A stretch of DNA of 64,000 nt from Beroe forskalii (Eukaryota; Ctenophora; Nuda; Beroida; Beroidae), in assembly GCA_011033025.1 (NCBI GenBank), contig WFMF01000089.1, positions 310,001 through 374,000 of the forward strand, read 5' to 3'. Under the pieces are notes generated by a model. That model did not search any database. It was not told where the DNA came from and worked only from the letters and a program-made list of their open reading frames with translations. This document shows positions 1 to 64,000 of the stretch, piece after piece. The position numbers were made by a program, and so were the translations under genes. Positions within the stretch are counted from its first letter, which is position 1, and the number at the start of each line of letters is the position of its first letter.

Positions 1-1236
1 GGAAATCCTCGTTTTGGAAGGCTTGATGAACACCTCATACTTGGTAGCAACAATACGAGTGAGATGTCTGATGGACTGTTCCACTGTGGAACTGTATTTG
101 GTAGTGTAGCTGTGTAACATGGCCCCGAGTAGTGTCAGAGTGTAGTCGGACACCAACACTTCTTCTCTCTGGAGAGAGAAGGAATGTGTGTTAGGGTGGG
201 AAGATCCAAATTAACGAGGAATTGAGTGTTAGTGTGAAAAGAAGGAAATAAACATTTGTATCCTTTAAGTAATGCAATATTTCAGTATACCTTATCAATG
301 AGCTGGCTTTACCTGAAAGTTCGGTAGAAAGCATTGAATGCCGTGGCTACAGCGTGTTGTTTGGACAATGTAGGGTGTTCTGCACAGTACAGCAAACTCT
401 TGAATACATTCCTGAAACGAGACTCAAGGTTTTATATTAACCTGTAGTTAACTGCGAGGTAGGGACCTCATTGCTAAAATAACTTGTACAGACGCTGCTT
501 TCGTTGAAGAAAAAAAAAACTTCCAAGTGAATAAAGTGAGAAAACCGCGGTAAACTCGATGAGAATGAATTACAGCTAAATCTCTAAACCTTGAAAAGTC
601 CAAAAGCCACAAACTTGATAGCTGGCGACATCACGTCGGAACTGTGTTTAATGCTCCATTTAAAGAATTCCTGAATGCACTCGCCACAGAATTCTCGTAG
701 TTCCATGTTAGACGACTGTTGTATCCCGTTCTAAAATTTTGACAGTGATTTATTTGTTATGGAAAAAAGCAAATTAGTTTTGGGCAAAGTTTGTTTTGGC
801 GGCAAAACATGTGGTATTTGCGCGCGCATTAGCGCGTTTCCTGCGCTGTATCAAATAGTTTATTGTACTTGCGCGTGCCGTATATGTGTGGCAAAATATG
901 TGTCACACAGCGTAAGTAGTTAGTTTAAAAAAGGCAATAAATTAACAAATAAAACTCAGTTGTAATTGTAACAAACTGGACAAATTATCACTTTATGCCG
1001 AGTGTAAGTTCTTCGATTGAATGGAAAAAGTTATCTATCATGCGAATTTTATGCCACACCGGGACTCGAACAGCCAGTAATCTGCGTCGATATGAAAATT
1101 AATAATGTGAATATTTTCAATTTATTTAATTTTTACGGCCTCAATGGCCAAAATAAAGATGCATCATATGCATATCTTTGGCAGGAAAAAATTTGGAACG
1201 CTTCACGAATTTGCGTGTCATCCTTGCGCAGGGGCC

Positions 1237-1275
<39 letters not shown>

Positions 1276-4200
1276 CCCGACCGAAGTCGGACGACAGAAT
1301 AGAATTCAGAAGGGGGTCTATCATAGAATCACAAAACAAATTCCCACTTTTCTCGCGTGTTGGCGGTTGTAAATCGTTAAAACACTGTTTTTTCATGAAG
1401 TTAGACCTACCATGATGTGCTGAAGAATGAAGCTGTCTTGTGCCCGGCTGGTCTGCCAGTGAATGACTTGAAACGCGAGTTCCCTGAAGATCTGTCTCAC
1501 TACCGTGTTGCTGTCGCTCCCTAACTCAAGGAGGACTGGAAGGGTGTGGTCGTAGAGTACCTGGGGAACAGCACAAGTGGTTATTATCGTCATTTGACAT
1601 ATCAAAACAGTTGACCGAGCCTGTAAGCTGTAGAGGAATTTGTTCTAATTTAGCTGTTCAACATCGCGAAAATATTTGGCGATGTCCACTCAGGTTGCGA
1701 CTTGCGATAGTCTGCGATATTAGGATGCCTCTCAAGAAACATAATAGACATGTCGAGATGTTCTGATGAAGCTCAGACCTCTTGCTATAAACAATACCTT
1801 GACTTTGTTAGGAGTTTGTTGCTCAGTAGCTACTGATATCATGAAGAGAGCATGTAGCAGCTCACACGCACTGGCTCGGGTTTGGGTGTCAGTTGACGTC
1901 TTGCACAGTCCCACCACCTCCCGTACCATCTCATCTGAAACAAAACGAGTAACTTGAAACTTCTCCAACTGCTTTTAGGCGGATTGTTTGTCAAAAAATC
2001 ACTACTTCGAGTCAAAACTCAAAACCTTTATCAAATACAACATTGGTTAACGGGTACAGTATACATGCAATGAATATACATGCATGAATATACAGTTTCA
2101 CCTTCGAATACTGTAGAATAGTTTAACCAGAAGTTATTAGTGAATTGGAAATTCCTTCAAATTAGCTGTGAATCAACAGTTTCGAACGTGATTCGAATAA
2201 ACGTGATTCGAAAATCATTGCCTGAGCTCGGAGAATGTCACGCCTCATCATGAATCGCACCTAACCATCCATTGTTGTCTCGGTCCTAACTCCCAGAATA
2301 ATTTGCAGAAAGAATTAATATTATGGAGAGAACAGTCAATCTCGCAATAGACCAATAGACGTACGATTTCACCAGTAAATAATTTCTGGAATCTTCTTCA
2401 CTGGAGGTAAATCACAGGACTATTGGCTGTTGTCCATTGTTTCATTGTGAAATTTCGGATTTGTTAGACGAACCGACATGATTCATCGTGACGAAGGAAA
2501 GGTGAATCTAGTGACAGCTACCCAGCAGCCACGGCCCATGAGCCACAGGTTGAGTACCTAAAACACCTGGCAACCAGTTATTTTCCAATAAAATCACGCT
2601 CAAAGTCAGCAACTCATGTCTGACTCATCCGCCTAACAAATTCACGATGTTGTTTCTGTGTTTTATTCTGATCGCGCTAGCAAGTGCAGAAGACCCTCTT
2701 AGAGCTGTACTGAGGTCCCCTCAAGCTTCCCTTAGACTCTACTCTCAGTTCAAGGAGACGAACCATCTACAGTTCGGAGTGGCAGAGAACAGTCGGAGAT
2801 ACCGCCTCTTCCTGGCATCAGCTCGTCATGTGGCTGACTACAACGAGGATAAACAAGATACGGGACACTACGGAGTCAACAAGTTCTCTGTGATGAGTGA
2901 GGGAGAGAAGAAGACATACCACGGACTGAACCTCACCAAATTTAATAAAGAAGAGGAGGATATGATGTGGGAAGAGGATGCCCCACGACTAGGAGCACCT
3001 TCAGAAAGTCTGCCTTACCGAGTGCTGTGGACTAACTCCGGATCAGTTACCCGAGTACAGGATCAGGGCAGCTGTGGCTCCTGCTGGGCGTTCAGCACAG
3101 TGGCGTCTGTAGAGACTCGGTACAAGGAAGGCTCGGGCATCCTACGTCGCTTCTCTGAGCAGGAGTACTTGGACTGTGTCTACGAGTCAGACAGGAGTTA
3201 CAATGGGTGCGATGGGGGCACAATAGTAGGGGCTTTCAGATGGTCCAAGAGGAATGGCGGGAGGTTGGCAGCTGCCAGAGACCGACCCTATGAGGGAAAG
3301 GACAAGACTTGTAGATCAGCTGGAACACCGGATGGGATGGTAGCTATGAAGATAACCGGGCTCAGATACGTGGGTAAAAGTGAAGAACGCCATCTTCAGG
3401 CACTGCAAAGCGGCGCTGTCACATCAGCTCTGGTTGCGACAGACAAGTTCCATCAGTACGACGGATCCATCATGAAAGACACCACATGTCAGCCATCTGA
3501 TGATGTGAACCATGGGGTTGCCATGGTGGGGTACTCCACCAGCTACATCCTCATCAAGAACTCCTGGGGTAGTAACTGGGGAGACAAGGGGTTCGCCAGA
3601 CTAGCTCGATATCACCACAACTGCAAGCTCTACACCAGCTCTCGCTACCCCGTACTAACAGCAACAGGTGTCAGTGACAGTGGACCTGACCCTGCCACAG
3701 AGTACCGTCCAATAGAAGAGAACAAACCAACCATATGTGCTGATACGGATGAGGATTACTGCATAAACTACTTGAAACCATATGGGTGCTGTGACAACGA
3801 CTGTACCTTTTTCCTTTCTTTCGGGGAGAGGATGAGATTTATGCTCGTGAATATCATATGTCCGAAGACGTGTGGCAAGTGTGGTGGCGCAGTTTGCCCT
3901 GGAGGCACCGTGGAGTGCAGTGATGGAGTTTGCAGACACGAACACATGTGTTCCAGAGGTTAGGATACGCAATGCTTGGGGTGTATCAATATCAGAACAG
4001 ACGATAGGATACGCAATGTTCAGGGCATATCAAAACAGAATGGCATTCAACCCCCGATTTCATCAGATATTCATTAGCTTATTTGAATTAGTTAATTAAA
4101 CGAGTGTTATTTTAACATGTGTCTTATTATTTACGTGTATCCAGTATCATTTCAAATAACGCGATGGGTTTCTAAAGTTCAAAATAATGACCATTTAATT

Positions 4201-7200
4201 TTGATGAAACATCCCCGCTCGAAATGAAGTGAGCTATATATTATGATCTCATTCATTGGTTTGCGATATTTGCCACAACCCAATTTAAAACTCATCGATC
4301 CTTCAAATTAGCGTCGACGGACGTCTAAGAGGAATAGCCCCAAAACCCATATTATGCTTATTCAGTTATTTTTTATTACAGTTACTGTATTGTATTGGAT
4401 GTAACTATCTACAGAGGGCAATACTCAGAAAGTATTCGAGTAAATTTGTTCAGCAAAACAGAAAAATAATGGTATCTTTTTTAAATAAAATTATACAAAA
4501 TCAAATATTTGAAGGTAAAATATCCTTTGAAATGTTCACTAAAAAGAAAAAAAGATGAAAATTCAGAGGGTCACTGAATTTGAAACCAAAAGTTACATTC
4601 AATGAATTACACCTACATAAAATTCAAAATGAATTCACATAATATAACTTCATCATCTTTGACAGCAAAATCGAAACCATTATGAATCAACAACTTGGTT
4701 ATTGTTTCTTTTCATAATCTAACCATTCATGAAAACAACACACTAAGTATTGACTAAGTAAGAAATCATTATACATCATGTCAGTACCAGTGCATCTATA
4801 AACCAGTGTTCCAATAATCCACATCCTGAGTCCCCTGTGGTTCTTCCTGAGTCCCTCTTACTCCTGGTTCTTACTCCTGGTTCTGCTTAAGTCCCTCTTA
4901 CTCCTGGTTCTGCTTGGTGGAAGACAAGCAGAGCGGTAGGATGAGGAGAAGGTGGAACACGAAGTGCATCCCTAGGAAGTAGCCAGCCCTCTCCACCTCA
5001 TACTGCGGGGGCAGCACCCCTGACGCACATAGCACCAGGTACCCAGCACCAAACACAGCTCCGTGAACCACCGCCTCCCTCACCAGACTCTTGATGAAGG
5101 AGCACTTGTCTGCCTTGGTAGCGCCGCTGTTCCACGAGACACAGAGGTAGTAAAAAGCAGGTCCGAACACGGCGAAGAAGACCAGGTACGCGTCACGGAA
5201 CTGGTCCGTGTAGAAGAAGGAGAAGAAATCCTTGGGCTCCCCCGCGTGGAATTCCTCGTAGGTTCCGGAGTACATGAGTGTGTCGTAGAACATGCCTTGG
5301 GTCACGAAGAAGACGGAGAAGGTCCACATGGAGGACTTGACGACAGCCCCCACACCGTGGGTAGCCAGCTGGTAGACACTCACCCGGTAGCTGATGAGGG
5401 CCGTGGCCAGGTGGAGAAGGGGCGCTAGAGCCAGGGCAGGGTTCCCAGAGATAGTCCTGGTGGTAAAGGTCGTCTCCCAGGCGGTGTGCTGGTGTAGGAC
5501 CCAGTTCTCCACCGGAGTGAAGACCCCGGATATCAGGACCAGGATCGCAGTCAGGTAGGAGTTACTCCAGGTGTTGTCAGGGAGGGGCAGTCGGTGTCTG
5601 GCACACGCTACCAGGTAGGATACAGAGGCATGCACCCACAGGGGCTCCAGGAACAACATGCTCAGTGGGGGATTGGGGGTTAGCGAATAAGCGAGATATA
5701 GATGCACTGTACAGTGTACACAGTAACCTAGCAAATTATAAGCAAACAAGTGCAGAGTGCTGCAATATCATCAACTATATACCTATATACCATTACCGTA
5801 GTAAGGCAACAAAAAATGAAGAAACCTCAAAGTAATACAAACTAATACAAAGCAGACACAAGAACTGAAATTCAGGAATACATTCTTACCGCTTTAAAGG
5901 AATATCAAATGTTACCACGTCTCAAATTACATATGCGCAATTGAATTTATTGAATCTAAATATAAAGACCGTAATAAAATCATGAATGTGCACGGTAATA
6001 CATGCGAAGTTATGAATTTCTGAACATGATAGTACATCGAATGAATTATCTCACCATGGCGTACAAAGAAATAAGAGCGATGCAAACGATTAATACATTC
6101 TCACGCATGGTAAATTCTGTTATGACTTATGACTGATAATAATATAAAGGCACTTCCAAGCACTCTTCAAATTGGGGTTTTGATAATATTTTAGGTCAAA
6201 TAAGTGCTGTCACATGAAAAAATTATGAATTTAACGAAACGTAACTGAATTTAATAATGAATTTAACTGAACATAACTGAATTTAACCGAACTTAAACTG
6301 CATGACAACTGACTTTACTTTCAGTTTCAAGCTTTACCCTTAGGGAGGTTTCAAAGGAGTACAATCTTTAATATAAAATGAATTCCCTGGAGCTCCTCCT
6401 CTCACACAGCACTGAGCGCGAAGCTCAGTATTTTTTTGCAATCCACTCATTTTGCGTAGAATGCACGAGCAGTAAACCAGTATCCATAGCAACGGCACCA
6501 ATAAGCACCTTTAGTCTTCGTTTTTCTTGATAATTTCTAGACATAAAAGATGATTCCGTGGATTGGATGCAAATTTGTGAAATCCACGGGCCCGCAATAT
6601 GAGCGATTCTATTGTTTGAAGTTGGGAAAGAGATTTCTTGAACAAAACTGGGAATGATTTAAAATGGATTGATTAGATTGTGGTAGTTTGTAAAGGGAAC
6701 ATAAGGGAAACTTAGCTGTTCCAGGATGCCAAAATGGGGCGAAAGGACGAATATTAAATAAAACTTATTAACAGCAATATAGTGACCATAAACCGTTCAT
6801 TTAAATCAGGATCATATCTTTTATTTTATTTTTTATTTGCATTATACCTTAGGAGGGTGAAATTTGAGGATCTTTCTCAAGTCATTACTCTTCTTACTTT
6901 CTAATTAACATAATATGATAATGAACTCATTTTTAACTGTCATGGTGTGTGAAAAAATGGGGATTTTTCCGAAAAAATACACCTCCTATGGTGCTGTACA
7001 ACAGACCACGTTTCAATGGGATACTATTACTCTATTATGCGCTATTATTAAGATTTCGGTTCCTACATTAATAATGATCCATAGTAAGAATAACATTTTT
7101 TTAGAAACGGAGACATTTAAGAATATCATAGATTATTTTTCAGATATTTTGGAAAAGCTTAGCAGATTAATGGAAGGAATGCTCTAAAACGGTCACCATT

Positions 7201-10200
7201 TAAATGCAGGACCTGGCTCGCTTAATCGCTCGCAGCTTTTGCTAGAACAAAAGTTAAGACCATTCCCGTTCTTAGCAGTTTATGATAATAACATCCTACC
7301 ACACTTTCCGAAGGTTCTCGGGTCCCTTGTGTTGTACTCATGTACATTCGTACCTTCTTATTTTCCTCGCATATTCCCCGTGTACGGGACACCTTGATTC
7401 TATCAGTCATCTATCCCTCTCTTCCGTTATATTAGTTTAACTGATTGGGGCTATAGACCTTCCGATAATGAGGCTGATACCACTTAGCTCGGTGTCTAAC
7501 CGTGTTAATCAACCTCGTTACCCGTAGGGCTATATCCTGATTAGATGACTGCGAAAGATTATCCTAGTTACGTGGCCTAGTTGGTTCCATTAACATTCCT
7601 TCGTGGATTGAGTGGATTACCCTAGGAGTTTGTTTACCTTGATCCCACGCTTAGGCGCGGCACGTGTCCGTGACATGTGACGCGCAGAGACTTTATAGGT
7701 CGGCTCCACGTCGATCTAGGGGCTTCTGGTTTCTTGCTTTCCTTGTTCAGTGACTACTCGTTCTCTGATCTTAAGAGTCAGTTGATTGTGTACTTCTTAA
7801 ATCTTACTATTTATTTTGTAGCAGTATTTTACCTGACAGTCCCTTTTCCTACCTCAACCCTCACTTGTACCCTTTATCTTACTATATAGTACCCCCTCGA
7901 GTTAATAACTATACTTGACTTCAGACTTCAGAGAAAGCGTAGGTAACCATTACGATACGTCATTTTATATACCTTCTCCCTTTTAACGCTGTGCAACCAC
8001 TTCGACTTCATCTTCTCGAGGGTATCTGCACAACTCTCAAAGTGAGAGATTATTATGATCGTTTATCATATCATCAAACTAAATGAAATTGTTACAGTTG
8101 TCCCTAGTTGTGGATCATTGTAACTTTGATAACATGCCAGTCCGAAGCAATTTTGATATGATCTCCTGATGTTAGGTCCTACTTTAGCAGCCTCTCTTTC
8201 CCTTTTGTTCACAAGTTCTCGCTAATCCAAGTGTCAGTTCTGATCTTTTCTTCTTTTTACATACCCTCCCGATTACTCCAGTAGCTCATTAAGGTAATTG
8301 CCTTCCCATTTTAGCCTCTTGGAGTCTACTGTCTACCTTTCCCTTTTGTTCCTTAGTTTCTCGCTTTCAAAGGGAACCTAAACACACACCTCTCTAAGTT
8401 GAAGCTTATACACGATTGAGAATTTAGTTGCTACCACGCAAGAAAATCGTTTCCCTTTGTTCCCTCACTCCCAAATCAGGGTTTAAACTTCAAATGAGCC
8501 GTATTGTCAAGTATAGGTCGAGCGAGAACTCTAAATTTTACGATACCATCGTTTTAATTTATTTGGCAGCGCATGCGAGCGTACTTTTTCACGTATTTAA
8601 CAAACCCTATTCAGAATCCATGTTGAAATTCCTAAGTCACGTATTGTGAGAAAAATACGAGTACTTTTCTTCAGAGGCAAATACGTCGTACTTTTTGGCG
8701 ATATATTCACGTTCTTAACATCCTGGATGCTGGATTCACATCACAAGCTACAGATGGAGGAATGATAATCAGAAACTATAGCAACATAATGGATTTTATA
8801 GCTTTTTCCAGATTTTTAAAATTTTTGAAAATTATACATAGTCAATAGTCTTGAGACCCCATCAGTTTCGATATGAAATTAAACTTACGAGACTTTTTGG
8901 TTTTTCCAGTGGTTATTATTTAATAACGCTACAATCACATACCTTATACCTAGATCCTAGTTAATAACTGTTGTGATGAAAGGGCGCAGCAATTCTTTCA
9001 TTGTTTGTTTGTTGCTACTATAATAAATCTAAATTTAGGTTAATGGAAACATGATAAGATGCTACTTTCCAAGAAAGTCTTTTTGTCTCCAGCACAGGGA
9101 GACTCGGAAGTTTGACAAAGCAATATAATTAAACTATAGTTCCCATTCCTTGGCTTCTTTTTAACTATACGTCTATTCACCATGTTCGTTTCTGACTGCT
9201 TCAAAGTGGATTAATTAAAACACGTCAGAAGAAAGACAATGACTCATATCTACCCCAAGAAAAAAGTTTGCACTGGATGATAGTCTATATCAGTCATCAC
9301 GTGTCGAGGAATCTCAAGGAATTTCAATTAAAATTTCAACTTTGGTTAACAATACTTCTTTCATTATCATTGAAACAGAAGATGAAACTCAACTTTTAGA
9401 CGGCGAACTTTTACCCTATTACTAGATAAAACAGTGTCGTGTGATTAATTAAAATTGGCACTGCTCCATTATCGTCAGGTTGATATAAAGAAGGATCTCC
9501 GTATTAGAACTACTTGTTTTTCTGATGATAAGCCCGTCAACTGTCAGACCAGTCCTACTTAGCTATTTGCTGATAAATCTTTATCTAGTTAGATAAGTAG
9601 ATAAAAGGTACATATGCATGATTGCACCGGATTACAGATAATTGAATTGTAGCTTTGCTGTATGGCTGTATATCATATCAAATCGCATGCAGTACACTAT
9701 GTACTGCACAATCACCCTTGCCCGACTGATGACCCGTTTCAGCCTGTGAACACCTTTATGTGACTTTACTGGCCTTAACTATTTAAATTATTTGCAGTAC
9801 CATTTATTACTTACTTGTTCATTTTAGCAAGATCTTCTCTTCTACCTTTCACTAACCTAACTGACATGAACTGATCAAGGTACAGCAATTCTGTACCTAC
9901 TGTGGTTAGAAGATAACATGAACGGATCAAGGTACAGCAATTCTGTACCTACTGTGGTTAGAAGATAAATAATTATCTTATTATGCTCATTCATTATGAT
10001 TTTGAATTGCTAAACACTTAAACATAACCATACTAATCTATTCTGTTTGAGCAGGTACATGGCGTTCGCTAGACCCTCTGTTCTTCACGGACATTTTGAG
10101 GACACCGTCAGGAGATACCCCAAAGTAACTGCTATCGAATGGTTCGAGGAGAGGTCGACAGTCAGAAGCAGGATCACGTACGAGCAGCTCTACCAAGATG

Positions 10201-13200
10201 TGGTGACACTGGCCGGTGCTATCTGCCCCTTCTTCGGAACTGAGTCTGTCGGAGCTATCTTCATGAAAAGGTCGTCAGAGAAGATTTATGTCGCCCAGAT
10301 AGCCATCAATAAGGCCGGAGGTGCTTACACCTGTCTCGATACAGCCTTTCCGGATGAGAGGGTGAGTTACATTCTGAACGATGCTAAACCTACCGTAATC
10401 ATAACCGACAGCCATTCGAAGAAGAGGTTAAAATCATGCATGAAAGACTTGAACATCCCAGTAATGGTATACGAAGATGTCAAAGCCTATTCAGTGAATA
10501 AGAAGCTCACTCAAGAAGACTTCCCAGTAGTGCCTGAAAACCGGCTGGCGTATGTAATCTACACGTCTGGTACGACAGGAAAGCCAAAGGGTGTTCTGAT
10601 AGAACATCGGAACATTTGCAACTTGCTTTATAATCACAGGATTTTCTTTCCTGAAATTTCCATGGGTTGGAGGATTGCCCAAATGTCTTCTGGGGCATAC
10701 GATTCATCTGTCGAGGAAGTGTACTTGGCATTTGCCAAGGGAGGCACCTTAGTAGTTGTAGATGATGAAACCGTACGACTGGGTCCCGATTTGTCACATT
10801 GGTTACAGAAAGAGCAGATTAATGTCTTGACCCCACCCCCAACTCTGCTGAGGAGCATGGGTCCCGAAGCCTCTGCCTCGCTTCCATACCTCAAGATCCT
10901 GTATGTGGGAGGGGAGGAAATGACTCCAGATCTGGTGAGAACGTGGTCCTATGGCAGGAGACTGGTGAACGGGTATGGTCCAACAGAGTGTTCTGTAGTG
11001 GTTTCTGTGGGAGAACTCAGGCAAAACCAACCAGTTACCATCGGAAAGGTCCTTGCGAACAACACAGCACACATACTTGACGAAAATCTCATGCCAGTAA
11101 AGTCGGGAGAGAAGGGTGAGCTTTGTATCAGTGGACTCAATGTGTCCCGAGGCTATCTAAACCGACCTGACCTGACTGCCACTAAATTCGTTGAACATGC
11201 CACTTATGGTAGGATTTACAGGACAGGAGATCTGGTGGGAGTGAATGAGAACGGGGACATGCTCTATTTCGGGCGGATAGACTCACAAGTCAAGCTAAGA
11301 GGATATCGCATTGAGCTGTCTTCAATAGAGGATTTCCTAAAGAAGTACGTTCCTCAGATAAGCGAGGCTGTCTGCACTGTTGTAAAGCATGGTAGTGTTC
11401 AGAAGATAGTGGCTTTTGTAATACTGCGGTACACTGACAGCATGCTTGACATACCATCAGTAAAGAATTGCATGAGTAACCAGTTACCCCACTACATGGT
11501 ACCATCAGACATTGTAGCTGTTCACTCCTTCCCTACAACCACCAGTGGCAAACTCAATACCACCGCACTCCAAAACATGTACATCAGTCAAGTCAATGGT
11601 AGTGAGCCAGACGAAGTTGCTGATCCACCAGCATCATCCAATGTGGAGCAAATCATTACTCGAGCATTCAGATCTAACCTGAACTTAGGGCGAAATCCAG
11701 CGCGAACCGACGATTTTTTTGAGCTTGGCGGGGATTCGCTGACAGCAGCAATGGTCATATCAGATCTTCGTAAACAGACAAGCACAGCAAAACTAGCAGT
11801 CAGAGACATTTACAATCAGAGGACCATAGGTAACTTAGCGAAGATTTGCAGCATGAAAATACCTGAGAAAGAAGTGACCCAAAAGACCCTCCCATTGCAA
11901 AGTTGCCCCATGATCGTAACACTTGCTCAGATTTTATGGATATCAGTGCTATTGTACACGTCCAGTCTCACACTTTCTAGTTTCACGTCCTCTAACAGCA
12001 CTCTGGAAGTCGTGTGCAGTCTCATCTTGGTATCACTCTTATGGATCCCCATAACAGTTACCTTGGCAGTGGTTGCTAAGTGGGTCCTCATTGGGAAGTA
12101 CAAAGCTGGAATCTATCCCGTTTGGGGTTGGTTCTATCTGCGACACTGGATACTGATGACCATTACATCAGTCATACCGTGGAAGTTCGTTTCTGGCACT
12201 CAGTTCCACAATGCTATTCTACGTGCCCTGGGTGCTAAGATAGGGAATAATGTCTATATCCACACAGCTCTCGTTGCAGAAGACGGGGGTTGGGACTTGT
12301 TACACATTGAGGATAACGTGGTGATAGGACGAGATGCTACTGTTGCTACCATCAAAGCAGAAAGACACCACCTTCACTTGGGGGCAGTGAATATCAGAGA
12401 AAACGTGCACTTGCAAACCAAAGCTCACGTCTGTTGTGATACAGAAATAGGGAGGAATTCTGTGGTAACGTACTCGTCACTGGTAGCATCAGGTACTGTT
12501 ATTCCACCATCTGTACAGGTATCTGGAGTTCCAGGCATGACTAGTCCCATCCAGCCAGCTGATGTGAAAAGAAAACTTTGCAAAGTGATGTCACCCTACG
12601 GATATGGAATACAATTTTTAGCCCTCAATACTCTAATCAACTTGGTGACCAATCCGATACTCATAGCATTCCAGGTAGATCAGTACATGGAGGGTTCAGG
12701 GTTTTACCTCTCTGAAATAAGTCTACCACTACTCATCACCATAAAATGTGCTCTGCTAGTTGGTGGGGTCTTGCTGTCTCTGCTGCTCCAGATAGTAATC
12801 TTACACATGTTGGGCGGGGTTGCTGAGGGGGTGTACCATCGCAGGAGCAGGGACTTCATGCACATCTGCCTCAAGGACAGGATTGTGTCCTCCGCAGGAC
12901 TTTTCTTGAGTGGCACCATCTTCTGGCCTACGTGGCTGAGGTGGGCTGGCATGAAAGTTGGTCGGAATTGCGAGATCAGTTCGATCTTTGAAGTGATTCC
13001 CGAGCTTATCACCATTGATGACGAAACGTTCTTTGCTGATGTGATCTATCTGGGTGGCCCCCGGTTTGCCGGTGATTACGTCATCATGGAGAGGATAAAA
13101 CTAGGAAAAGGAACCTTCCTTGGTAACCATTCCATCATACCGCCTGGCTCTCACCTTCCCTCGGATATCCTAATCGGGGTGTCCTCAGTTGCAGATGATA

Positions 13201-16200
13201 AGAAGATATATTCCGGATCCTCCTGGTTTGGGAACCCCCTTTTCGAGCTGCCCCGCAGAGAGGTGGTTGCAGCAGGTCGCTCAGTGACCCACAACCCCTC
13301 CACCATCCGGTACATCAGTAGGTTGTTCTGGGAACTCCTCCGGTTTACCATCACCATCCCACCTACTGGGGTCCTGGCTGCTTGGTACTACTTCCTCATA
13401 TCTCAGAAGGATGTTCAGGATACCACCACTTTCCAATACATCATGGTCCCAGCAGCCACAGTGGCATCACTCTTCTTCCTGCCACTGCTGGTCCTGGTGT
13501 TGAAGTGGTTCCTGATAGGAAGGATGGGGGCTGGGATACATCCACTTTGGTCCTGTTGGTGCAGCAGGTGGGACTTCCTCTACGTCATCTGGGGGGCTTG
13601 GGCTCAACCTGTCCTTGGCATGTTCAATGGCACTCAGATACTCAATGGAATCCTCAGACTTTTTGGGGTTTCCATTGGAGAGAACGTCTACCTCCATGGC
13701 ACAAAGTTTTCCCAAATAACTGACCCTGATCTGCTCCACTTTGAGGACGACACAACTGTCAGCTGCCACTTCCAAGCGCACACTTTTGAGGACAGGATTC
13801 TGAAGAAAGCACCACTATATGTAAGGAAGAGAGCTACAGTAGGGGGTGGGACCATGTTGATGTATGGTGCTGATGTTGGGCACGACACCGTGGTGAGGGA
13901 ACACAGCGTTGTCATGAAGAACGAGGTGATACCCCCACATTGCTGCTTTGTGGGGTGTCCCACCAGAGAGATTGGACATTAGAGGACACTATCGGAGACC
14001 AGACATAAGAGGAGACTTTGGAGACCAAAGGGGACTATCAGAGACCAGAGGAGACTATCAGAGAGTAGATGAATAAGACAAAGTCTGACCATGTTACAAT
14101 TCACTGACAAGATCACTTAGCCATTGATCAAATCATATACGCTCCATCTACAAATTATATTACTGATTTTGTTGATTTTGGGTCATCACTAAAATAATAT
14201 GTGAAATTTTAAATTATTGAGTTAATTATTGAGAATTTATTGAGGGGTTCATCGATGATATGTAACTTCATTAATAAATAATTGATATATCTACAATTTC
14301 TTGAGTCAGATTATTTTACGATTTCATTATTAAATACTTAATAATAAATGGGAAAATTGAATAACATTACCAAAATATTTATTGAAAATAAATCTTATTC
14401 ATTTCGTTTGCTTTTGAATTATGAAAGTAAAATAAAATAGTATGGCAAATACCTACTTACAGTAATTGTCGGTCACTTGCAGTTTTTTTAACAATAAACG
14501 GCCGCGTAAGAATTAATCAAGAGCCGGTTAATACCTAACAATAAACAATCAATACTTCTGTATCCAGTCAATCAAACGTTAAACTGTTATTAAGGGAGCC
14601 GGGGGGTCCGAGGTCGGATTTCGGGGTTTTTGGTGTTTCTGATAGAGGAGAATACCACCCACCAGTCATTTTTACTGCATCAAAATATATTACAGTCCTA
14701 GCCGAAGATATAAATATATCAAATTATGAGTTCGCCTGTGATTACAGTGCACGCTTCCACCGTGATTAAGGAAACCCCTTGAAACTTGGTGATTGAGTTC
14801 TAGGGCATAAAACAAAACTTTTGAGCGGACCAATTTTTAATTTAGGCCTCAGAAGTGAAAATTTTTGGGACAAGAGCCAACTTTGAAAGGCCATATTTGT
14901 ATATTTTCAAAAGTCGGCCCGCTCAAAAGTTTTGCTTCGTCAAGTCCCAGTTTAATGACAATTTTGAATTTACCGACCATTATAGCATTATTAAGTGACC
15001 GGTGAGTTCTCTCATAGGTATTTGACCAACTTCCAAAACAAACCTAGACACAAGTTGAGTTGTGAGGATCCCAGAGGTAGTGAAACATCGAGGACAGGTT
15101 CACTGGACCATGATATCTCAGGATATTCGGGAGTGATCAGGTGTATGTTAGCTGAGCCTCCGAGAGACCCACAGAGGAGCACGATACTGCACTGTAGACT
15201 GTACAGGGAAACCTCGCATCTAGAGGATTGGGTGATATGACTTACAGTATGAGCTTACTTTATACTTACAGACGACTCGTCGAACCTGCGACTCCGCATT
15301 TCAGGATATGCGTCATGCAACTTAGTTAGAATGTGCGATTCGCGAAACTACCCGGAAAAGCTGATAAGACGACGAATTTATAAATTGTAACTACAAACCG
15401 GTCAGTTGTGTCAGCTTTGGAGTTGAGATAGGGGTTAAGAAGGGGCAATATTTCCTGGTAATGGTCGGATAGGAGAGCTCTATTTCCACTTCTTAGTATC
15501 CTCCACATGCACTCTACACCCCGTACTCCTACTTCAAGACACCCGAGATAAGGAGTATCTAGGAGATCCTTACCGTCAATTACCATAATATCTGTGACCA
15601 ATTCCCAGCAAGTTATCCACTTCAACACCTCCCAAATTAACGAACCCGATGCCCCTGGTGAGTGCCTCCTTGAGTGCTAACACGAACATATCGACAGTGT
15701 CCAGTAGCAGGGACACGGGGTAGGACAGTAGCATGGAGATGCTGGCTATTCGTGTGTTCTCTGTCAGTCTGTCTAGCCGGTCAATAAGGGCACCACCGAA
15801 CCTAGCCAGCTTTACTCCTGCAGCCTCCTGAAAACGTATAAACGATGTGAATAGTGTCGGGCAAAGTGTTCATTTCGCGAGTTACATAATGAAGAGGGTG
15901 CTATACAATTCAGGGGTTTCATGTGATTTAGTGCTTTAGTGCTTTAGTGGCACTACGCTTAATCTTGCAGAATACACTAATACAAACAATTTAGCCCCCC
16001 ACATACAATGTACAGACCAAGTACAAATATTATACACTATACACGCCTACCCTGTGATCAGGGCAAGAGAAGTACTCGCTGGTGTCACAGTAGGCAATGA
16101 GGGCGTTCAGCAGCCAGTAGGAACACTCCAACTCAGGACGGGTAGAACTAGCCTTGATACACGTGTCCAGCAGTGGTGATACCCACTTTTCTAGCCTGAC

Positions 16201-19200
16201 AAGGGGGCTTTCGTATTGCTTCGAAGAGCAATATTCATTGAAATGAAAATTTAAATTATGTTTGATCTTTTGATCAATACATCTTGAACTAGGAATAATT
16301 TATCTAATCGCCAGCTCCTCCAGGGATATTACAATCAATTTTACATGATGCTTGGTTACAAAATATCATTCTCCTAATTTTATACCTATGCGTTATTAAC
16401 AATTAATATAGTTGAAAATTACCTGTCGTCATCAACATTTCCGATGATATCGGTAAGTAAAGTACACAGATTCCTGTAGATATCAACGTCCTTCTTCTGT
16501 GGAGCTGTCCCATCACCAGCTGTAGATGTAACCTCCATCTTATCCTCCTCCTCCTCTTCCTCGATGGGACTGATGTCCAACTTCTCAAATATTACCAGGA
16601 AACTGGGAGAAATAGGTTAGTACGATGAGCCATGACCAAAAAAATACCAAATTATATACCTTAGGAGGTCTATTTATATGGGTCGAAATTGCGGTGTTTG
16701 AAATTTTGGTAGGTTGAAAATATGGGGATTTTTTTCAAAAATCCCCAAATTTCACCCACCAAATAAAATTGGGTGATTTTCTAACTTTTTTGCTGACAAA
16801 GATACCGGAAAACAATGGAAAAATAAATTAATTCTAATATTACAAATCGAATTCGATCGTCTTCCTGAGCCTCTGCTTCATTACTGTTCTAAATTTTTGA
16901 ATTTTGTTTTAACCATTTGACTTTGACTAAATTATCTGTTACTATCTGAAAACTTCTGAAACGAAATTGTGCAAGAAATTTCGAAAAGCAGGTTGAATTA
17001 AATCGAAATTGTGGCGGGCAAAATTTTGGTAGGTTGAAAATATGGTGATTTTTTCGAAAAATCCCCAAATTACAACCTTTATTAATAGACCTCCTAAGGT
17101 AGGTTCATAACGATGCACCAATACCAATTGGTACCTTCAAGGGTGTACTCCTTGACACGACAGCTACAGTATTAGCAATTCGGGTAACTCTATTGGCATT
17201 TGGCTGCATTGGTACCTATTGATTAAAGTGTCAAAGACAGACACATGGATCTCCCTCTTCACATCCAACTCCTGAATCTGATCAGAGTATTTGTTCAGCA
17301 GGTCACTCCAAAGCCCTGCATACTCAGTTGAATCACTGTTACTCGAGCACCGTAACAAACCCTGTCAAAAGAGGTGATAGGGATGCGGAAATCATAAAGC
17401 ATCTTAGTCAAATAATCAAATAGCAAATTGTATTCTGAATACAGTAGGTAGAAGGGGGCATTGAAAACTGAAATCAGCTAAAAATCAAGATATTGTTTTG
17501 CATTGCATTTTTTATCTGACCGCGGTAATAATTACTAACTGCAGTATAAACAATACCTACAGACCTGGTAGGAGATCTCATTGAGCAGCCACTGGAAGGT
17601 GTCTTTGTCAGAGTGGACTGCACCCAACAGGTACTGAATTGGGCTGAAACAAATCCTCTGTACTCGCTGGTGCAACTCAGGATAAACCTGCACAGGATCG
17701 GTAAGAATGTTACCTTGATAGCTGACCGATAACTGATGGTGCACATTTTAAGTTTGGTCATGGCTTCATTCATGATCCAAAAGAAATTAAGAAAAGTTGA
17801 GATTTTCTTCGCCATATGGAAGAAGAATAAATTATTTGTTTATTGCCGGGCTATACTCCTCTAAGTCACTATTTTGCCACATGTTACCTCAATGAGAGAC
17901 ACTATCGGAGCAGCAAGTTGCAGTCTCATGTCAGATGACATGGTATCAATGCAGGAAACTGTGTCTGCTAGAGCAGTGATCACAGTGGGTAAGAGAGAAC
18001 TGTAGTCAGCATCACTCTCTGTAGCACTACCCCCATAAACCCTCTCACCTGAGAAACGGCCAAAACGTAAACTGTTATCTGATCATAAGCCCTACTCGAA
18101 TAAATCTAGCTATCTAAGCTACTGACTTACTTAAAATGAAATTTTCGAGATAAAACAGGATCTAAGTAAGTTTATGCATGGCAGCATCATTTGTAGAATG
18201 TAGTGGTTACCGGAGTATCATCTCCCTCTCACCCGCTGACAAGATCTTCTTGAAGAGTTGGGTGAGTTTCTCCTCTCCCAGGAGGTGTTTACAGGGCAGA
18301 GCCAGGTGTCCGAGGCACTGCATTACAGCAGATATCTGCCTCCGGTGCGGGGTTTGGAGGAGGGGAATGAGGACGGAGAGATAGTGCTGGAATAACCCTG
18401 CTCCTTCCTCCTCATTCCGTGTCATCTCTTTGCTCATCTGGGAAGAGGAGGAGGAGTGAGGTTTTAATATGATGTTGTAACTGGTATGTTAGTCATTTAG
18501 TGATTGACAGGTGAAATAGCAAGGATTTCTCATTGGGACAATTTAGAGCACATAGTATTTGAATTCATATCTAAATAGTGGAATCATGCAACAATTTAGT
18601 AAGAATCCCATTTTACTAGTACGGTGGTCGGCGGTGCAAAGCTTCAATAACCCATATCTATCAAACACAAAGTACCTCTAGAACCAAAGCCGAGAGACCT
18701 TTACAGACAGAGTTACGTAGCCCGGCATTCTTGGTGTTGAGCATCCCAACAAGGAAGTTGAGGAGCTTGATGTTCTCTTTGTAGAGATGCTCAGAGAACT
18801 TGGAAGTGTGCCCGGCAAGGATGTTCAGGACAGACAATTGCATGGCATGTCTGTGTGCTTCAACCTACGAGATTGATGAGGTTTATTGCAAGTCATTACT
18901 TTAAAACTACATAATTTCATATGAAGCAGCGTTGGCGTTAGTTGAATTAAAATTAGTCGTATAGAATCGTTAGCACAGTTTTAGCTTTTTGGCAATTCTA
19001 ATACATTCTTCAGATATACGTAATACTGTAATAGATACATACATTGCTTAATAGATACGGAATAGAAACGTAATAGATACATACATTAGGATTGCAACAT
19101 GAGACAAGTAGCTGGAACACCTCAGCCAGAGTTGCATCTGGAACAAGGTGAGGAAACGCCGAGAGAACACCATCAATCCCTGTGAAACTGGCAGCGATTA

Positions 19201-22200
19201 TCTGTAGCTCAGGGACCTTCTTCTTCACGGCTTTCATTTTCATCTGGGTAAACAATTAAATTATGCTACCAACTATTATAGTATTATATAATGAACCAGA
19301 CATTAATTTTTGAATATCTGTGTAATTTTACCCGTGCTTGTGCTAAAAACCAGTGCTATTTTCAAATTGAAATAAAGACGACATGTCGACAATGAAGTTA
19401 CTGTCTGACAGAAAATTTTAAATTATCTGCCAAATGGAGTCACGAAGTTTACAACTTTAATAATCACCATTGGCCATCGCAATAAAACTCATCTCTGTCC
19501 GTAAATTGTTCATGTAGAAGTTAAGCCATTTGGTCACACGATCATTATCAAACAAGCTCGTGGCAACAGTCATAGATTTTTGCATGAAATTGCAAATTGC
19601 ATCTGTAACTGAAATTGGATAATAGGTTCGTTCGTAAGTACTCAGCGTTGCCGTTCAGGTGATTTTTCCTGAACAATTAATAATACTGAATCATTCAATA
19701 ACAAATAAAATGTTCGATTAACAGATAATCCATGAATATACGCTTAGAGCATGGCTGGGAATGCGCTAATGGTCAACTGAAAGTATGATTTGACAAAAAC
19801 CATGGTTTAGGAAAATGGCTGTCAATCGAATCCATATTCCCGAGCCACTTAGTGAAGATTATTGCCTTATGCTCAAATGTTTTGGCTGTAAGATGGTTGA
19901 AAAACCATTTCAATAGTGTTTGTGGAGCAGAAGTTATGCAAGGTTTTCTATTGTGGAGCATTTTTGTGTGGAGCGGGCATATTTCAAAGCTTGTGTGAGG
20001 TTTTGAAATTATTTTTGAGTGAACTTGGTACAGCATCATTATGCCCTTCAGATGCGATGAAAAAACGATTCAAAACCATCCAACCAATGTGGAGTAATAG
20101 GCAATAACTGGAATTTTGAGACATATATCTATCCAACCAGGGTGTGGAGTTGAGATAGAAACAAATGGTTTTCATCACTGCAAAATTCATTCTCTTGTCA
20201 ATTTAAATCAATCATATTCGTTTATTAATTCCTACCAACCACTGTGGAGCAGGCATTTCAAAAAGTCATGTCAAAAATCCATAGTTTTAGACTTTTGTGG
20301 TTTTCAGATATGGTGCAAAAAAGTGGCTGTAAAAAGTCACAGGAACATTAAAATTTGCCCCAAGTTATCTATTCAAGTAACGTATTCCTAGGCCAACCAT
20401 GTGGAGTAATTTAAATCTCTAACTAATCCAACCATGTGGAGCAAGGCCTGTTTGAATCGGAAAGACTGCTCCACTACGGTTGGATTGATGTCTCGGATCC
20501 ATATGAGACTCTAATAATATGGATACATGAATAAACATCCTCTTGGAGCAAGATTCAACACCAAAGAGCTCCAACCAGTGTGGAGCTGACCTCCAAAATG
20601 ATGCAAATATTAGTAAATCTAAAAGTAAGTTTTACTCAATAGTATGTCACCATTAAATAAGTAATTTGCACATTCTTGTATTGAAAATTATGTTAATTTT
20701 ATACTTTCTGTATAGTTAATTTATAGGCCAACCATGTGGAGCCAGTTTCGAGTTAACTTGATCCAACCACGTGGAGCAAGACCTGTTTGCAAGACCGATT
20801 TTATAAATAATTTTAACCGTCCCCTTTTTCAAAATGAACACGTATCTTGCTCCACATGGTTGGTAAAACGTAACTTGATGATTGAACGACTACAATGCAC
20901 AATCATAATCCAGGTTCTGCTTTATATCTATTGCATAATACTATATATCATCCTAGTGGTACAGCTCCAGGACTCCAGATGCCCTCAATGATGACCTTAT
21001 TGCTCCACACTGGTTGGGTTGTTACTGTCGAGGACGCACACGAGATATATTTCTTAAGTTCTGATACCTCCATCTCAAGATTTGTTGGAATATTGAAGAC
21101 GGGATACTATTTAATTGCCATAACTAAAATAGCCCCATTTTAAAGCCATTGCTCCACATGGTTGGATAGAATTGTTAAGTAAAACTTACCTGGGAATCTT
21201 TAATGATGTTTTTCAACTCGAATTAAACCAAAAATTGCTAATTCTCAGAATTTTAGTATCCCAAAATCATCCGTGTTAAAACATGATTTCTGGTAAAAGT
21301 TTTGCCTCCACATGGTTGGATGAACGTGGTACAACCTCCACATGCATTGGAATAGTTGTAGGTTGATATTTACAAACTTCTGATGTCGTTTCTCATAAAT
21401 TTGTGTCTTATTTGAGTCCATGCAGCCCCAATAATAGTTTTTTACTATGAATGAGTTTCAAATAATCACCTACTCCACACTGGTTGGTCAATATATGATC
21501 ATATATTTGCATATATAGTATTCTAGAGACTCGTATTGTTCCCTTACAAACAAAAATACGAGCTGATTTCAGAAAAAATATGGTATTTTATGGCTCTGAA
21601 ATCAGCCCAATTTTTCATTGTTTTGCTCCACAATGGTTGGCTGTACGATCTTGTCCAACCAGGGTATTTCTAACTGTTTGGAGTATCATGTACACATTCC
21701 ATTTCATAGAATAACCCCAAGTTCGACAAAAAGCTTCAAGTGACAAATGGAGAATGCTAGTTTATATTGGTGTGTATGCTCCACATTGGTTGGATTTGAA
21801 ATTTAAGAATTATATAAAACAATAGACTAAAGTATTATAAGTAAAACCTCAAATTTTGAGATATATTAAGTAAAAAACGGCGGAGATATTTAACTTTCAG
21901 TCCATCTACCTCCAACCATGCTGAAAAACTGGTTGGAATTATGTCAAATCATACTTTCAGTTGACCTAATATAAATTATTGCACGAGGCGTAGCCGAGTG
22001 CAATAATTTGTAATGTCGCACGAGGAGCAGGCCGAGTGCGACAATACCAAATTATTGGACGAGGCGAAGCCGAGTGCAATAATTTTATTAGCGTCATGAC
22101 CATTTGCCATGCTCTTAGTGTATTAGCCAATGTGAGGAGTGCAATACTACTTATTATTGCACGCCTACAAGTACCCTCAAAATTGGCTAATGAAACTTAG

Positions 22201-23760
22201 GGGACTTCATGGCTGACTCCCTACTTTACAGCTTTGTTATCAAACCTGTCAGTGATGATCGCTGCCTGTTAGAGAGTGATCTGTACATCATGTCAGCGAT
22301 GTCGATGATATTCTCACACCCAGATCCCGTTTCATGAAGCTTCGTGATACACTGAAACAGACTGACTACCAATACTTGGTACCCACTGTTCATTCAATAA
22401 GTGACACTTCAATTGAATCATCATAAACAAGTTAATGTGTCGATAAAAGAAACTACTGTCATTTATAATCTCATAATAAGCTTCTCATCAAAATAACTAT
22501 CTGCTCAAAATTCAATTCAAATATATAGATACATCTACTTACTACTTTCAGCAAATTCACAACGAGTATGATATTGGCTTTCGTTTCAATTTTTGTGAAT
22601 AGTGACACACTTTGATCCTGAAAAATTGGGTTGGTAAATTGTTTTGCGTGTGTGGTTATGCTTCACCATCAGTGACAAGACACAAATTTATAATACTTAA
22701 TAAATACAAATGATTGGTTGACCTAGAAACCTAGTGACTTACTTTTTGATTATACAATTGATATAATGATTAACCAAGAATTGACATTATCAACCTCTCC
22801 TACGAGATAACTCATATTTTTGGGAAATTTCACCAAAACTTACAATGATTAATAACAGGTTTTTCTCTTGCAATGACTTCCTTTCAACTAATTCACGTAT
22901 CATAGTGAGTAGTTCAGCACAAATCTTTGGCCATTCCTGAGAGTAATTTCGAAATACATCCTTGCATATCGATAGTCTTACCCTGGTGTTCAACCTTTCG
23001 AGGCAGGATATATAATGCCGTGCCTGGTACTTTTTTGCGGCGCATGACAGCATGCAAAGTACTTTCACTGCAACATGCCTTTGAAAAGTACCTAAGCAAG
23101 GCATAATACACTGCGCCTCTAAAGGCTGAGACACCATGGTAAGAATTGACAGAGGCAGACTACCAATAGCTGCCAAGTGCCAAGGTTAGCGTGTAAACTG
23201 CATTTATGAGTTAGGTTTTCCAAACACTAGAGCCCAACATCTCAAGAATTAGAGCTAGATAAGAGTCATTCAATCCAGCACAGGTCATTTTATAACAAGC
23301 ATAGAAGTGGATGGTAGAGACCTAGTGGAAATAGGAACTTTGTGCTTTTATGCATCGCATCATACCGAAACATTGAACATTGTCTTACCTTGCCTTTGAA
23401 GTGTGCACATTTCTCCAAAAAATGTAAAATGCCTTTATCAGAATCAAAGATGTAGGAAGCACCAACAACTGAATGGATATCGAATGTCAAATGCTTGAGG
23501 TAATGAGTCAATATATAAAGCTGATTATTATTATAATCCCCCCTAGAATACTTTTAAGTCAAGAAAATGCAATAATTAATGTATGAAGGTATGACTAGGA
23601 TATAAAGACTCAATTATATAGATTCAGGCTAACCAATTTCATGATCACTGAGATTTGCCACACAGCTTTTCAAATCTAGCACTGGTGTCAAGGCATCACT
23701 GGCTCCAATAGTGAGGATATCATTAAGACTTTCTAAAAGTGGTTTAAGGTTGCCACTCAT
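1..23760 (-). CDS. PRKDC: DNA-PKcs, N-terminal HEAT-repeat part (gene continues off the left edge)
   Basis: Catalytic subunit of DNA-dependent protein kinase, the PIKK kinase that binds Ku at DNA breaks in non-homologous end joining. Only the helical HEAT solenoid (about human residues 1-1125 of ~4130) lies here; FAT and kinase domains would be beyond position 1. Hand-built exons by GT-AG and phase: 23634-23760 (ATG), ~23389-23500, 22844-23125, 22543-22617, 22246-22351, ~19490-19608, 19085-~19245, 18676-18864, 18211-18437, 17888-~18042, 17565-17687, 17216-17361, 16423-16602, 16051-16195, 15629-15827, ~15396-15558, ~15273-15350, 15044-~15195, 1798-1934, 1411-1560, 615-730, 313-411, 1-166. Recognisable collinear blocks include ACELLHALF, VIHW, REFCGECIQEFFKWSIK and VLLCGSLGG. 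The start is supported by alignment to the human N-terminus. Borders marked ~ are uncertain (exons 1/2 and 6/7 do not join cleanly in phase). Introns host U6, three genes and a transposon. Confidence 0.9.
1186..1292 (-). ncRNA. U6: U6 spliceosomal snRNA
   Basis: The minus strand matches metazoan U6 almost base for base: CATATACTAAAATTGGAACG, then the ACAGAGA box, AGATTAGCATGGCCCC, GCGCAAGGATGACACGC and AAATTCGTGAAGCGTTCC, ending in a six-T Pol III terminator. The 5' end is a perfect UUCG-capped hairpin (GTCCGAC/GTCGGGC) that replaces the human stem by compensatory changes, which argues for an expressed gene rather than a pseudogene. Length is 107 nt, as in human. It lies in a DNA-PKcs intron, same strand, about 120 bp after the exon ending at 1411. 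A weak TATA-like stretch (TATGATAG) sits about 26-33 bp upstream. I could not identify a PSE. Confidence 0.95.
2647..3963 (+). CDS. Secreted papain-family cysteine protease with C-terminal ShKT-like domain
   Basis: 438-residue single open frame. An N-terminal hydrophobic signal peptide (residues ~1-14) precedes a propeptide (~25-125) of inhibitor I29 type. The C1A peptidase domain follows, with oxyanion Gln140, nucleophile Cys146 in GSCGSCWAF, His289 in VNHGVAMVGY and Asn305 in IKNSWGSNWG, so the enzyme looks catalytically intact. After the protease come a linker and a Cys-rich module at ~364-412 with CPKTCGKC spacing typical of ShKT domains, then a short extra Cys-rich tail (~417-435). The fusion suggests an extracellular or digestive/secretory protease anchored or targeted by the ShKT module; that role is inference. 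The gene is intronless and lies on the opposite strand inside the 13.1-kb DNA-PKcs intron. A ~52-bp imperfect direct repeat follows the stop codon (~3960-4060). Confidence 0.88.
   Translation: MLFLCFILIALASAEDPLRAVLRSPQASLRLYSQFKETNHLQFGVAENSRRYRLFLASARHVADYNEDKQDTGHYGVNKFSVMSEGEKKTYHGLNLTKFNKEEEDMMWEEDAPRLGAPSESLPYRVLWTNSGSVTRVQDQGSCGSCWAFSTVASVETRYKEGSGILRRFSEQEYLDCVYESDRSYNGCDGGTIVGAFRWSKRNGGRLAAARDRPYEGKDKTCRSAGTPDGMVAMKITGLRYVGKSEERHLQALQSGAVTSALVATDKFHQYDGSIMKDTTCQPSDDVNHGVAMVGYSTSYILIKNSWGSNWGDKGFARLARYHHNCKLYTSSRYPVLTATGVSDSGPDPATEYRPIEENKPTICADTDEDYCINYLKPYGCCDNDCTFFLSFGERMRFMLVNIICPKTCGKCGGAVCPGGTVECSDGVCRHEHMCSRG
4898..5659 (-). CDS. Multi-pass membrane protein of unknown family
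   Basis: Open frame of about 253 residues from the first ATG (5659); the frame stays open upstream to ~5749, so an upstream exon or a different start is possible. About seven hydrophobic segments are visible, for example around YLTAILVLISGVFTPVENW, LAPLLHLATALISY, FSVFFVTQGMF, YLVFFAVFGPAFYYLCVSW, AVFGAGYLVLCASGVL and FLGMHFVFHLLLILPLCL. A soluble loop rich in Phe and acidic residues (EEFHAGEPKDFFSFFYTDQF) separates the middle segments. I do not recognise the family. The coding part is GC-richer than its flanks and has no introns, like the other two genes in the same host intron, but it lies on the same strand as DNA-PKcs. A small repeat of CTCCTGGTTC units surrounds the stop codon. Confidence 0.7.
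   Translation of the reverse strand: MLFLEPLWVHASVSYLVACARHRLPLPDNTWSNSYLTAILVLISGVFTPVENWVLHQHTAWETTFTTRTISGNPALALAPLLHLATALISYRVSVYQLATHGVGAVVKSSMWTFSVFFVTQGMFYDTLMYSGTYEEFHAGEPKDFFSFFYTDQFRDAYLVFFAVFGPAFYYLCVSWNSGATKADKCSFIKSLVREAVVHGAVFGAGYLVLCASGVLPPQYEVERAGYFLGMHFVFHLLLILPLCLSSTKQNQE
5990..6360. repeat. Dispersed repeat, copy 1
   Basis: About 200-370 bp that recur at 24955-25665. The best shared block runs from GAAGTTATGAATTTCTGAAC through ATGGCGTACAAAGAA to AAATTGGGGTTTTGAT and GTGCTGTCACATG. Both copies end near a GGGAGGTTTCA motif. The copies are diverged and no coding potential or clear terminal repeats were found. Confidence 0.6.
6400..9865. other. Intronic stretch without a recognisable gene
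   Basis: Part of the 13.1-kb DNA-PKcs intron. A TACCTTAGGAGG motif at ~6846 matches the end of the inverted-repeat element at 16658-17102 and may be a relic of that family. The stretch 7200-8650 is pyrimidine-rich with recurring CTTTCCCTTTTGTTC blocks. Its open frames are short, lack homology that I recognise, and are not credible exons. Confidence 0.5.
9868..9968. repeat. Tandem duplication with internal palindrome, just upstream of the synthetase gene
   Basis: Two ~52-bp copies, nearly identical, starting ACATGAAC and ending GGTTAGAAGATAA. Each contains the imperfect palindrome GGTACAGCAATTCTGTACC. They end about 90 bp before the synthetase ATG, so they may belong to its promoter, 5' UTR or an intron. 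No function is shown by sequence alone. Confidence 0.7.
10059..13982 (+). CDS. Pls-type NRPS-like synthetase (A-PCP plus membrane/LbH tandem domains)
   Basis: 1307-residue uninterrupted frame. The adenylation domain has A3 YTSGTTGKPKG (~166-178), A5 NGYGPTE (~304), YRTGDLV (~386), GRIDSQVKLRGYR (~404) and the A10 lysine in SGKLN (~495). The carrier domain has the phosphopantetheine serine in FFELGGDSL (~558). No condensation domain follows. Instead there are six hydrophobic segments in three pairs (from ~617, ~850 and ~1090) alternating with three left-handed-beta-helix-like modules (~720-827, ~964-1057, ~1200-1306). This is the layout and length of bacterial and fungal epsilon-poly-lysine synthetase (Pls, ~1319 residues). 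By position the specificity residues read roughly D-S-E-T-Y-G-G-V-V-K; an acidic third residue is seen in some Lys-activating domains, so a basic amino acid is a guess. The ATG at 10059 follows a possible 3' splice site (TTTGAGCAG), so an upstream exon may exist. It lies antisense inside a DNA-PKcs intron. Confidence 0.93.
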   Translation: MAFARPSVLHGHFEDTVRRYPKVTAIEWFEERSTVRSRITYEQLYQDVVTLAGAICPFFGTESVGAIFMKRSSEKIYVAQIAINKAGGAYTCLDTAFPDERVSYILNDAKPTVIITDSHSKKRLKSCMKDLNIPVMVYEDVKAYSVNKKLTQEDFPVVPENRLAYVIYTSGTTGKPKGVLIEHRNICNLLYNHRIFFPEISMGWRIAQMSSGAYDSSVEEVYLAFAKGGTLVVVDDETVRLGPDLSHWLQKEQINVLTPPPTLLRSMGPEASASLPYLKILYVGGEEMTPDLVRTWSYGRRLVNGYGPTECSVVVSVGELRQNQPVTIGKVLANNTAHILDENLMPVKSGEKGELCISGLNVSRGYLNRPDLTATKFVEHATYGRIYRTGDLVGVNENGDMLYFGRIDSQVKLRGYRIELSSIEDFLKKYVPQISEAVCTVVKHGSVQKIVAFVILRYTDSMLDIPSVKNCMSNQLPHYMVPSDIVAVHSFPTTTSGKLNTTALQNMYISQVNGSEPDEVADPPASSNVEQIITRAFRSNLNLGRNPARTDDFFELGGDSLTAAMVISDLRKQTSTAKLAVRDIYNQRTIGNLAKICSMKIPEKEVTQKTLPLQSCPMIVTLAQILWISVLLYTSSLTLSSFTSSNSTLEVVCSLILVSLLWIPITVTLAVVAKWVLIGKYKAGIYPVWGWFYLRHWILMTITSVIPWKFVSGTQFHNAILRALGAKIGNNVYIHTALVAEDGGWDLLHIEDNVVIGRDATVATIKAERHHLHLGAVNIRENVHLQTKAHVCCDTEIGRNSVVTYSSLVASGTVIPPSVQVSGVPGMTSPIQPADVKRKLCKVMSPYGYGIQFLALNTLINLVTNPILIAFQVDQYMEGSGFYLSEISLPLLITIKCALLVGGVLLSLLLQIVILHMLGGVAEGVYHRRSRDFMHICLKDRIVSSAGLFLSGTIFWPTWLRWAGMKVGRNCEISSIFEVIPELITIDDETFFADVIYLGGPRFAGDYVIMERIKLGKGTFLGNHSIIPPGSHLPSDILIGVSSVADDKKIYSGSSWFGNPLFELPRREVVAAGRSVTHNPSTIRYISRLFWELLRFTITIPPTGVLAAWYYFLISQKDVQDTTTFQYIMVPAATVASLFFLPLLVLVLKWFLIGRMGAGIHPLWSCWCSRWDFLYVIWGAWAQPVLGMFNGTQILNGILRLFGVSIGENVYLHGTKFSQITDPDLLHFEDDTTVSCHFQAHTFEDRILKKAPLYVRKRATVGGGTMLMYGADVGHDTVVREHSVVMKNEVIPPHCCFVGCPTREIGH
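13981..14075 (+). repeat. Short GAGACCAGA-type minisatellite after the synthetase stop
   Basis: Directly after the stop codon, units such as AGAGGAGACTATCAGAGACC recur four to five times imperfectly. It probably lies in the 3' UTR. An AATAAA-like signal follows at ~14275. Confidence 0.6.
14076..15040. other. Intronic AT-rich DNA with one imperfect inverted repeat
   Basis: No exon was recognised. AAAACTTTTGAGCGGACC (~14812) and its near reverse complement GGCCCGCTCAAAAGTTTTGC (~14915) could form a stem around ~80 bases. Otherwise plain AT-rich intron sequence up to the DNA-PKcs splice donor at 15043. Confidence 0.5.
16658..17104. mobile_element. Short inverted-repeat element (MITE-like) with TA flanks
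   Basis: About 440 bp starting TACCTTAGGAGGTCTATT and ending with the reverse complement AATAGACCTCCTAAGGTA. Subterminal blocks TTTTGGTAGGTTGAAAATAT occur twice as direct copies, each beside a small hairpin of AAAAATCCCC. TA at both edges would fit a Tc1/mariner-type target site. It has no coding capacity. It lies in a DNA-PKcs intron between the exons ending at 17216 and starting at 16602. Confidence 0.7.
19735..22191. mobile_element. Element D, copy 1 (interrupted by transposon copy A)
   Basis: Host repeat of ~250 bp, split by the 2196-bp insertion at 19771-21966. Its left end ATACGCTTAGAGCATGGC is inverted in GCCATGCTCTTAGTGTAT near 22105-22121, giving terminal inverted repeats of about 35 bp. 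Inside are three GCACGAGG...CCGAGTGC palindromes. Sequence homologous to copy 2 continues beyond the inverted repeat to AAATTGGCTAAT at ~22191. It lies in the DNA-PKcs intron 19609-22245. Confidence 0.75.
19771..21966 (-). mobile_element. Non-coding transposon with phased repeat motif, copy A (2196 bp)
   Basis: Begins GGTCAACTGAAAGTATGA and ends with its exact reverse complement; the terminal inverted repeat is 25 bp. TAAT flanks both ends (19767-19770 and 21967-21970), a 4-bp target-site duplication confirmed by the empty paralogue at 25806-26052. The interior contains ~17 copies of a motif close to CCAACCANTGTGGAGCA. In the left half most point right, in the right half all point left, at ~150-158-bp spacing. 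No transposase-like frame was found; internal open frames are short and are shared only with the other copies, so it is presumably non-autonomous. Superfamily is not established. Confidence 0.88.
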
Positions 23761-24357
23761 ATGCTATACTGCCATGAAGTCCTGTTAATAAATTATGAAA
23801 ATTGAAAATTGGAAATAGTTGATACGTTGATAATAGCCCTGTAGGACTTATCATCGTTCTGAAAGCCTCAGAACCTCATAACGATGCGGCTCAATTCTGT
23901 TAGTTACAGAAGCAGGCTAGTATAAAACACTCCTGTATAACTCTAATTATTGCTAGATTGCATTACTTTCATGCAGGAGCCAACACTAGTGCATCGCTTA
24001 ATTGATGAGGGTTTTAGTTAAATCTTTAAATGTTCAAATCATAAAGAAGAAGTTCTTCAAGACATCAATCTGCATGAGTTTTCTCCAACTCTGAACACCA
24101 ACATGATCCCATCACACCAACATGATCCCATCACTTATCTTTTGTTTGAACTTGTTTGAACTATAAATTTCAATCAGTTGTATGCAAGAAAAGAGCAATA
24201 TTTGCCAAACATTATGATAATAGCAATTTAAAAAAAGTGAAATGAATACACGCTATACTGCTATATAGTACAGTTCTTGAATATTGATCTGTGTAGTTGT
24301 TATCAGTTCTAACTTTCTCAGAATTTAAAAACTCTGAAGTAGGTACGGTGAAATCAA

Positions 24358-27300
24358 TCAATGATCCGCTTTGAGGCCAGTATAAACCTTTCCCGCATCA
24401 GGATATTGCTGTCTGGCAAAACACACGAAGGAGTTTAGTGTACCTATCGAGTCATATTATGTACTTACTGGGAGATTCAACCGTTTTTGCTTTTCTGATA
24501 AATTTTCATCCTTCAGTGCAATTTGCAAAGCCTTTGTGGATATTTCCCAAGTTCGTTGAGTTGTACCCCTACCCCCAGTAACAAAAAATTGCGTACTTTA
24601 GGCTCCATTTGAAGAAATAATTAAAATATTTTTTTTTCAAGATTTTCAATCCAAATTACGTTACTTTCAAGTTTCACGACAGTTTAACTCTTTGAAAAAC
24701 GTCCAACTTACGTTGCTCCCAGTCAAAATACCACCACTGGTCCACTACAGATATGGTGACTGGAGCTCCTAACGGTAACTGCAAATTTCTCAGACTGCAT
24801 TCAGTCTGATATACAGAAAATTCAGTGAATTTAATTTCTTATCAAGGTAAAATAATTAATCTTTATTAAATGCTGGTAAGGTGGTTCTCTGTGGCCGTTA
24901 TTGAACGAGTCTGGTGTCCTGTGACCTAAAAGGCCCAACGGGCCTTCTAGTGGTAACATATATGAAGTTATGAATTTCTGAACTTGATAGTACATTGAAT
25001 GAATTATCTCATCATGGCGTACAAAGAAGTATGAGCGATGTCTCACACAATATGTTAAATTCTGTTATGACTGGTAATGATATTACCGTACTTCCAGGCA
25101 CTTCTAAATTGGGGTTTTGATGACATTTTACGTCCTATAAGTGCTGTCACATGGAGGTTCGTGTCCCTGATGAAAACAAGTCGGGTGCTAAACGTCCAGC
25201 CAACACACTTTCTAATCGATCCAATAACAAGATTGTAAATGTCATGAATTAAAGAATTAAGTTATCACCAATATTTATTCCGGCATACATATTATTCATG
25301 CATGTATTTTTTGTTGTTAACCAGTAACTTTGCAATAGAATTGTCAGTTTACTTGAAGTATCGAAGAATTTTTATAGTTTTTTAAATAGCGATTAAACAA
25401 GATAGAATCCAGTCGGAAAGGAAGAAATAATAAAAACTTGAAAAGGAATATCAACTATTGGAGTAATATCTGATTGCTTTGTACTGTACATTCAATATCA
25501 AAATTTTATCATCAACAATGTTATCACTTTGCGTACATTTTAATACAAACGCATGAGATGAATGGATCTGAATAAATCATGAAATTAACTGAAGATATGC
25601 ATTAAGATTATGCGACTACTGACTTTCACTTCCATAATAGGGAGGTTTCATAGGAATACCATATTTTATAAACTTTTTTCATAAAAAGTACGTGAAACGT
25701 CTGTAAAACTTGCACAAGGTGGAGTATCGCCTACTCTACAGGGTCTGGCTTAGTCTTAGATTCTGCGGAACTTAGATTCTGGACGAATTCGTCGCACGTT
25801 CGTGTAATATACGCTTAGAGCATGGCTGGGAATGCGCTAATAGAAATTATTGCACGAGGCGTAGCCGAGTGCAATAATTTGTATTGTCGCACGAGGAGCA
25901 GGCCGAGTGCGACAATACCAAATTATTACGAGGCGAAGCCGAGTGCAATATTTATTAGCGTCATGACCATTGCCATGCTCTAAGTGTATTAATAATGAGG
26001 TGCAATATTACTTATTATTGCACGCCTACAAGTACCCTCAAAATTGGCTAATAGATGTTGTAGGTAATTAAGAGCTCTTCGTCCTTCACGATGCGAAATG
26101 AACATATTATACCTTTATACGTACTATTAGTAAGGGCTGTATGTGCCCCGAACTGTAACCCAGTGTGAAGTAAATAGTATAGTAGGTCTGAGAACGTTTT
26201 CGGTCGCTTATGGGTCATAGATTCACCAGAAAAAAACACTCCAACTTCTGAGTTGGAAACCCCTTTTGGACCTTTTCTTCCTAAATAGGGCAAAAACTTT
26301 GATTGGCAATATCTCAGCCTCTGATTGAGATACGAAGCCAATCTTTGCACCAAAATATGCAAAATGAGCACATTAGGGGGCGGAGCATAGTTTTAAAGTC
26401 GTACCCCTTTCGTTTTGAGTTATGGACGAAACCCACTTTTTATCCCTACGCATATGACCAAAAATGCCCCTTGTAATAAATGAAAACTGAAGGTCGTACA
26501 GAACTCAACAAGTACACTAGGGTATGCAGAATGAGCACATTATGGGGGTAGAGCATAGTTTCAAAGCCGTACCTCCTTTCGTTTTCGAGTTATGGACGAA
26601 AAACCCTTATCTTGAGATGGAGGTATCAGAACTTAAGAAATATATCTCCTGTGCGTCCTCGACAGTAACAACCCAACCAGTGTGGAGCAATAAGGTCATC
26701 ATTGAGGCATCTGGAGTCCTGGGCTGTACCACTAGGATGATATATAGTATTATGCAATAGATATAACGCAGAAACTGGATTATGATTGTGCATTGTAGTC
26801 GTTCAATCATCAAGTTACGTTTACCAACCATGGAGCAAGATACGTGTTCATTTTGAAAAAGGGGACGGTTAAAATTATTTATAAAATCGTATACGAATCA
26901 AAATTTATTCTACTCCTAGCGATTTTAAAATATTCATGCCAGGTCTTGCTCCACGTGGTTGGATCAAGTTAACTCGAAACTGGCTCCACATGGTTGGCCT
27001 ATAAATTAACTATACAGAAAGTATAAAATTAACATAATTTTCAATACAAGAATGTGCAAATTACTTATTTAATGGTGACATACTATTGAGTAAAACTTAC
27101 TTTTAGATTTACTAATATTTGCATCATTTTGGAGGTCAGCTCCACACTGGTTGGAGCTCTTTTGGTGTTGAATCTTGCTCCAAGAGGATGTTTATTCATG
27201 TATCCATATTATTAGAGTCTCATATGGATCCGAGACATCAATCCAACCGTAGTGGAGCAGTCTTTCCGATTCAAACAGGCCTTGCTCCACATGGTTGGAT

Positions 27301-28463
27301 TAGTTAGAGATTTAAATTACTCCACATGGTTGGCCTAGGAATACGTTACTTGAATAGATAACTTGGGGCAAATTTTAATGTTCCTGTGACTTTTTACAGC
27401 CACTTTTTTGCACCATATCTGAAAACCACAAAAGTCTAAAATTATGGATTTTTGACATGACTTTTTGAAATGCCTGCTCCACAGTGGTTGGTAGGAATTA
27501 ATAAACGAATATGATTGATTTAAATTGACAAGAGAATGAATTTTGCTGTGATGAAAACCATTTGTTTCTATCTCAACTCCACACCCTGGTTGGATAGATA
27601 TATGTCTCAAAATTCCAGTTATTGCCTATTACTCCACATTGGTTGGATGGTTTTGAATCGTTTTTTCATCGCATCTGAAGGGCATAATGATGCTGTACCA
27701 AGTTCACTCAAAAATAATTTCAAAACCTCACACAAGCTTTGAAATATGCCCGCTCCACACAAAAATGCTCCACAATAGAAAACCTTGCATAACTTCTGCT
27801 CCACAAACACTATTGAAATGGTTTTTCAACCATCTTACAGCCAAAACATTTGAGCATAAGGCAATAATCTTCACCAAGTGGCTCGGGAATATGGATTCGA
27901 TTGACAGCCATTTTCCTAAACCATGGTTTTTGTCAAATCATACTTTCAGTTGACCATATCTACATTCTATAGTATATCTATATTTTATAATTACCAACCT
28001 GGTTTGATACTGGTAGATCCCTTTCTTCGTTTTCAGTTTTATCCTCTCTATCCTCCAGACACTTATCTGCAAATGATCCTGCTGAAATTTCAGTAAGATT
28101 AATTGTTCTATACACTCAAGGAAATTGACGAGCAATTGTCGATCGATTTTTCGATTATAAAACCAAATGTAATATGGTTCAATTATAGCAATGAGAATCA
28201 GGTGGCTTTACATCGATTCATATAAGGTTGTAATTCTAACCTTTTAGGTGCATATCACGGGGAAGTTGACACTTGAAGCATTGGATTCTACGAGCGAAGT
28301 TGGAAATTCCACAAGAGCTGCACGTCCAATCGCCCCGCAGCACAATTAAAGACTCCCCACGAGATTTGCTGGCCCCACAATGGATACAATTAGCGACGTC
28401 CGTAGTCATCTTTCTCTTGCAAAATCCACACCTCCACTTGTTGCAGACAGCAGTTTTTGGCAT
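24358..28463 (-). CDS. Small RanBP2-type zinc-finger protein
   Basis: Exon 1 (28241-28463, ATG) encodes two consecutive RanBP2-type fingers of the W-x-C-x2-C-x10-C-x2-C form: WRCGFCKRK...CIHCG and WTCSSCGIS...CFKC, so RNA or ubiquitin binding is plausible. Exon 2 (27999-28081) joins in phase and encodes an acidic linker. Probable exon 3 (24712-24805) joins in phase and contains VVDQWWYFDWEQ. A probable exon 4 (~24470-24575) encodes WEISTKALQIALKDENLS, and a last exon would end at TGA 24358. The exon 3/4 join is out of phase as drawn; a phase-correct alternative stops early inside exon 4, so the C-terminus is uncertain. The intron 24806-27998 has been invaded by transposon B, element D and a dispersed repeat. 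It is about 600 bp upstream of DNA-PKcs on the same strand. Confidence 0.7.
24955..25665. repeat. Dispersed repeat, copy 2
   Basis: Diverged copy of the repeat at 5990-6360, same orientation, extended by inserted AT-rich DNA in the middle. It lies in an intron of the zinc-finger gene. An open frame over its right edge (24831-25046, minus) is explained by the repeat and is not a gene. Confidence 0.55.
25806..26052. mobile_element. Element D, copy 2 (uninterrupted)
   Basis: Same sequence as 19735-22191 minus the transposon: ATACGCTTAGAGCATGGCTG at the left, GCGCTAAT at the site where copy A is inserted in the other copy, the GCACGAGG...CCGAGTGC palindromes in the middle, and CAAAATTGGCTAAT at the right. 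It supplies the empty-site reference for the TAAT target duplication. Confidence 0.8.
26609..27955 (+). mobile_element. Phased-motif transposon, copy B (left-truncated)
   Basis: Reverse-orientation relative of copy A and same orientation as copy C. The right terminal repeat is intact (ends TTTCAGTTGACC at 27955). The left ~870 bp are missing; similarity begins at ATCTTGAGATGGAGG at 26609. It retains most CCAACCA/TGTGGAGC motifs. It lies in an intron of the zinc-finger gene, ~40 bp from exon 2. Confidence 0.85.
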
Positions 28464-28539
28464 GATTTCTTTTGTACTTCACATTAGGGAATTAGAGACT
28501 AAATTGCGTCTTAACAATTAATGTAACAGGGTATAGAAG

Positions 28540-30300
28540 GAACGTGCAGAGTCACATCAATTATTGAATAGAACGGCGAGTTTTAAATTTGACAAACTAT
28601 GAATAAAATATGAAACAGTTGTCACTGACGACCCACGGACGACAATAATCGTATGTTTTTCGAAAGCTCCTGACTTGAGATTTTCTCATACGATTTAATA
28701 ACGTTTTCAACTTGCTCCCTACGACGGTCGTGCTGCAAATCTGTATTTTGGGTCACAACACGTCAGGGATAGTCATAATTACATCAAGGCAGTTTCTTGA
28801 TTAATTCCCCTGACCCACTCAGCCTGCTAATGGTAAAAGACGATAGGCAAAAAAATACCAAAGCAACTTGTTTTAACTAGCAATGAAATTAATGGTACAA
28901 CATAGATACGTTTCCATGTGAAGTCTGTAAGTTGTTCAATGTTTAGAAGTTTGGTGATTGGCTGGTACTGGAAATTTGAGTCATGTGACACAGACAGAAA
29001 ATCTAATTAGCTATTGCATTTGCTAGCTGTCAGGCAGTCAAACGACTGCTAATCAGCCTCAACATACCCCGTAATGTACAAATTACAATATTGTATTTGT
29101 AGCCCCTATAGGGAGTCAAAAGTGAGGGAATGAGTAAATTTTTGGAAGGAAATGTTCAAAATGGGCAATAACCTTTGGAGGGGATGGAATATTCGGGGCA
29201 TGGGGCATAATTATTGGGGATATATTTATATACCCCCACCCCCCGGGATTTGCAGAACTGCTACGGACCGATCAAATTGTAAACGCAAAACAAGAAAATA
29301 GGAGGGCGAGGCGGAGGAATTCTGAGATATTTCGTTTGCATCAGCCAGCTTGAAGTTGAATGCGCAGCGCGCACTGCGCGAGCAGCGAAAGTATGCGCTG
29401 ATCATACGCATCCGAATAAATATTGATATATATATATGAACTATCTCTTGCTCTTTCAGCACAAAACATTTAAACTTATAAATATTATTGATCAACATAT
29501 AGAAAGCTCTCCTCTCAATGAAGTGCTAAGCTTTTGTTGTTACGGTATTCGAACCATGCAGCAAATTCTTCAACAATCAAATGCAGTAATGCACCCTATC
29601 ATACTTAACGCAAATTATTACTAAACTAGCAGGCCCGCTGGGGAATAAGGCCCGCTGGGGAAAGCATCTCACTCGGCTACGCAGCACCCCTCCCACAAAT
29701 TTTAAACCAATCAAAATGATTGAATACTTTTTGCAGCGGCAAAAAATTCCAATCAATTCTTTTATGAAGGAGCAGAGTGAAAAGTATCCCTTTGGTTATT
29801 TTCAGTCGTGCGAAACCATCTTAGTTTCGGTCCGTTTTGATTGCAAGATTATTTCGATTATCACAAATATTTTAAATCCCACTGATATTGGAAAGTTTCG
29901 GTTCCATTGGTTCAGGCGAGGAACTGTCTCTATATTCTGCTAAACCTATATTCGACTCGCTTAAGTTGCACCAATCTGTAAGCCTTGAAATGCTCTTAAT
30001 CAATAATCAATTTTATAGCTACAGTTATCACCGACCCAGCTTTAATTATCAACCTACCTCTGGCACAGTTACCTACATGAAAACAACCCATCAGGTATAT
30101 CCTCCGTTATTCAAGCTTTCTCCGTCTTGACTCTTGTGATCTTAAATTTGAAGCAAAGATAACGCCAAAAAACGACAGCACAGTATTTAATTTAGTATCA
30201 AACATTTTACAGTAGAAGCGTAATGGAAAGCTCTCGCGTAGAACTGACCAAAATCTGCACGTGCGTAAAAATTGGTTTCCATGGCAACGGCGCTTAATTC
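28540..30300. other. Gene-poor spacer
   Basis: No convincing exon on either strand. A run of CCCCCACCCCCCGGG at ~29233 and a TATATATATA tract at ~29425 are the only notable compositional features. Short open frames here do not match anything I know. It would hold the promoter of the zinc-finger gene (starting at 28463, minus) and the 3' flank of the coiled-coil gene. Confidence 0.45.
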
Positions 30301-30310
30301 CTCCCATTTG

Positions 30311-31763
30311 TTATTCATTTCTCTTGATAGCGTCTTCCGTTTGCCTTCGTTTCTCTTGATATTGCTTCTTGGCAAGCTGAAATTTAAACTGTGCGCCCGC
30401 ACAGACATACATAACTTTCGAACCCTTACAGAATTATATAAAAGATAGGCGTCAATGAGTCACAGGTGATTGTTTCTCTTATCATTTATCGATATAAATA
30501 ATAACAAATTACAAGTACAAACTCATACACACGGAGGTTCGATCCAGGATCAACGATTCACATTCACAGTATAAAAAGAATGTCATTTGGAGGGCCCACA
30601 CAACAACAGTTACTAGATAAACAAATTTACACACGGTCACAATTGATTCCGTTACGGTAGAACTCAACTTGACATGTATGTACCTCATGTCCTTCGTCGC
30701 AAAGCTGAAATCCAAAACCTTTTTGTTTGTTTTAGGTGCGAATTACGAAGTTTCCGTCACATCTTCAACCACGGGAGGATCATATCATATCATGAAATTA
30801 GATTAAAATGAGTGAAAGATGGATGCATTGATGATTTTACATTTCTTAGAAATCGCTTATAAGCCAGTTTTCCGAGACTTTTTGTCGCAGCCTAACTTGT
30901 GAGACAGTTAAATTCTCAAATCTCACGATGGGGAAAAATGGGGAAAAATGGGGAAAAATGGGGACTTTTTTCATGGGGAATTTAGCTTTTCCCAACTGAA
31001 AAATTCCCCATTTCCCCATTTTTCCCCATTGCCACCGCCCCCGTGCGATTCAAGAACGACTCTTTATTTTCTCATTACGGGGGGGGTTACCCCTGTGACA
31101 CCAAATTCTCTATCTCATACCCGTGGTCAGAAGTCAGAACGTCTTTCAACATGCGATTTATAAAAACGGGAAAAACACCTTGTGCCTGACTGTACCTCAT
31201 TTAAGCTCATTAGTTACTGTTAAAACACACCTTTTTTCTGAGAGTTGTGCACTCTTCTCTGGAGGCCTCGTACTCAGCTTTCACTGTGTTCAGCTGGCTT
31301 TCAGCAAGCTGATAAAGTGAAGTATTATCAGGGGTTGGAGTGGAGAGTTGATGACGTCATTATCAGGTGTTAGAGTGGAGAATTGATGACGTCATTATCA
31401 GGCGTAAGAGTGGGGAGTTGATGACGTCATTACCAGGGGGTAAGAGTGGGAGTTGATGAATTTATTATCAGGAGTGAATGTGATGAGTTGATGACGTCAT
31501 AACCAGGGGTTAAAGTGGCGACTGGCGAAATGAAAACGTCGAACTGATTCATAGTTCCATGCGCATATCACAAAACAAGGCCCCTGAACTTGAGTCCGGT
31601 AATTATAGGAAAAGGGCACTGTGAAAGCGCTGTCATTAACTAACCTGCAGCTGCTCAGTTATCTCAGCAGAAATGTCAACGGTGCTTGACATTGAGCTTT
31701 CCGACGGGGCTCTTTCCAACTCAGCGATCTTTTCTTTAGCAGATTTCACCTCTACTTGAAGCC
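30311..31763 (-). CDS. Coiled-coil protein, C-terminal exons (5' part not found)
   Basis: Four exons on the minus strand, all joining in phase 0: 31645-31763 (KSAKEKIAELERAPSESS... EITEQLQ), 31231-31308 (26 residues, SQLNTVKAEYEASREECT), 30684-30704 (a 21-bp microexon coding LCDEGHE) and 30311-30376 (KKQYQEKRRQTEDAIKRNE then TAA). Composition is rich in Glu, Lys and Gln with heptad-like hydrophobics, as in a coiled coil. Each later exon begins with Leu (CTT) after CAG. The upstream exons must lie to the right of the 16-bp satellite at 31785-32386 and were not identified. Product family unknown. The microexon is the least certain part. Confidence 0.6.
30925..31030. repeat. ATGGGGAAAA tandem repeat forming an inverted repeat
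   Basis: Four copies of ATGGGGAAAA-type units are followed within ~50 bp by their reverse complement (CCCCATTTCCCCATTTTTCC). The transcript could form a hairpin. It lies in an intron of the coiled-coil gene between exons at 31231 and 30704. Confidence 0.65.
31325..31522. repeat. ~42-bp minisatellite carrying TGACGTCA palindromes
   Basis: Five imperfect units of the form ATTATCAGG-(G/T)GTTAGAGTGG-AGAGTTGATGACGTC. Four units keep the perfect CRE-type palindrome TGACGTCA. Located in the intron between coiled-coil exons 31645 and 31308. Confidence 0.8.
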
Positions 31764-31784
31764 CTTCAATTAAGTGGAGTATAT

Positions 31785-32386
31785 TATTATTATTATATCT
31801 AATTATTATTATATCTAATTATTATTATATCTAATTATTATTATATCTAATTATTATTATATCTAATTATTATTATATCTAATTATTATTATATCTAATT
31901 ATTATTATATCTAATTATTATTATATCTAATTATTATTATATCTAATTATTATTATATCTAATTATTATTATATCTAATTATTATTATATCTAATTATTA
32001 TTATATCTAATTATTATTATATCTAATTATTATTATATCTAATTATTATATCTAATTATTATTATATCTAATTATTATTATATCTAATTATTATATCTAA
32101 TTATTATTATATCTAATTATTATTATATCTAATTATTATTATATCTAATTATTATTATATCTAATTATTATTATATCTAATTATTATATCTAATTATTAT
32201 TATCTAATTATTATTATATCTAATTATTATTATATCTTATTATTATTATATCTAATTATTATTATATCTAATTATTATTATATCTAATTATTATTATATC
32301 TAATTATTATTATATCTAATTATTATTATATCTAATTATTATTATATCTAATTATTATTATATCTAATTATTATTATATCTAATTA
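31785..32386. repeat. 16-bp AT satellite (TAATTATTATTATATC)n
   Basis: About 38 near-perfect head-to-tail copies of a 16-bp unit, with a few 13-bp and 15-bp variants that have lost one TTA or one TA step. It starts about 20 bp from the acceptor of the first coiled-coil exon seen. Confidence 0.97.
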
Positions 32387-33256
32387 GGATAGACTCGGTA
32401 AGAGCGGCTTGAATTCATACATCTAACTATCTAAGAAGGTGGGGAGCGAACCCTGTACGAAACTCTCACTGTACATGGCGCAAACAGTTATTATTACAAA
32501 TTAGCACCTTGTCGATGCTGCCGGGGTATTATCATAGCATTATCACCCTCCCGTGGTAATAATTACTTAATTAGGGTGTGAGAGTTATCATTATATAACG
32601 ATCGTTAGATAATTCTTGCTCCGATAATTTTGTTATATAACGGATTCAAAAATGGATTTTAAGGGTCAATTAGTAACTTTCATAAGATCTTAAAATTTTC
32701 GAAATTTTGGGGTGTGTTAATTTTTTCCAAGGGTGTAGCAAATATAACTGTACAGTTATCAAACCCCTCAAGGGACAGTTAACACACCCCTTCCAAAAAT
32801 TATCACACCCATTTTTTTGTTTTTTAAATTTTTTAACGCCCAAAAATTTAAAACTTTAGAATTTTCTGATTCTTATTTATCTATCTGACTTCTGACGATG
32901 CTCTCACTCCCTTGCGATACATCAGTAATATATACATATTACGTTATTATATCTTGTTTTTGTTTTATGTACTTTTTAGTCGTTATATGAGCCGCGCACG
33001 CATGTGCCAGTAACTCTCACTCCATTACGATACACCATTGTATACATATTTTGTTGAGTTTTTATTTATACTTTCTTATAGGCAAATTTAAATATACATA
33101 GCCACTCTTCACCATCTAATTTAAAATTTCCAGTCACTTCGAAGCTGATTCAATTTCAGGCCCTCTCGTTGAAAGGATTTTTATATTTAAAGGCTTCTAT
33201 ATTCGCTTTCGTATTGGAAAACCAGTGTAAGTATCCGCCCATTCCTCACGTTATAT
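32387..33256. other. AT-rich spacer, no gene seen
   Basis: Contains a short stretch of repeated CCCTCAAG/CACACCC blocks (~32700-32815) and no exon that I can support. Confidence 0.4.
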
Positions 33257-35668
33257 ACTCTCCAAAACCGAGACGGTTGTCGTAGTAACCCCCTGCTGAT
33301 TTGGTGACGTCAGTCCATTTCATCGGTTGGAACTAACGTAACTAAACCTCACGCATTCCGAAACAACGTTATTCTAACTTAGAATTACTAGAATTGACCA
33401 ATTTCCTAATTTCTACAAATCGTCCACGTGAACTCACGTGCTGAAATGTAGCACCCAGATCTAATTCTTCGTGCATTAGTCGTATTTGAACCCATTTCAA
33501 CGTTATCAAGTCGAAAATCGCGTGTAAATATCAATTTATTTAAATCACCTAATTTCTACAAAAACGTCCACGTGAACTCACGTGATTCACTATTTCATCG
33601 TATATTTCCACATTTAGTAACTGCGAGACATGAAGAAACCATTATTAGTTCGTCATCGTAACACAGAATAAGGCTAAAGTACAATTTTTCATCATTAACG
33701 TAATTTCAACCATTTTGCGGCTCAATTTTTTAGAGGCTTCGCATGACAACATATTTCGACCGATCACCTTGAAACTCGTTTTATAGCTAAATCTCGAGGT
33801 CTAAAAGCAAAATATCGAAGTAAAACATATTCCGATGAAAACTCTCTCAGTTAGAGATGTTCAAAGTAGCGCAAAATAGCATTTTATCGCAAAATACACT
33901 ATTTTAGTGGTTTTACGCGATTTTGATGACGTCATCACAGCACCCAAATAGGCTCAAACCATCTTCCCATATAGCCTATAAGAAATTCCGCCTTAGTACA
34001 ACATACTTTGGCCGATCTCATCTCAAGATAAGTCGTAGTTCTTGACATCTCACTCATTAAAGTTTTGTCCTAAAATTTCGACATCGATTTTTCACCGCAC
34101 CTTAGAAAATCGCGTATATCTCGATGAAAAATCGAGATATACCAATAATCCATATGATTATCTGAAAGCTCTTTAAATTCCCCACTAACGATTTTTCAAA
34201 ATTTTCGAGTTATCTCCATTCCTTCTTGGTGAAAAATGCGCTCGAAAACGACCTATTTTCGCTAAAAAAGCAGTAAAATTTCGCTAAGTTGATGACGTCA
34301 TAATGAAGTCATAATGACGTCACCAGAACTTCTCTTATAGCCTATTACATTTTCCTATCTTATATCTACAAAACCTGACCTCGATCATGTCTCTACCATT
34401 TGTGGAACTTGAGATCTCATCGATTTAAATTGGGTCCCAAATTATCATCATCTTATTATATGATAACTCTCCAAAACCGAGACGGTTGTCGTAGTAACCC
34501 CCTGCTGATTTGGTGACGTCAGTCCATTTCTTTCGGTTGGAACCAATGTAACTAAACCTCACGCAGTTCGAAACAACGTTATTCTAACTTGGAATTACTA
34601 GAATTGACCAATTCCCTAATTTCTACAAATCGTTCACGTGAACTCACGTGCTGAAATGTAGCACCCAGATCTAATTTCGTGCATTAGTCGTATTTGAACT
34701 CATTTCAACGTAATCAAGTCGAAAATCGTGTAAATATCATTTTCTTGAAATCCCCTAATTTCTACAAAACGTCCACGTGAACTCACGTGATTCACTATTT
34801 CATCGTATATTTCCCACATTTAGTCACTGAAAGACATGAGGAAACCATCATTAGTTCGTCATCGTATCACAGAATAAGGCTAAAGTACAATTTTTCATCA
34901 TTAACGTAATTTCAACCATTTTGCGGCTCAATTTTTAGAGGCTTCGCATGACGACATATTTCGACCGATCACCTTGAAACTCGTTTTATAGCTAAATCTC
35001 GAGGTCTGAAAGCAAAATATCGAGGTAAAACATATTCCGATGAAAACTCTCTGAGTTAGAGATGTTCAAAGTAGCGCAAAATAGCGTTTTATCGCAAAAT
35101 ATGCTATTTTAGTGGTTTTACGCGATTTTGATGACGTCATCACAGCACCCAAATAGGCTCAAACCAACTTCCAATATAGCCTATAAGTAAATTCCGCCTT
35201 AGTACAACATATTTTGACCGGTCTCATTTCAAGATAAGTCGCAGTTCTTGACATTGCACTCATTTAACTTTTGTCCTAAATTTTCGACATCGATTTTTCA
35301 CCGCACCTTAGAAAATCGCGTATATCTCGATGAAAAATCGAGATATACCAATAATCCATATGATTTTCTGAAAGCTCTTTAAATTCCCCACTAACGATTT
35401 TTCAAAATTTTCGAGTTATCTCCATTCCTTCTTGGTGAAAAATGCGCTCGAAAACGACCTATTTTCGCTAAAAAAGCAGTAAAATTTCGCTAAGTTGATG
35501 ACGTCATAATGACGTCATAATGACGTCACCAGAACTTCTCTTATAGCCTATTACATTTTCCTATCTTATATCTACAAAACCTGACCTCGATCATGTCTCT
35601 ACCATTTGTGGAACTTGAGATCTCATCGATTTAAATTGGGTCCCAAATTATCATCATCTTATTATATG
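33257..35668. repeat. Tandem duplication of a 1.2-kb unit
   Basis: Two copies, 33257-34465 and 34466-35668 (period 1209 bp), each starting CTCTCCAAAACCGAGACGG and ending with ATCTTATTATATGATA. They are about 95% alike by eye. Each copy carries several TGACGTCA or TGACGTCAT palindromes, CACGTGA pairs (ACGTGAACTCACGTG) and a GAAAATCGAGATATA palindrome. There is no long open frame. It is a young segmental or satellite duplication. Confidence 0.93.
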
Positions 35669-35962
35669 ATATTATTCCCGCCCTGGCCAGGGCGGTAACC
35701 CCCCGCGGTAATAAAAAAGACTGGCCAGGGGTATAAGTTAGAGATTTGAGTGTCACAGGGTGATATAAGATATAATATTCCCGCCCTGGCCAGGGCGGTA
35801 ACCCCCCGCGGTAATAATGAAAAAGACTGGCCAGGGTATATATTAGACGAACGAGTGTCACAGGGTGATTCCCGCCCTGGCCAGGGCGGTAACCCCCCGC
35901 GGTAAAAAGAAAACTGGCCAGGGGTATAAATTAGAGATTTGAGTGTCACAGGGTGATATAAT
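35669..35962. repeat. GC-rich tandem array, three ~92-107-bp units
   Basis: Each unit opens with CCCGCCCTGGCCAGGGCGG, itself a palindrome around CTGGCCAG, followed by TAACCCCCCGCGGTAA, then ACTGGCCAGG and GAGTGTCACAGGGTGAT. GC content is far above the surroundings. Long open frames across it come from lack of stops in GC-rich repeats. Confidence 0.9.
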
Positions 35963-35971
35963 ATATAATAT

Positions 35972-37942
35972 CAGGGGGCTGGCAAGCCCCCCGCGGCGGT
36001 TTGCGAGCCCGAGGGCCCGAAGGGCCCGAGGGCGAGCTTTGGACGGCGAACCTAACGGTGCGAGGGCCGAAGGCCCGAGCTGCGAGCCCGAGGACCCGAA
36101 GGGTCCGAGGGTGAGCATTGGACGGCGAACCTAATTGTGCGAGGGCCGAAGGCCCGAGCGCGAGCCCGAGGACCCGAAGGGTCCGAGGGCGAGCATTGGA
36201 CGGCTATCCTAACAGTACACGAGCCTCCAAGCATCGGAAGTGAGTTTATGTAACTTTGCTTGCCAGCCCCCAACTATATGTTTTCATGGATTGGCCATAT
36301 TTCACGTTGAAATTTGAGTAAGTTCCCGTTTCCGAAATCGCACTAAAATTTGAACATCACATGTTTAGAGGCCAAAGGTGCAACTGCCAAAATTTCAGAT
36401 CGATTGGATTAAAAATGGCCGAGTTATTACAACTTGAACTTTGCCGAAATCGAGGGTGTTCTTGTTAAATTGGGTTACGACCATATATATACATTTCCCA
36501 AAACCAAAAAGGATTTGGTTGTGATGGTCCGCGGTGGTTTTAAGGCGTTCTTTACTGTAAAACCCATGATATGAGAAAGAACGCGACGGTTAAAACTGCT
36601 GAAACGTCACTTATAAAACATACAGCATTCACGTAACTTAAATGCATCAAAAAGTGCCGTTGCGGCAGTTTTAACCGTCGCGTTCTTTCTCATATCATGG
36701 GTTTTACAGTAAAGAACGCCTTAAAACCGCCGCGGACCATCACAACCAAACTTTTGGTTTTGGGAAAATATCACCCTTTTTCTGTGCCGAGATATTGAAA
36801 TTTGGCGTTAAATCACGCGTAAAAATTCGCGTTACGTAGCATTAATGATGACGTCACAATTACGTCAAAAAATTAGATGAGCTATCTGAGACCCATTCAT
36901 TTACACAGTTGGGACTATGACCGACAACATATCCAAAGATGAAGTTCTGTGGTGGTGCCGTTCTCTCTCCACAAGCTTCACAAGATTTGCCAGTTTTTGG
37001 AATTTTTTTCGTGTCAAAGTGCTTCGAACAATCGCAAATATTTCAATGATGCAGTAGAGCCCAGAACTTTTTGACCACATCTTTGGAAAGTACATTAAAT
37101 TTCCTTTCTGCGCTAACAGGAGCATTTTTTTCAATCTCGAAAACTTCATACCGAAAAATTGCGTTGAAAAACGCCTATTTTTGGGAAAATCGACATTTGA
37201 AATTCTTAGTTTTGTGACGTCATTATGACGCCATTATCATGAAGTAAAGTAGTTTTTAAGGTCACTAACTGCAAGTTCTATCTTTTTTCTTTCCAACGCT
37301 GGGTCGATGAGCTCTGTATCTTTTATGTTTCCCGAGATATCGCCGTTTAAATAGGGTATACTTCTCGCACTAAAGCGTCATCTCTCGTATATGTATATAC
37401 CTCTATATGTATATATATATGTATTATGTATGTATATATATGGTCGTAACCCAATTTAACAAGAACACCCTCGATTTTGGCAATATTCAAGTTGTAATAA
37501 CTCGGTCATTTTTCATCCGATTGATCTGAAATTTTGATAGTTACCTTTGACCTCTAAACATGCGATGTTCAAAGTTTAGTGCAATTTCGGCAACGAACTT
37601 ACCCAAATTTCAACGTGAAATATGTAATCCATGAAAACATATAGTTGAGGGCTGGCAAGCAAAGTTACATTAACACTCCCGATGCTCGGAGGCTCGTGTA
37701 CTGTTAGAATAGCCGTCAATGCTCGCCCTCGGACCCTTCGGGTCCTCAGGCTCGCGCTCAGGCCTTCGGCCCTCGCACTATTAGGTCCGCCGTCCAATGC
37801 TCGCCCTCGGACCCTTCAGGGTCCTCAGGCTCACGTCAGGCCTTCGGCCCTCGCACTGTTAGGACCGCCGTCCAATGCTCGCCCTCGGGCCCTTCGGGCC
37901 CTCGGGCTCGCAAACCGCCGCGGGGGGCTTGCCAGCCCCCTG
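35972..37942. mobile_element. Long-terminal-inverted-repeat element (~1.97 kb), non-coding
   Basis: Starts CAGGGGGCTGGCAAGCCCCC and ends with the reverse complement. The inverted repeat extends ~500 bp on each side: GC-rich ~82-bp tandem units (GAGGGCCGAAGGCCCGAG...) outside, then an AT-rich block ending at GTAACCCAATTTAACAAG. The outer units vary in number between the arms. AT dinucleotides flank both ends, a possible 2-bp target duplication. The central ~950 bp contain another element (36494-36767) and no transposase. Confidence 0.85.
36494..36767. mobile_element. Nested fold-back element (274 bp)
   Basis: A near-perfect inverted repeat: TTTCCCAAAACCAAAA and GGTTGTGATGGTCCGCGG at the left, their complements at the right, with stems running through TTTACTGTAAAACCCATGA and AAAGAACGCGACGGTTAAAA to a ~50-bp loop. 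It sits inside the long-inverted-repeat element. Confidence 0.88.
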
Positions 37943-38218
37943 ATGTCAGGACAGGTATGTTATGACATATGTATGTCATGACCTAAGCAAAGACAATACA
38001 TTCCATGAGTCTTCACCAGGCCTGTCTATCAGTATATGATTTATTTCTATTAACGTGATACGAGCTGACAGTTTAAACCTCTCAAAATTTGATTCGATAC
38101 AGAGGGATTCAGCCTTCAGGGGTATCTTCATGTACCCAGGAAGAATATTGATTGCTATCATTATGAAGCGTTTATTCCAATAATATCGTCAAATCGTCAA
38201 TTTGTTTCGTTCAAGGAT

Positions 38219-39474
38219 CAAGTTGGATCTTGGGTGCCTCAGAAATGAAAGAACGTCCTGGATCACTGTTTTGTGAGGTAAAAATAGGGTTTTTTGGATT
38301 TTACAGGAAAACCAAGGAAAACTGGCGAATATCATTGGTTCAGTGGTTTCAGGCGCATAATTTATGACCAGATACACTTCTATTTGAACACCCATGAGAC
38401 ATCTACGCCCAATAAGGGGCGAAAAAAGGCAGTTTTTAAGCCGAAAAACGCGATTTTAACCCCCATAACAGACAGAAAATGGCTGATTTCGGGATTCTGA
38501 AGTATGGTATGTCTTTCTTAGGTCGTCCATGGATGGCGTGCAAATTTTCAGCTCAATCGGCCAAAGCTTTTCGATTTCGGATCTTGGGTGCCTCAGAAAT
38601 GAAGAACGTCCTGGATCACTGTTTTGAGAGGAAAAATAGGGTTTTTTGGATTTTATAGGAAAACAAAGGAAAACTGGCGAATATCATTGGTTCAGTGGTT
38701 TCAGGCGCATAATTTATGACCAGATACACTTCTATTTGACCACCCATGAGACATCTACGCCCAATAAGGGGCGAAAAAGGCAGTTTTTAGCCGAAAACGC
38801 GATTTTAACCCCCATAACAGACAAAAAATTGCTGATTTCGGGATTCTGAAGTATGGTATGTCTTTCTTAGGTCGTCCATGGATGGCGTGCAAATTTTCAG
38901 CTCAATCGACCAAAGCTTTTCGATTTCGGATCTTGGGTTCCTCAGAAATGAAGAACGTCCTGGATCACTGTTTTGAGAGGTAAAAATAGGGTTTTTTGGA
39001 TTTTACAGGAAAACAAAGAAAATTGGCGCATATCATTGGTTCAGTGGTTTCAGGCGCATAATTTATGACCAGATACACTTCTATTTGACCACCCATGAGA
39101 CATCTACGCCCAATAAGAGGCGAAAAAATGCAGTTTTTAAGCCCAAACACGCGATTTTAACCCCCCATAACAGACAGAAAATGGCTGATTATGGGATTCT
39201 GAAGTATGGTATGTCTTTCTTAGGTCGTCCATGGATGGCGTGCAAATTTTCAGCTCAATCCGCCAAAGCTTTTCGATTTCGGATTTTGGGTGCCTCAGAA
39301 ATGAATACACGCTTGGATCACTGTTTTGAGAGGTAAAAATAGGGTTTTTTGGATTTTACAGGAAAACAAAGGAAAACTGGCGAATATCATTGGTTCAGTG
39401 GTTTCAGGCGCTTATTTTTTTGAGCAGATACACTTCTATTTGACCACCCATGAGACATCTACGCCCAATAAAGT
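38219..39474. repeat. ~353-bp tandem array (about 3.5 copies)
   Basis: Units begin at GATCTTGGGTGCCTCAGAAA (~38225, ~38579, ~38930, ~39283). The last is cut short at ACGCCCAATAAAG. The spacing is 350-354 bp. Each unit holds the same open frame on the plus strand (ENQGKLANIIGSVVSGA-like or its alternate frame), but frames shift between units, so it is a satellite rather than a gene. Confidence 0.92.
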
Positions 39475-39506
39475 ATTAAACGCATATGTGAGCAGATCAA
39501 TCAATT

Positions 39507-40787
39507 TCTTGAGATTTAGAAGTCTCCGTCGTCGTCGTTCTCCCCAATATCAATTCAACCCCAGACTTCCCGAGTGGAAATAGGAAAACACTTGGAATTG
39601 GATAGGAGGAAAATCTCTGGTATCTTTTTACTTCTTGTGACAGCAAGTATAGAGTACTAGAATATCAAACTGAAAAATATTTATCGAAAACGCTATTGGA
39701 AACTTTTAACTCTTGGACAAAACATCTAACCTAGAAGCCAAAATAAAAAACGCGGCGTCAAAATATTTCGTTCGGACAAAACTTTCACTTTCTTTTTTAT
39801 AGACAAAACAACTCAAGAGAAATACGTGGCCTAAAATTTGGGTAAGATTTTTGGACGCGCGCGCAAGCCCAATTATCCTAAATATATGGCTGAACCTATA
39901 TCTAACTCTACACTCTCCCTCTAAACAATTTGCAAGCCTTTGCTTGCACCTTGCAACTTATATAAAGAATATAAAAAACAAATCCCACTACAAAATACAA
40001 AAGTCCTGTCCCCATTAGTCCGGATCAAGGGAGTTCACTTCTCCCTCTCTCGTGTACTCTGGGTAGCCAGAGCACACTCACTTCTAAGTCTCTCTTGTGT
40101 TTTCTGGGTAGCCAGATCACATCCGCCTCTCTGTCTCTGTTCTCTGGGTAGCCAGAGTTTACCGTCCTTGGGTTGTTCTGGTGCTTGACGGGTCTGCCAG
40201 AGGCTCCTGGAGGTCGACCACCTTGATGTTCGCCAAGCTGTCCAAGCCCCGGATGATCTGCACCACCCCCCTGCGGTATGGCACCGCCTCGTCCTCCGGC
40301 ATCCGTCCCCTCCGACTGCGGGTAGCCGCCAGTCCATTCTTGATCAGCTGGTTGAGTGGAAATCAATTGGGCTCTGCCCGCGTATCTTGAGATTTAGAAG
40401 TCTCCGTCGTCGTCGTTCTCCCCAATATCAATTCAACCCCAGACTTCCCGAGTGGTAATAGGAAAACACTTGGAATTGGATAGGAGGGAAAATCTCTGGT
40501 ATCTTTTTACTTCTTGTGACAGCAAGTATAGAGTACTAGAATATCAAACTGAAAAATATTTATCGAAAACGCTATTGGAAACTTTTAACTCTTGGACAAA
40601 ACATCTAACCTAGAAGCCAAAATAAAAAACGCGGCGTCAGAATATTTCGTTCGGACAAAACTTTCACTTTCTTTTTTATAGACAAAACAACTCAAGAGAA
40701 ATACGTGGCCTAAAATTTTGGTAAGATTTTTGGACGCGCGCGCAAGCCCAATTATCCTAAATATATGGCTGAACCTATATCTAACTC
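39507..40787 (-). mobile_element. LTR-like non-autonomous element (two ~402-bp direct repeats, 476-bp interior)
   Basis: Direct repeats 39507-39908 and 40385-40787 are nearly identical (start TCTTGAGATTTAGAAG, end ATATCTAACTC). The interior is GC-richer and, read on the minus strand, is open in two frames without recognisable gag or pol motifs. On that strand a purine tract (AGAGGGAGAG) precedes the left repeat, like a polypurine tract. A primer-binding site starting TGG and a clean target duplication are not visible. A TRIM-like element fits best; a simple segmental duplication is the alternative. Confidence 0.6.
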
Positions 40788-41000
40788 ATCAAATTGACCG
40801 AGGGATTCATAACTTGATGAAGCCAATAACCCTCTTTTTATTGGGCGAATTTCACTGCGGTCCATGTTAATAAAGTTTTCCCTTTTTTTCCCCCGTCGCG
40901 CGCACTCTTTCCCCTAACTCGGACCGTCCAAAGCTCCGATTGTAAACGCACTTAGGATGGGTAACCCGCTTTTTCTGGGTACACCTAACTACTTGTTCAG

Positions 41001-44000
41001 GAGGGCAACAAGCAAAGCAAGAAGAACAGCAAGCAATCGAGTAGTAGGAACCCTGTGGCAGCTGCTCCTTCATCAAAAGTACCGTCACCTGTCTCAACTG
41101 CAGATACGCAGTCCAGCAGGTACGATTCAATGCCAGCTTTTAAATCTTTTGCTCTTCTATACTTATAGTTCTAATAAACAGTTTACCAATTGAGGTTTAG
41201 TGCGTTTTTGGTTCCCTTCAGACCATGACTCTTGAGTAGGTACTGAGTTTCTTAGTGTATTCAGGAATATACAACCAAATACATTCATGGAAGTTTCTTG
41301 TAACGGTACATGTACATTGTACAGCTGGTCTTACACTGTCACATAATATCGGATTACGCTGCGTTCCAGAGAAAGAAATGAGAAAAAGTAGAAATAATAT
41401 GTGGAAAAAAAACAATTTCACTGATCAATAATTCAATGCGATATTACATCTGATTTTCTGATATCATCTCTGACATTGTAATTAAAATCCTTGCTATACA
41501 ACCAAATTGGCCGCAATAGCAATGGCCTGCACGGAGCCCCTCAGTTTGGATTCCCTGTTCAACGTTTCATGTACTACCAGTCGCTCACCAAAGCAATAGT
41601 ACCCGTTGTAATCATGGAAATCCCGTTGAGTATCAGCAACACACACAGCCCCACCTTAAAACCCCACTTATTGAAGTACTGATTTAGATACACCCCTACC
41701 GGACTGCCACATAACGCTGCAGTTGCCACAGCAACGCACAACCACACGTCACCAGCCACAAACCACGTGTCTGCTCCTGTAGTTTCTAGTTCTGGGGTAG
41801 TGCTGAGGTAGGTTGAGATACGAGCGATACTGGTGGTAACCGCAAACACGCCCCCGATAGCGCGTATCAGCTCCTTGGAGAAGTCGTAGACGAAGAAGAA
41901 GAGGAAGAGGGGCGGCCCCCCGGCCCCCACCAAACCCCCGAGCAGCCCTCCTGTTGCTGCAGCCAGAACCATGAATATCAGGCGAGGGGTGATAGGCCAC
42001 AAGTCGTAACGAAGACGGGAGATACCGCGGACTATCTCTTCTTTGAAGGAAGTTTGGGGAGGGTCATTGGTTTTCTCCTGTGGAGGTGCTACTGGCTCCT
42101 GGGGTGTTGGGGATCTGCTTTTTTGTTCTACTTGCTGAAGTGACAAAGGTCCTGTGAGTGGGTTTCCAATAATCATTGCTTCCTGGTTTGACTCTGGTGT
42201 CAGGGATTTTCTGTTTGACACTGGTGTCAGTGACTCCTGGCTTGAACGTGGTGTTTGTGAGCTGTCTGTGGTAGAATTAATACTGCTCTCATCACCTTCA
42301 ACCTCCATTCCTTCAGAGGGGTAGTATGGCTCACATTTTATAACGTACTCCACTGTTTGGCTGGTTCGAATCACCACATCGCCAACCTCCTTATTTTCTT
42401 CTGAATCTGTAGAATTAAGAGCATCTTTGGGATTTATTGCATCTCCGACAAGATCCGCGGTGTAGTTGTAAAGAATGATATTTTGACGTTTTTCCAACGG
42501 ATATTGTCCAATTCCATCTCCAACTGAACTAGTAACTCCCGTCTCACTGTTGACTGTCGTGTTTGAATGGTAATCATCCTGTGAAACAGATTCTGAAACA
42601 GCCCCATTCTCCATCACCCCCTTCACCTTGTTACTTTTAAGGACCCGGTATATCTGGAAGAGCTGCCACCCCGCTAAGAAGAGGGTAGACGCCCCTATGA
42701 TAATCCTGAGGTAGGGCACAGCAATAAACTTCTGTAGATACACTCCAACAGGGGCACACATCAAGTTAAGCGGCACCATGACAACAGCTGCATCAGCTCG
42801 CAGGGATCGTCTCACGTTAGCTTTCCAGAGAAGAATGGGAGATACGGTAGCCAGACCTAGGGTCTGCAGGAAGACTGCGTACTTCAGACCCGGGAGACCA
42901 CAGCAGGTTTCCAGCCCAGCGATGGAACCTGGAGGATGGTAGAATTACCCTGGGGGTCCTTTCCGAACCTGAACTTAAGTCAAAAACCGACTAAAATCGA
43001 AATTGTAGTGTAAATTTGCAATTAACTTTCTATACACTATAACTTCAGAACGAAAGAATCAAAATGTTGGATAATTGGATGTCCCTTAATTTAATACTTT
43101 AACACTTAACAGAGTTTTGAATGGTAGACATCTACCTATTTCGTAGATGAAGAGGAAGACTATCGCAGCCCCAAACCCCATCGCATTGCACGTGACACTC
43201 CCCAGAAACATGCAGAGGGCAGAGTAGAGGATGCCCGTGAGAGTTGCCATGGAAACAACCGGATTCTAGGGAGTTGGAAGAGGAATTAGTATGTGAGGGT
43301 TGCCATGGAGACAAGGTTCTAGGGGTCTAGGTTGGAGGGGGAATTTAAACTTTTGAGACATAAATCAAGCTATCAAACCTCTCAAAAAGCCGTTTACTTT
43401 TTGTCGCAATGTCGCAAAAGTGCAAATCAGAATTATTGTTATTCCCAAAACGAAACACCAGACCCAAATCATGGGGAATGTGTCATTTGGAAACACAAAT
43501 TGATTATATCCAGTTAATAAATCCCAGTTTGCGTTTATTGCTTCTGAGACATCTTGCACAGCATCCATATATTACATGAATTATGAGCTTTATTACTTTT
43601 AATAAAAACCGGCCCGCATATAACTTCGGTAGAAACGATTCCTGGAAATGCGTACCAAGACAAGATTATTTATAGATATCTCTAGAAATGAACTTCCCAA
43701 AATAAATGTGTTTAGTTTCTATACTACTGTACTATACTACTTCTATACTATTACTACTACTACTGTATCAATCGAAAGTACACAAAAAGCTATTAAAAAA
43801 ACTCCTTATTTCTAAATGAAGGAAAAGCATTTGTAATATAACTGTACAGTGTGCATTGGCTAATTTTGACGGATTGATAATTCTAAGTTTTATGAACCAT
43901 CGCTATGAATTACGTTCAAACCTTACGTTCAAACCTTAGTATAGAACACTTCTGAAACAGAGTATGCGTATCAAATATCATTTCCATACAAATTACAGCT

Positions 44001-47000
44001 TTGCTGATAAGCAGAGTGATTTGTGGGAGGGCGTGCTCTCCAAAAGTAGAATTCAGAACCGTCAGCAATGACAGAACTTTGACAGAAGATGATGTTAGAT
44101 CACTAACAAAGATTACGATTGAGGCTTATTAATTTCGCATCCTGTTTCTCACGCAGAGTTACAGTGTTTTCAACACGATATCATGCACGGCACTGTTTCA
44201 GTTCTAAACAATCTTGTTTTTTGCAGGCTTGACCTCCTTTTCTCAAGAAATTTAGGAATAAATGCGCGCGCACAATCGGTACGTACCGCCGTATGTGCTG
44301 ACTAGTTAGGATATTTTCCGTGGTACGTACCGCGGTACGTGCCGACTAGTTGGGGTCTAAACCTTTCAGATCCTCCGAGAGCACGCCAAACGACGAGATA
44401 AAGTCCCGGACTCGACCCCGGGGAAGCAGCAAACAACCCATCGACAACAACCTGCCACTGATAGGACCTCCTGACTCTGCTGCCTTGGCAACGCGTGACT
44501 CTGCCGCCTTGGCAACGCGTGATTCTACTGGCCTGGCAACGCGTGATTCTGCTTCTATAGCAACGAGTGACAACTCTCTCACGTCACGTGACCAAATGGT
44601 AGCGTCACGTGACCCAGCAGCAGTAGATGCGGTGAGGAGTGAGTTGAAGCCTCGTACTCAAACAGAACGACCTAAGTCCTCCGATCAGCTGAAAGGTCAG
44701 CGATCTGCCAGCCTTCAGAGCTCCTCATTGGTGAGTGGTTTTGACAGGTTCAAGTCCGAAACTGCTACATTTGAGGACTTTTTGTATCAATGGCGGATAC
44801 CATCTATTTTTCATCCGTTCAAATCTTCCAGGGATAGATATTGAAGCGTTTTAGGACTTTTATTGATCATCTGTTTTTTAAATTACAGCGAACCACACAA
44901 ATACAAACATGTATGCAAGCATTCATTATAGATGAACGGTAGCTACAAATTAGATATCACACGTTCTCTTTCAGGTTTCTGAAGACCCTTGGGGCAGCAG
45001 TGCTGCTACAGTCTCTACTCTACCAACGGTAAGCGGTTTTTCGTCTTTATATATCATAATTCATATGCATGGCGTTCGTAAACTACATAGAGCGATAGTA
45101 TCGCCACTTCATTACGATATACGTCAGGGTATCGCGGCGATACTCTGATCTAAATCGTAATGGAAGCCCCATGCTAAGCTCATAATAACGAGGAATGATG
45201 TCGTGTGTTCAAAGTTCAGAAGGCCTGGTAGCAAAAGCATTTGAAGAGAAAACTGAGCTGTGCTCAGCTGCGTTCCAATCATTATGACATAGCTACATTG
45301 TACGAACGTTAAAATTATTGTAGATTTTACTGAAATGAGCGTGAACTCAAAGACAGTTCCAAACCATGAGTGTGGTTGCATCCAATGTGTAGTTTGTAAT
45401 CATCATTCATGCAAACATTTTCGTGGATTTCTCATGTCCCATTGATACAATGATTTTTCCTTTCCATCGTGTCCTTTTTCATTTAATAAGCACTAAAGCT
45501 TGATAAAAGCTATGATTTTTTTCGTGACATTAAATAACTTCTTCATTACTATAACTTTTTGCGTGCTTTTTCTCAAGTGTTGAGTAACCTTCTAGTAGCA
45601 CAAACGATCCGTTGAAAAGGTCACAGAGCACAACAATTCACAACAAACTCCACAAATAAGAGCTGTTATTCACGAGAAATCGTAACGCCCGAGCCGTGTG
45701 AGGGCGTTGCACTCACACACTTACACAGACTCACACACACTGTACAAACAACACCAGTACCCCGTGACTCCTATCACCAGAAATCAAAGGTGTCACACCA
45801 GCGCTCGCTCCCGGCAAAGACACCCCCGGAAACATCGCAACCAAAGAAACTCCCGGACAGCCGACAACAAGTTCCCATCCCGGAATCACGCGTGACAGCT
45901 GTCCCGGAATCACGCGTGACCCTCCCTGAATCACGCGTGACAGCTGTCCCGGAATCACGCGTGTCTCCCATCGTTTTCCTGCCTCCCCCACCCTCCTCTC
46001 CCTTACACAAGACGCGCGCTCAAGCACGTGGCCACTCACGTGCTAAGTCCGACACTACCTTCTTCAAAGGTCTGATGTCTGGTGGAGGTCCTTGCGGAAG
46101 CAGTGGTTACCATGGTGATAGTGGACTGAGCAGCAGCTCGGGGGAGCTGACAGGTGGTGTCAAGGTGACACCCGGTGTCAGTGGTGTCACAGGAGGAGGC
46201 AGCAGGAGCACGGAGAAGATGGGAGCTCCTTTTAGCGAGGTAGGTGTAGCTATACCGTGGGGAGATAAATGAAATCTATTGTAATCTTGTTGCTATACTT
46301 GCTAGGGAAAATTATGGCCAATAAAGGGGTTGCGAGTGCGAGAAATGAGAATCATTCTGCAATTTCTGAGTCGCGCCACGCTATGTATGTACGTGTCATA
46401 CTGTTGAATTAGTATCACGTACGTACAAATGGATTTCGTGTGGAAATTTCAGAAGGTATTCTCAGAGCTCACGACAGCTGCGCATCCTCGTTCACAATTT
46501 CATTGTTCGTTGCCCAATGCCCATTAATAACTGTAGCTATCGCTAATAGTGCTACCTCTTTGATCTGTCGCAAAGCTATGGGCGGTTAATGTAAAATGTT
46601 ATTCAATCAGCAACTGCAGTAATATAATTGTCTTCATGTCTTGTTGCTGATATGTAGCATTAATTGAAGATTTTTGTCAATTTGAGGACTGATTATTAAT
46701 AATTTTTGTCTACAAGTTTTGATTTGTCTACAAGTTTTGATTTACGTTAGCAAGGTCATATAAAGGTGGGAGAATGTTACATCGTTGTATGGTGTAAGGA
46801 AGGGGGAATTTTGAAAATTGGATGCTACTGTGGTATTCCGACTCTTTCGAACGCGGCGTATAACGACGCTCGTTGTGCTTTTTTGGCGCGCAGATGTGTC
46901 TTATACGCTTTTTTTCAGAATGGAAAGTACATTTGCGCGTTACCAGTACCAGGCGCTGCAAAAAATCTTATTTGCGCACGGCAAAAAGCACAACGCGCGG

Positions 47001-49525
47001 CGTGATATGCCGCGCAGGAAAAAGTCAGGGCACCCCGGTAACACGGATTAAACGTCTCAGGAAGCAGAGACCCAGGCTATTCTGTACCTGCCACCACCTC
47101 CCTCGGCCACTCCCGGTAGCCCGCACAAACACCGCCGCGCACGACCCGCGCGCGGGCACACGCGCACCAAATCCGATACCACGTTCCTGCGAGGGTTTGG
47201 TGCAAGTTACCAGAGTGGAGCGGGTTACCAGGGTGCGGGTTACCATGGTGGAGCGGGTTACCAGGGTGGTGCGGGTTACCATGGTGACGGTAAAATGCCG
47301 GTGTCTGATGGAGCCAACAAGTCTGAGAGTATTGGGGATTCCTTCCCTGAGGTTCGTGATTGCGTGGTTTTCGTTCATGTGTGGTGAGAGAAATTTGAGG
47401 GAATCGGGGAACGCAATGGTAGAACGACACTTCATCTCAGGACACTTCGTCTTTCTGACCCTTAATTATATCCAGACCCCAACCTTAGCTCGGAGTTGAA
47501 ATATTGCGAGATAAAGTGTCGTGAGGTGAAATTTCGTGAGATCAAACATGATGCCCGTTCCCCAACGCGTTGCTGTGGTGTTTTGATTGTGATTGTGCTC
47601 GTTGGTGTTTGCGATTTGGCACGTTTTTAATTTTGTTACAATGCATAAGTTATACTTCAAACCATCCCAAATGACAATACCGACGTGACTTATATAGCAT
47701 TTTGTAAGTTATTCGTGCGGCCTATACCTGTTCATTTGTGTAAATAGCACATTTTTTTATGATATGTAGAATCAATGTCATCGGCTGAAGACTCATTTTA
47801 CCCAAGTATGCTACCTTATTAATTATTAGTTGCTTCTTATCTGTTGCTTTTCGTTTGCTTTCTCGCTGAGCTGTCTTGTGCTGAAATCTCCAACTACAAA
47901 CTATAAATTATTGGAATCAATAATCTTAAGTTTCTTGTTGTGTGTGTTTCATTTGATTGGTGTCATGTATTTGTGTATCATTTATCAAGATGAGAATAAT
48001 CTTAATTATGTGTTATTGATTCATGCTGTTTCATTAATTAAAATTCATTCATTTGATTTTCGCTTTCTATCCATATTTGATTCCCGCTGTTTGCATTTGG
48101 TCAGATTGGTGGCTCTTTCTCAACAACTTGAAATCATTTCCTTGTGTTTTTGAAATCACGAATAACAGATACACTCATCCCACTTTCTCAGCCCAATTCG
48201 TGAGTAATTCTTTAGAAATTATCTTTCTCCACACCACTTATAGCAACTATCCACGGCGTATAGTATATGCTTACCCAATACCCACTCGTTTGAGGGTCCG
48301 TTTGAGACATCGGTCAATCAGCACGCGAGTTGACGGTAAACTCGCGCACTGATTGGGCAGTGTTTTTGCTGACTTTGTTACTCTGCGGGTAAGCAAATAG
48401 TCAGTCCATCACCTCTCACGTTACGGACTTTTACTGTCAATTGTTGGTTTATACAAAGTGTGTTTCTCAACACAACTGCAGATTAACGCTATGTTTCAGT
48501 TTAACTTCAACTCTGGTGGATCTTGGCCAGGCAACACATCCGACCAGCAGCAGGGTGTAGCGCCCCAACTACCGTCTCCAGAGGATGAATTCCTGAAACT
48601 CAGTCTCCGGACTAAAGGCTCCTCTCAAACCAAGTGAGTTGAGAGTTCTGTGCTCCATTCTCCGAACGATTTTATGGAAAATCAGTTGACAGAGCTCCGA
48701 ATGAACTTCATTTTACACAATATTTCCACACAATGTGTATAGGCTGAAAAATATATTTCAACAACTTTAAATTTTACTGAAAAGAGACTCTTGATTGGAA
48801 ATTTCAATCCAAAGACTCGCATTTTGCAGATTAGACGATGTGCCTGCACCAAAGCAAAGTAATAAAGTGGAGCGAGCCCAAAGTAAGTTACTATCAGTTT
48901 TTATTTTATATTTTACTCCCTAAGAACTTCACGATATTAGGAAGAAAACTAATTTGACATTTACCTATAACCCTCAATCTCATTTCTCCAAAAACCATGC
49001 ACGCCCTGTGTTTGGATGTTGAACTGCTCACTAACTGACACGAAAGCTTTCTCCCACAGCCCAGCCGCCTCACGACCACGCCCTGTCGTTATCAAGCGAG
49101 CAGCTATCCTCACCTCGCCGAGCACTCAGTAACGAGGTGAGTTGCTAGGAGTAACGCGTGTCTGGTAACGCGTGACATGGTGAGTTGCCAGGGTAACGCG
49201 TGTCATTATGAGTATCCAGGGTAACGCGTGATATATTTAAATTTTGTTTCATTCCTTTGCCCTTCCCTGTTTCTTTCCCTTCATCTTTGATGTTTTATTT
49301 CAGTCCGTTGCGGTTGCCCATCCCTCTGACGCCTTCCCACCACGCCGTGGAATGAGTTTATCCTGCATACCTTCCTCAAAAACCTCCTCCCACAAACCAA
49401 AGAAAAAACTTCACTTATTCGGGCGCAGAAAAGTGTTGTCTCAAGAGGACTTTGTGTCGAAGTACAGTCACACGTACACCCGATCTGTCGTGGGTAACCC
49501 GTTACACGACAACCTTAACACGTGA
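41001..49525 (+). CDS. Ser/Pro-rich low-complexity protein, C-terminal ~595 residues
   Basis: Nine exons joined in consistent phase: 41001-41119, 44370-44730, 44975-45028, 45781-46239, 47061-47351, 48482-48633, 48830-48882, 49060-49136, 49304-49525 (TGA). No start codon was found, so the 5' part is missing. The protein is mostly disordered. It has an ALATRDSA repeat (exon 2), a PESRVTAV repeat (exon 4) and a GAGYQGGAGYHG repeat (exon 5). Exons 4 and 5 share a module, FLPPPPSSP...RGHSRAKSDTTFFKG versus YLPPPPSAT...RGHTRTKSDTTFLRG, which indicates exon duplication. The tail is basic (KKKLHLFGRRKVLSQEDFVS). The RxKSDTTF sites look like possible basophilic kinase or 14-3-3 sites; that is inference. 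I do not recognise the family. The first visible intron contains the transporter gene on the other strand. Confidence 0.75.
41574..43568 (-). CDS. TauE/SafE-family membrane transporter
   Basis: Three exons, exact by splice sites and phase: 43398-43568 (ATG), 43136-43265, 41574-42928; predicted product 551 residues. It has an N-terminal membrane anchor (WVWCFVLGITIILICTFA) and a first repeat with GSVTCNAMGFGAAIVFLF and VPLNLMCAPVGVYLQKF. A long hydrophilic, Ser/Thr-rich loop (~residues 190-370) follows. The second repeat has GLLGGLVGAGGPPLFLFF and ALCGSPVGVYLNQYF. The paired GxxGxGGxxL / xPVGxYL motifs are those of the TauE/SafE (DUF81) family, which exports organic or sulfur anions in prokaryotes; the animal substrate is unknown. 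It is entirely contained, antisense, in the intron 41120-44369 of the Ser/Pro-rich gene. Confidence 0.9.
43600..44369. other. Intronic spacer upstream of the transporter gene
   Basis: Holds the presumed promoter of the minus-strand transporter gene and the end of the Ser/Pro-rich gene's intron. Features: a CTACTATACTA-type simple repeat (~43720-43765) and a repeated GTACGTACCGC(G/C)GTA motif (~44278-44340) just before the splice acceptor. Nothing else recognised. Confidence 0.45.
48265..48400. repeat. Small inverted-repeat element in an intron
   Basis: Nested inverted repeats: TGCTTACCC (left) and GGGTAAGCA (right) enclose CAATCAGCACGCGAGTT and its complement AACTCGCGCACTGATTG around a 6-base loop. 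MITE-like. It ends less than 100 bp before the exon at 48482. Confidence 0.6.
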
Positions 49526-52500
49526 CACATGGTGTCATGGTAACGCGTGACTCGTCATGGTAACGCGTGACTCGTCATGGTAACGCGTGTTAGTGATGCC
49601 ATGTTGCCTGTTGGTTACGTCATGGTTAACGCGTTACAGGTCATGGACTGATCGTTACAATATCACAGGACAGATTAATAAATCATATGTTTCTTGAAAA
49701 GTTCTAAAGCCGGCTGATCTAAGACCAAAAACGGATTCGTTTTTTCACATGTTATGATATCTCTTGTACATACTTCCCAGAAATCAAGATGAATCATGAG
49801 ATACGTAGTGTTGCGTGTTCTGCAACCGCCTTTTGAAATTTCCACAACATCATTTGAACCTACATGGTGCCTTGTGACTCGGAAATTTCAAGAAGATTCT
49901 CATTCTTAAACTCACCACACTTACGTGTTACTTTTGAAGACAACAGTATACTTACCTGATACCCTCATGAAGCCTTACCTGATACCCTCATGAAGCATCC
50001 ACGGCGAAGGGAAAAGAGAGATTTTTAAAAGCTTTACTTTACTTGAAGAAATTAAGAACTCACAAAATTAAGAATACAATAATATAATAATGCATTTTCA
50101 TAGAATTTTCCTGTACAAAAGTACAAAGGTCAGCATTGGTAATTTGAAAAGTACAAGGTTTTTTTGTCGTTGTTCCAAATCTTGCCAAAAACAATTCTGA
50201 CAAAGCCAAAAATATACGTTTATGTTTAAATTTGCAATTGAAGATTATTTTAGTTTTAAAATGTTTCATATTTTCATAAGTAAAACTTGGATTTTCATCT
50301 TGCTTTAAGAATTAAGATTTTTGGCTTAAGATTTTTAAATATTTGAGTTTAAACCGAGTTTTTTAACGTCCAAACTCACGAATTCCTACACTTTCGCATT
50401 AGAAGTTTCAAATTAAAACGTACATTAATTTTAAGTCAATTATAAATCGCATTTGTGGATTAATTTGATGATTAATTATGTTTGTGAACGGTACAATTGT
50501 ATTATTTAAAGCGATTGCCGATTATTGAACCTTTGCTATAAGAAAGGTTCAATAGTGATCTTATGTGCACATGGATTTTAGATATTTTAGAACTTGTAAA
50601 TTGTTACCTACTATATTCTGATGTAAGTACATTCAACTGGCGTACCTGCAGACATTGTTTGACCATGTATAGAATTCATCCTCATCAAAAATAGTGATTA
50701 TATATTATTTTGTTGAATATATAGTAATATATTATATGTTGAGTAATATTAAAGTGTAAGATACTGATTATACAATGTTATGAGATTGTGTGTATTTTCT
50801 ATTACAGTTTGTGAAGACCCTCATATATGGTGACCCTCATATATTGTTTCATTTGACGTCGATAATGAAATAATGGAGAGGACGGGGGTCTGAGGCCGGA
50901 TTCTCGTTCTGTTTTTAAGTACCTTATTACAGGAAATTAAGTTTACATATAATTAAGCCCTAAGGTCTCAAAAAGGGCTTAATTTCATGCACCTTAATGA
51001 CATGTATTCTTAATTTCATGAGAACTAATTTTTCAAGCAAATTTGAACATAATAAGTTTGAAAACATTGATTTTTTTCAATTATTTATTATTCAGTACTG
51101 ATTAAGCTTTGAATTGATGCCGGATGGAAAGCCACTGGTATTGCCAAGACTATCAATAATGCAATAGACACATCTTGGAGCTCACTTCTTGACACTCCAT
51201 CATACTTTCAAACCTTCATACCTGAATTTACATAGCGTCCAATGTTTTCAAGAATCAAGGCCATAATGATAATCAGCTATTATGTGGTGTTTTGTGGAAA
51301 CATATTCGATCATTAATTTGATGTAACTGATAAGATTCTCATGATGCTGTGATAATCTATTCTATTGGTTATTTTGTCATTGTAATCATCGTCTCTGAAA
51401 ATTCCCCAATTGTAATTAATTGTGTTAAGTGGTAATTGGAGAGTAATTTAAACTATCAAAGTGTCAAATAAAGCCAAAAATTCCTAATTCGCATAAAGTC
51501 TTAATTATTTGCATACAAGACAAGGCTGAAATTTCTATCTCATGAAATTTATATCTCCACACTGATAATTTGGCTGCATGTATTTAAGAATGCAATTAGG
51601 CCTACATGTAATTAAGCCCTAGGGCCTCAAAAAAGGGCTTAATTTCATGTAGCTTAATGACATGTAGGCTCATTTTTCTGTAGGCGATATTTCCTGTAAT
51701 AAGGTATTTGACGTAATAATTCATTTTGCAGTCCCCAATTTACACTGTGACATAATAGCTGTGCATCAGTCGCCTAATTTCAATTAGATCAATCTTGATA
51801 AAATTGAAACAACAATTTCTGTATTCAAAAACAAACGGATGAAATAAATTAACAAATAACATAATTATATAATAACGTCATTCAAATTAATACATAACAT
51901 TATTATGCAGCAACAGAGATAACGCTATAATATTGGTAATTATTTAGTTTGTGATACGCAAATCTTGAAAGTTATACTTATAAAATTTGCTCTCTCAAGT
52001 TCAAGGAAATGCAGATAATTCATGATTATTCTGATAGCTGAACTCATTAAAAGCTACAAATGAATAACCAAAACTTTTCTCATTGATTTTTGATGTATCT
52101 GCTTAGGTTTTAATGTGGATCAATGAGCATTTAACAAATTGTAATTCCAACCACTCTGGCTTCGCCCTGAATGTTTGAATTTATTAAACTTACTCTTAGC
52201 CTTCTTGCTACCCATCTAAGTAAAGTTCATTAATAAATCCCGCTCACATGGGTTTATCGAGTTCGAGTTTCAAACACTATATTTTTTCAGGACATGCCCA
52301 TATCCCCATACGCCATGTGGATTGTATCACATGATTTGATCACATATCCAAACTATTATATTGTCATAAAAAAGTCAAATATATTCAACTCAATTCTTCT
52401 GGATAAACTACAGTACTGCTTTAAGTACTTTCACCTCACTCAATTCACCATTACCTCATATATAATCTGATTAATTAAAAATATAATTCTCAATAATATG

Positions 52501-53949
52501 CCAAAAAATTTTGGCAAAAGTCCAAATTGAATGCTATCGTTATAAGTTTCAGTTCCACGACAGCTTAGTGTTCTACCGAAATTCGAAATGAGAGCCATTA
52601 TCACAATTGGGTTCGACGTCCCATCATATATCTAAATCATGGCCAAAAAGGTATCCATATAAGCCATAAATGACTTGTTAGCAAGCTCAGGATCACTACC
52701 TAAATAACATCCTGATCATTGGACTCACTAAAAAAGCCAGAAATATTGATAAACGATTGCTTATCAAAATTATCAGCATTCTAGCTTTATAATTTACCGG
52801 ATGAAATGAAAAAGATTAAATTGATAATATCAATTTGAAACGGATCAAATATTCTCAGACTCAAGTAATGCCATAAAAGCATAAACAAGTAATACTATGG
52901 GTACTATACTACTCAAAACAATCCCAAATAGACTGGAGGGAGTTTTCTGGATTTAACATCGATAGGATAAGCCCTTCGAATATTAAAAAAAACAACGATT
53001 TTATTATGTGCGTGGTTTCTGCTCTCCCCTGTCTGTTTGGGACTTCATAAATGGTAATCTCAATTACTTATTATCAAGAACTGAATACTCGAGTTATCAA
53101 AAGCTGCATGTATATTATGTAATGAAGCATTTGTAAGATTTAGATCAAAATTTGTACCCCATCCTGGATCCTTAGAACCTTGTTGGAGAGATCAATAAGA
53201 GATAGGGTCCATTCAAGGGGTTTTGATTCGATTTCATTCTCGTATATTTCCTAGCTAACAACTTTAACTTCTGTACAATCAGTACAATCAATATCAAACT
53301 CCCCATGCTCCCATAATTTGAAAAATTGTCAGCGATTCACTCCTAAATCGAACTAAATTCAAAGTTCTAGACAAGTCTCTCTGTCAAAAATTTCTAATAT
53401 TCGCTTGGACTCTACTGCAATGTGTTTGCTCATCAACAAGAAGCAAAGGTAGTGGAAAGGGCTGTAAAAAACTTAAAATAATAACATAAAAGTCTTTTCT
53501 GTTTTTTATTGCCCCCAACTGGCTTAGCTTGCGCCTCAGAAAATATCTAGAATCATTCTATCACCCTTTTTACTACCCTTTATTTCATTCATGGTGTAGT
53601 GAAAATCAAAATGGGGAAGTGGCCGATGTAGGAGTGAAAAAAGCAAAGATCGAAATTTTTAATTTAATGCCATCCTTCAGTTTACAGCAAAACCTAAGGA
53701 ATTTTTCATGATCAGCACTAAACCTATTAAATATGTACAATCTTAAACCTTATATTCGATATAGCTGAATCGTACGTTTTCCTCGAGAGTTTTAAGGAAA
53801 GGATTTTTGTCAGTTTCCCTAAAATTTGCACATATCTATCTTGAAAATTTAACGGATTTATGTCAAAATTTAGCACATCTCAACATACGATACAGCTATG
53901 CGTTAAGAATTGCAATCATACACAAAAAACATGCATATATTGTGCAACC
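49526..53949. other. Gene-poor AT-rich stretch
   Basis: Starts with the 3' flank of the Ser/Pro-rich gene, which carries further GGTAACGCGTGAC repeats to ~49630 and a duplicated CTTACCTGATACCCTCATGA (~49950-49995). One inverted-repeat element (50920-51705) is annotated separately. From 51.7 to 53.9 kb I see no exon, repeat array or RNA gene that I can support. Confidence 0.5.
50920..51705. mobile_element. Inverted-repeat element (786 bp), non-coding
   Basis: Begins TACCTTATTACAGGAAAT and ends with the exact reverse complement. Near each end is a copy of a hairpin-forming block, TAATTAAGCCCTA-GG-CTC-AAAA-GGGCTTAATTTCATG. TA at both outer edges would suit a TA target site. No coding capacity. 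The terminal TACCTTA resembles that of the element at 16658-17104, but the interiors are unrelated. Confidence 0.75.
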
Positions 53950-56900
53950 CTACCCGGTATTGAAAAAGTCGAAGCCGAAATCGCCAAAGTCCCACTCGTC
54001 GAACTCGATTTTCTGACAGGTGCACTCTGAGATGATCATGACAGCTTTGAACTTGACCGTGTGTCTGTCACACAGAACTCGAACGGGACTGATCTGAGAA
54101 TTCGAAGATGTTAATTACCATCAATGTGGTTGGCAGGGCCGGGAATCGAACCAGCGACCTCTCAATTTATCTAAAAATCTACTCCGACACCTTAATCAAC
54201 TGCGCTACATCAGCAGTTACTGTAAATTGGTTAATGGTTACTAACCGTCCAGTTGGAGGGTACATTCTCGTACCCTAGATCACAGAGTTTGGTGCATAAC
54301 ACGTGCGGTATCATGTCCACAGTCTGACACTTTCCTACGAGCATGTGCGTGTTCGTCTGAGGGGGTTTGGTATTACTATGAGGGAATGAAGGGGTACAGT
54401 ACTTCTACTATTAGAGAATGAAAGGGGTTCAGTATTACTTTTAGGGGTGCGGTATTACTATGAGGGAATGAAGGGGTACAGTAGGGAATGAAAATGGTGC
54501 GGTATTACTTTTAGGGGTGCAGGTTTTGGGATTGAAAAGGGTGCGGTATTACTTTAAGGGGTGCAGTTTTTGGGAATGAAAAGGGTGCGGTGTGACCTTG
54601 TTAGGAGTTTAAACTTAAAAGGGTTCAAAGTAACTATTAGGGAATGGAAACTGGAGAGCGAGTCATTGGTGTTGGGAGGGTGCAGTTATTAAGGATTATA
54701 GAGTATGACTATTAATATACTAATCTTAATAGGTATGCCTGATGAGAATGAGTATATGCAGCTGACACCCACCTCTTTGTCCCTGTTGTTGAGGGGGTCC
54801 ACAATGGGATCGCATGGTCTGATGTTGCACTGCGCTGACTCCGTAATGATGGGGCACCTGTTTCCTCCCGCTGCAACAAATCAGGTAAATATAATGAGTA
54901 TTGACAATAAACTTGCATACTGATAACTTTTGGGCATGTTTCAATGCTTCATCCCCCTCTGCACTTTAGAAAGCTCGAAGTTAATCCCCCTGGCTTTAGC
55001 GATGACTTCAAAATATTAAGTCACTTCTCCATCCCTAACCATCCCTATGGTAACCATCCCTACGGTTACCATCCCTACGCGGTTAAGTTTTTACAATTAC
55101 CTTCCACTCTGCGGTTGGTTTGGAGGTGTCTGTATACTGAGCCCACCCCGCAATATTCCGAGCATTCAGTCCACTCACTCCAGTCACTACCCGTCACACA
55201 ATCTGAAAAGTGAAAAATAATTTCAACTTTAACGTTCTGTTATTACTCTGTTTTATCTCTATTTCATCCCTATTTATTTGCCAAATTATTTGCCAAATTT
55301 TAACGATCTGGCTGGAATTCACAGATGTTATCTTCAGGTGAGATAGACAATCAGATGTGAAACCATACTGCAACTTAGGCACAGATGTGTGGTGGTTTAA
55401 GTGGTGCCAGAAAACAGTCCAAATTCAGGTTAGACAGTGTGTTTTTATTTTTCTGGGTATTTGGGTCGGCAATACGCTTCCCCGCAATGATCAAGATTCC
55501 GTAGATACTAAAAGCAGGAACTCGCCGAAAAAAACCGAAACAAGCGGAACAGCCCGAAACCAACTCGAAAACCTCCCCGAATCAAGCCGAAACGGGGAGG
55601 TTCTTGGATTGGTTCGGTGTGGTTTCGAGTTGTTCCGCTTGTTTTCGCTTGATTTGGGTAGTTCCTGTCTGTAGTATCGACGTAAAATCACATTAAATTG
55701 CCTTGTAGGTAATAATTGCTGAGGTTATAAACCAAGTTTCCTATTTTAGGCTACCTCATAATATAAGCTAAGCTTGCAAAGTATAGCCTACTTTCACCCA
55801 AATCAATAAGGTTCTTGCAGGCCCGAGGTCAAATTCTTCAGAATTACATTTTCATGAGAAAACTATAATTTCTTAAGATTAATATTTGATTAAGAATATC
55901 ATTCGATTCGGGTCTAGCCAAGGCTGCATACAAAATGACCGTCGCCACGAATAGTCCCATATCAATACATAAAACCACATAATATGCTAATAACGGCACC
56001 ACGCACCACGTTATTTAAGCCACTTTCCTCCCAAATTATGATAACTATAAATTTCTAAATTATAACCCGATTCTGGAATAGTGGAATATAATTATACACT
56101 TTATTCTGCAAACCATAGTAAAGCAGTGGTGAGATTTGACCCGTTCATGTCCCAAAATTCAAAACACACATGCGATGGATTCAAAGGCAAGGCCATTCTA
56201 GGTGATTAATAGATCGTGCAGCCAATCCAAATGGCTTGAGTAAAGTATTTATGTTCAATTTAGATACATGATAAATAGATAGCTTTACGATGACAGTTGG
56301 AACTGCAGTTCGCGCGTCTTTTGCGCGATGTACAGACATGTTATTTAAAAGTGTATATGCCACAAGAAACTTAAGCCGCGCGCACAATAGACGCGCAAAG
56401 TACAGTCTGAACTGCCCCTGTTGAATTATCTATACTCAGTACTCACCATCTGGGCAATAGTTTCCGGTTGGCATGATGCCAACTGAGTATGAGACTTGTC
56501 TCAAGGCTGTTAAATCTACGTCTGATTCGGCCGCGTAGCTGTCGTACCGCGAACTAACGTCTGTACTGCAAAAAGTGACGTAATTTAAACCAAACTCTGA
56601 TAGAATTAAATTCAACTTTTTTACTGCAAAGAGTGAAGTAACTCAAATCAAATTCTGATAGAATTAAATTTGACTTCTGTACTGCAAAGAATAAAGTAAT
56701 TTAAGTTTATTCAAATCAACTTCTGTAATGCAAAAAAAAGCAATAAAGTAAACTGAGAGACTCACTAGAAAATGTTTCTCCGACTCGTGGAGGTAAGGTA
56801 GAAGACAAACTGGCCCCCCACTATTAATTGCTCTGTACACTTCTTAGAACTTGCGTGGTTGGGTTATTTCACACTATTAATTGCATCGCGCACTTTTCAT

Positions 56901-58110
56901 TTACATTTTGAAGGTTTATTTCTATTAATCTAAAGTTTAATCCACACTTAATTCGCCCGAAACATAATATAGAGTCAATGATAATAAGGGGATAATGTTA
57001 AATAGACAATTAGAAGTTAATGTTAACCGCTTTTTTAACTAGTTTTTACTCACTGGAGGGAGATACGAATATCGTTATCTGATCCCCTATTTCGTTAGTA
57101 AACATGAATCTGCAGTTAACTGTCACTGTGACGTTCCCAGTGAACCCGTCTCCTCTGAAACACAAGTTGGGGTCAGAAGGGCGTCAGTAGGGGGTCATCA
57201 AGGAGTCATAAGGGGGTCAGTTAGGGTATCACCAGGGGTCGAAAGGGGTTTACCAGGGGTCAGCAGAGGGTTTTTGGTATGCTTTCTTACGACGGTTACG
57301 ACCGTTTTTTCAAAGGGAATTTACTCATTTTGAGAAAAATCGTTATGGTTTTAAGATGGTTACTTTTGTAACTCACCTACCGTAATTTAAGATGGCTGCT
57401 GAGACGATGGTGTCAATGTTTATAGGTATTTTGTTGTCAATGTTTGTAATATTTCAATTGTGGTGTCAATGCTTCAATTGTGGTGTCAATGTTAGGATTG
57501 TGGTGTCAATGTTTGTTATGCGGTGTCAATGTTTATATTGTGGTGTTAATATTGGATATGTGATGTCAATGTTTACATCGTCGTGTCAGCGTTGTCACTT
57601 ACCTATCGTAATTTAAGATGGTTGCTGAGACGATGGTGTCAATGTTTAGATTCTGGTGTCAGTCTTTGTATTAAGGTATAATGTTTGAATTGTGGTGTCA
57701 ATGTTTGGATGTGGTGTCAATGTTGTCACTCACCTATCGTAATTTAAGATGGTTGCTGAGACGATGGTGCCAATGTTTGTAATGTGTCTTCAAAGTTTGG
57801 ATTGTGGTGTCAATGTTTGGATTGTGGTGTCAATGTTAGCATTGTGGTTTCACCGTTGTCACTCACCTATCGTAATTGAAGATGGTTGCTGAGACGATGG
57901 TGTCAATGTTGGAACTGTGTTGTCAATGTTTGGATTGTGGTGTCAATGCTTACATAATGGTGTCACTGTTGTCACTCACCTATCGTAATTTAAGATGGTT
58001 GCTGAGACGATGGTGTCAATGTTGGTAGTATGAAGGATGCTTGCTGCGGGGCCACTACAAAAGGAACTACACAAGGCGAATAAGGCGAGGAAGGATAATA
58101 AACTGATCAT
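53950..58110 (-). CDS. Secreted TSP1 plus CTCK-like (CCN-like) protein
   Basis: Eight exons, every junction in phase: 57980-58110 (ATG), 57054-57154, 56766-56820, 56447-56565, 55101-55202, 54773-54870, 54246-54356, 53950-54093 (TAG); 286 residues. A signal peptide (MISLLSFLALFALCSSF) is followed by an unrecognised ~115-residue domain. Then comes a thrombospondin type 1 repeat (WSEWTECSEYCGVGS ... NRCPIITESAQCNIRPC) and a C-terminal cystine-knot-like region: C-x10-C-x3-C in exon 7, then SPVRVLCD ... IISECTC in exon 8. The last pattern parallels the end of the CCN proteins (CTGF VEFKCPDG ... IKTCAC). IGFBP and VWC domains of true CCN proteins are absent. A short acidic/aromatic tail (DEWDFGDFGFDFF) ends the protein. 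Likely a secreted matrix or signalling protein; function is inference. Confidence 0.8.
54133..54214 (-). pseudogene. tRNA-like sequence (tRNA pseudogene or SINE head)
   Basis: The minus strand has an A-box-like TAGCGCAGTTGATTAAGG and a perfect B box GGTTCGATTCC with a pairing T stem (GCTGG/CCGGC). The acceptor ends (GCTGATG versus CCCTGCC) do not pair and no normal anticodon arm can be folded, so it is not a working tRNA. It lies in the intron between the last two exons of the TSP1/CTCK gene. Confidence 0.6.
55524..55662. repeat. Imperfect palindrome (~140 bp)
   Basis: GAAACAAGCGGAACA at the left and TGTTCCGCTTGTTTTC at the right, with a second pair AACCTCCCCG / CGGGGAGGTT near the centre. 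A fold-back MITE relic is the simplest reading. It lies in an intron of the TSP1/CTCK gene between exons 4 and 5. Confidence 0.7.
57371..58022 (-). repeat. Tandem copies of the end of exon 1 with its splice donor
   Basis: Five copies (starting near 57371, 57592, 57724, 57857, 57970; the last is the real exon end) of a ~50-bp block. On the minus strand it reads AACATTGACACCATCGTCTC, AGCAACCATCTTAAATTACG, ATAG and then the donor GTGAGTGAC. Between them are simple CATTGACACCACAATC units. The four extra copies lie in intron 1 and keep the GT donor, one with a weaker GTAAGTGAC variant. Confidence 0.9.
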
Positions 58111-58463
58111 TCTGAGGTACAATGAAATGCATTGTTAGACTTGAACTGCACTGATCAAAAAATGCAAAATCTAAAACAGGGAAATGTTAATTTTTAAACT
58201 TATAAATATTGCATCCGGCACGTCTTTATAGGTTTATAGGTGTGGGAACGCGCCGAATTTATATATTTTTACAACATTAGAATATATTTCACATTCTTAT
58301 TTCATCAAACGTTCTTCCGGTGATAGAATAACTTGAAATTCTTTTCTTATCTCGCGGCATTCTAGACCCTACCACTGGGGTGCGTGGGGAGTTTACAAAA
58401 TGTGATAATGGGAAGTTAAAAACACTTCCCGGGCTCTTCACTGAAAATCATGACTTGGTATAT

Positions 58464-61058
58464 GGTCAACTGAAAGTATGATTTGACATAATTCCAACCA
58501 GTTTTTCAGCATGGTTGGAGGTAGATGGACTGAAAGTTAAATATCTCCGCCGTTTTTTACTTAATATATCTCAAAATTTGAGGTTTTACTTATAATACTT
58601 TAGTCTATTGTTTTATATAATTCTTAAATTTCAAATCCAACCAATGTGGAGCATACACACCAATATAAACTAGCATTCTCCATTTGTCACTTGAAGCTTT
58701 TTTGTCGAACTTGGGGTTATTCTATGAAATGGAATGTGCATGATACTCCAAACAGTTAGAAATACCCTGGTTGGACAAGATCGTACAGCCAACCATTGTG
58801 GAGCAAAACAATGAAAATTGGGCTGATTTCAGAGCCATAAAATACCATATTTTTCTGAAATCAGCTCGTATTTTTGTTTGTAAGGGAACAATACGAGTCT
58901 CTAGAATACTATATATGCAAATATATGATCATATATTGACCAACCAGTGTGGAGTAGGTGATTATTTGAAACTCATTCATAGTAAAAAACTATTATTGGG
59001 GCTGCATGGACTCAAATAAGACACAAATTTATGAGAAACGACATCAGAAGTTTGTAAATATCAACCTACAACTATTCCAATGCATGTGGAGGTTGTACCA
59101 CGTTCATCCAACCATGTGGAGGCAAAAACTTTTACCAGAAATCACGTTTTAACACGGATGATTTTGGGATACTAAAATTCTGAGAATTAGCAATTTTTTG
59201 GTTTAATTCGAGTTGAAAAACATCATTAAAAAGATTCCCAGGTAAGTTTTACTTAACAATTCTATCCAACCATGTGGAGCAATGGCTTTAAAATGGGGCT
59301 ATTTTAGTTATGGCAATTAAATAGTATCCCGTCTTCAATATTCCAACAAATCTTGAGATGGAGGTATCAGAACTTAAGAAATATATCTCGTGTGCGTCCT
59401 CGACAGTAACAACCCAACCAGTGTGGAGCAATAAGGTCATCATTGAGGGCATCTGGAGTCCTGGAGCTGTACCACTAGGATGATATTATATAGTATTATG
59501 CAATAGATATAACGCAGAAACTGGATTATGATTGTGCATTGTAGTCGTTCAATCATCAAGTTACGTTTTACCAACCATGTGGAGCAAGATACGTGTTCAT
59601 TTTGAAAAAGGGGACGGTTAAAATTATTTATAAAATCGTATACGAATCAAAATTTATTCTACTCCTAGCGATTAAATATTCATGCCAGGTATAATTAATT
59701 CTCTTACCATGACCCCAACCAATGTGGAGCTGTGCAGTTCGAAATATAGGGACGGGAAGTAGGAAGTTGGTCTATCAATTACCTACACAGAGAGTACAAA
59801 TTAAACATATTTTTCAATACAAGAATATGCAAATTACTTATTTAATGGTGACATACTTTTGAGTAAAACTTACTTTTAGATTTATTAATATTTGCGTCCT
59901 TTTGGAGGTCAGCTCCACACTGGTTGGAGCTCCTTTGGTGCTGAATGTTGCTCCAAGACGATGCCTATTCATGGGCCCAAATCATAATAGTCTTATATAA
60001 ATATTGACAGCAATCCAACCGTAGTGGAGCAGTTTTTCTGATTCAAACAGGTCTTGCTCCACGTGGTTGGATCAAGTTAACTCGAAACTGGCTCCACATG
60101 GTTGGCCTATAAATTAACTATACAGAAAGTATAAAATTAACATAATTTTCAATACAAGAATGTGCAAATTACTTATTTAATGGTGACATACTATTGAGTA
60201 AAACTTACTTTAGATTTACTAATATTTGCATCATTTTGGAGGTCAGCTCCACACTGGTTGGAGCTCTTTTGGTGTTGAATCTTGCTCCAAGAGGATGTTT
60301 ATTCATGTATCCATATTATTAGAGTCTCATATGGATCCGAGACATCAATCCAACCGTAGTGGAGCAGTCTTTCCGATTCAAACAGGCCTTGCTCCACATG
60401 GTTGGATTAGTTAGAGATTTAAATTACTCCACATGGTTGGCCTAGGAATACGTTACTTGAATAGATAACTTGGGGCAAATTTTAATGTTCCTGTGACTTT
60501 TACAGCCACTTTTTTGCACCATATCTGAAAACCACAAAAGTCTAAAATTATGGATTTTTGACATGACTTTTGAAATGCCTGCTCCACAGTGGTTGGTAGG
60601 AATTAATAAACGAATATGATTGATTTAAATTGACAAGAGAATGAATTTTGCTGTGATGAAAACCATTTGTTTCTATCTCAACTCCACACCCTGGTTGGAT
60701 AGATATATGTCTCAAAATTCCAGTTATTGCCTATTACTCCACATTGGTTGGATGGTTTTGAATCGTTTTTTCATCGCATCTGAAGGGCATAATGATGCTG
60801 TACCAAGTTCACTCAAAAATAATTTCAAAACCTCACAAGCTTTGAAATATGCCCGCTCCACACAAAAATGCTCCACAATAGAAAACCTTGCATAACTTCT
60901 GCTCCACAAACACTATTGAAATGGTTTTTCAACCATCTTACAGCCAAAACATTTGAGCATAAGGCAATAATCTTCACCAAGTGGCTCGGGAATATGGATT
61001 CGATTGACAGCCATTTTCCTAAACCATGGTTTTTGTCAAATCATACTTTCAGTTGACC
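58464..61058 (+). mobile_element. Phased-motif transposon, copy C (full length, 2595 bp)
   Basis: Intact 25-bp terminal inverted repeats (GGTCAACTGAAAGTATGA... and complement) flanked by ATAT on both sides (58460-58463 and 61059-61062), a 4-bp target duplication. Opposite orientation to copy A. It is ~400 bp longer because a segment around 59640-60060 is duplicated in diverged form within the element. The CCAACCA...TGTGGAGC motif occurs ~20 times. No transposase. It lies just upstream of the TSP1/CTCK gene start. Confidence 0.9.
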
Positions 61059-61712
61059 ATATAAAGTCACCAATAAAGAATTGTACCCAAATAATTTGGA
61101 ATTCTTGGAAAAATTGAGAGTATCAATTAAGTATCGTGTCCTGTTGTATGTATATATAATGACCGTGTTATTCTCATCAATTATATATCTGATTATTATT
61201 TAATAAACAGTAAACAAGGCTATATATAATATTCTTAAAATGAAACCATAAAAGATTCTTAACCTTTCAAAACGAATTATCACATTCAAGTGATTCCGAA
61301 AATTCTATTTTAAATTGAATTCGGTTCATTTACACTAAAGCACTGGCCCTTGTAATTGACTTAAAGGTTTCAAGGGTGGTTTCAACAGGAAGTTTTGACA
61401 GAAATGACTAAATGATACAAAAAAGTATAATTTTATAAAAGATGCTCTTGATTTCTTGGCACAGCATGCATGCCATTGCACGGTTTTTTGAGGTTATATC
61501 TGTAAAATTAAACTTTGTCGATTTTCGAATAATAATTGACGAACATGTTGCCAAAAGGAAAACACTTTTGATTTAAATTTATATATCGTAAAATTATGTA
61601 TGATACCGATTCTAACGACCTAAATCTGATTTCATCCGATGAGTTGAAAGAATAAAAAGATAAAAGCACAGGCTAAATCCAACTTTATCTGCTGATTATA
61701 AATGAAATCGTC

Positions 61713-62142
61713 CTAAAAATGCCGTGAGGTTTTGAATAACCGGTAACCGTTATAAGCTGAAATATCGTCTAATGCAAAATTTGCGGAAACTCTACAAACG
61801 ATTTCTAAACCGGAAAATTCGTCGGAAAGATCTATTTTTAAACGGGAAGAAATAAAAGCGTCCTCTAAAATCGTAAGATTTGTCTGTGGAAATATATACA
61901 AAAGGGATAAAAATACCTACTTGAAATGTTACCGTTGATTCACATATAACAGTGAATTACCGGACTTTTTATAGTCAGGATATCCATAGATGTTTGGAGT
62001 TACAGACCCATGATCTGGGATTGAGATGACGGAATCTAATTCTATAATTTTTGACACTTTGTTTTGAGTTTTTGTCTGATTCTCAGGAAAAAGATACCCG
62101 TATATAAGAAGAGCTATATTCATTAAAAACACAGCGATTGCA
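61713..62142 (-). CDS. Possible exon pair of an unknown minus-strand gene
   Basis: An ATG at ~62123 opens a frame with a short hydrophobic start (MNIALLIYGYLF) followed by ~55 polar residues. It ends at a donor-like CAACG-GTAACA at ~61932. A second open stretch begins after a 3' splice-like TTTCCACAG at ~61898 (TNLTILEDAFISS...) and runs ~60 codons. The phases of the two pieces do not match as drawn. No homology recognised; chance open frames are a real alternative. Confidence 0.22.
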
Positions 62143-62394
62143 TGGAATTTTCAGGATTGCGCGCAAAGCAAAGACCTTTTTCAGTGACCTCATTATCATA
62201 GCTCTCGCTGTAAAAAATATGACGATTCCTTTTCCTACTTTCCGACTCTGAGTTCCGGGATTCATATTATTTAGTGAGTTACGTTATCCTGTAATTTATT
62301 TGACAGAAATAATATATACTGCTGCTTAAAGACTGGTGAGTTGCTAAGTCATAGGCTGACGGCTGGGATTTGTTGGCAGATATGCCAGATAAAT

Positions 62395-62520
62395 ATTGGT
62401 AACTATTGGCAACTATTATTTGGTAACGATTTTTGGTAACGATTTTTGGTAACGATTATTTGGTAACGATTATTTGGTAACGATTATTTGGTAACGTTTT
62501 TTGGTAACTATCGATAGTAT
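62395..62520. repeat. TTTGGTAACGATTA simple repeat
   Basis: About eight imperfect units of GGTAACGATTATTT or shorter (GGTAACGATTTTT), with further single GGTAAC copies to ~62830. Confidence 0.85.
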
Positions 62521-63714
62521 AAAAAAGTGCAGCAATGCGCTGTTTATGAGTCTCATGATTTAAACTGATACTTCGAAAATCTTCTGACTAGACTTAATAG
62601 AAGTGGTTCTAAAATCTGTGGAATTTTATTAACGTTGCGGCGTTCTACAAAATATTCATAATCTCAAATTCGATTGTATAAAGAAGTGTCGTAAAAATTA
62701 AAACTATTCAATATAGGTAACTATCATTTGGTTACGAATTTTGGCAAATATTGGTAACCATTGGTGAATAATTGTAGCTATTGGTAATTACTGATGAATG
62801 GTAACTTTTTTAAGTACTAAGATATTGGTAGCTGTTTGAAAGGTACTGTTTTATCAGATAAAATTGAAACTTTAACCTACGTTTTATCGCAAATTTTGAT
62901 TAAATTTCAAAGCATGATATTAAGCATTATGGAGCACGAATATTATCGTTTCAAGCAGTGTTAATATCAAGCATTGGAGCATGGATATCATAATGCTGAT
63001 ATTGTTAGCCGTGAGGAAATATTACTATCCATTATCCCTGATACTTGGCCAAATGTTGAGTTCAAACAAACGTGCCATTTGAGATTCGCAATTTCGATAT
63101 GTGCGGCCTCAAATTATCAGTAAGATCATTCATGCCGATACGACGTAGGATATAAGGATCGTCAATATATGTGATGCAACAGGTGTCAATTATCGATAAA
63201 TTGACCAACATGCATCACGAAAATATTATGCAGGATTTCGCAGAAACGCATGATCTAAACCGCCCGACGGTGGCATAAACGAACTTAGTATGACGTCACA
63301 TCATTACCATATATGGTCATATCCGGGGCATTTGCGCCCATATATGGTCAATGAGTGACATCACCGTGAGAAAGAGTTTCAGATAAGACAGGAACTATAG
63401 TGTTAATACGGACAGCATATAATATAATGTCAGGGTGATAATACTGGGATAATTGATGTTGACTAATGTACCTCCGCACGACGCATAGTCACCGCTTCGT
63501 CATCAACGCACCACGTTAACCTCTGATAATGACGTCATCAGAACACCTTGGCGAGCCCGCGCGCGCGTTATAATATAATGTAAAGTAGTGATGGATTATT
63601 AGAATAGCGGGTATGCTAACCAACTATTAATAAACTATCAGGAACCGACAAAGTTACTCAATAATAGGCGAAAATATGTTGAATCAGTCACATTTTCCCT
63701 CTCACGTGTACAAA

Positions 63715-63790
63715 ATATATTTAATTTATTAATATATTATAATATATATTTAATTTATTAATATATTATAATATATATTCAATATATTGG
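63715..63790. repeat. AT tandem repeat
   Basis: Two copies of a 33-bp unit built of TATATTTAATTTATTAATAT followed by ATTATAA, plus a partial third. Confidence 0.85.
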
Positions 63791-64000
63791 TGCTCAGACT
63801 GTTTCAGATAATCGGAATATCTACTCCAACTGTCAAAAACAGATTAAATGGAATTGGCAAAAGCATATGAAGTAGAATGAGTGCCAAATCTACATGTCAG
63901 ATTTGATAGAATTCATAATAAAATGTTCCCTGCATATTACGAAATAAAAAGAAATATAATTTTGGCTTTTTTGGCGATTTTTCTCAAAAAACAAAAAGAA

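Follow-up and report, generated by a model that had tools for sequence, protein, structure and literature searches.

A membrane-bound, Pls/PosA-like synthetase gene predicted between DNA-PKcs exons of the ctenophore Beroe forskalii

Animals are thought to possess few nonribosomal peptide synthetases (NRPS). Does a long open reading frame of this type in the ctenophore Beroe forskalii belong to the animal, what would its product make, and where does it come from? Within the window studied here (the whole analysed stretch of 64,000 nucleotides), the reading that we favour, and consider moderately likely, is that of a functional ctenophore nuclear gene of bacterial origin, coding for a membrane-bound, single-module NRPS-like enzyme from a distinct subfamily of the cationic homo-poly(amino acid) synthetase superfamily, which is predicted to yield a cationic oligomer or polymer. 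If true, an intact, host-adapted enzyme of the membrane-bound cationic-polymer type would add new chemistry to the animals and would provide cationic material that is new and possibly antimicrobial.

As originally predicted, the coding sequence is a single exon of 1307 residues, with one open frame devoid of internal stops; a TTG at 10047 upstream of the ATG also lies within this frame. The predicted core motifs and intact carrier serine were likewise recovered, and Pfam places an adenylation domain ahead of a carrier domain, the order typical of the Pls/PosA superfamily (AMP-binding 13-367, 3e-68; AMP-binding_C 431-498; PP-binding 535-595; Hexapep 777-806). A condensation domain (PF00668) gave no Pfam match in the protein, unlike in classical multimodular NRPS, while a comparison of the adenylation-carrier part with PDB sequences scored classical NRPS modules best and poly-lysine synthetase (7wew) and PosA (8g95) lower. 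The remainder of the protein aligns with TIGR02353, the profile of the Pls/PosA terminal domain, from model position 8 to position 694 of 695 (E 9e-109). Its membrane segments were called by simple hydropathy, giving five at a threshold of 1.5 (pairs 1 and 2 and the second segment of pair 3), while a threshold of 1.2 adds the missing segment of pair 3 and a further one at 942-960; the same method also calls segments within the adenylation domain (438-456 and 51-69), and the figure of six draws in part on how related proteins are arranged. For the beta-helix character of the terminal modules, one Hexapep match in the first module and the full-length TIGR02353 match provide partial support, and an AlphaFold model has been published for the relative PosA. 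The third module carries the motifs CWCSRWD and QxHxFEDR, which at least 98% of the sequences in a 52-row alignment keep, and QxHx(F/Y)(E/H)DR is also found in five canonical Pls/PosA rows. By analogy with hexapeptide acyltransferases, His1241 of the latter motif is a candidate general base.

Table 1 Features of the window, with positions counted from its first nucleotide
Feature	Position	Strand	Basis or remark
U6 snRNA	1187-1292		
Later DNA-PKcs exons, residues 908-999, Pfam DNAPKcs_CC1-2	1396..1974 (1735-1974, 1396-1644)	-	Across the Pls-like gene from the N-terminal exons
Plausible branch point and 3' splice site CTAATCTATTCTGTTTGAGCAG (CTAAT...GAGCAG)	10033..10054	+	Sequence; ends 4 bases before the ATG
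Single-exon CDS, Pls/PosA-like NRPS (adenylation, carrier, membrane/beta-helix terminal domain)	10059..13982	+	
Adenylation domain, residues ~13-510	10095..11588	+	Pfam, pocket alignment
Carrier (PP-binding) domain, residues 535-595	11661..11843	+	Pfam
Phosphopantetheine Ser560 in carrier domain	11736-11738	+	Intact
Membrane pair 1, residues 616-634 and 655-673	11904..12077	+	Hydropathy
Soluble module C1, residues 674-852	12078..12614	+	Pfam, hydropathy; contains Hexapep (beta-helix) match 777-806
Membrane pair 2, residues 853-871 and 897-915	12615..12803	+	Hydropathy
Soluble module C2, residues 916-1095	12804..13343	+	TIGR02353, hydropathy
Membrane pair 3, residues 1096-1114 (lower threshold only) and 1135-1153	13344..13517	+	Hydropathy
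Soluble module C3, residues 1154-1307, with CWCSRWD (1166-1172) and QxHxFEDR	13518..13979	+	Alignment, hydropathy
His1241 of QxHxFEDR in module C3	13779-13781	+	Alignment
Frames presumably of the same DNA-PKcs host gene	15329..16616	-	Without own match among PDB sequences
N-terminal DNA-PKcs exons of the host gene, match to residues 211-428	17864..19255 (17864-18082, 18210-18488, 18664-18864, 19013-19255)	-	

Closest relatives among the sequences searched are bacterial and the gene has a single exon, both of which would suit bacterial contamination or a chimeric assembly. The gene sits, however, antisense between exons of the DNA-repair gene DNA-PKcs on a 537-kb contig, with matches on either side of it as had been proposed, and a close bacterial sequence is absent among those searched (best ~43% identity). 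Its codon usage is closest to that of the DNA-PKcs exons (r 0.66; GC3 0.533 versus 0.522), while r is only 0.23-0.54 for the six further host frames in the comparison and drops to 0.09 and 0.03 for two homologues from bacteria. Placement and codon usage together render contamination very unlikely, to the point that we reject it. Together with the U6 snRNA and the ctenophore-like mitochondrial contig of the assembly, they bear out the claim that the gene resides in an animal nucleus. At its 5' end, a plausible 3' splice site lies just ahead of the ATG at 10059, which would allow for trans-splicing or for an intron in the 5'-untranslated region; across the window, the branch point/3' splice pattern occurs 39 times versus 58 expected, that is, without enrichment.

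A bacterial affinity of the gene, also part of the original prediction, was confirmed among the sequences searched, where the nearest relatives share ~40-43% identity across the full length; blastp retrieved full-length bacterial relatives from at least eight phyla at 36-42% identity. A fungal origin, the other option put forward originally, found no support in these comparisons, which were made with sequences from bacteria. In a tree of 47 rows, hand-picked for spread (33 of 80 genome loci, plasmid locus L001 and 12 canonical plasmid loci besides the ctenophore protein), the ctenophore protein groups with the 34 subfamily rows in a single clade apart from the 12 canonical Pls/PosA proteins (support 100), and trees of the adenylation or the terminal domain only gave the same split. 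Mean identity between the terminal domains of subfamily and canonical members is only 24-26%. The subfamily is a distinct branch of the poly-lysine synthetase family, widespread and almost unstudied. The constancy of CWCSRWD among the fetched loci is partly due to selection, because this motif doubled as search pattern. Within the 47-row tree, the ctenophore protein sits on a long branch (1.17 changes per site) outside every bacterial member (support 86-96 across this and the single-domain trees); in a FastTree tree, from which 12 of 87 loci were left out (eight partial or truncated, four taken as near-duplicates), its place beside other rows is unsupported (27).

Branching outside all bacterial members is what an ancient eukaryotic or animal gene would show if it had been passed on by vertical descent and had disappeared from most animals, and the PosA report of 2023 mentions homologues in certain Metazoa, Alveolata and Amoebozoa (PMC10522769). 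The lack of introns in the coding sequence speaks against such descent, which we regard as unlikely and which would be compatible with any of the functional readings. Gene transfer from bacteria into the ctenophore is plausible, and the gene probably came from a bacterium long ago and later adopted the codon usage of its host. A viral carrier was rejected, as a scan of viral contigs returned 163 pattern matches and zero relatives.

With the protein placed in its subfamily, its substrate can be approached through the adenylation pocket, which reads DSETYGGVVK (D215, S216, E219, T258, Y282, G284, G305, V313, V314 and K498). The bacterial subfamily code DSECYGGVTK is present exactly in 68 of the 80 fetched loci, six others carrying variants and six being without all or part of the domain; the ctenophore protein shares eight of the ten residues, not the exact code. 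Its two deviations, at GrsA positions 278 (C to T) and 331 (T to V), mean that the substrate may differ. Lysine-type synthetases were represented in the comparison by plasmid member L007, ~27% identical to the ctenophore protein, whose pocket (DAESIGTVVK), like that of L130, we take to be of the lysine type. D215 and E219 correspond to Asp235 and Glu239, the pocket residues expected for a cationic alpha-amino acid, and mutating their equivalents abolishes the activity of PosA, a delta-poly-L-ornithine synthetase from Acinetobacter baumannii (PMC10522769).

Both acidic residues, the architecture and the superfamily are shared with the canonical synthetases: PosA combines adenylation and carrier domains with three membrane pairs and three modules, a layout predicted for the ctenophore protein too, and architecture and superfamily are common to the epsilon-poly-L-lysine synthetases Pls and Epls of Streptomyces and Epichloe, so that an epsilon-poly-lysine or delta-poly-ornithine synthetase of canonical type has to be considered. 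The ctenophore pocket differs, however, from the code of L007 and from DMEHNGTVSK of PosA (PMC10522769), and the protein belongs to a separate clade; full-length A. baumannii matches from the plasmid collection share 30% identity with it. Additionally, it scores 364.7 bits against the NCBI equivalog model TIGR02353, below its curated cut-off of 423.1, as do the bacterial subfamily members L008, L016, L012 and L001 (388.5, 383.9, 379.4 and 356.1 bits), whereas canonical L002, L006 and L005 reach 772.6, 547.8 and 615.9 bits. A canonical synthetase is therefore quite improbable. Of the original prediction, the Pls-type architecture holds, given the full-length profile match, while identity as an epsilon-poly-lysine synthetase is ruled out by pocket, clade and sub-cut-off score. 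The description of the enzyme as 'VibA-type' was mistaken: the name VibA denotes a transcription factor, and the synthetase of fungi is called Epls (PMC7179176).

A closer guide to the substrate is Bdello_A, a CHPA-family protein from Bdellovibrionales which adenylates L-arginine and for which the PosA authors suspect a substrate analogue larger than arginine (PMC10522769). The ctenophore pocket equals that of Bdello_A save for two positions, with T and V where the bacteria have C and T, and its host is an animal; membership in the common clade rests on the fetched bacterial loci. As the arginine side chain has no primary amine, isopeptide polymerisation in the manner of Pls would be chemically awkward, and the activity of Bdello_A with arginine fits an amino-acid conjugase, in which one cationic, arginine-like residue would be moved once to a small amine, a lipid or a protein. 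Ebony, which conjugates an amino acid, would be the model; both Ebony and ACSF4-U26 differ from the ctenophore protein in lacking the Pls terminal domain and its membrane segments. That adenylation and carrier domains are combined in these single-module NRPS-like proteins of animals (PMC10531068) is in line with a conjugase, as is the low average identity of the branch's terminal domain to canonical ones. Conversely, this domain matches the Pls/PosA profile over its full length and keeps QxHxFEDR, and we judge a conjugase to be a less likely, if substantial, alternative.

The favoured enzyme probably links units of a large cationic amino acid into an oligomer or polymer at a membrane. The pocket and one assayed relative suggest that its adenylation domain would activate an alpha-amino acid whose side chain is large and cationic, either arginine-like or an extended or modified lysine. 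The aminoacyl group would then be passed to the phosphopantetheine on Ser560, where the motif is present and loading is predicted; this arm could be supplied by a host transferase, as the ctenophore genome codes for a protein that matches the phosphopantetheinyl transferase family PF01648. By homology, the membrane-anchored three-module domain would join successive residues or pass the residue to an amine acceptor, with a cationic oligomer or polymer at the membrane as the expected outcome. Chemical defence, storage or surface chemistry may be speculated as its use.

The ctenophore protein shares clade, full-length architecture, the C3 motif CWCSRWD and most of the pocket with the bacterial subfamily (L008-L087), and to our knowledge no product is known for any member of this subfamily. 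The enzyme belongs to a coherent subfamily with a near-invariant pocket and often a SET-domain neighbour, and the question of what such enzymes make becomes directly testable. Among the literature matches listed, none reports a ctenophore NRPS, ACV synthetase or this pocket code; subscription papers and preprints were outside the scope of this search, and codes printed with spaces could not be matched. In plasmid searches for relatives of a second NRPS and an IPNS-like gene, only generic ones occurred among the best 8 (27-29% identity).

A SET-domain gene lies at most 1 kb upstream in 31 of 69 bacterial subfamily loci with enough upstream sequence and in none of 13 canonical controls. An obligate partnership is not supported, as the gene is absent by this cut-off in the other 38, among them L033, in which a SET match overlaps the predicted start by 459 bases. 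In 25 searched genomes without an adjacent copy, matches were only weak in five (E 1.7e-12 to 1e-4) and absent from the other 20; all five positive controls gave strong ones. Unlike the bacterial subfamily, the ctenophore has no SET-domain match in the window, nor at E <= 0.001 in the genome, the latter being a weak test with one candidate scored. Tentatively, and with rather low confidence, the whole subfamily might make an undescribed cationic polymer or conjugate whose unit is arginine-like or an N-methylated lysine, domesticated by the ctenophore as an animal-made cationic biopolymer; the N-methylated unit may be tied to the SET-domain methyltransferase gene directly upstream in many bacteria. 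Other conserved neighbours of the bacterial loci are not comparable to SET: a kinase-like family occurs near 11 loci at scattered positions, and lineage-bound families near 4-6 loci each.

The open frame in the window had been predicted to encode an intronless Pls-type synthetase with adenylation, carrier and membrane-anchored terminal domains, and its coordinates and anatomy proved correct, as seen from the frame itself, Pfam matches, motifs and a full-length match to TIGR02353, the NCBIfam model for the terminal domain of Pls/PosA synthetases. Positions 8-694 of the 695 in this model are covered (E 9e-109), while the score of 364.7 bits lies below the curated cut-off of 423.1. The adenylation motifs (judged by eye) and the carrier serine Ser560 are intact, and a Pfam search of the protein yielded no condensation domain. 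At a threshold of 1.5, simple hydropathy calls five membrane segments within the terminal domain; lowering it to 1.2 adds two more, one of which completes the third pair. As segments are also called inside the adenylation domain, hydropathy is a rough guide here.

Features of the window and of ctenophore contig C330
Feature	Position	Strand	Observation
Pls-like gene, single open frame	10059-13982	+	1307 residues from first ATG; no internal stops; TTG at 10047
AMP-binding	residues 13-367		Pfam
AMP-binding_C	residues 431-498		Pfam
PP-binding	residues 535-595		Pfam
Hexapep, one match	residues 777-806		Pfam
U6 spliceosomal RNA gene	1187-1292	-	115 bits; within DNA-PKcs host gene region
DNA-PKcs exons	1.4-2.0 kb		residues 908-999 (i-Evalue 5e-12); also Pfam DNAPKcs_CC1-2
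Cathepsin-like ORF (Peptidase_C1)	2647-3963	+	438 aa, single frame; cysteine-rich C-terminal tail resembling ShK domain (by eye)
Third ORF	4898-5749	-	283 aa, single frame; hydrophobic by eye; no Pfam match
Tandem repeat	9864-9968		two 52-bp copies, 98% alike, a short distance upstream of the Pls-like gene
Frames expected in DNA-PKcs gene	15.3-16.6 kb		no match when searched alone
DNA-PKcs exons	17.9-19.3 kb	-	residues 211-428
Shared translated fragments	~58700-61000 and 19800-21700	opposite	identical; probably copies of a dispersed repeat
ORF with TauE/SafE exporter domain	41574-42815	-	7e-14; probably a piece of a larger gene
Tri-modular NRPS	C330:150793-161646	-	one frame of 3212 residues
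Intron-containing gene	C330 ~145100-147480	-	~3-5 kb beyond NRPS/thioesterase, same strand as NRPS

The synthetase gene, the cathepsin-like ORF and the third ORF lie between two groups of DNA-PKcs exons, and the synthetase gene is therefore nested antisense in an animal gene, the outline of which is drawn from exon matches. The group at the higher coordinates gave an E-value of 1e-5 when searched alone and an i-Evalue of 0.18 for that part of the joint DNA-PKcs search. The contig measures 537,359 bases. In codon usage, the gene is closest to the DNA-PKcs exons (r 0.66; GC3 0.533 vs 0.522), with correlations of 0.23-0.54 to six further host frames, of 0.09 to a Bdellovibrionota homologue and of 0.03 to a Streptomyces homologue. 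Within the 216-Mb assembly, one match is a full-length synthetase and six others comprise adenylation or adenylation-carrier parts only. The last contig of the assembly (13,339 bases, 17.5% GC) carries a cox1 gene in which TGA is translated as tryptophan, and ARAGORN detected no tRNA on it; loss of mitochondrial tRNAs is a ctenophore trait. The mitochondrial genome of Beroe forskalii has a GC content of 17.3% (PMC6991124). On these grounds the host is taken to be a ctenophore.

In a plasmid collection, four Streptomyces plasmids match the ctenophore protein with ~40.5% identity and 95% query coverage, and Pls/PosA proteins match it at ~26-30%. A scan of 84,980 prokaryotic species (one genome each) with the terminal domain as query gave 346 pattern matches including 165 relatives, the scan patterns (CWCSRWD and the GGWDLL motif) favouring the subfamily with pocket code DSECYGGVTK. 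The best 80 of these 165 were retained and include Bdellovibrionota, Myxococcota, Acidobacteriota, Planctomycetota, Verrucomicrobiota, Armatimonadota, Actinomycetota and Pseudomonadota. A likelihood tree of 47 rows separates 12 canonical Pls/PosA rows from a group made up of 34 subfamily rows plus the ctenophore protein (support 100) and places the ctenophore row outside all 34 (support 86), a branching which recurs in adenylation-only and terminal-only trees (support 88 and 96). Its position next to other rows in a larger FastTree tree is without support (27). Since the ctenophore branch is long (1.17 in the 47-row tree), its exact position is soft. These trees point to no particular donor lineage. 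The superfamily itself is already described, and passages of PMC10522769 mention Metazoa homologues without naming them. A kingdom-wide NRPS survey, based on antiSMASH and one flatworm NRPS query, contains neither "ctenophora" nor "ctenophore" in its main text (PMC10531068). As far as literature searches show, the ctenophore member with its position nested inside another gene, the assignment of this member to a clearly delimited subfamily that falls short of the NCBI Pls/PosA cut-off, and the SET association of subfamily synthetases described below are new.

The ctenophore pocket, with residues taken from alignment, reads DSETYGGVVK. DSECYGGVTK occurs in 68 of the 80 fetched bacterial loci (the best 80 of 165 relatives), six carry variants (L011, L024, L048, L054, L068 and L071) and six are without all or part of the adenylation domain. 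Four variants have Asp at the seventh position (L024 DSESHGDVVK, L048 DSECYGDVSK, L054 DSECHGDVVK, L068 DSASHGDVVK), and in L068 the conserved Glu is replaced by Ala. For a Bdellovibrionales protein with code DSECYGGVTK (Bdello_A), the four known diamino acids were not preferred by the adenylation domain, activity with L-arginine was modest and a larger analogue was proposed as substrate (PMC10522769). PosA depends on its counterparts of the ctenophore residues D215 and E219 (PMC10522769). The substrate of the ctenophore enzyme is therefore most likely an alpha-amino acid whose side chain is cationic, accommodated in a roomy pocket. Two pocket positions are changed relative to Bdello_A, so the exact substrate may differ.

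The motif-complete adenylation and carrier domains, the full-length terminal domain match and host integration are observed directly; the mechanism is a proposal. The adenylation domain would activate a large cationic amino acid, Ser560 would be made ready for loading by a phosphopantetheinyl transferase of the host, whose genome contains a PF01648 match, and the membrane-anchored three-module domain would perform repeated condensation. Relatives of this terminal domain yield delta-poly-ornithine and epsilon-poly-lysine (PMC10522769), and a conserved QxHxFEDR stretch in its soluble module C3 may serve in catalysis. Instead of a polymerase, the enzyme might be a conjugase, a serious rival because the one assayed relative prefers arginine, which counts against polymerisation.

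The bacterial neighbourhood was compared in 69 subfamily loci that have an intact N-terminus and no less than 700 bases of upstream sequence; close relatives, for instance L059 and L060, count as separate loci. In 31 of them, a SET-domain gene (Pfam SET) on the same strand ends no more than 1 kb before the synthetase or runs into its predicted start. By phylum, it is found in Actinomycetota (11/11), Planctomycetota (9/15), Armatimonadota (4/5), Verrucomicrobiota (3/6), Acidobacteriota (2/9) and loci without phylum label (2/4), but in none of the Pseudomonadota (0/14; L033, labelled Gammaproteobacteria, has one just beyond the cut), Bdellovibrionota (0/3) or Myxococcota (0/2). The latter two, whose rows are among the nearest to the ctenophore by path in the 47-row tree, are thus without SET neighbour. 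Overlap with the predicted synthetase start is frequent among the 31 loci, which come from several phyla, and in the plasmid locus L001 a SET-domain gene lies ~10 kb off on the opposite strand. None of 13 canonical Pls/PosA loci (all plasmid, four with only ~1 kb flank) has the neighbour, and no partner was found in the ctenophore genome at E <= 0.001, a weak test with one candidate scored. Among 25 genomes without an adjacent copy, five have weak matches elsewhere and 20 have none; together with the 31/69 count, this led to rejection of the SET gene as an obligate partner. Hence, given its patchiness by phylum and the lack of a match in the ctenophore, the SET gene is a frequent, lineage-dependent neighbour. 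Possible methylation targets are the amino acid itself, the residue on the carrier and the product.

Additionally, contig C330 of the ctenophore assembly carries a second NRPS, the three modules of which have the pockets EPRNIVEFVK, DHESDVGITK and DFESLAAVYK. They correspond to the ACV synthetase codes for aminoadipate, cysteine and valine, two of them exactly and one with a single position changed. The NRPS is followed, in a different frame, by a thioesterase match. Exon pieces of the intron-containing gene beyond it, chosen by eye, match a solved isopenicillin N synthase (IPNS) at 1e-64, against 2e-19 for the next family; by sequence, NRPS and IPNS homologue look like a putative penicillin-type (beta-lactam) gene pair. 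IPNS-like "FYY" proteins are known from ctenophores (PMC4488382). The pair may be no less interesting than the Pls-like gene. At the opposite flank of the C330 NRPS there are MFS transporter frames.
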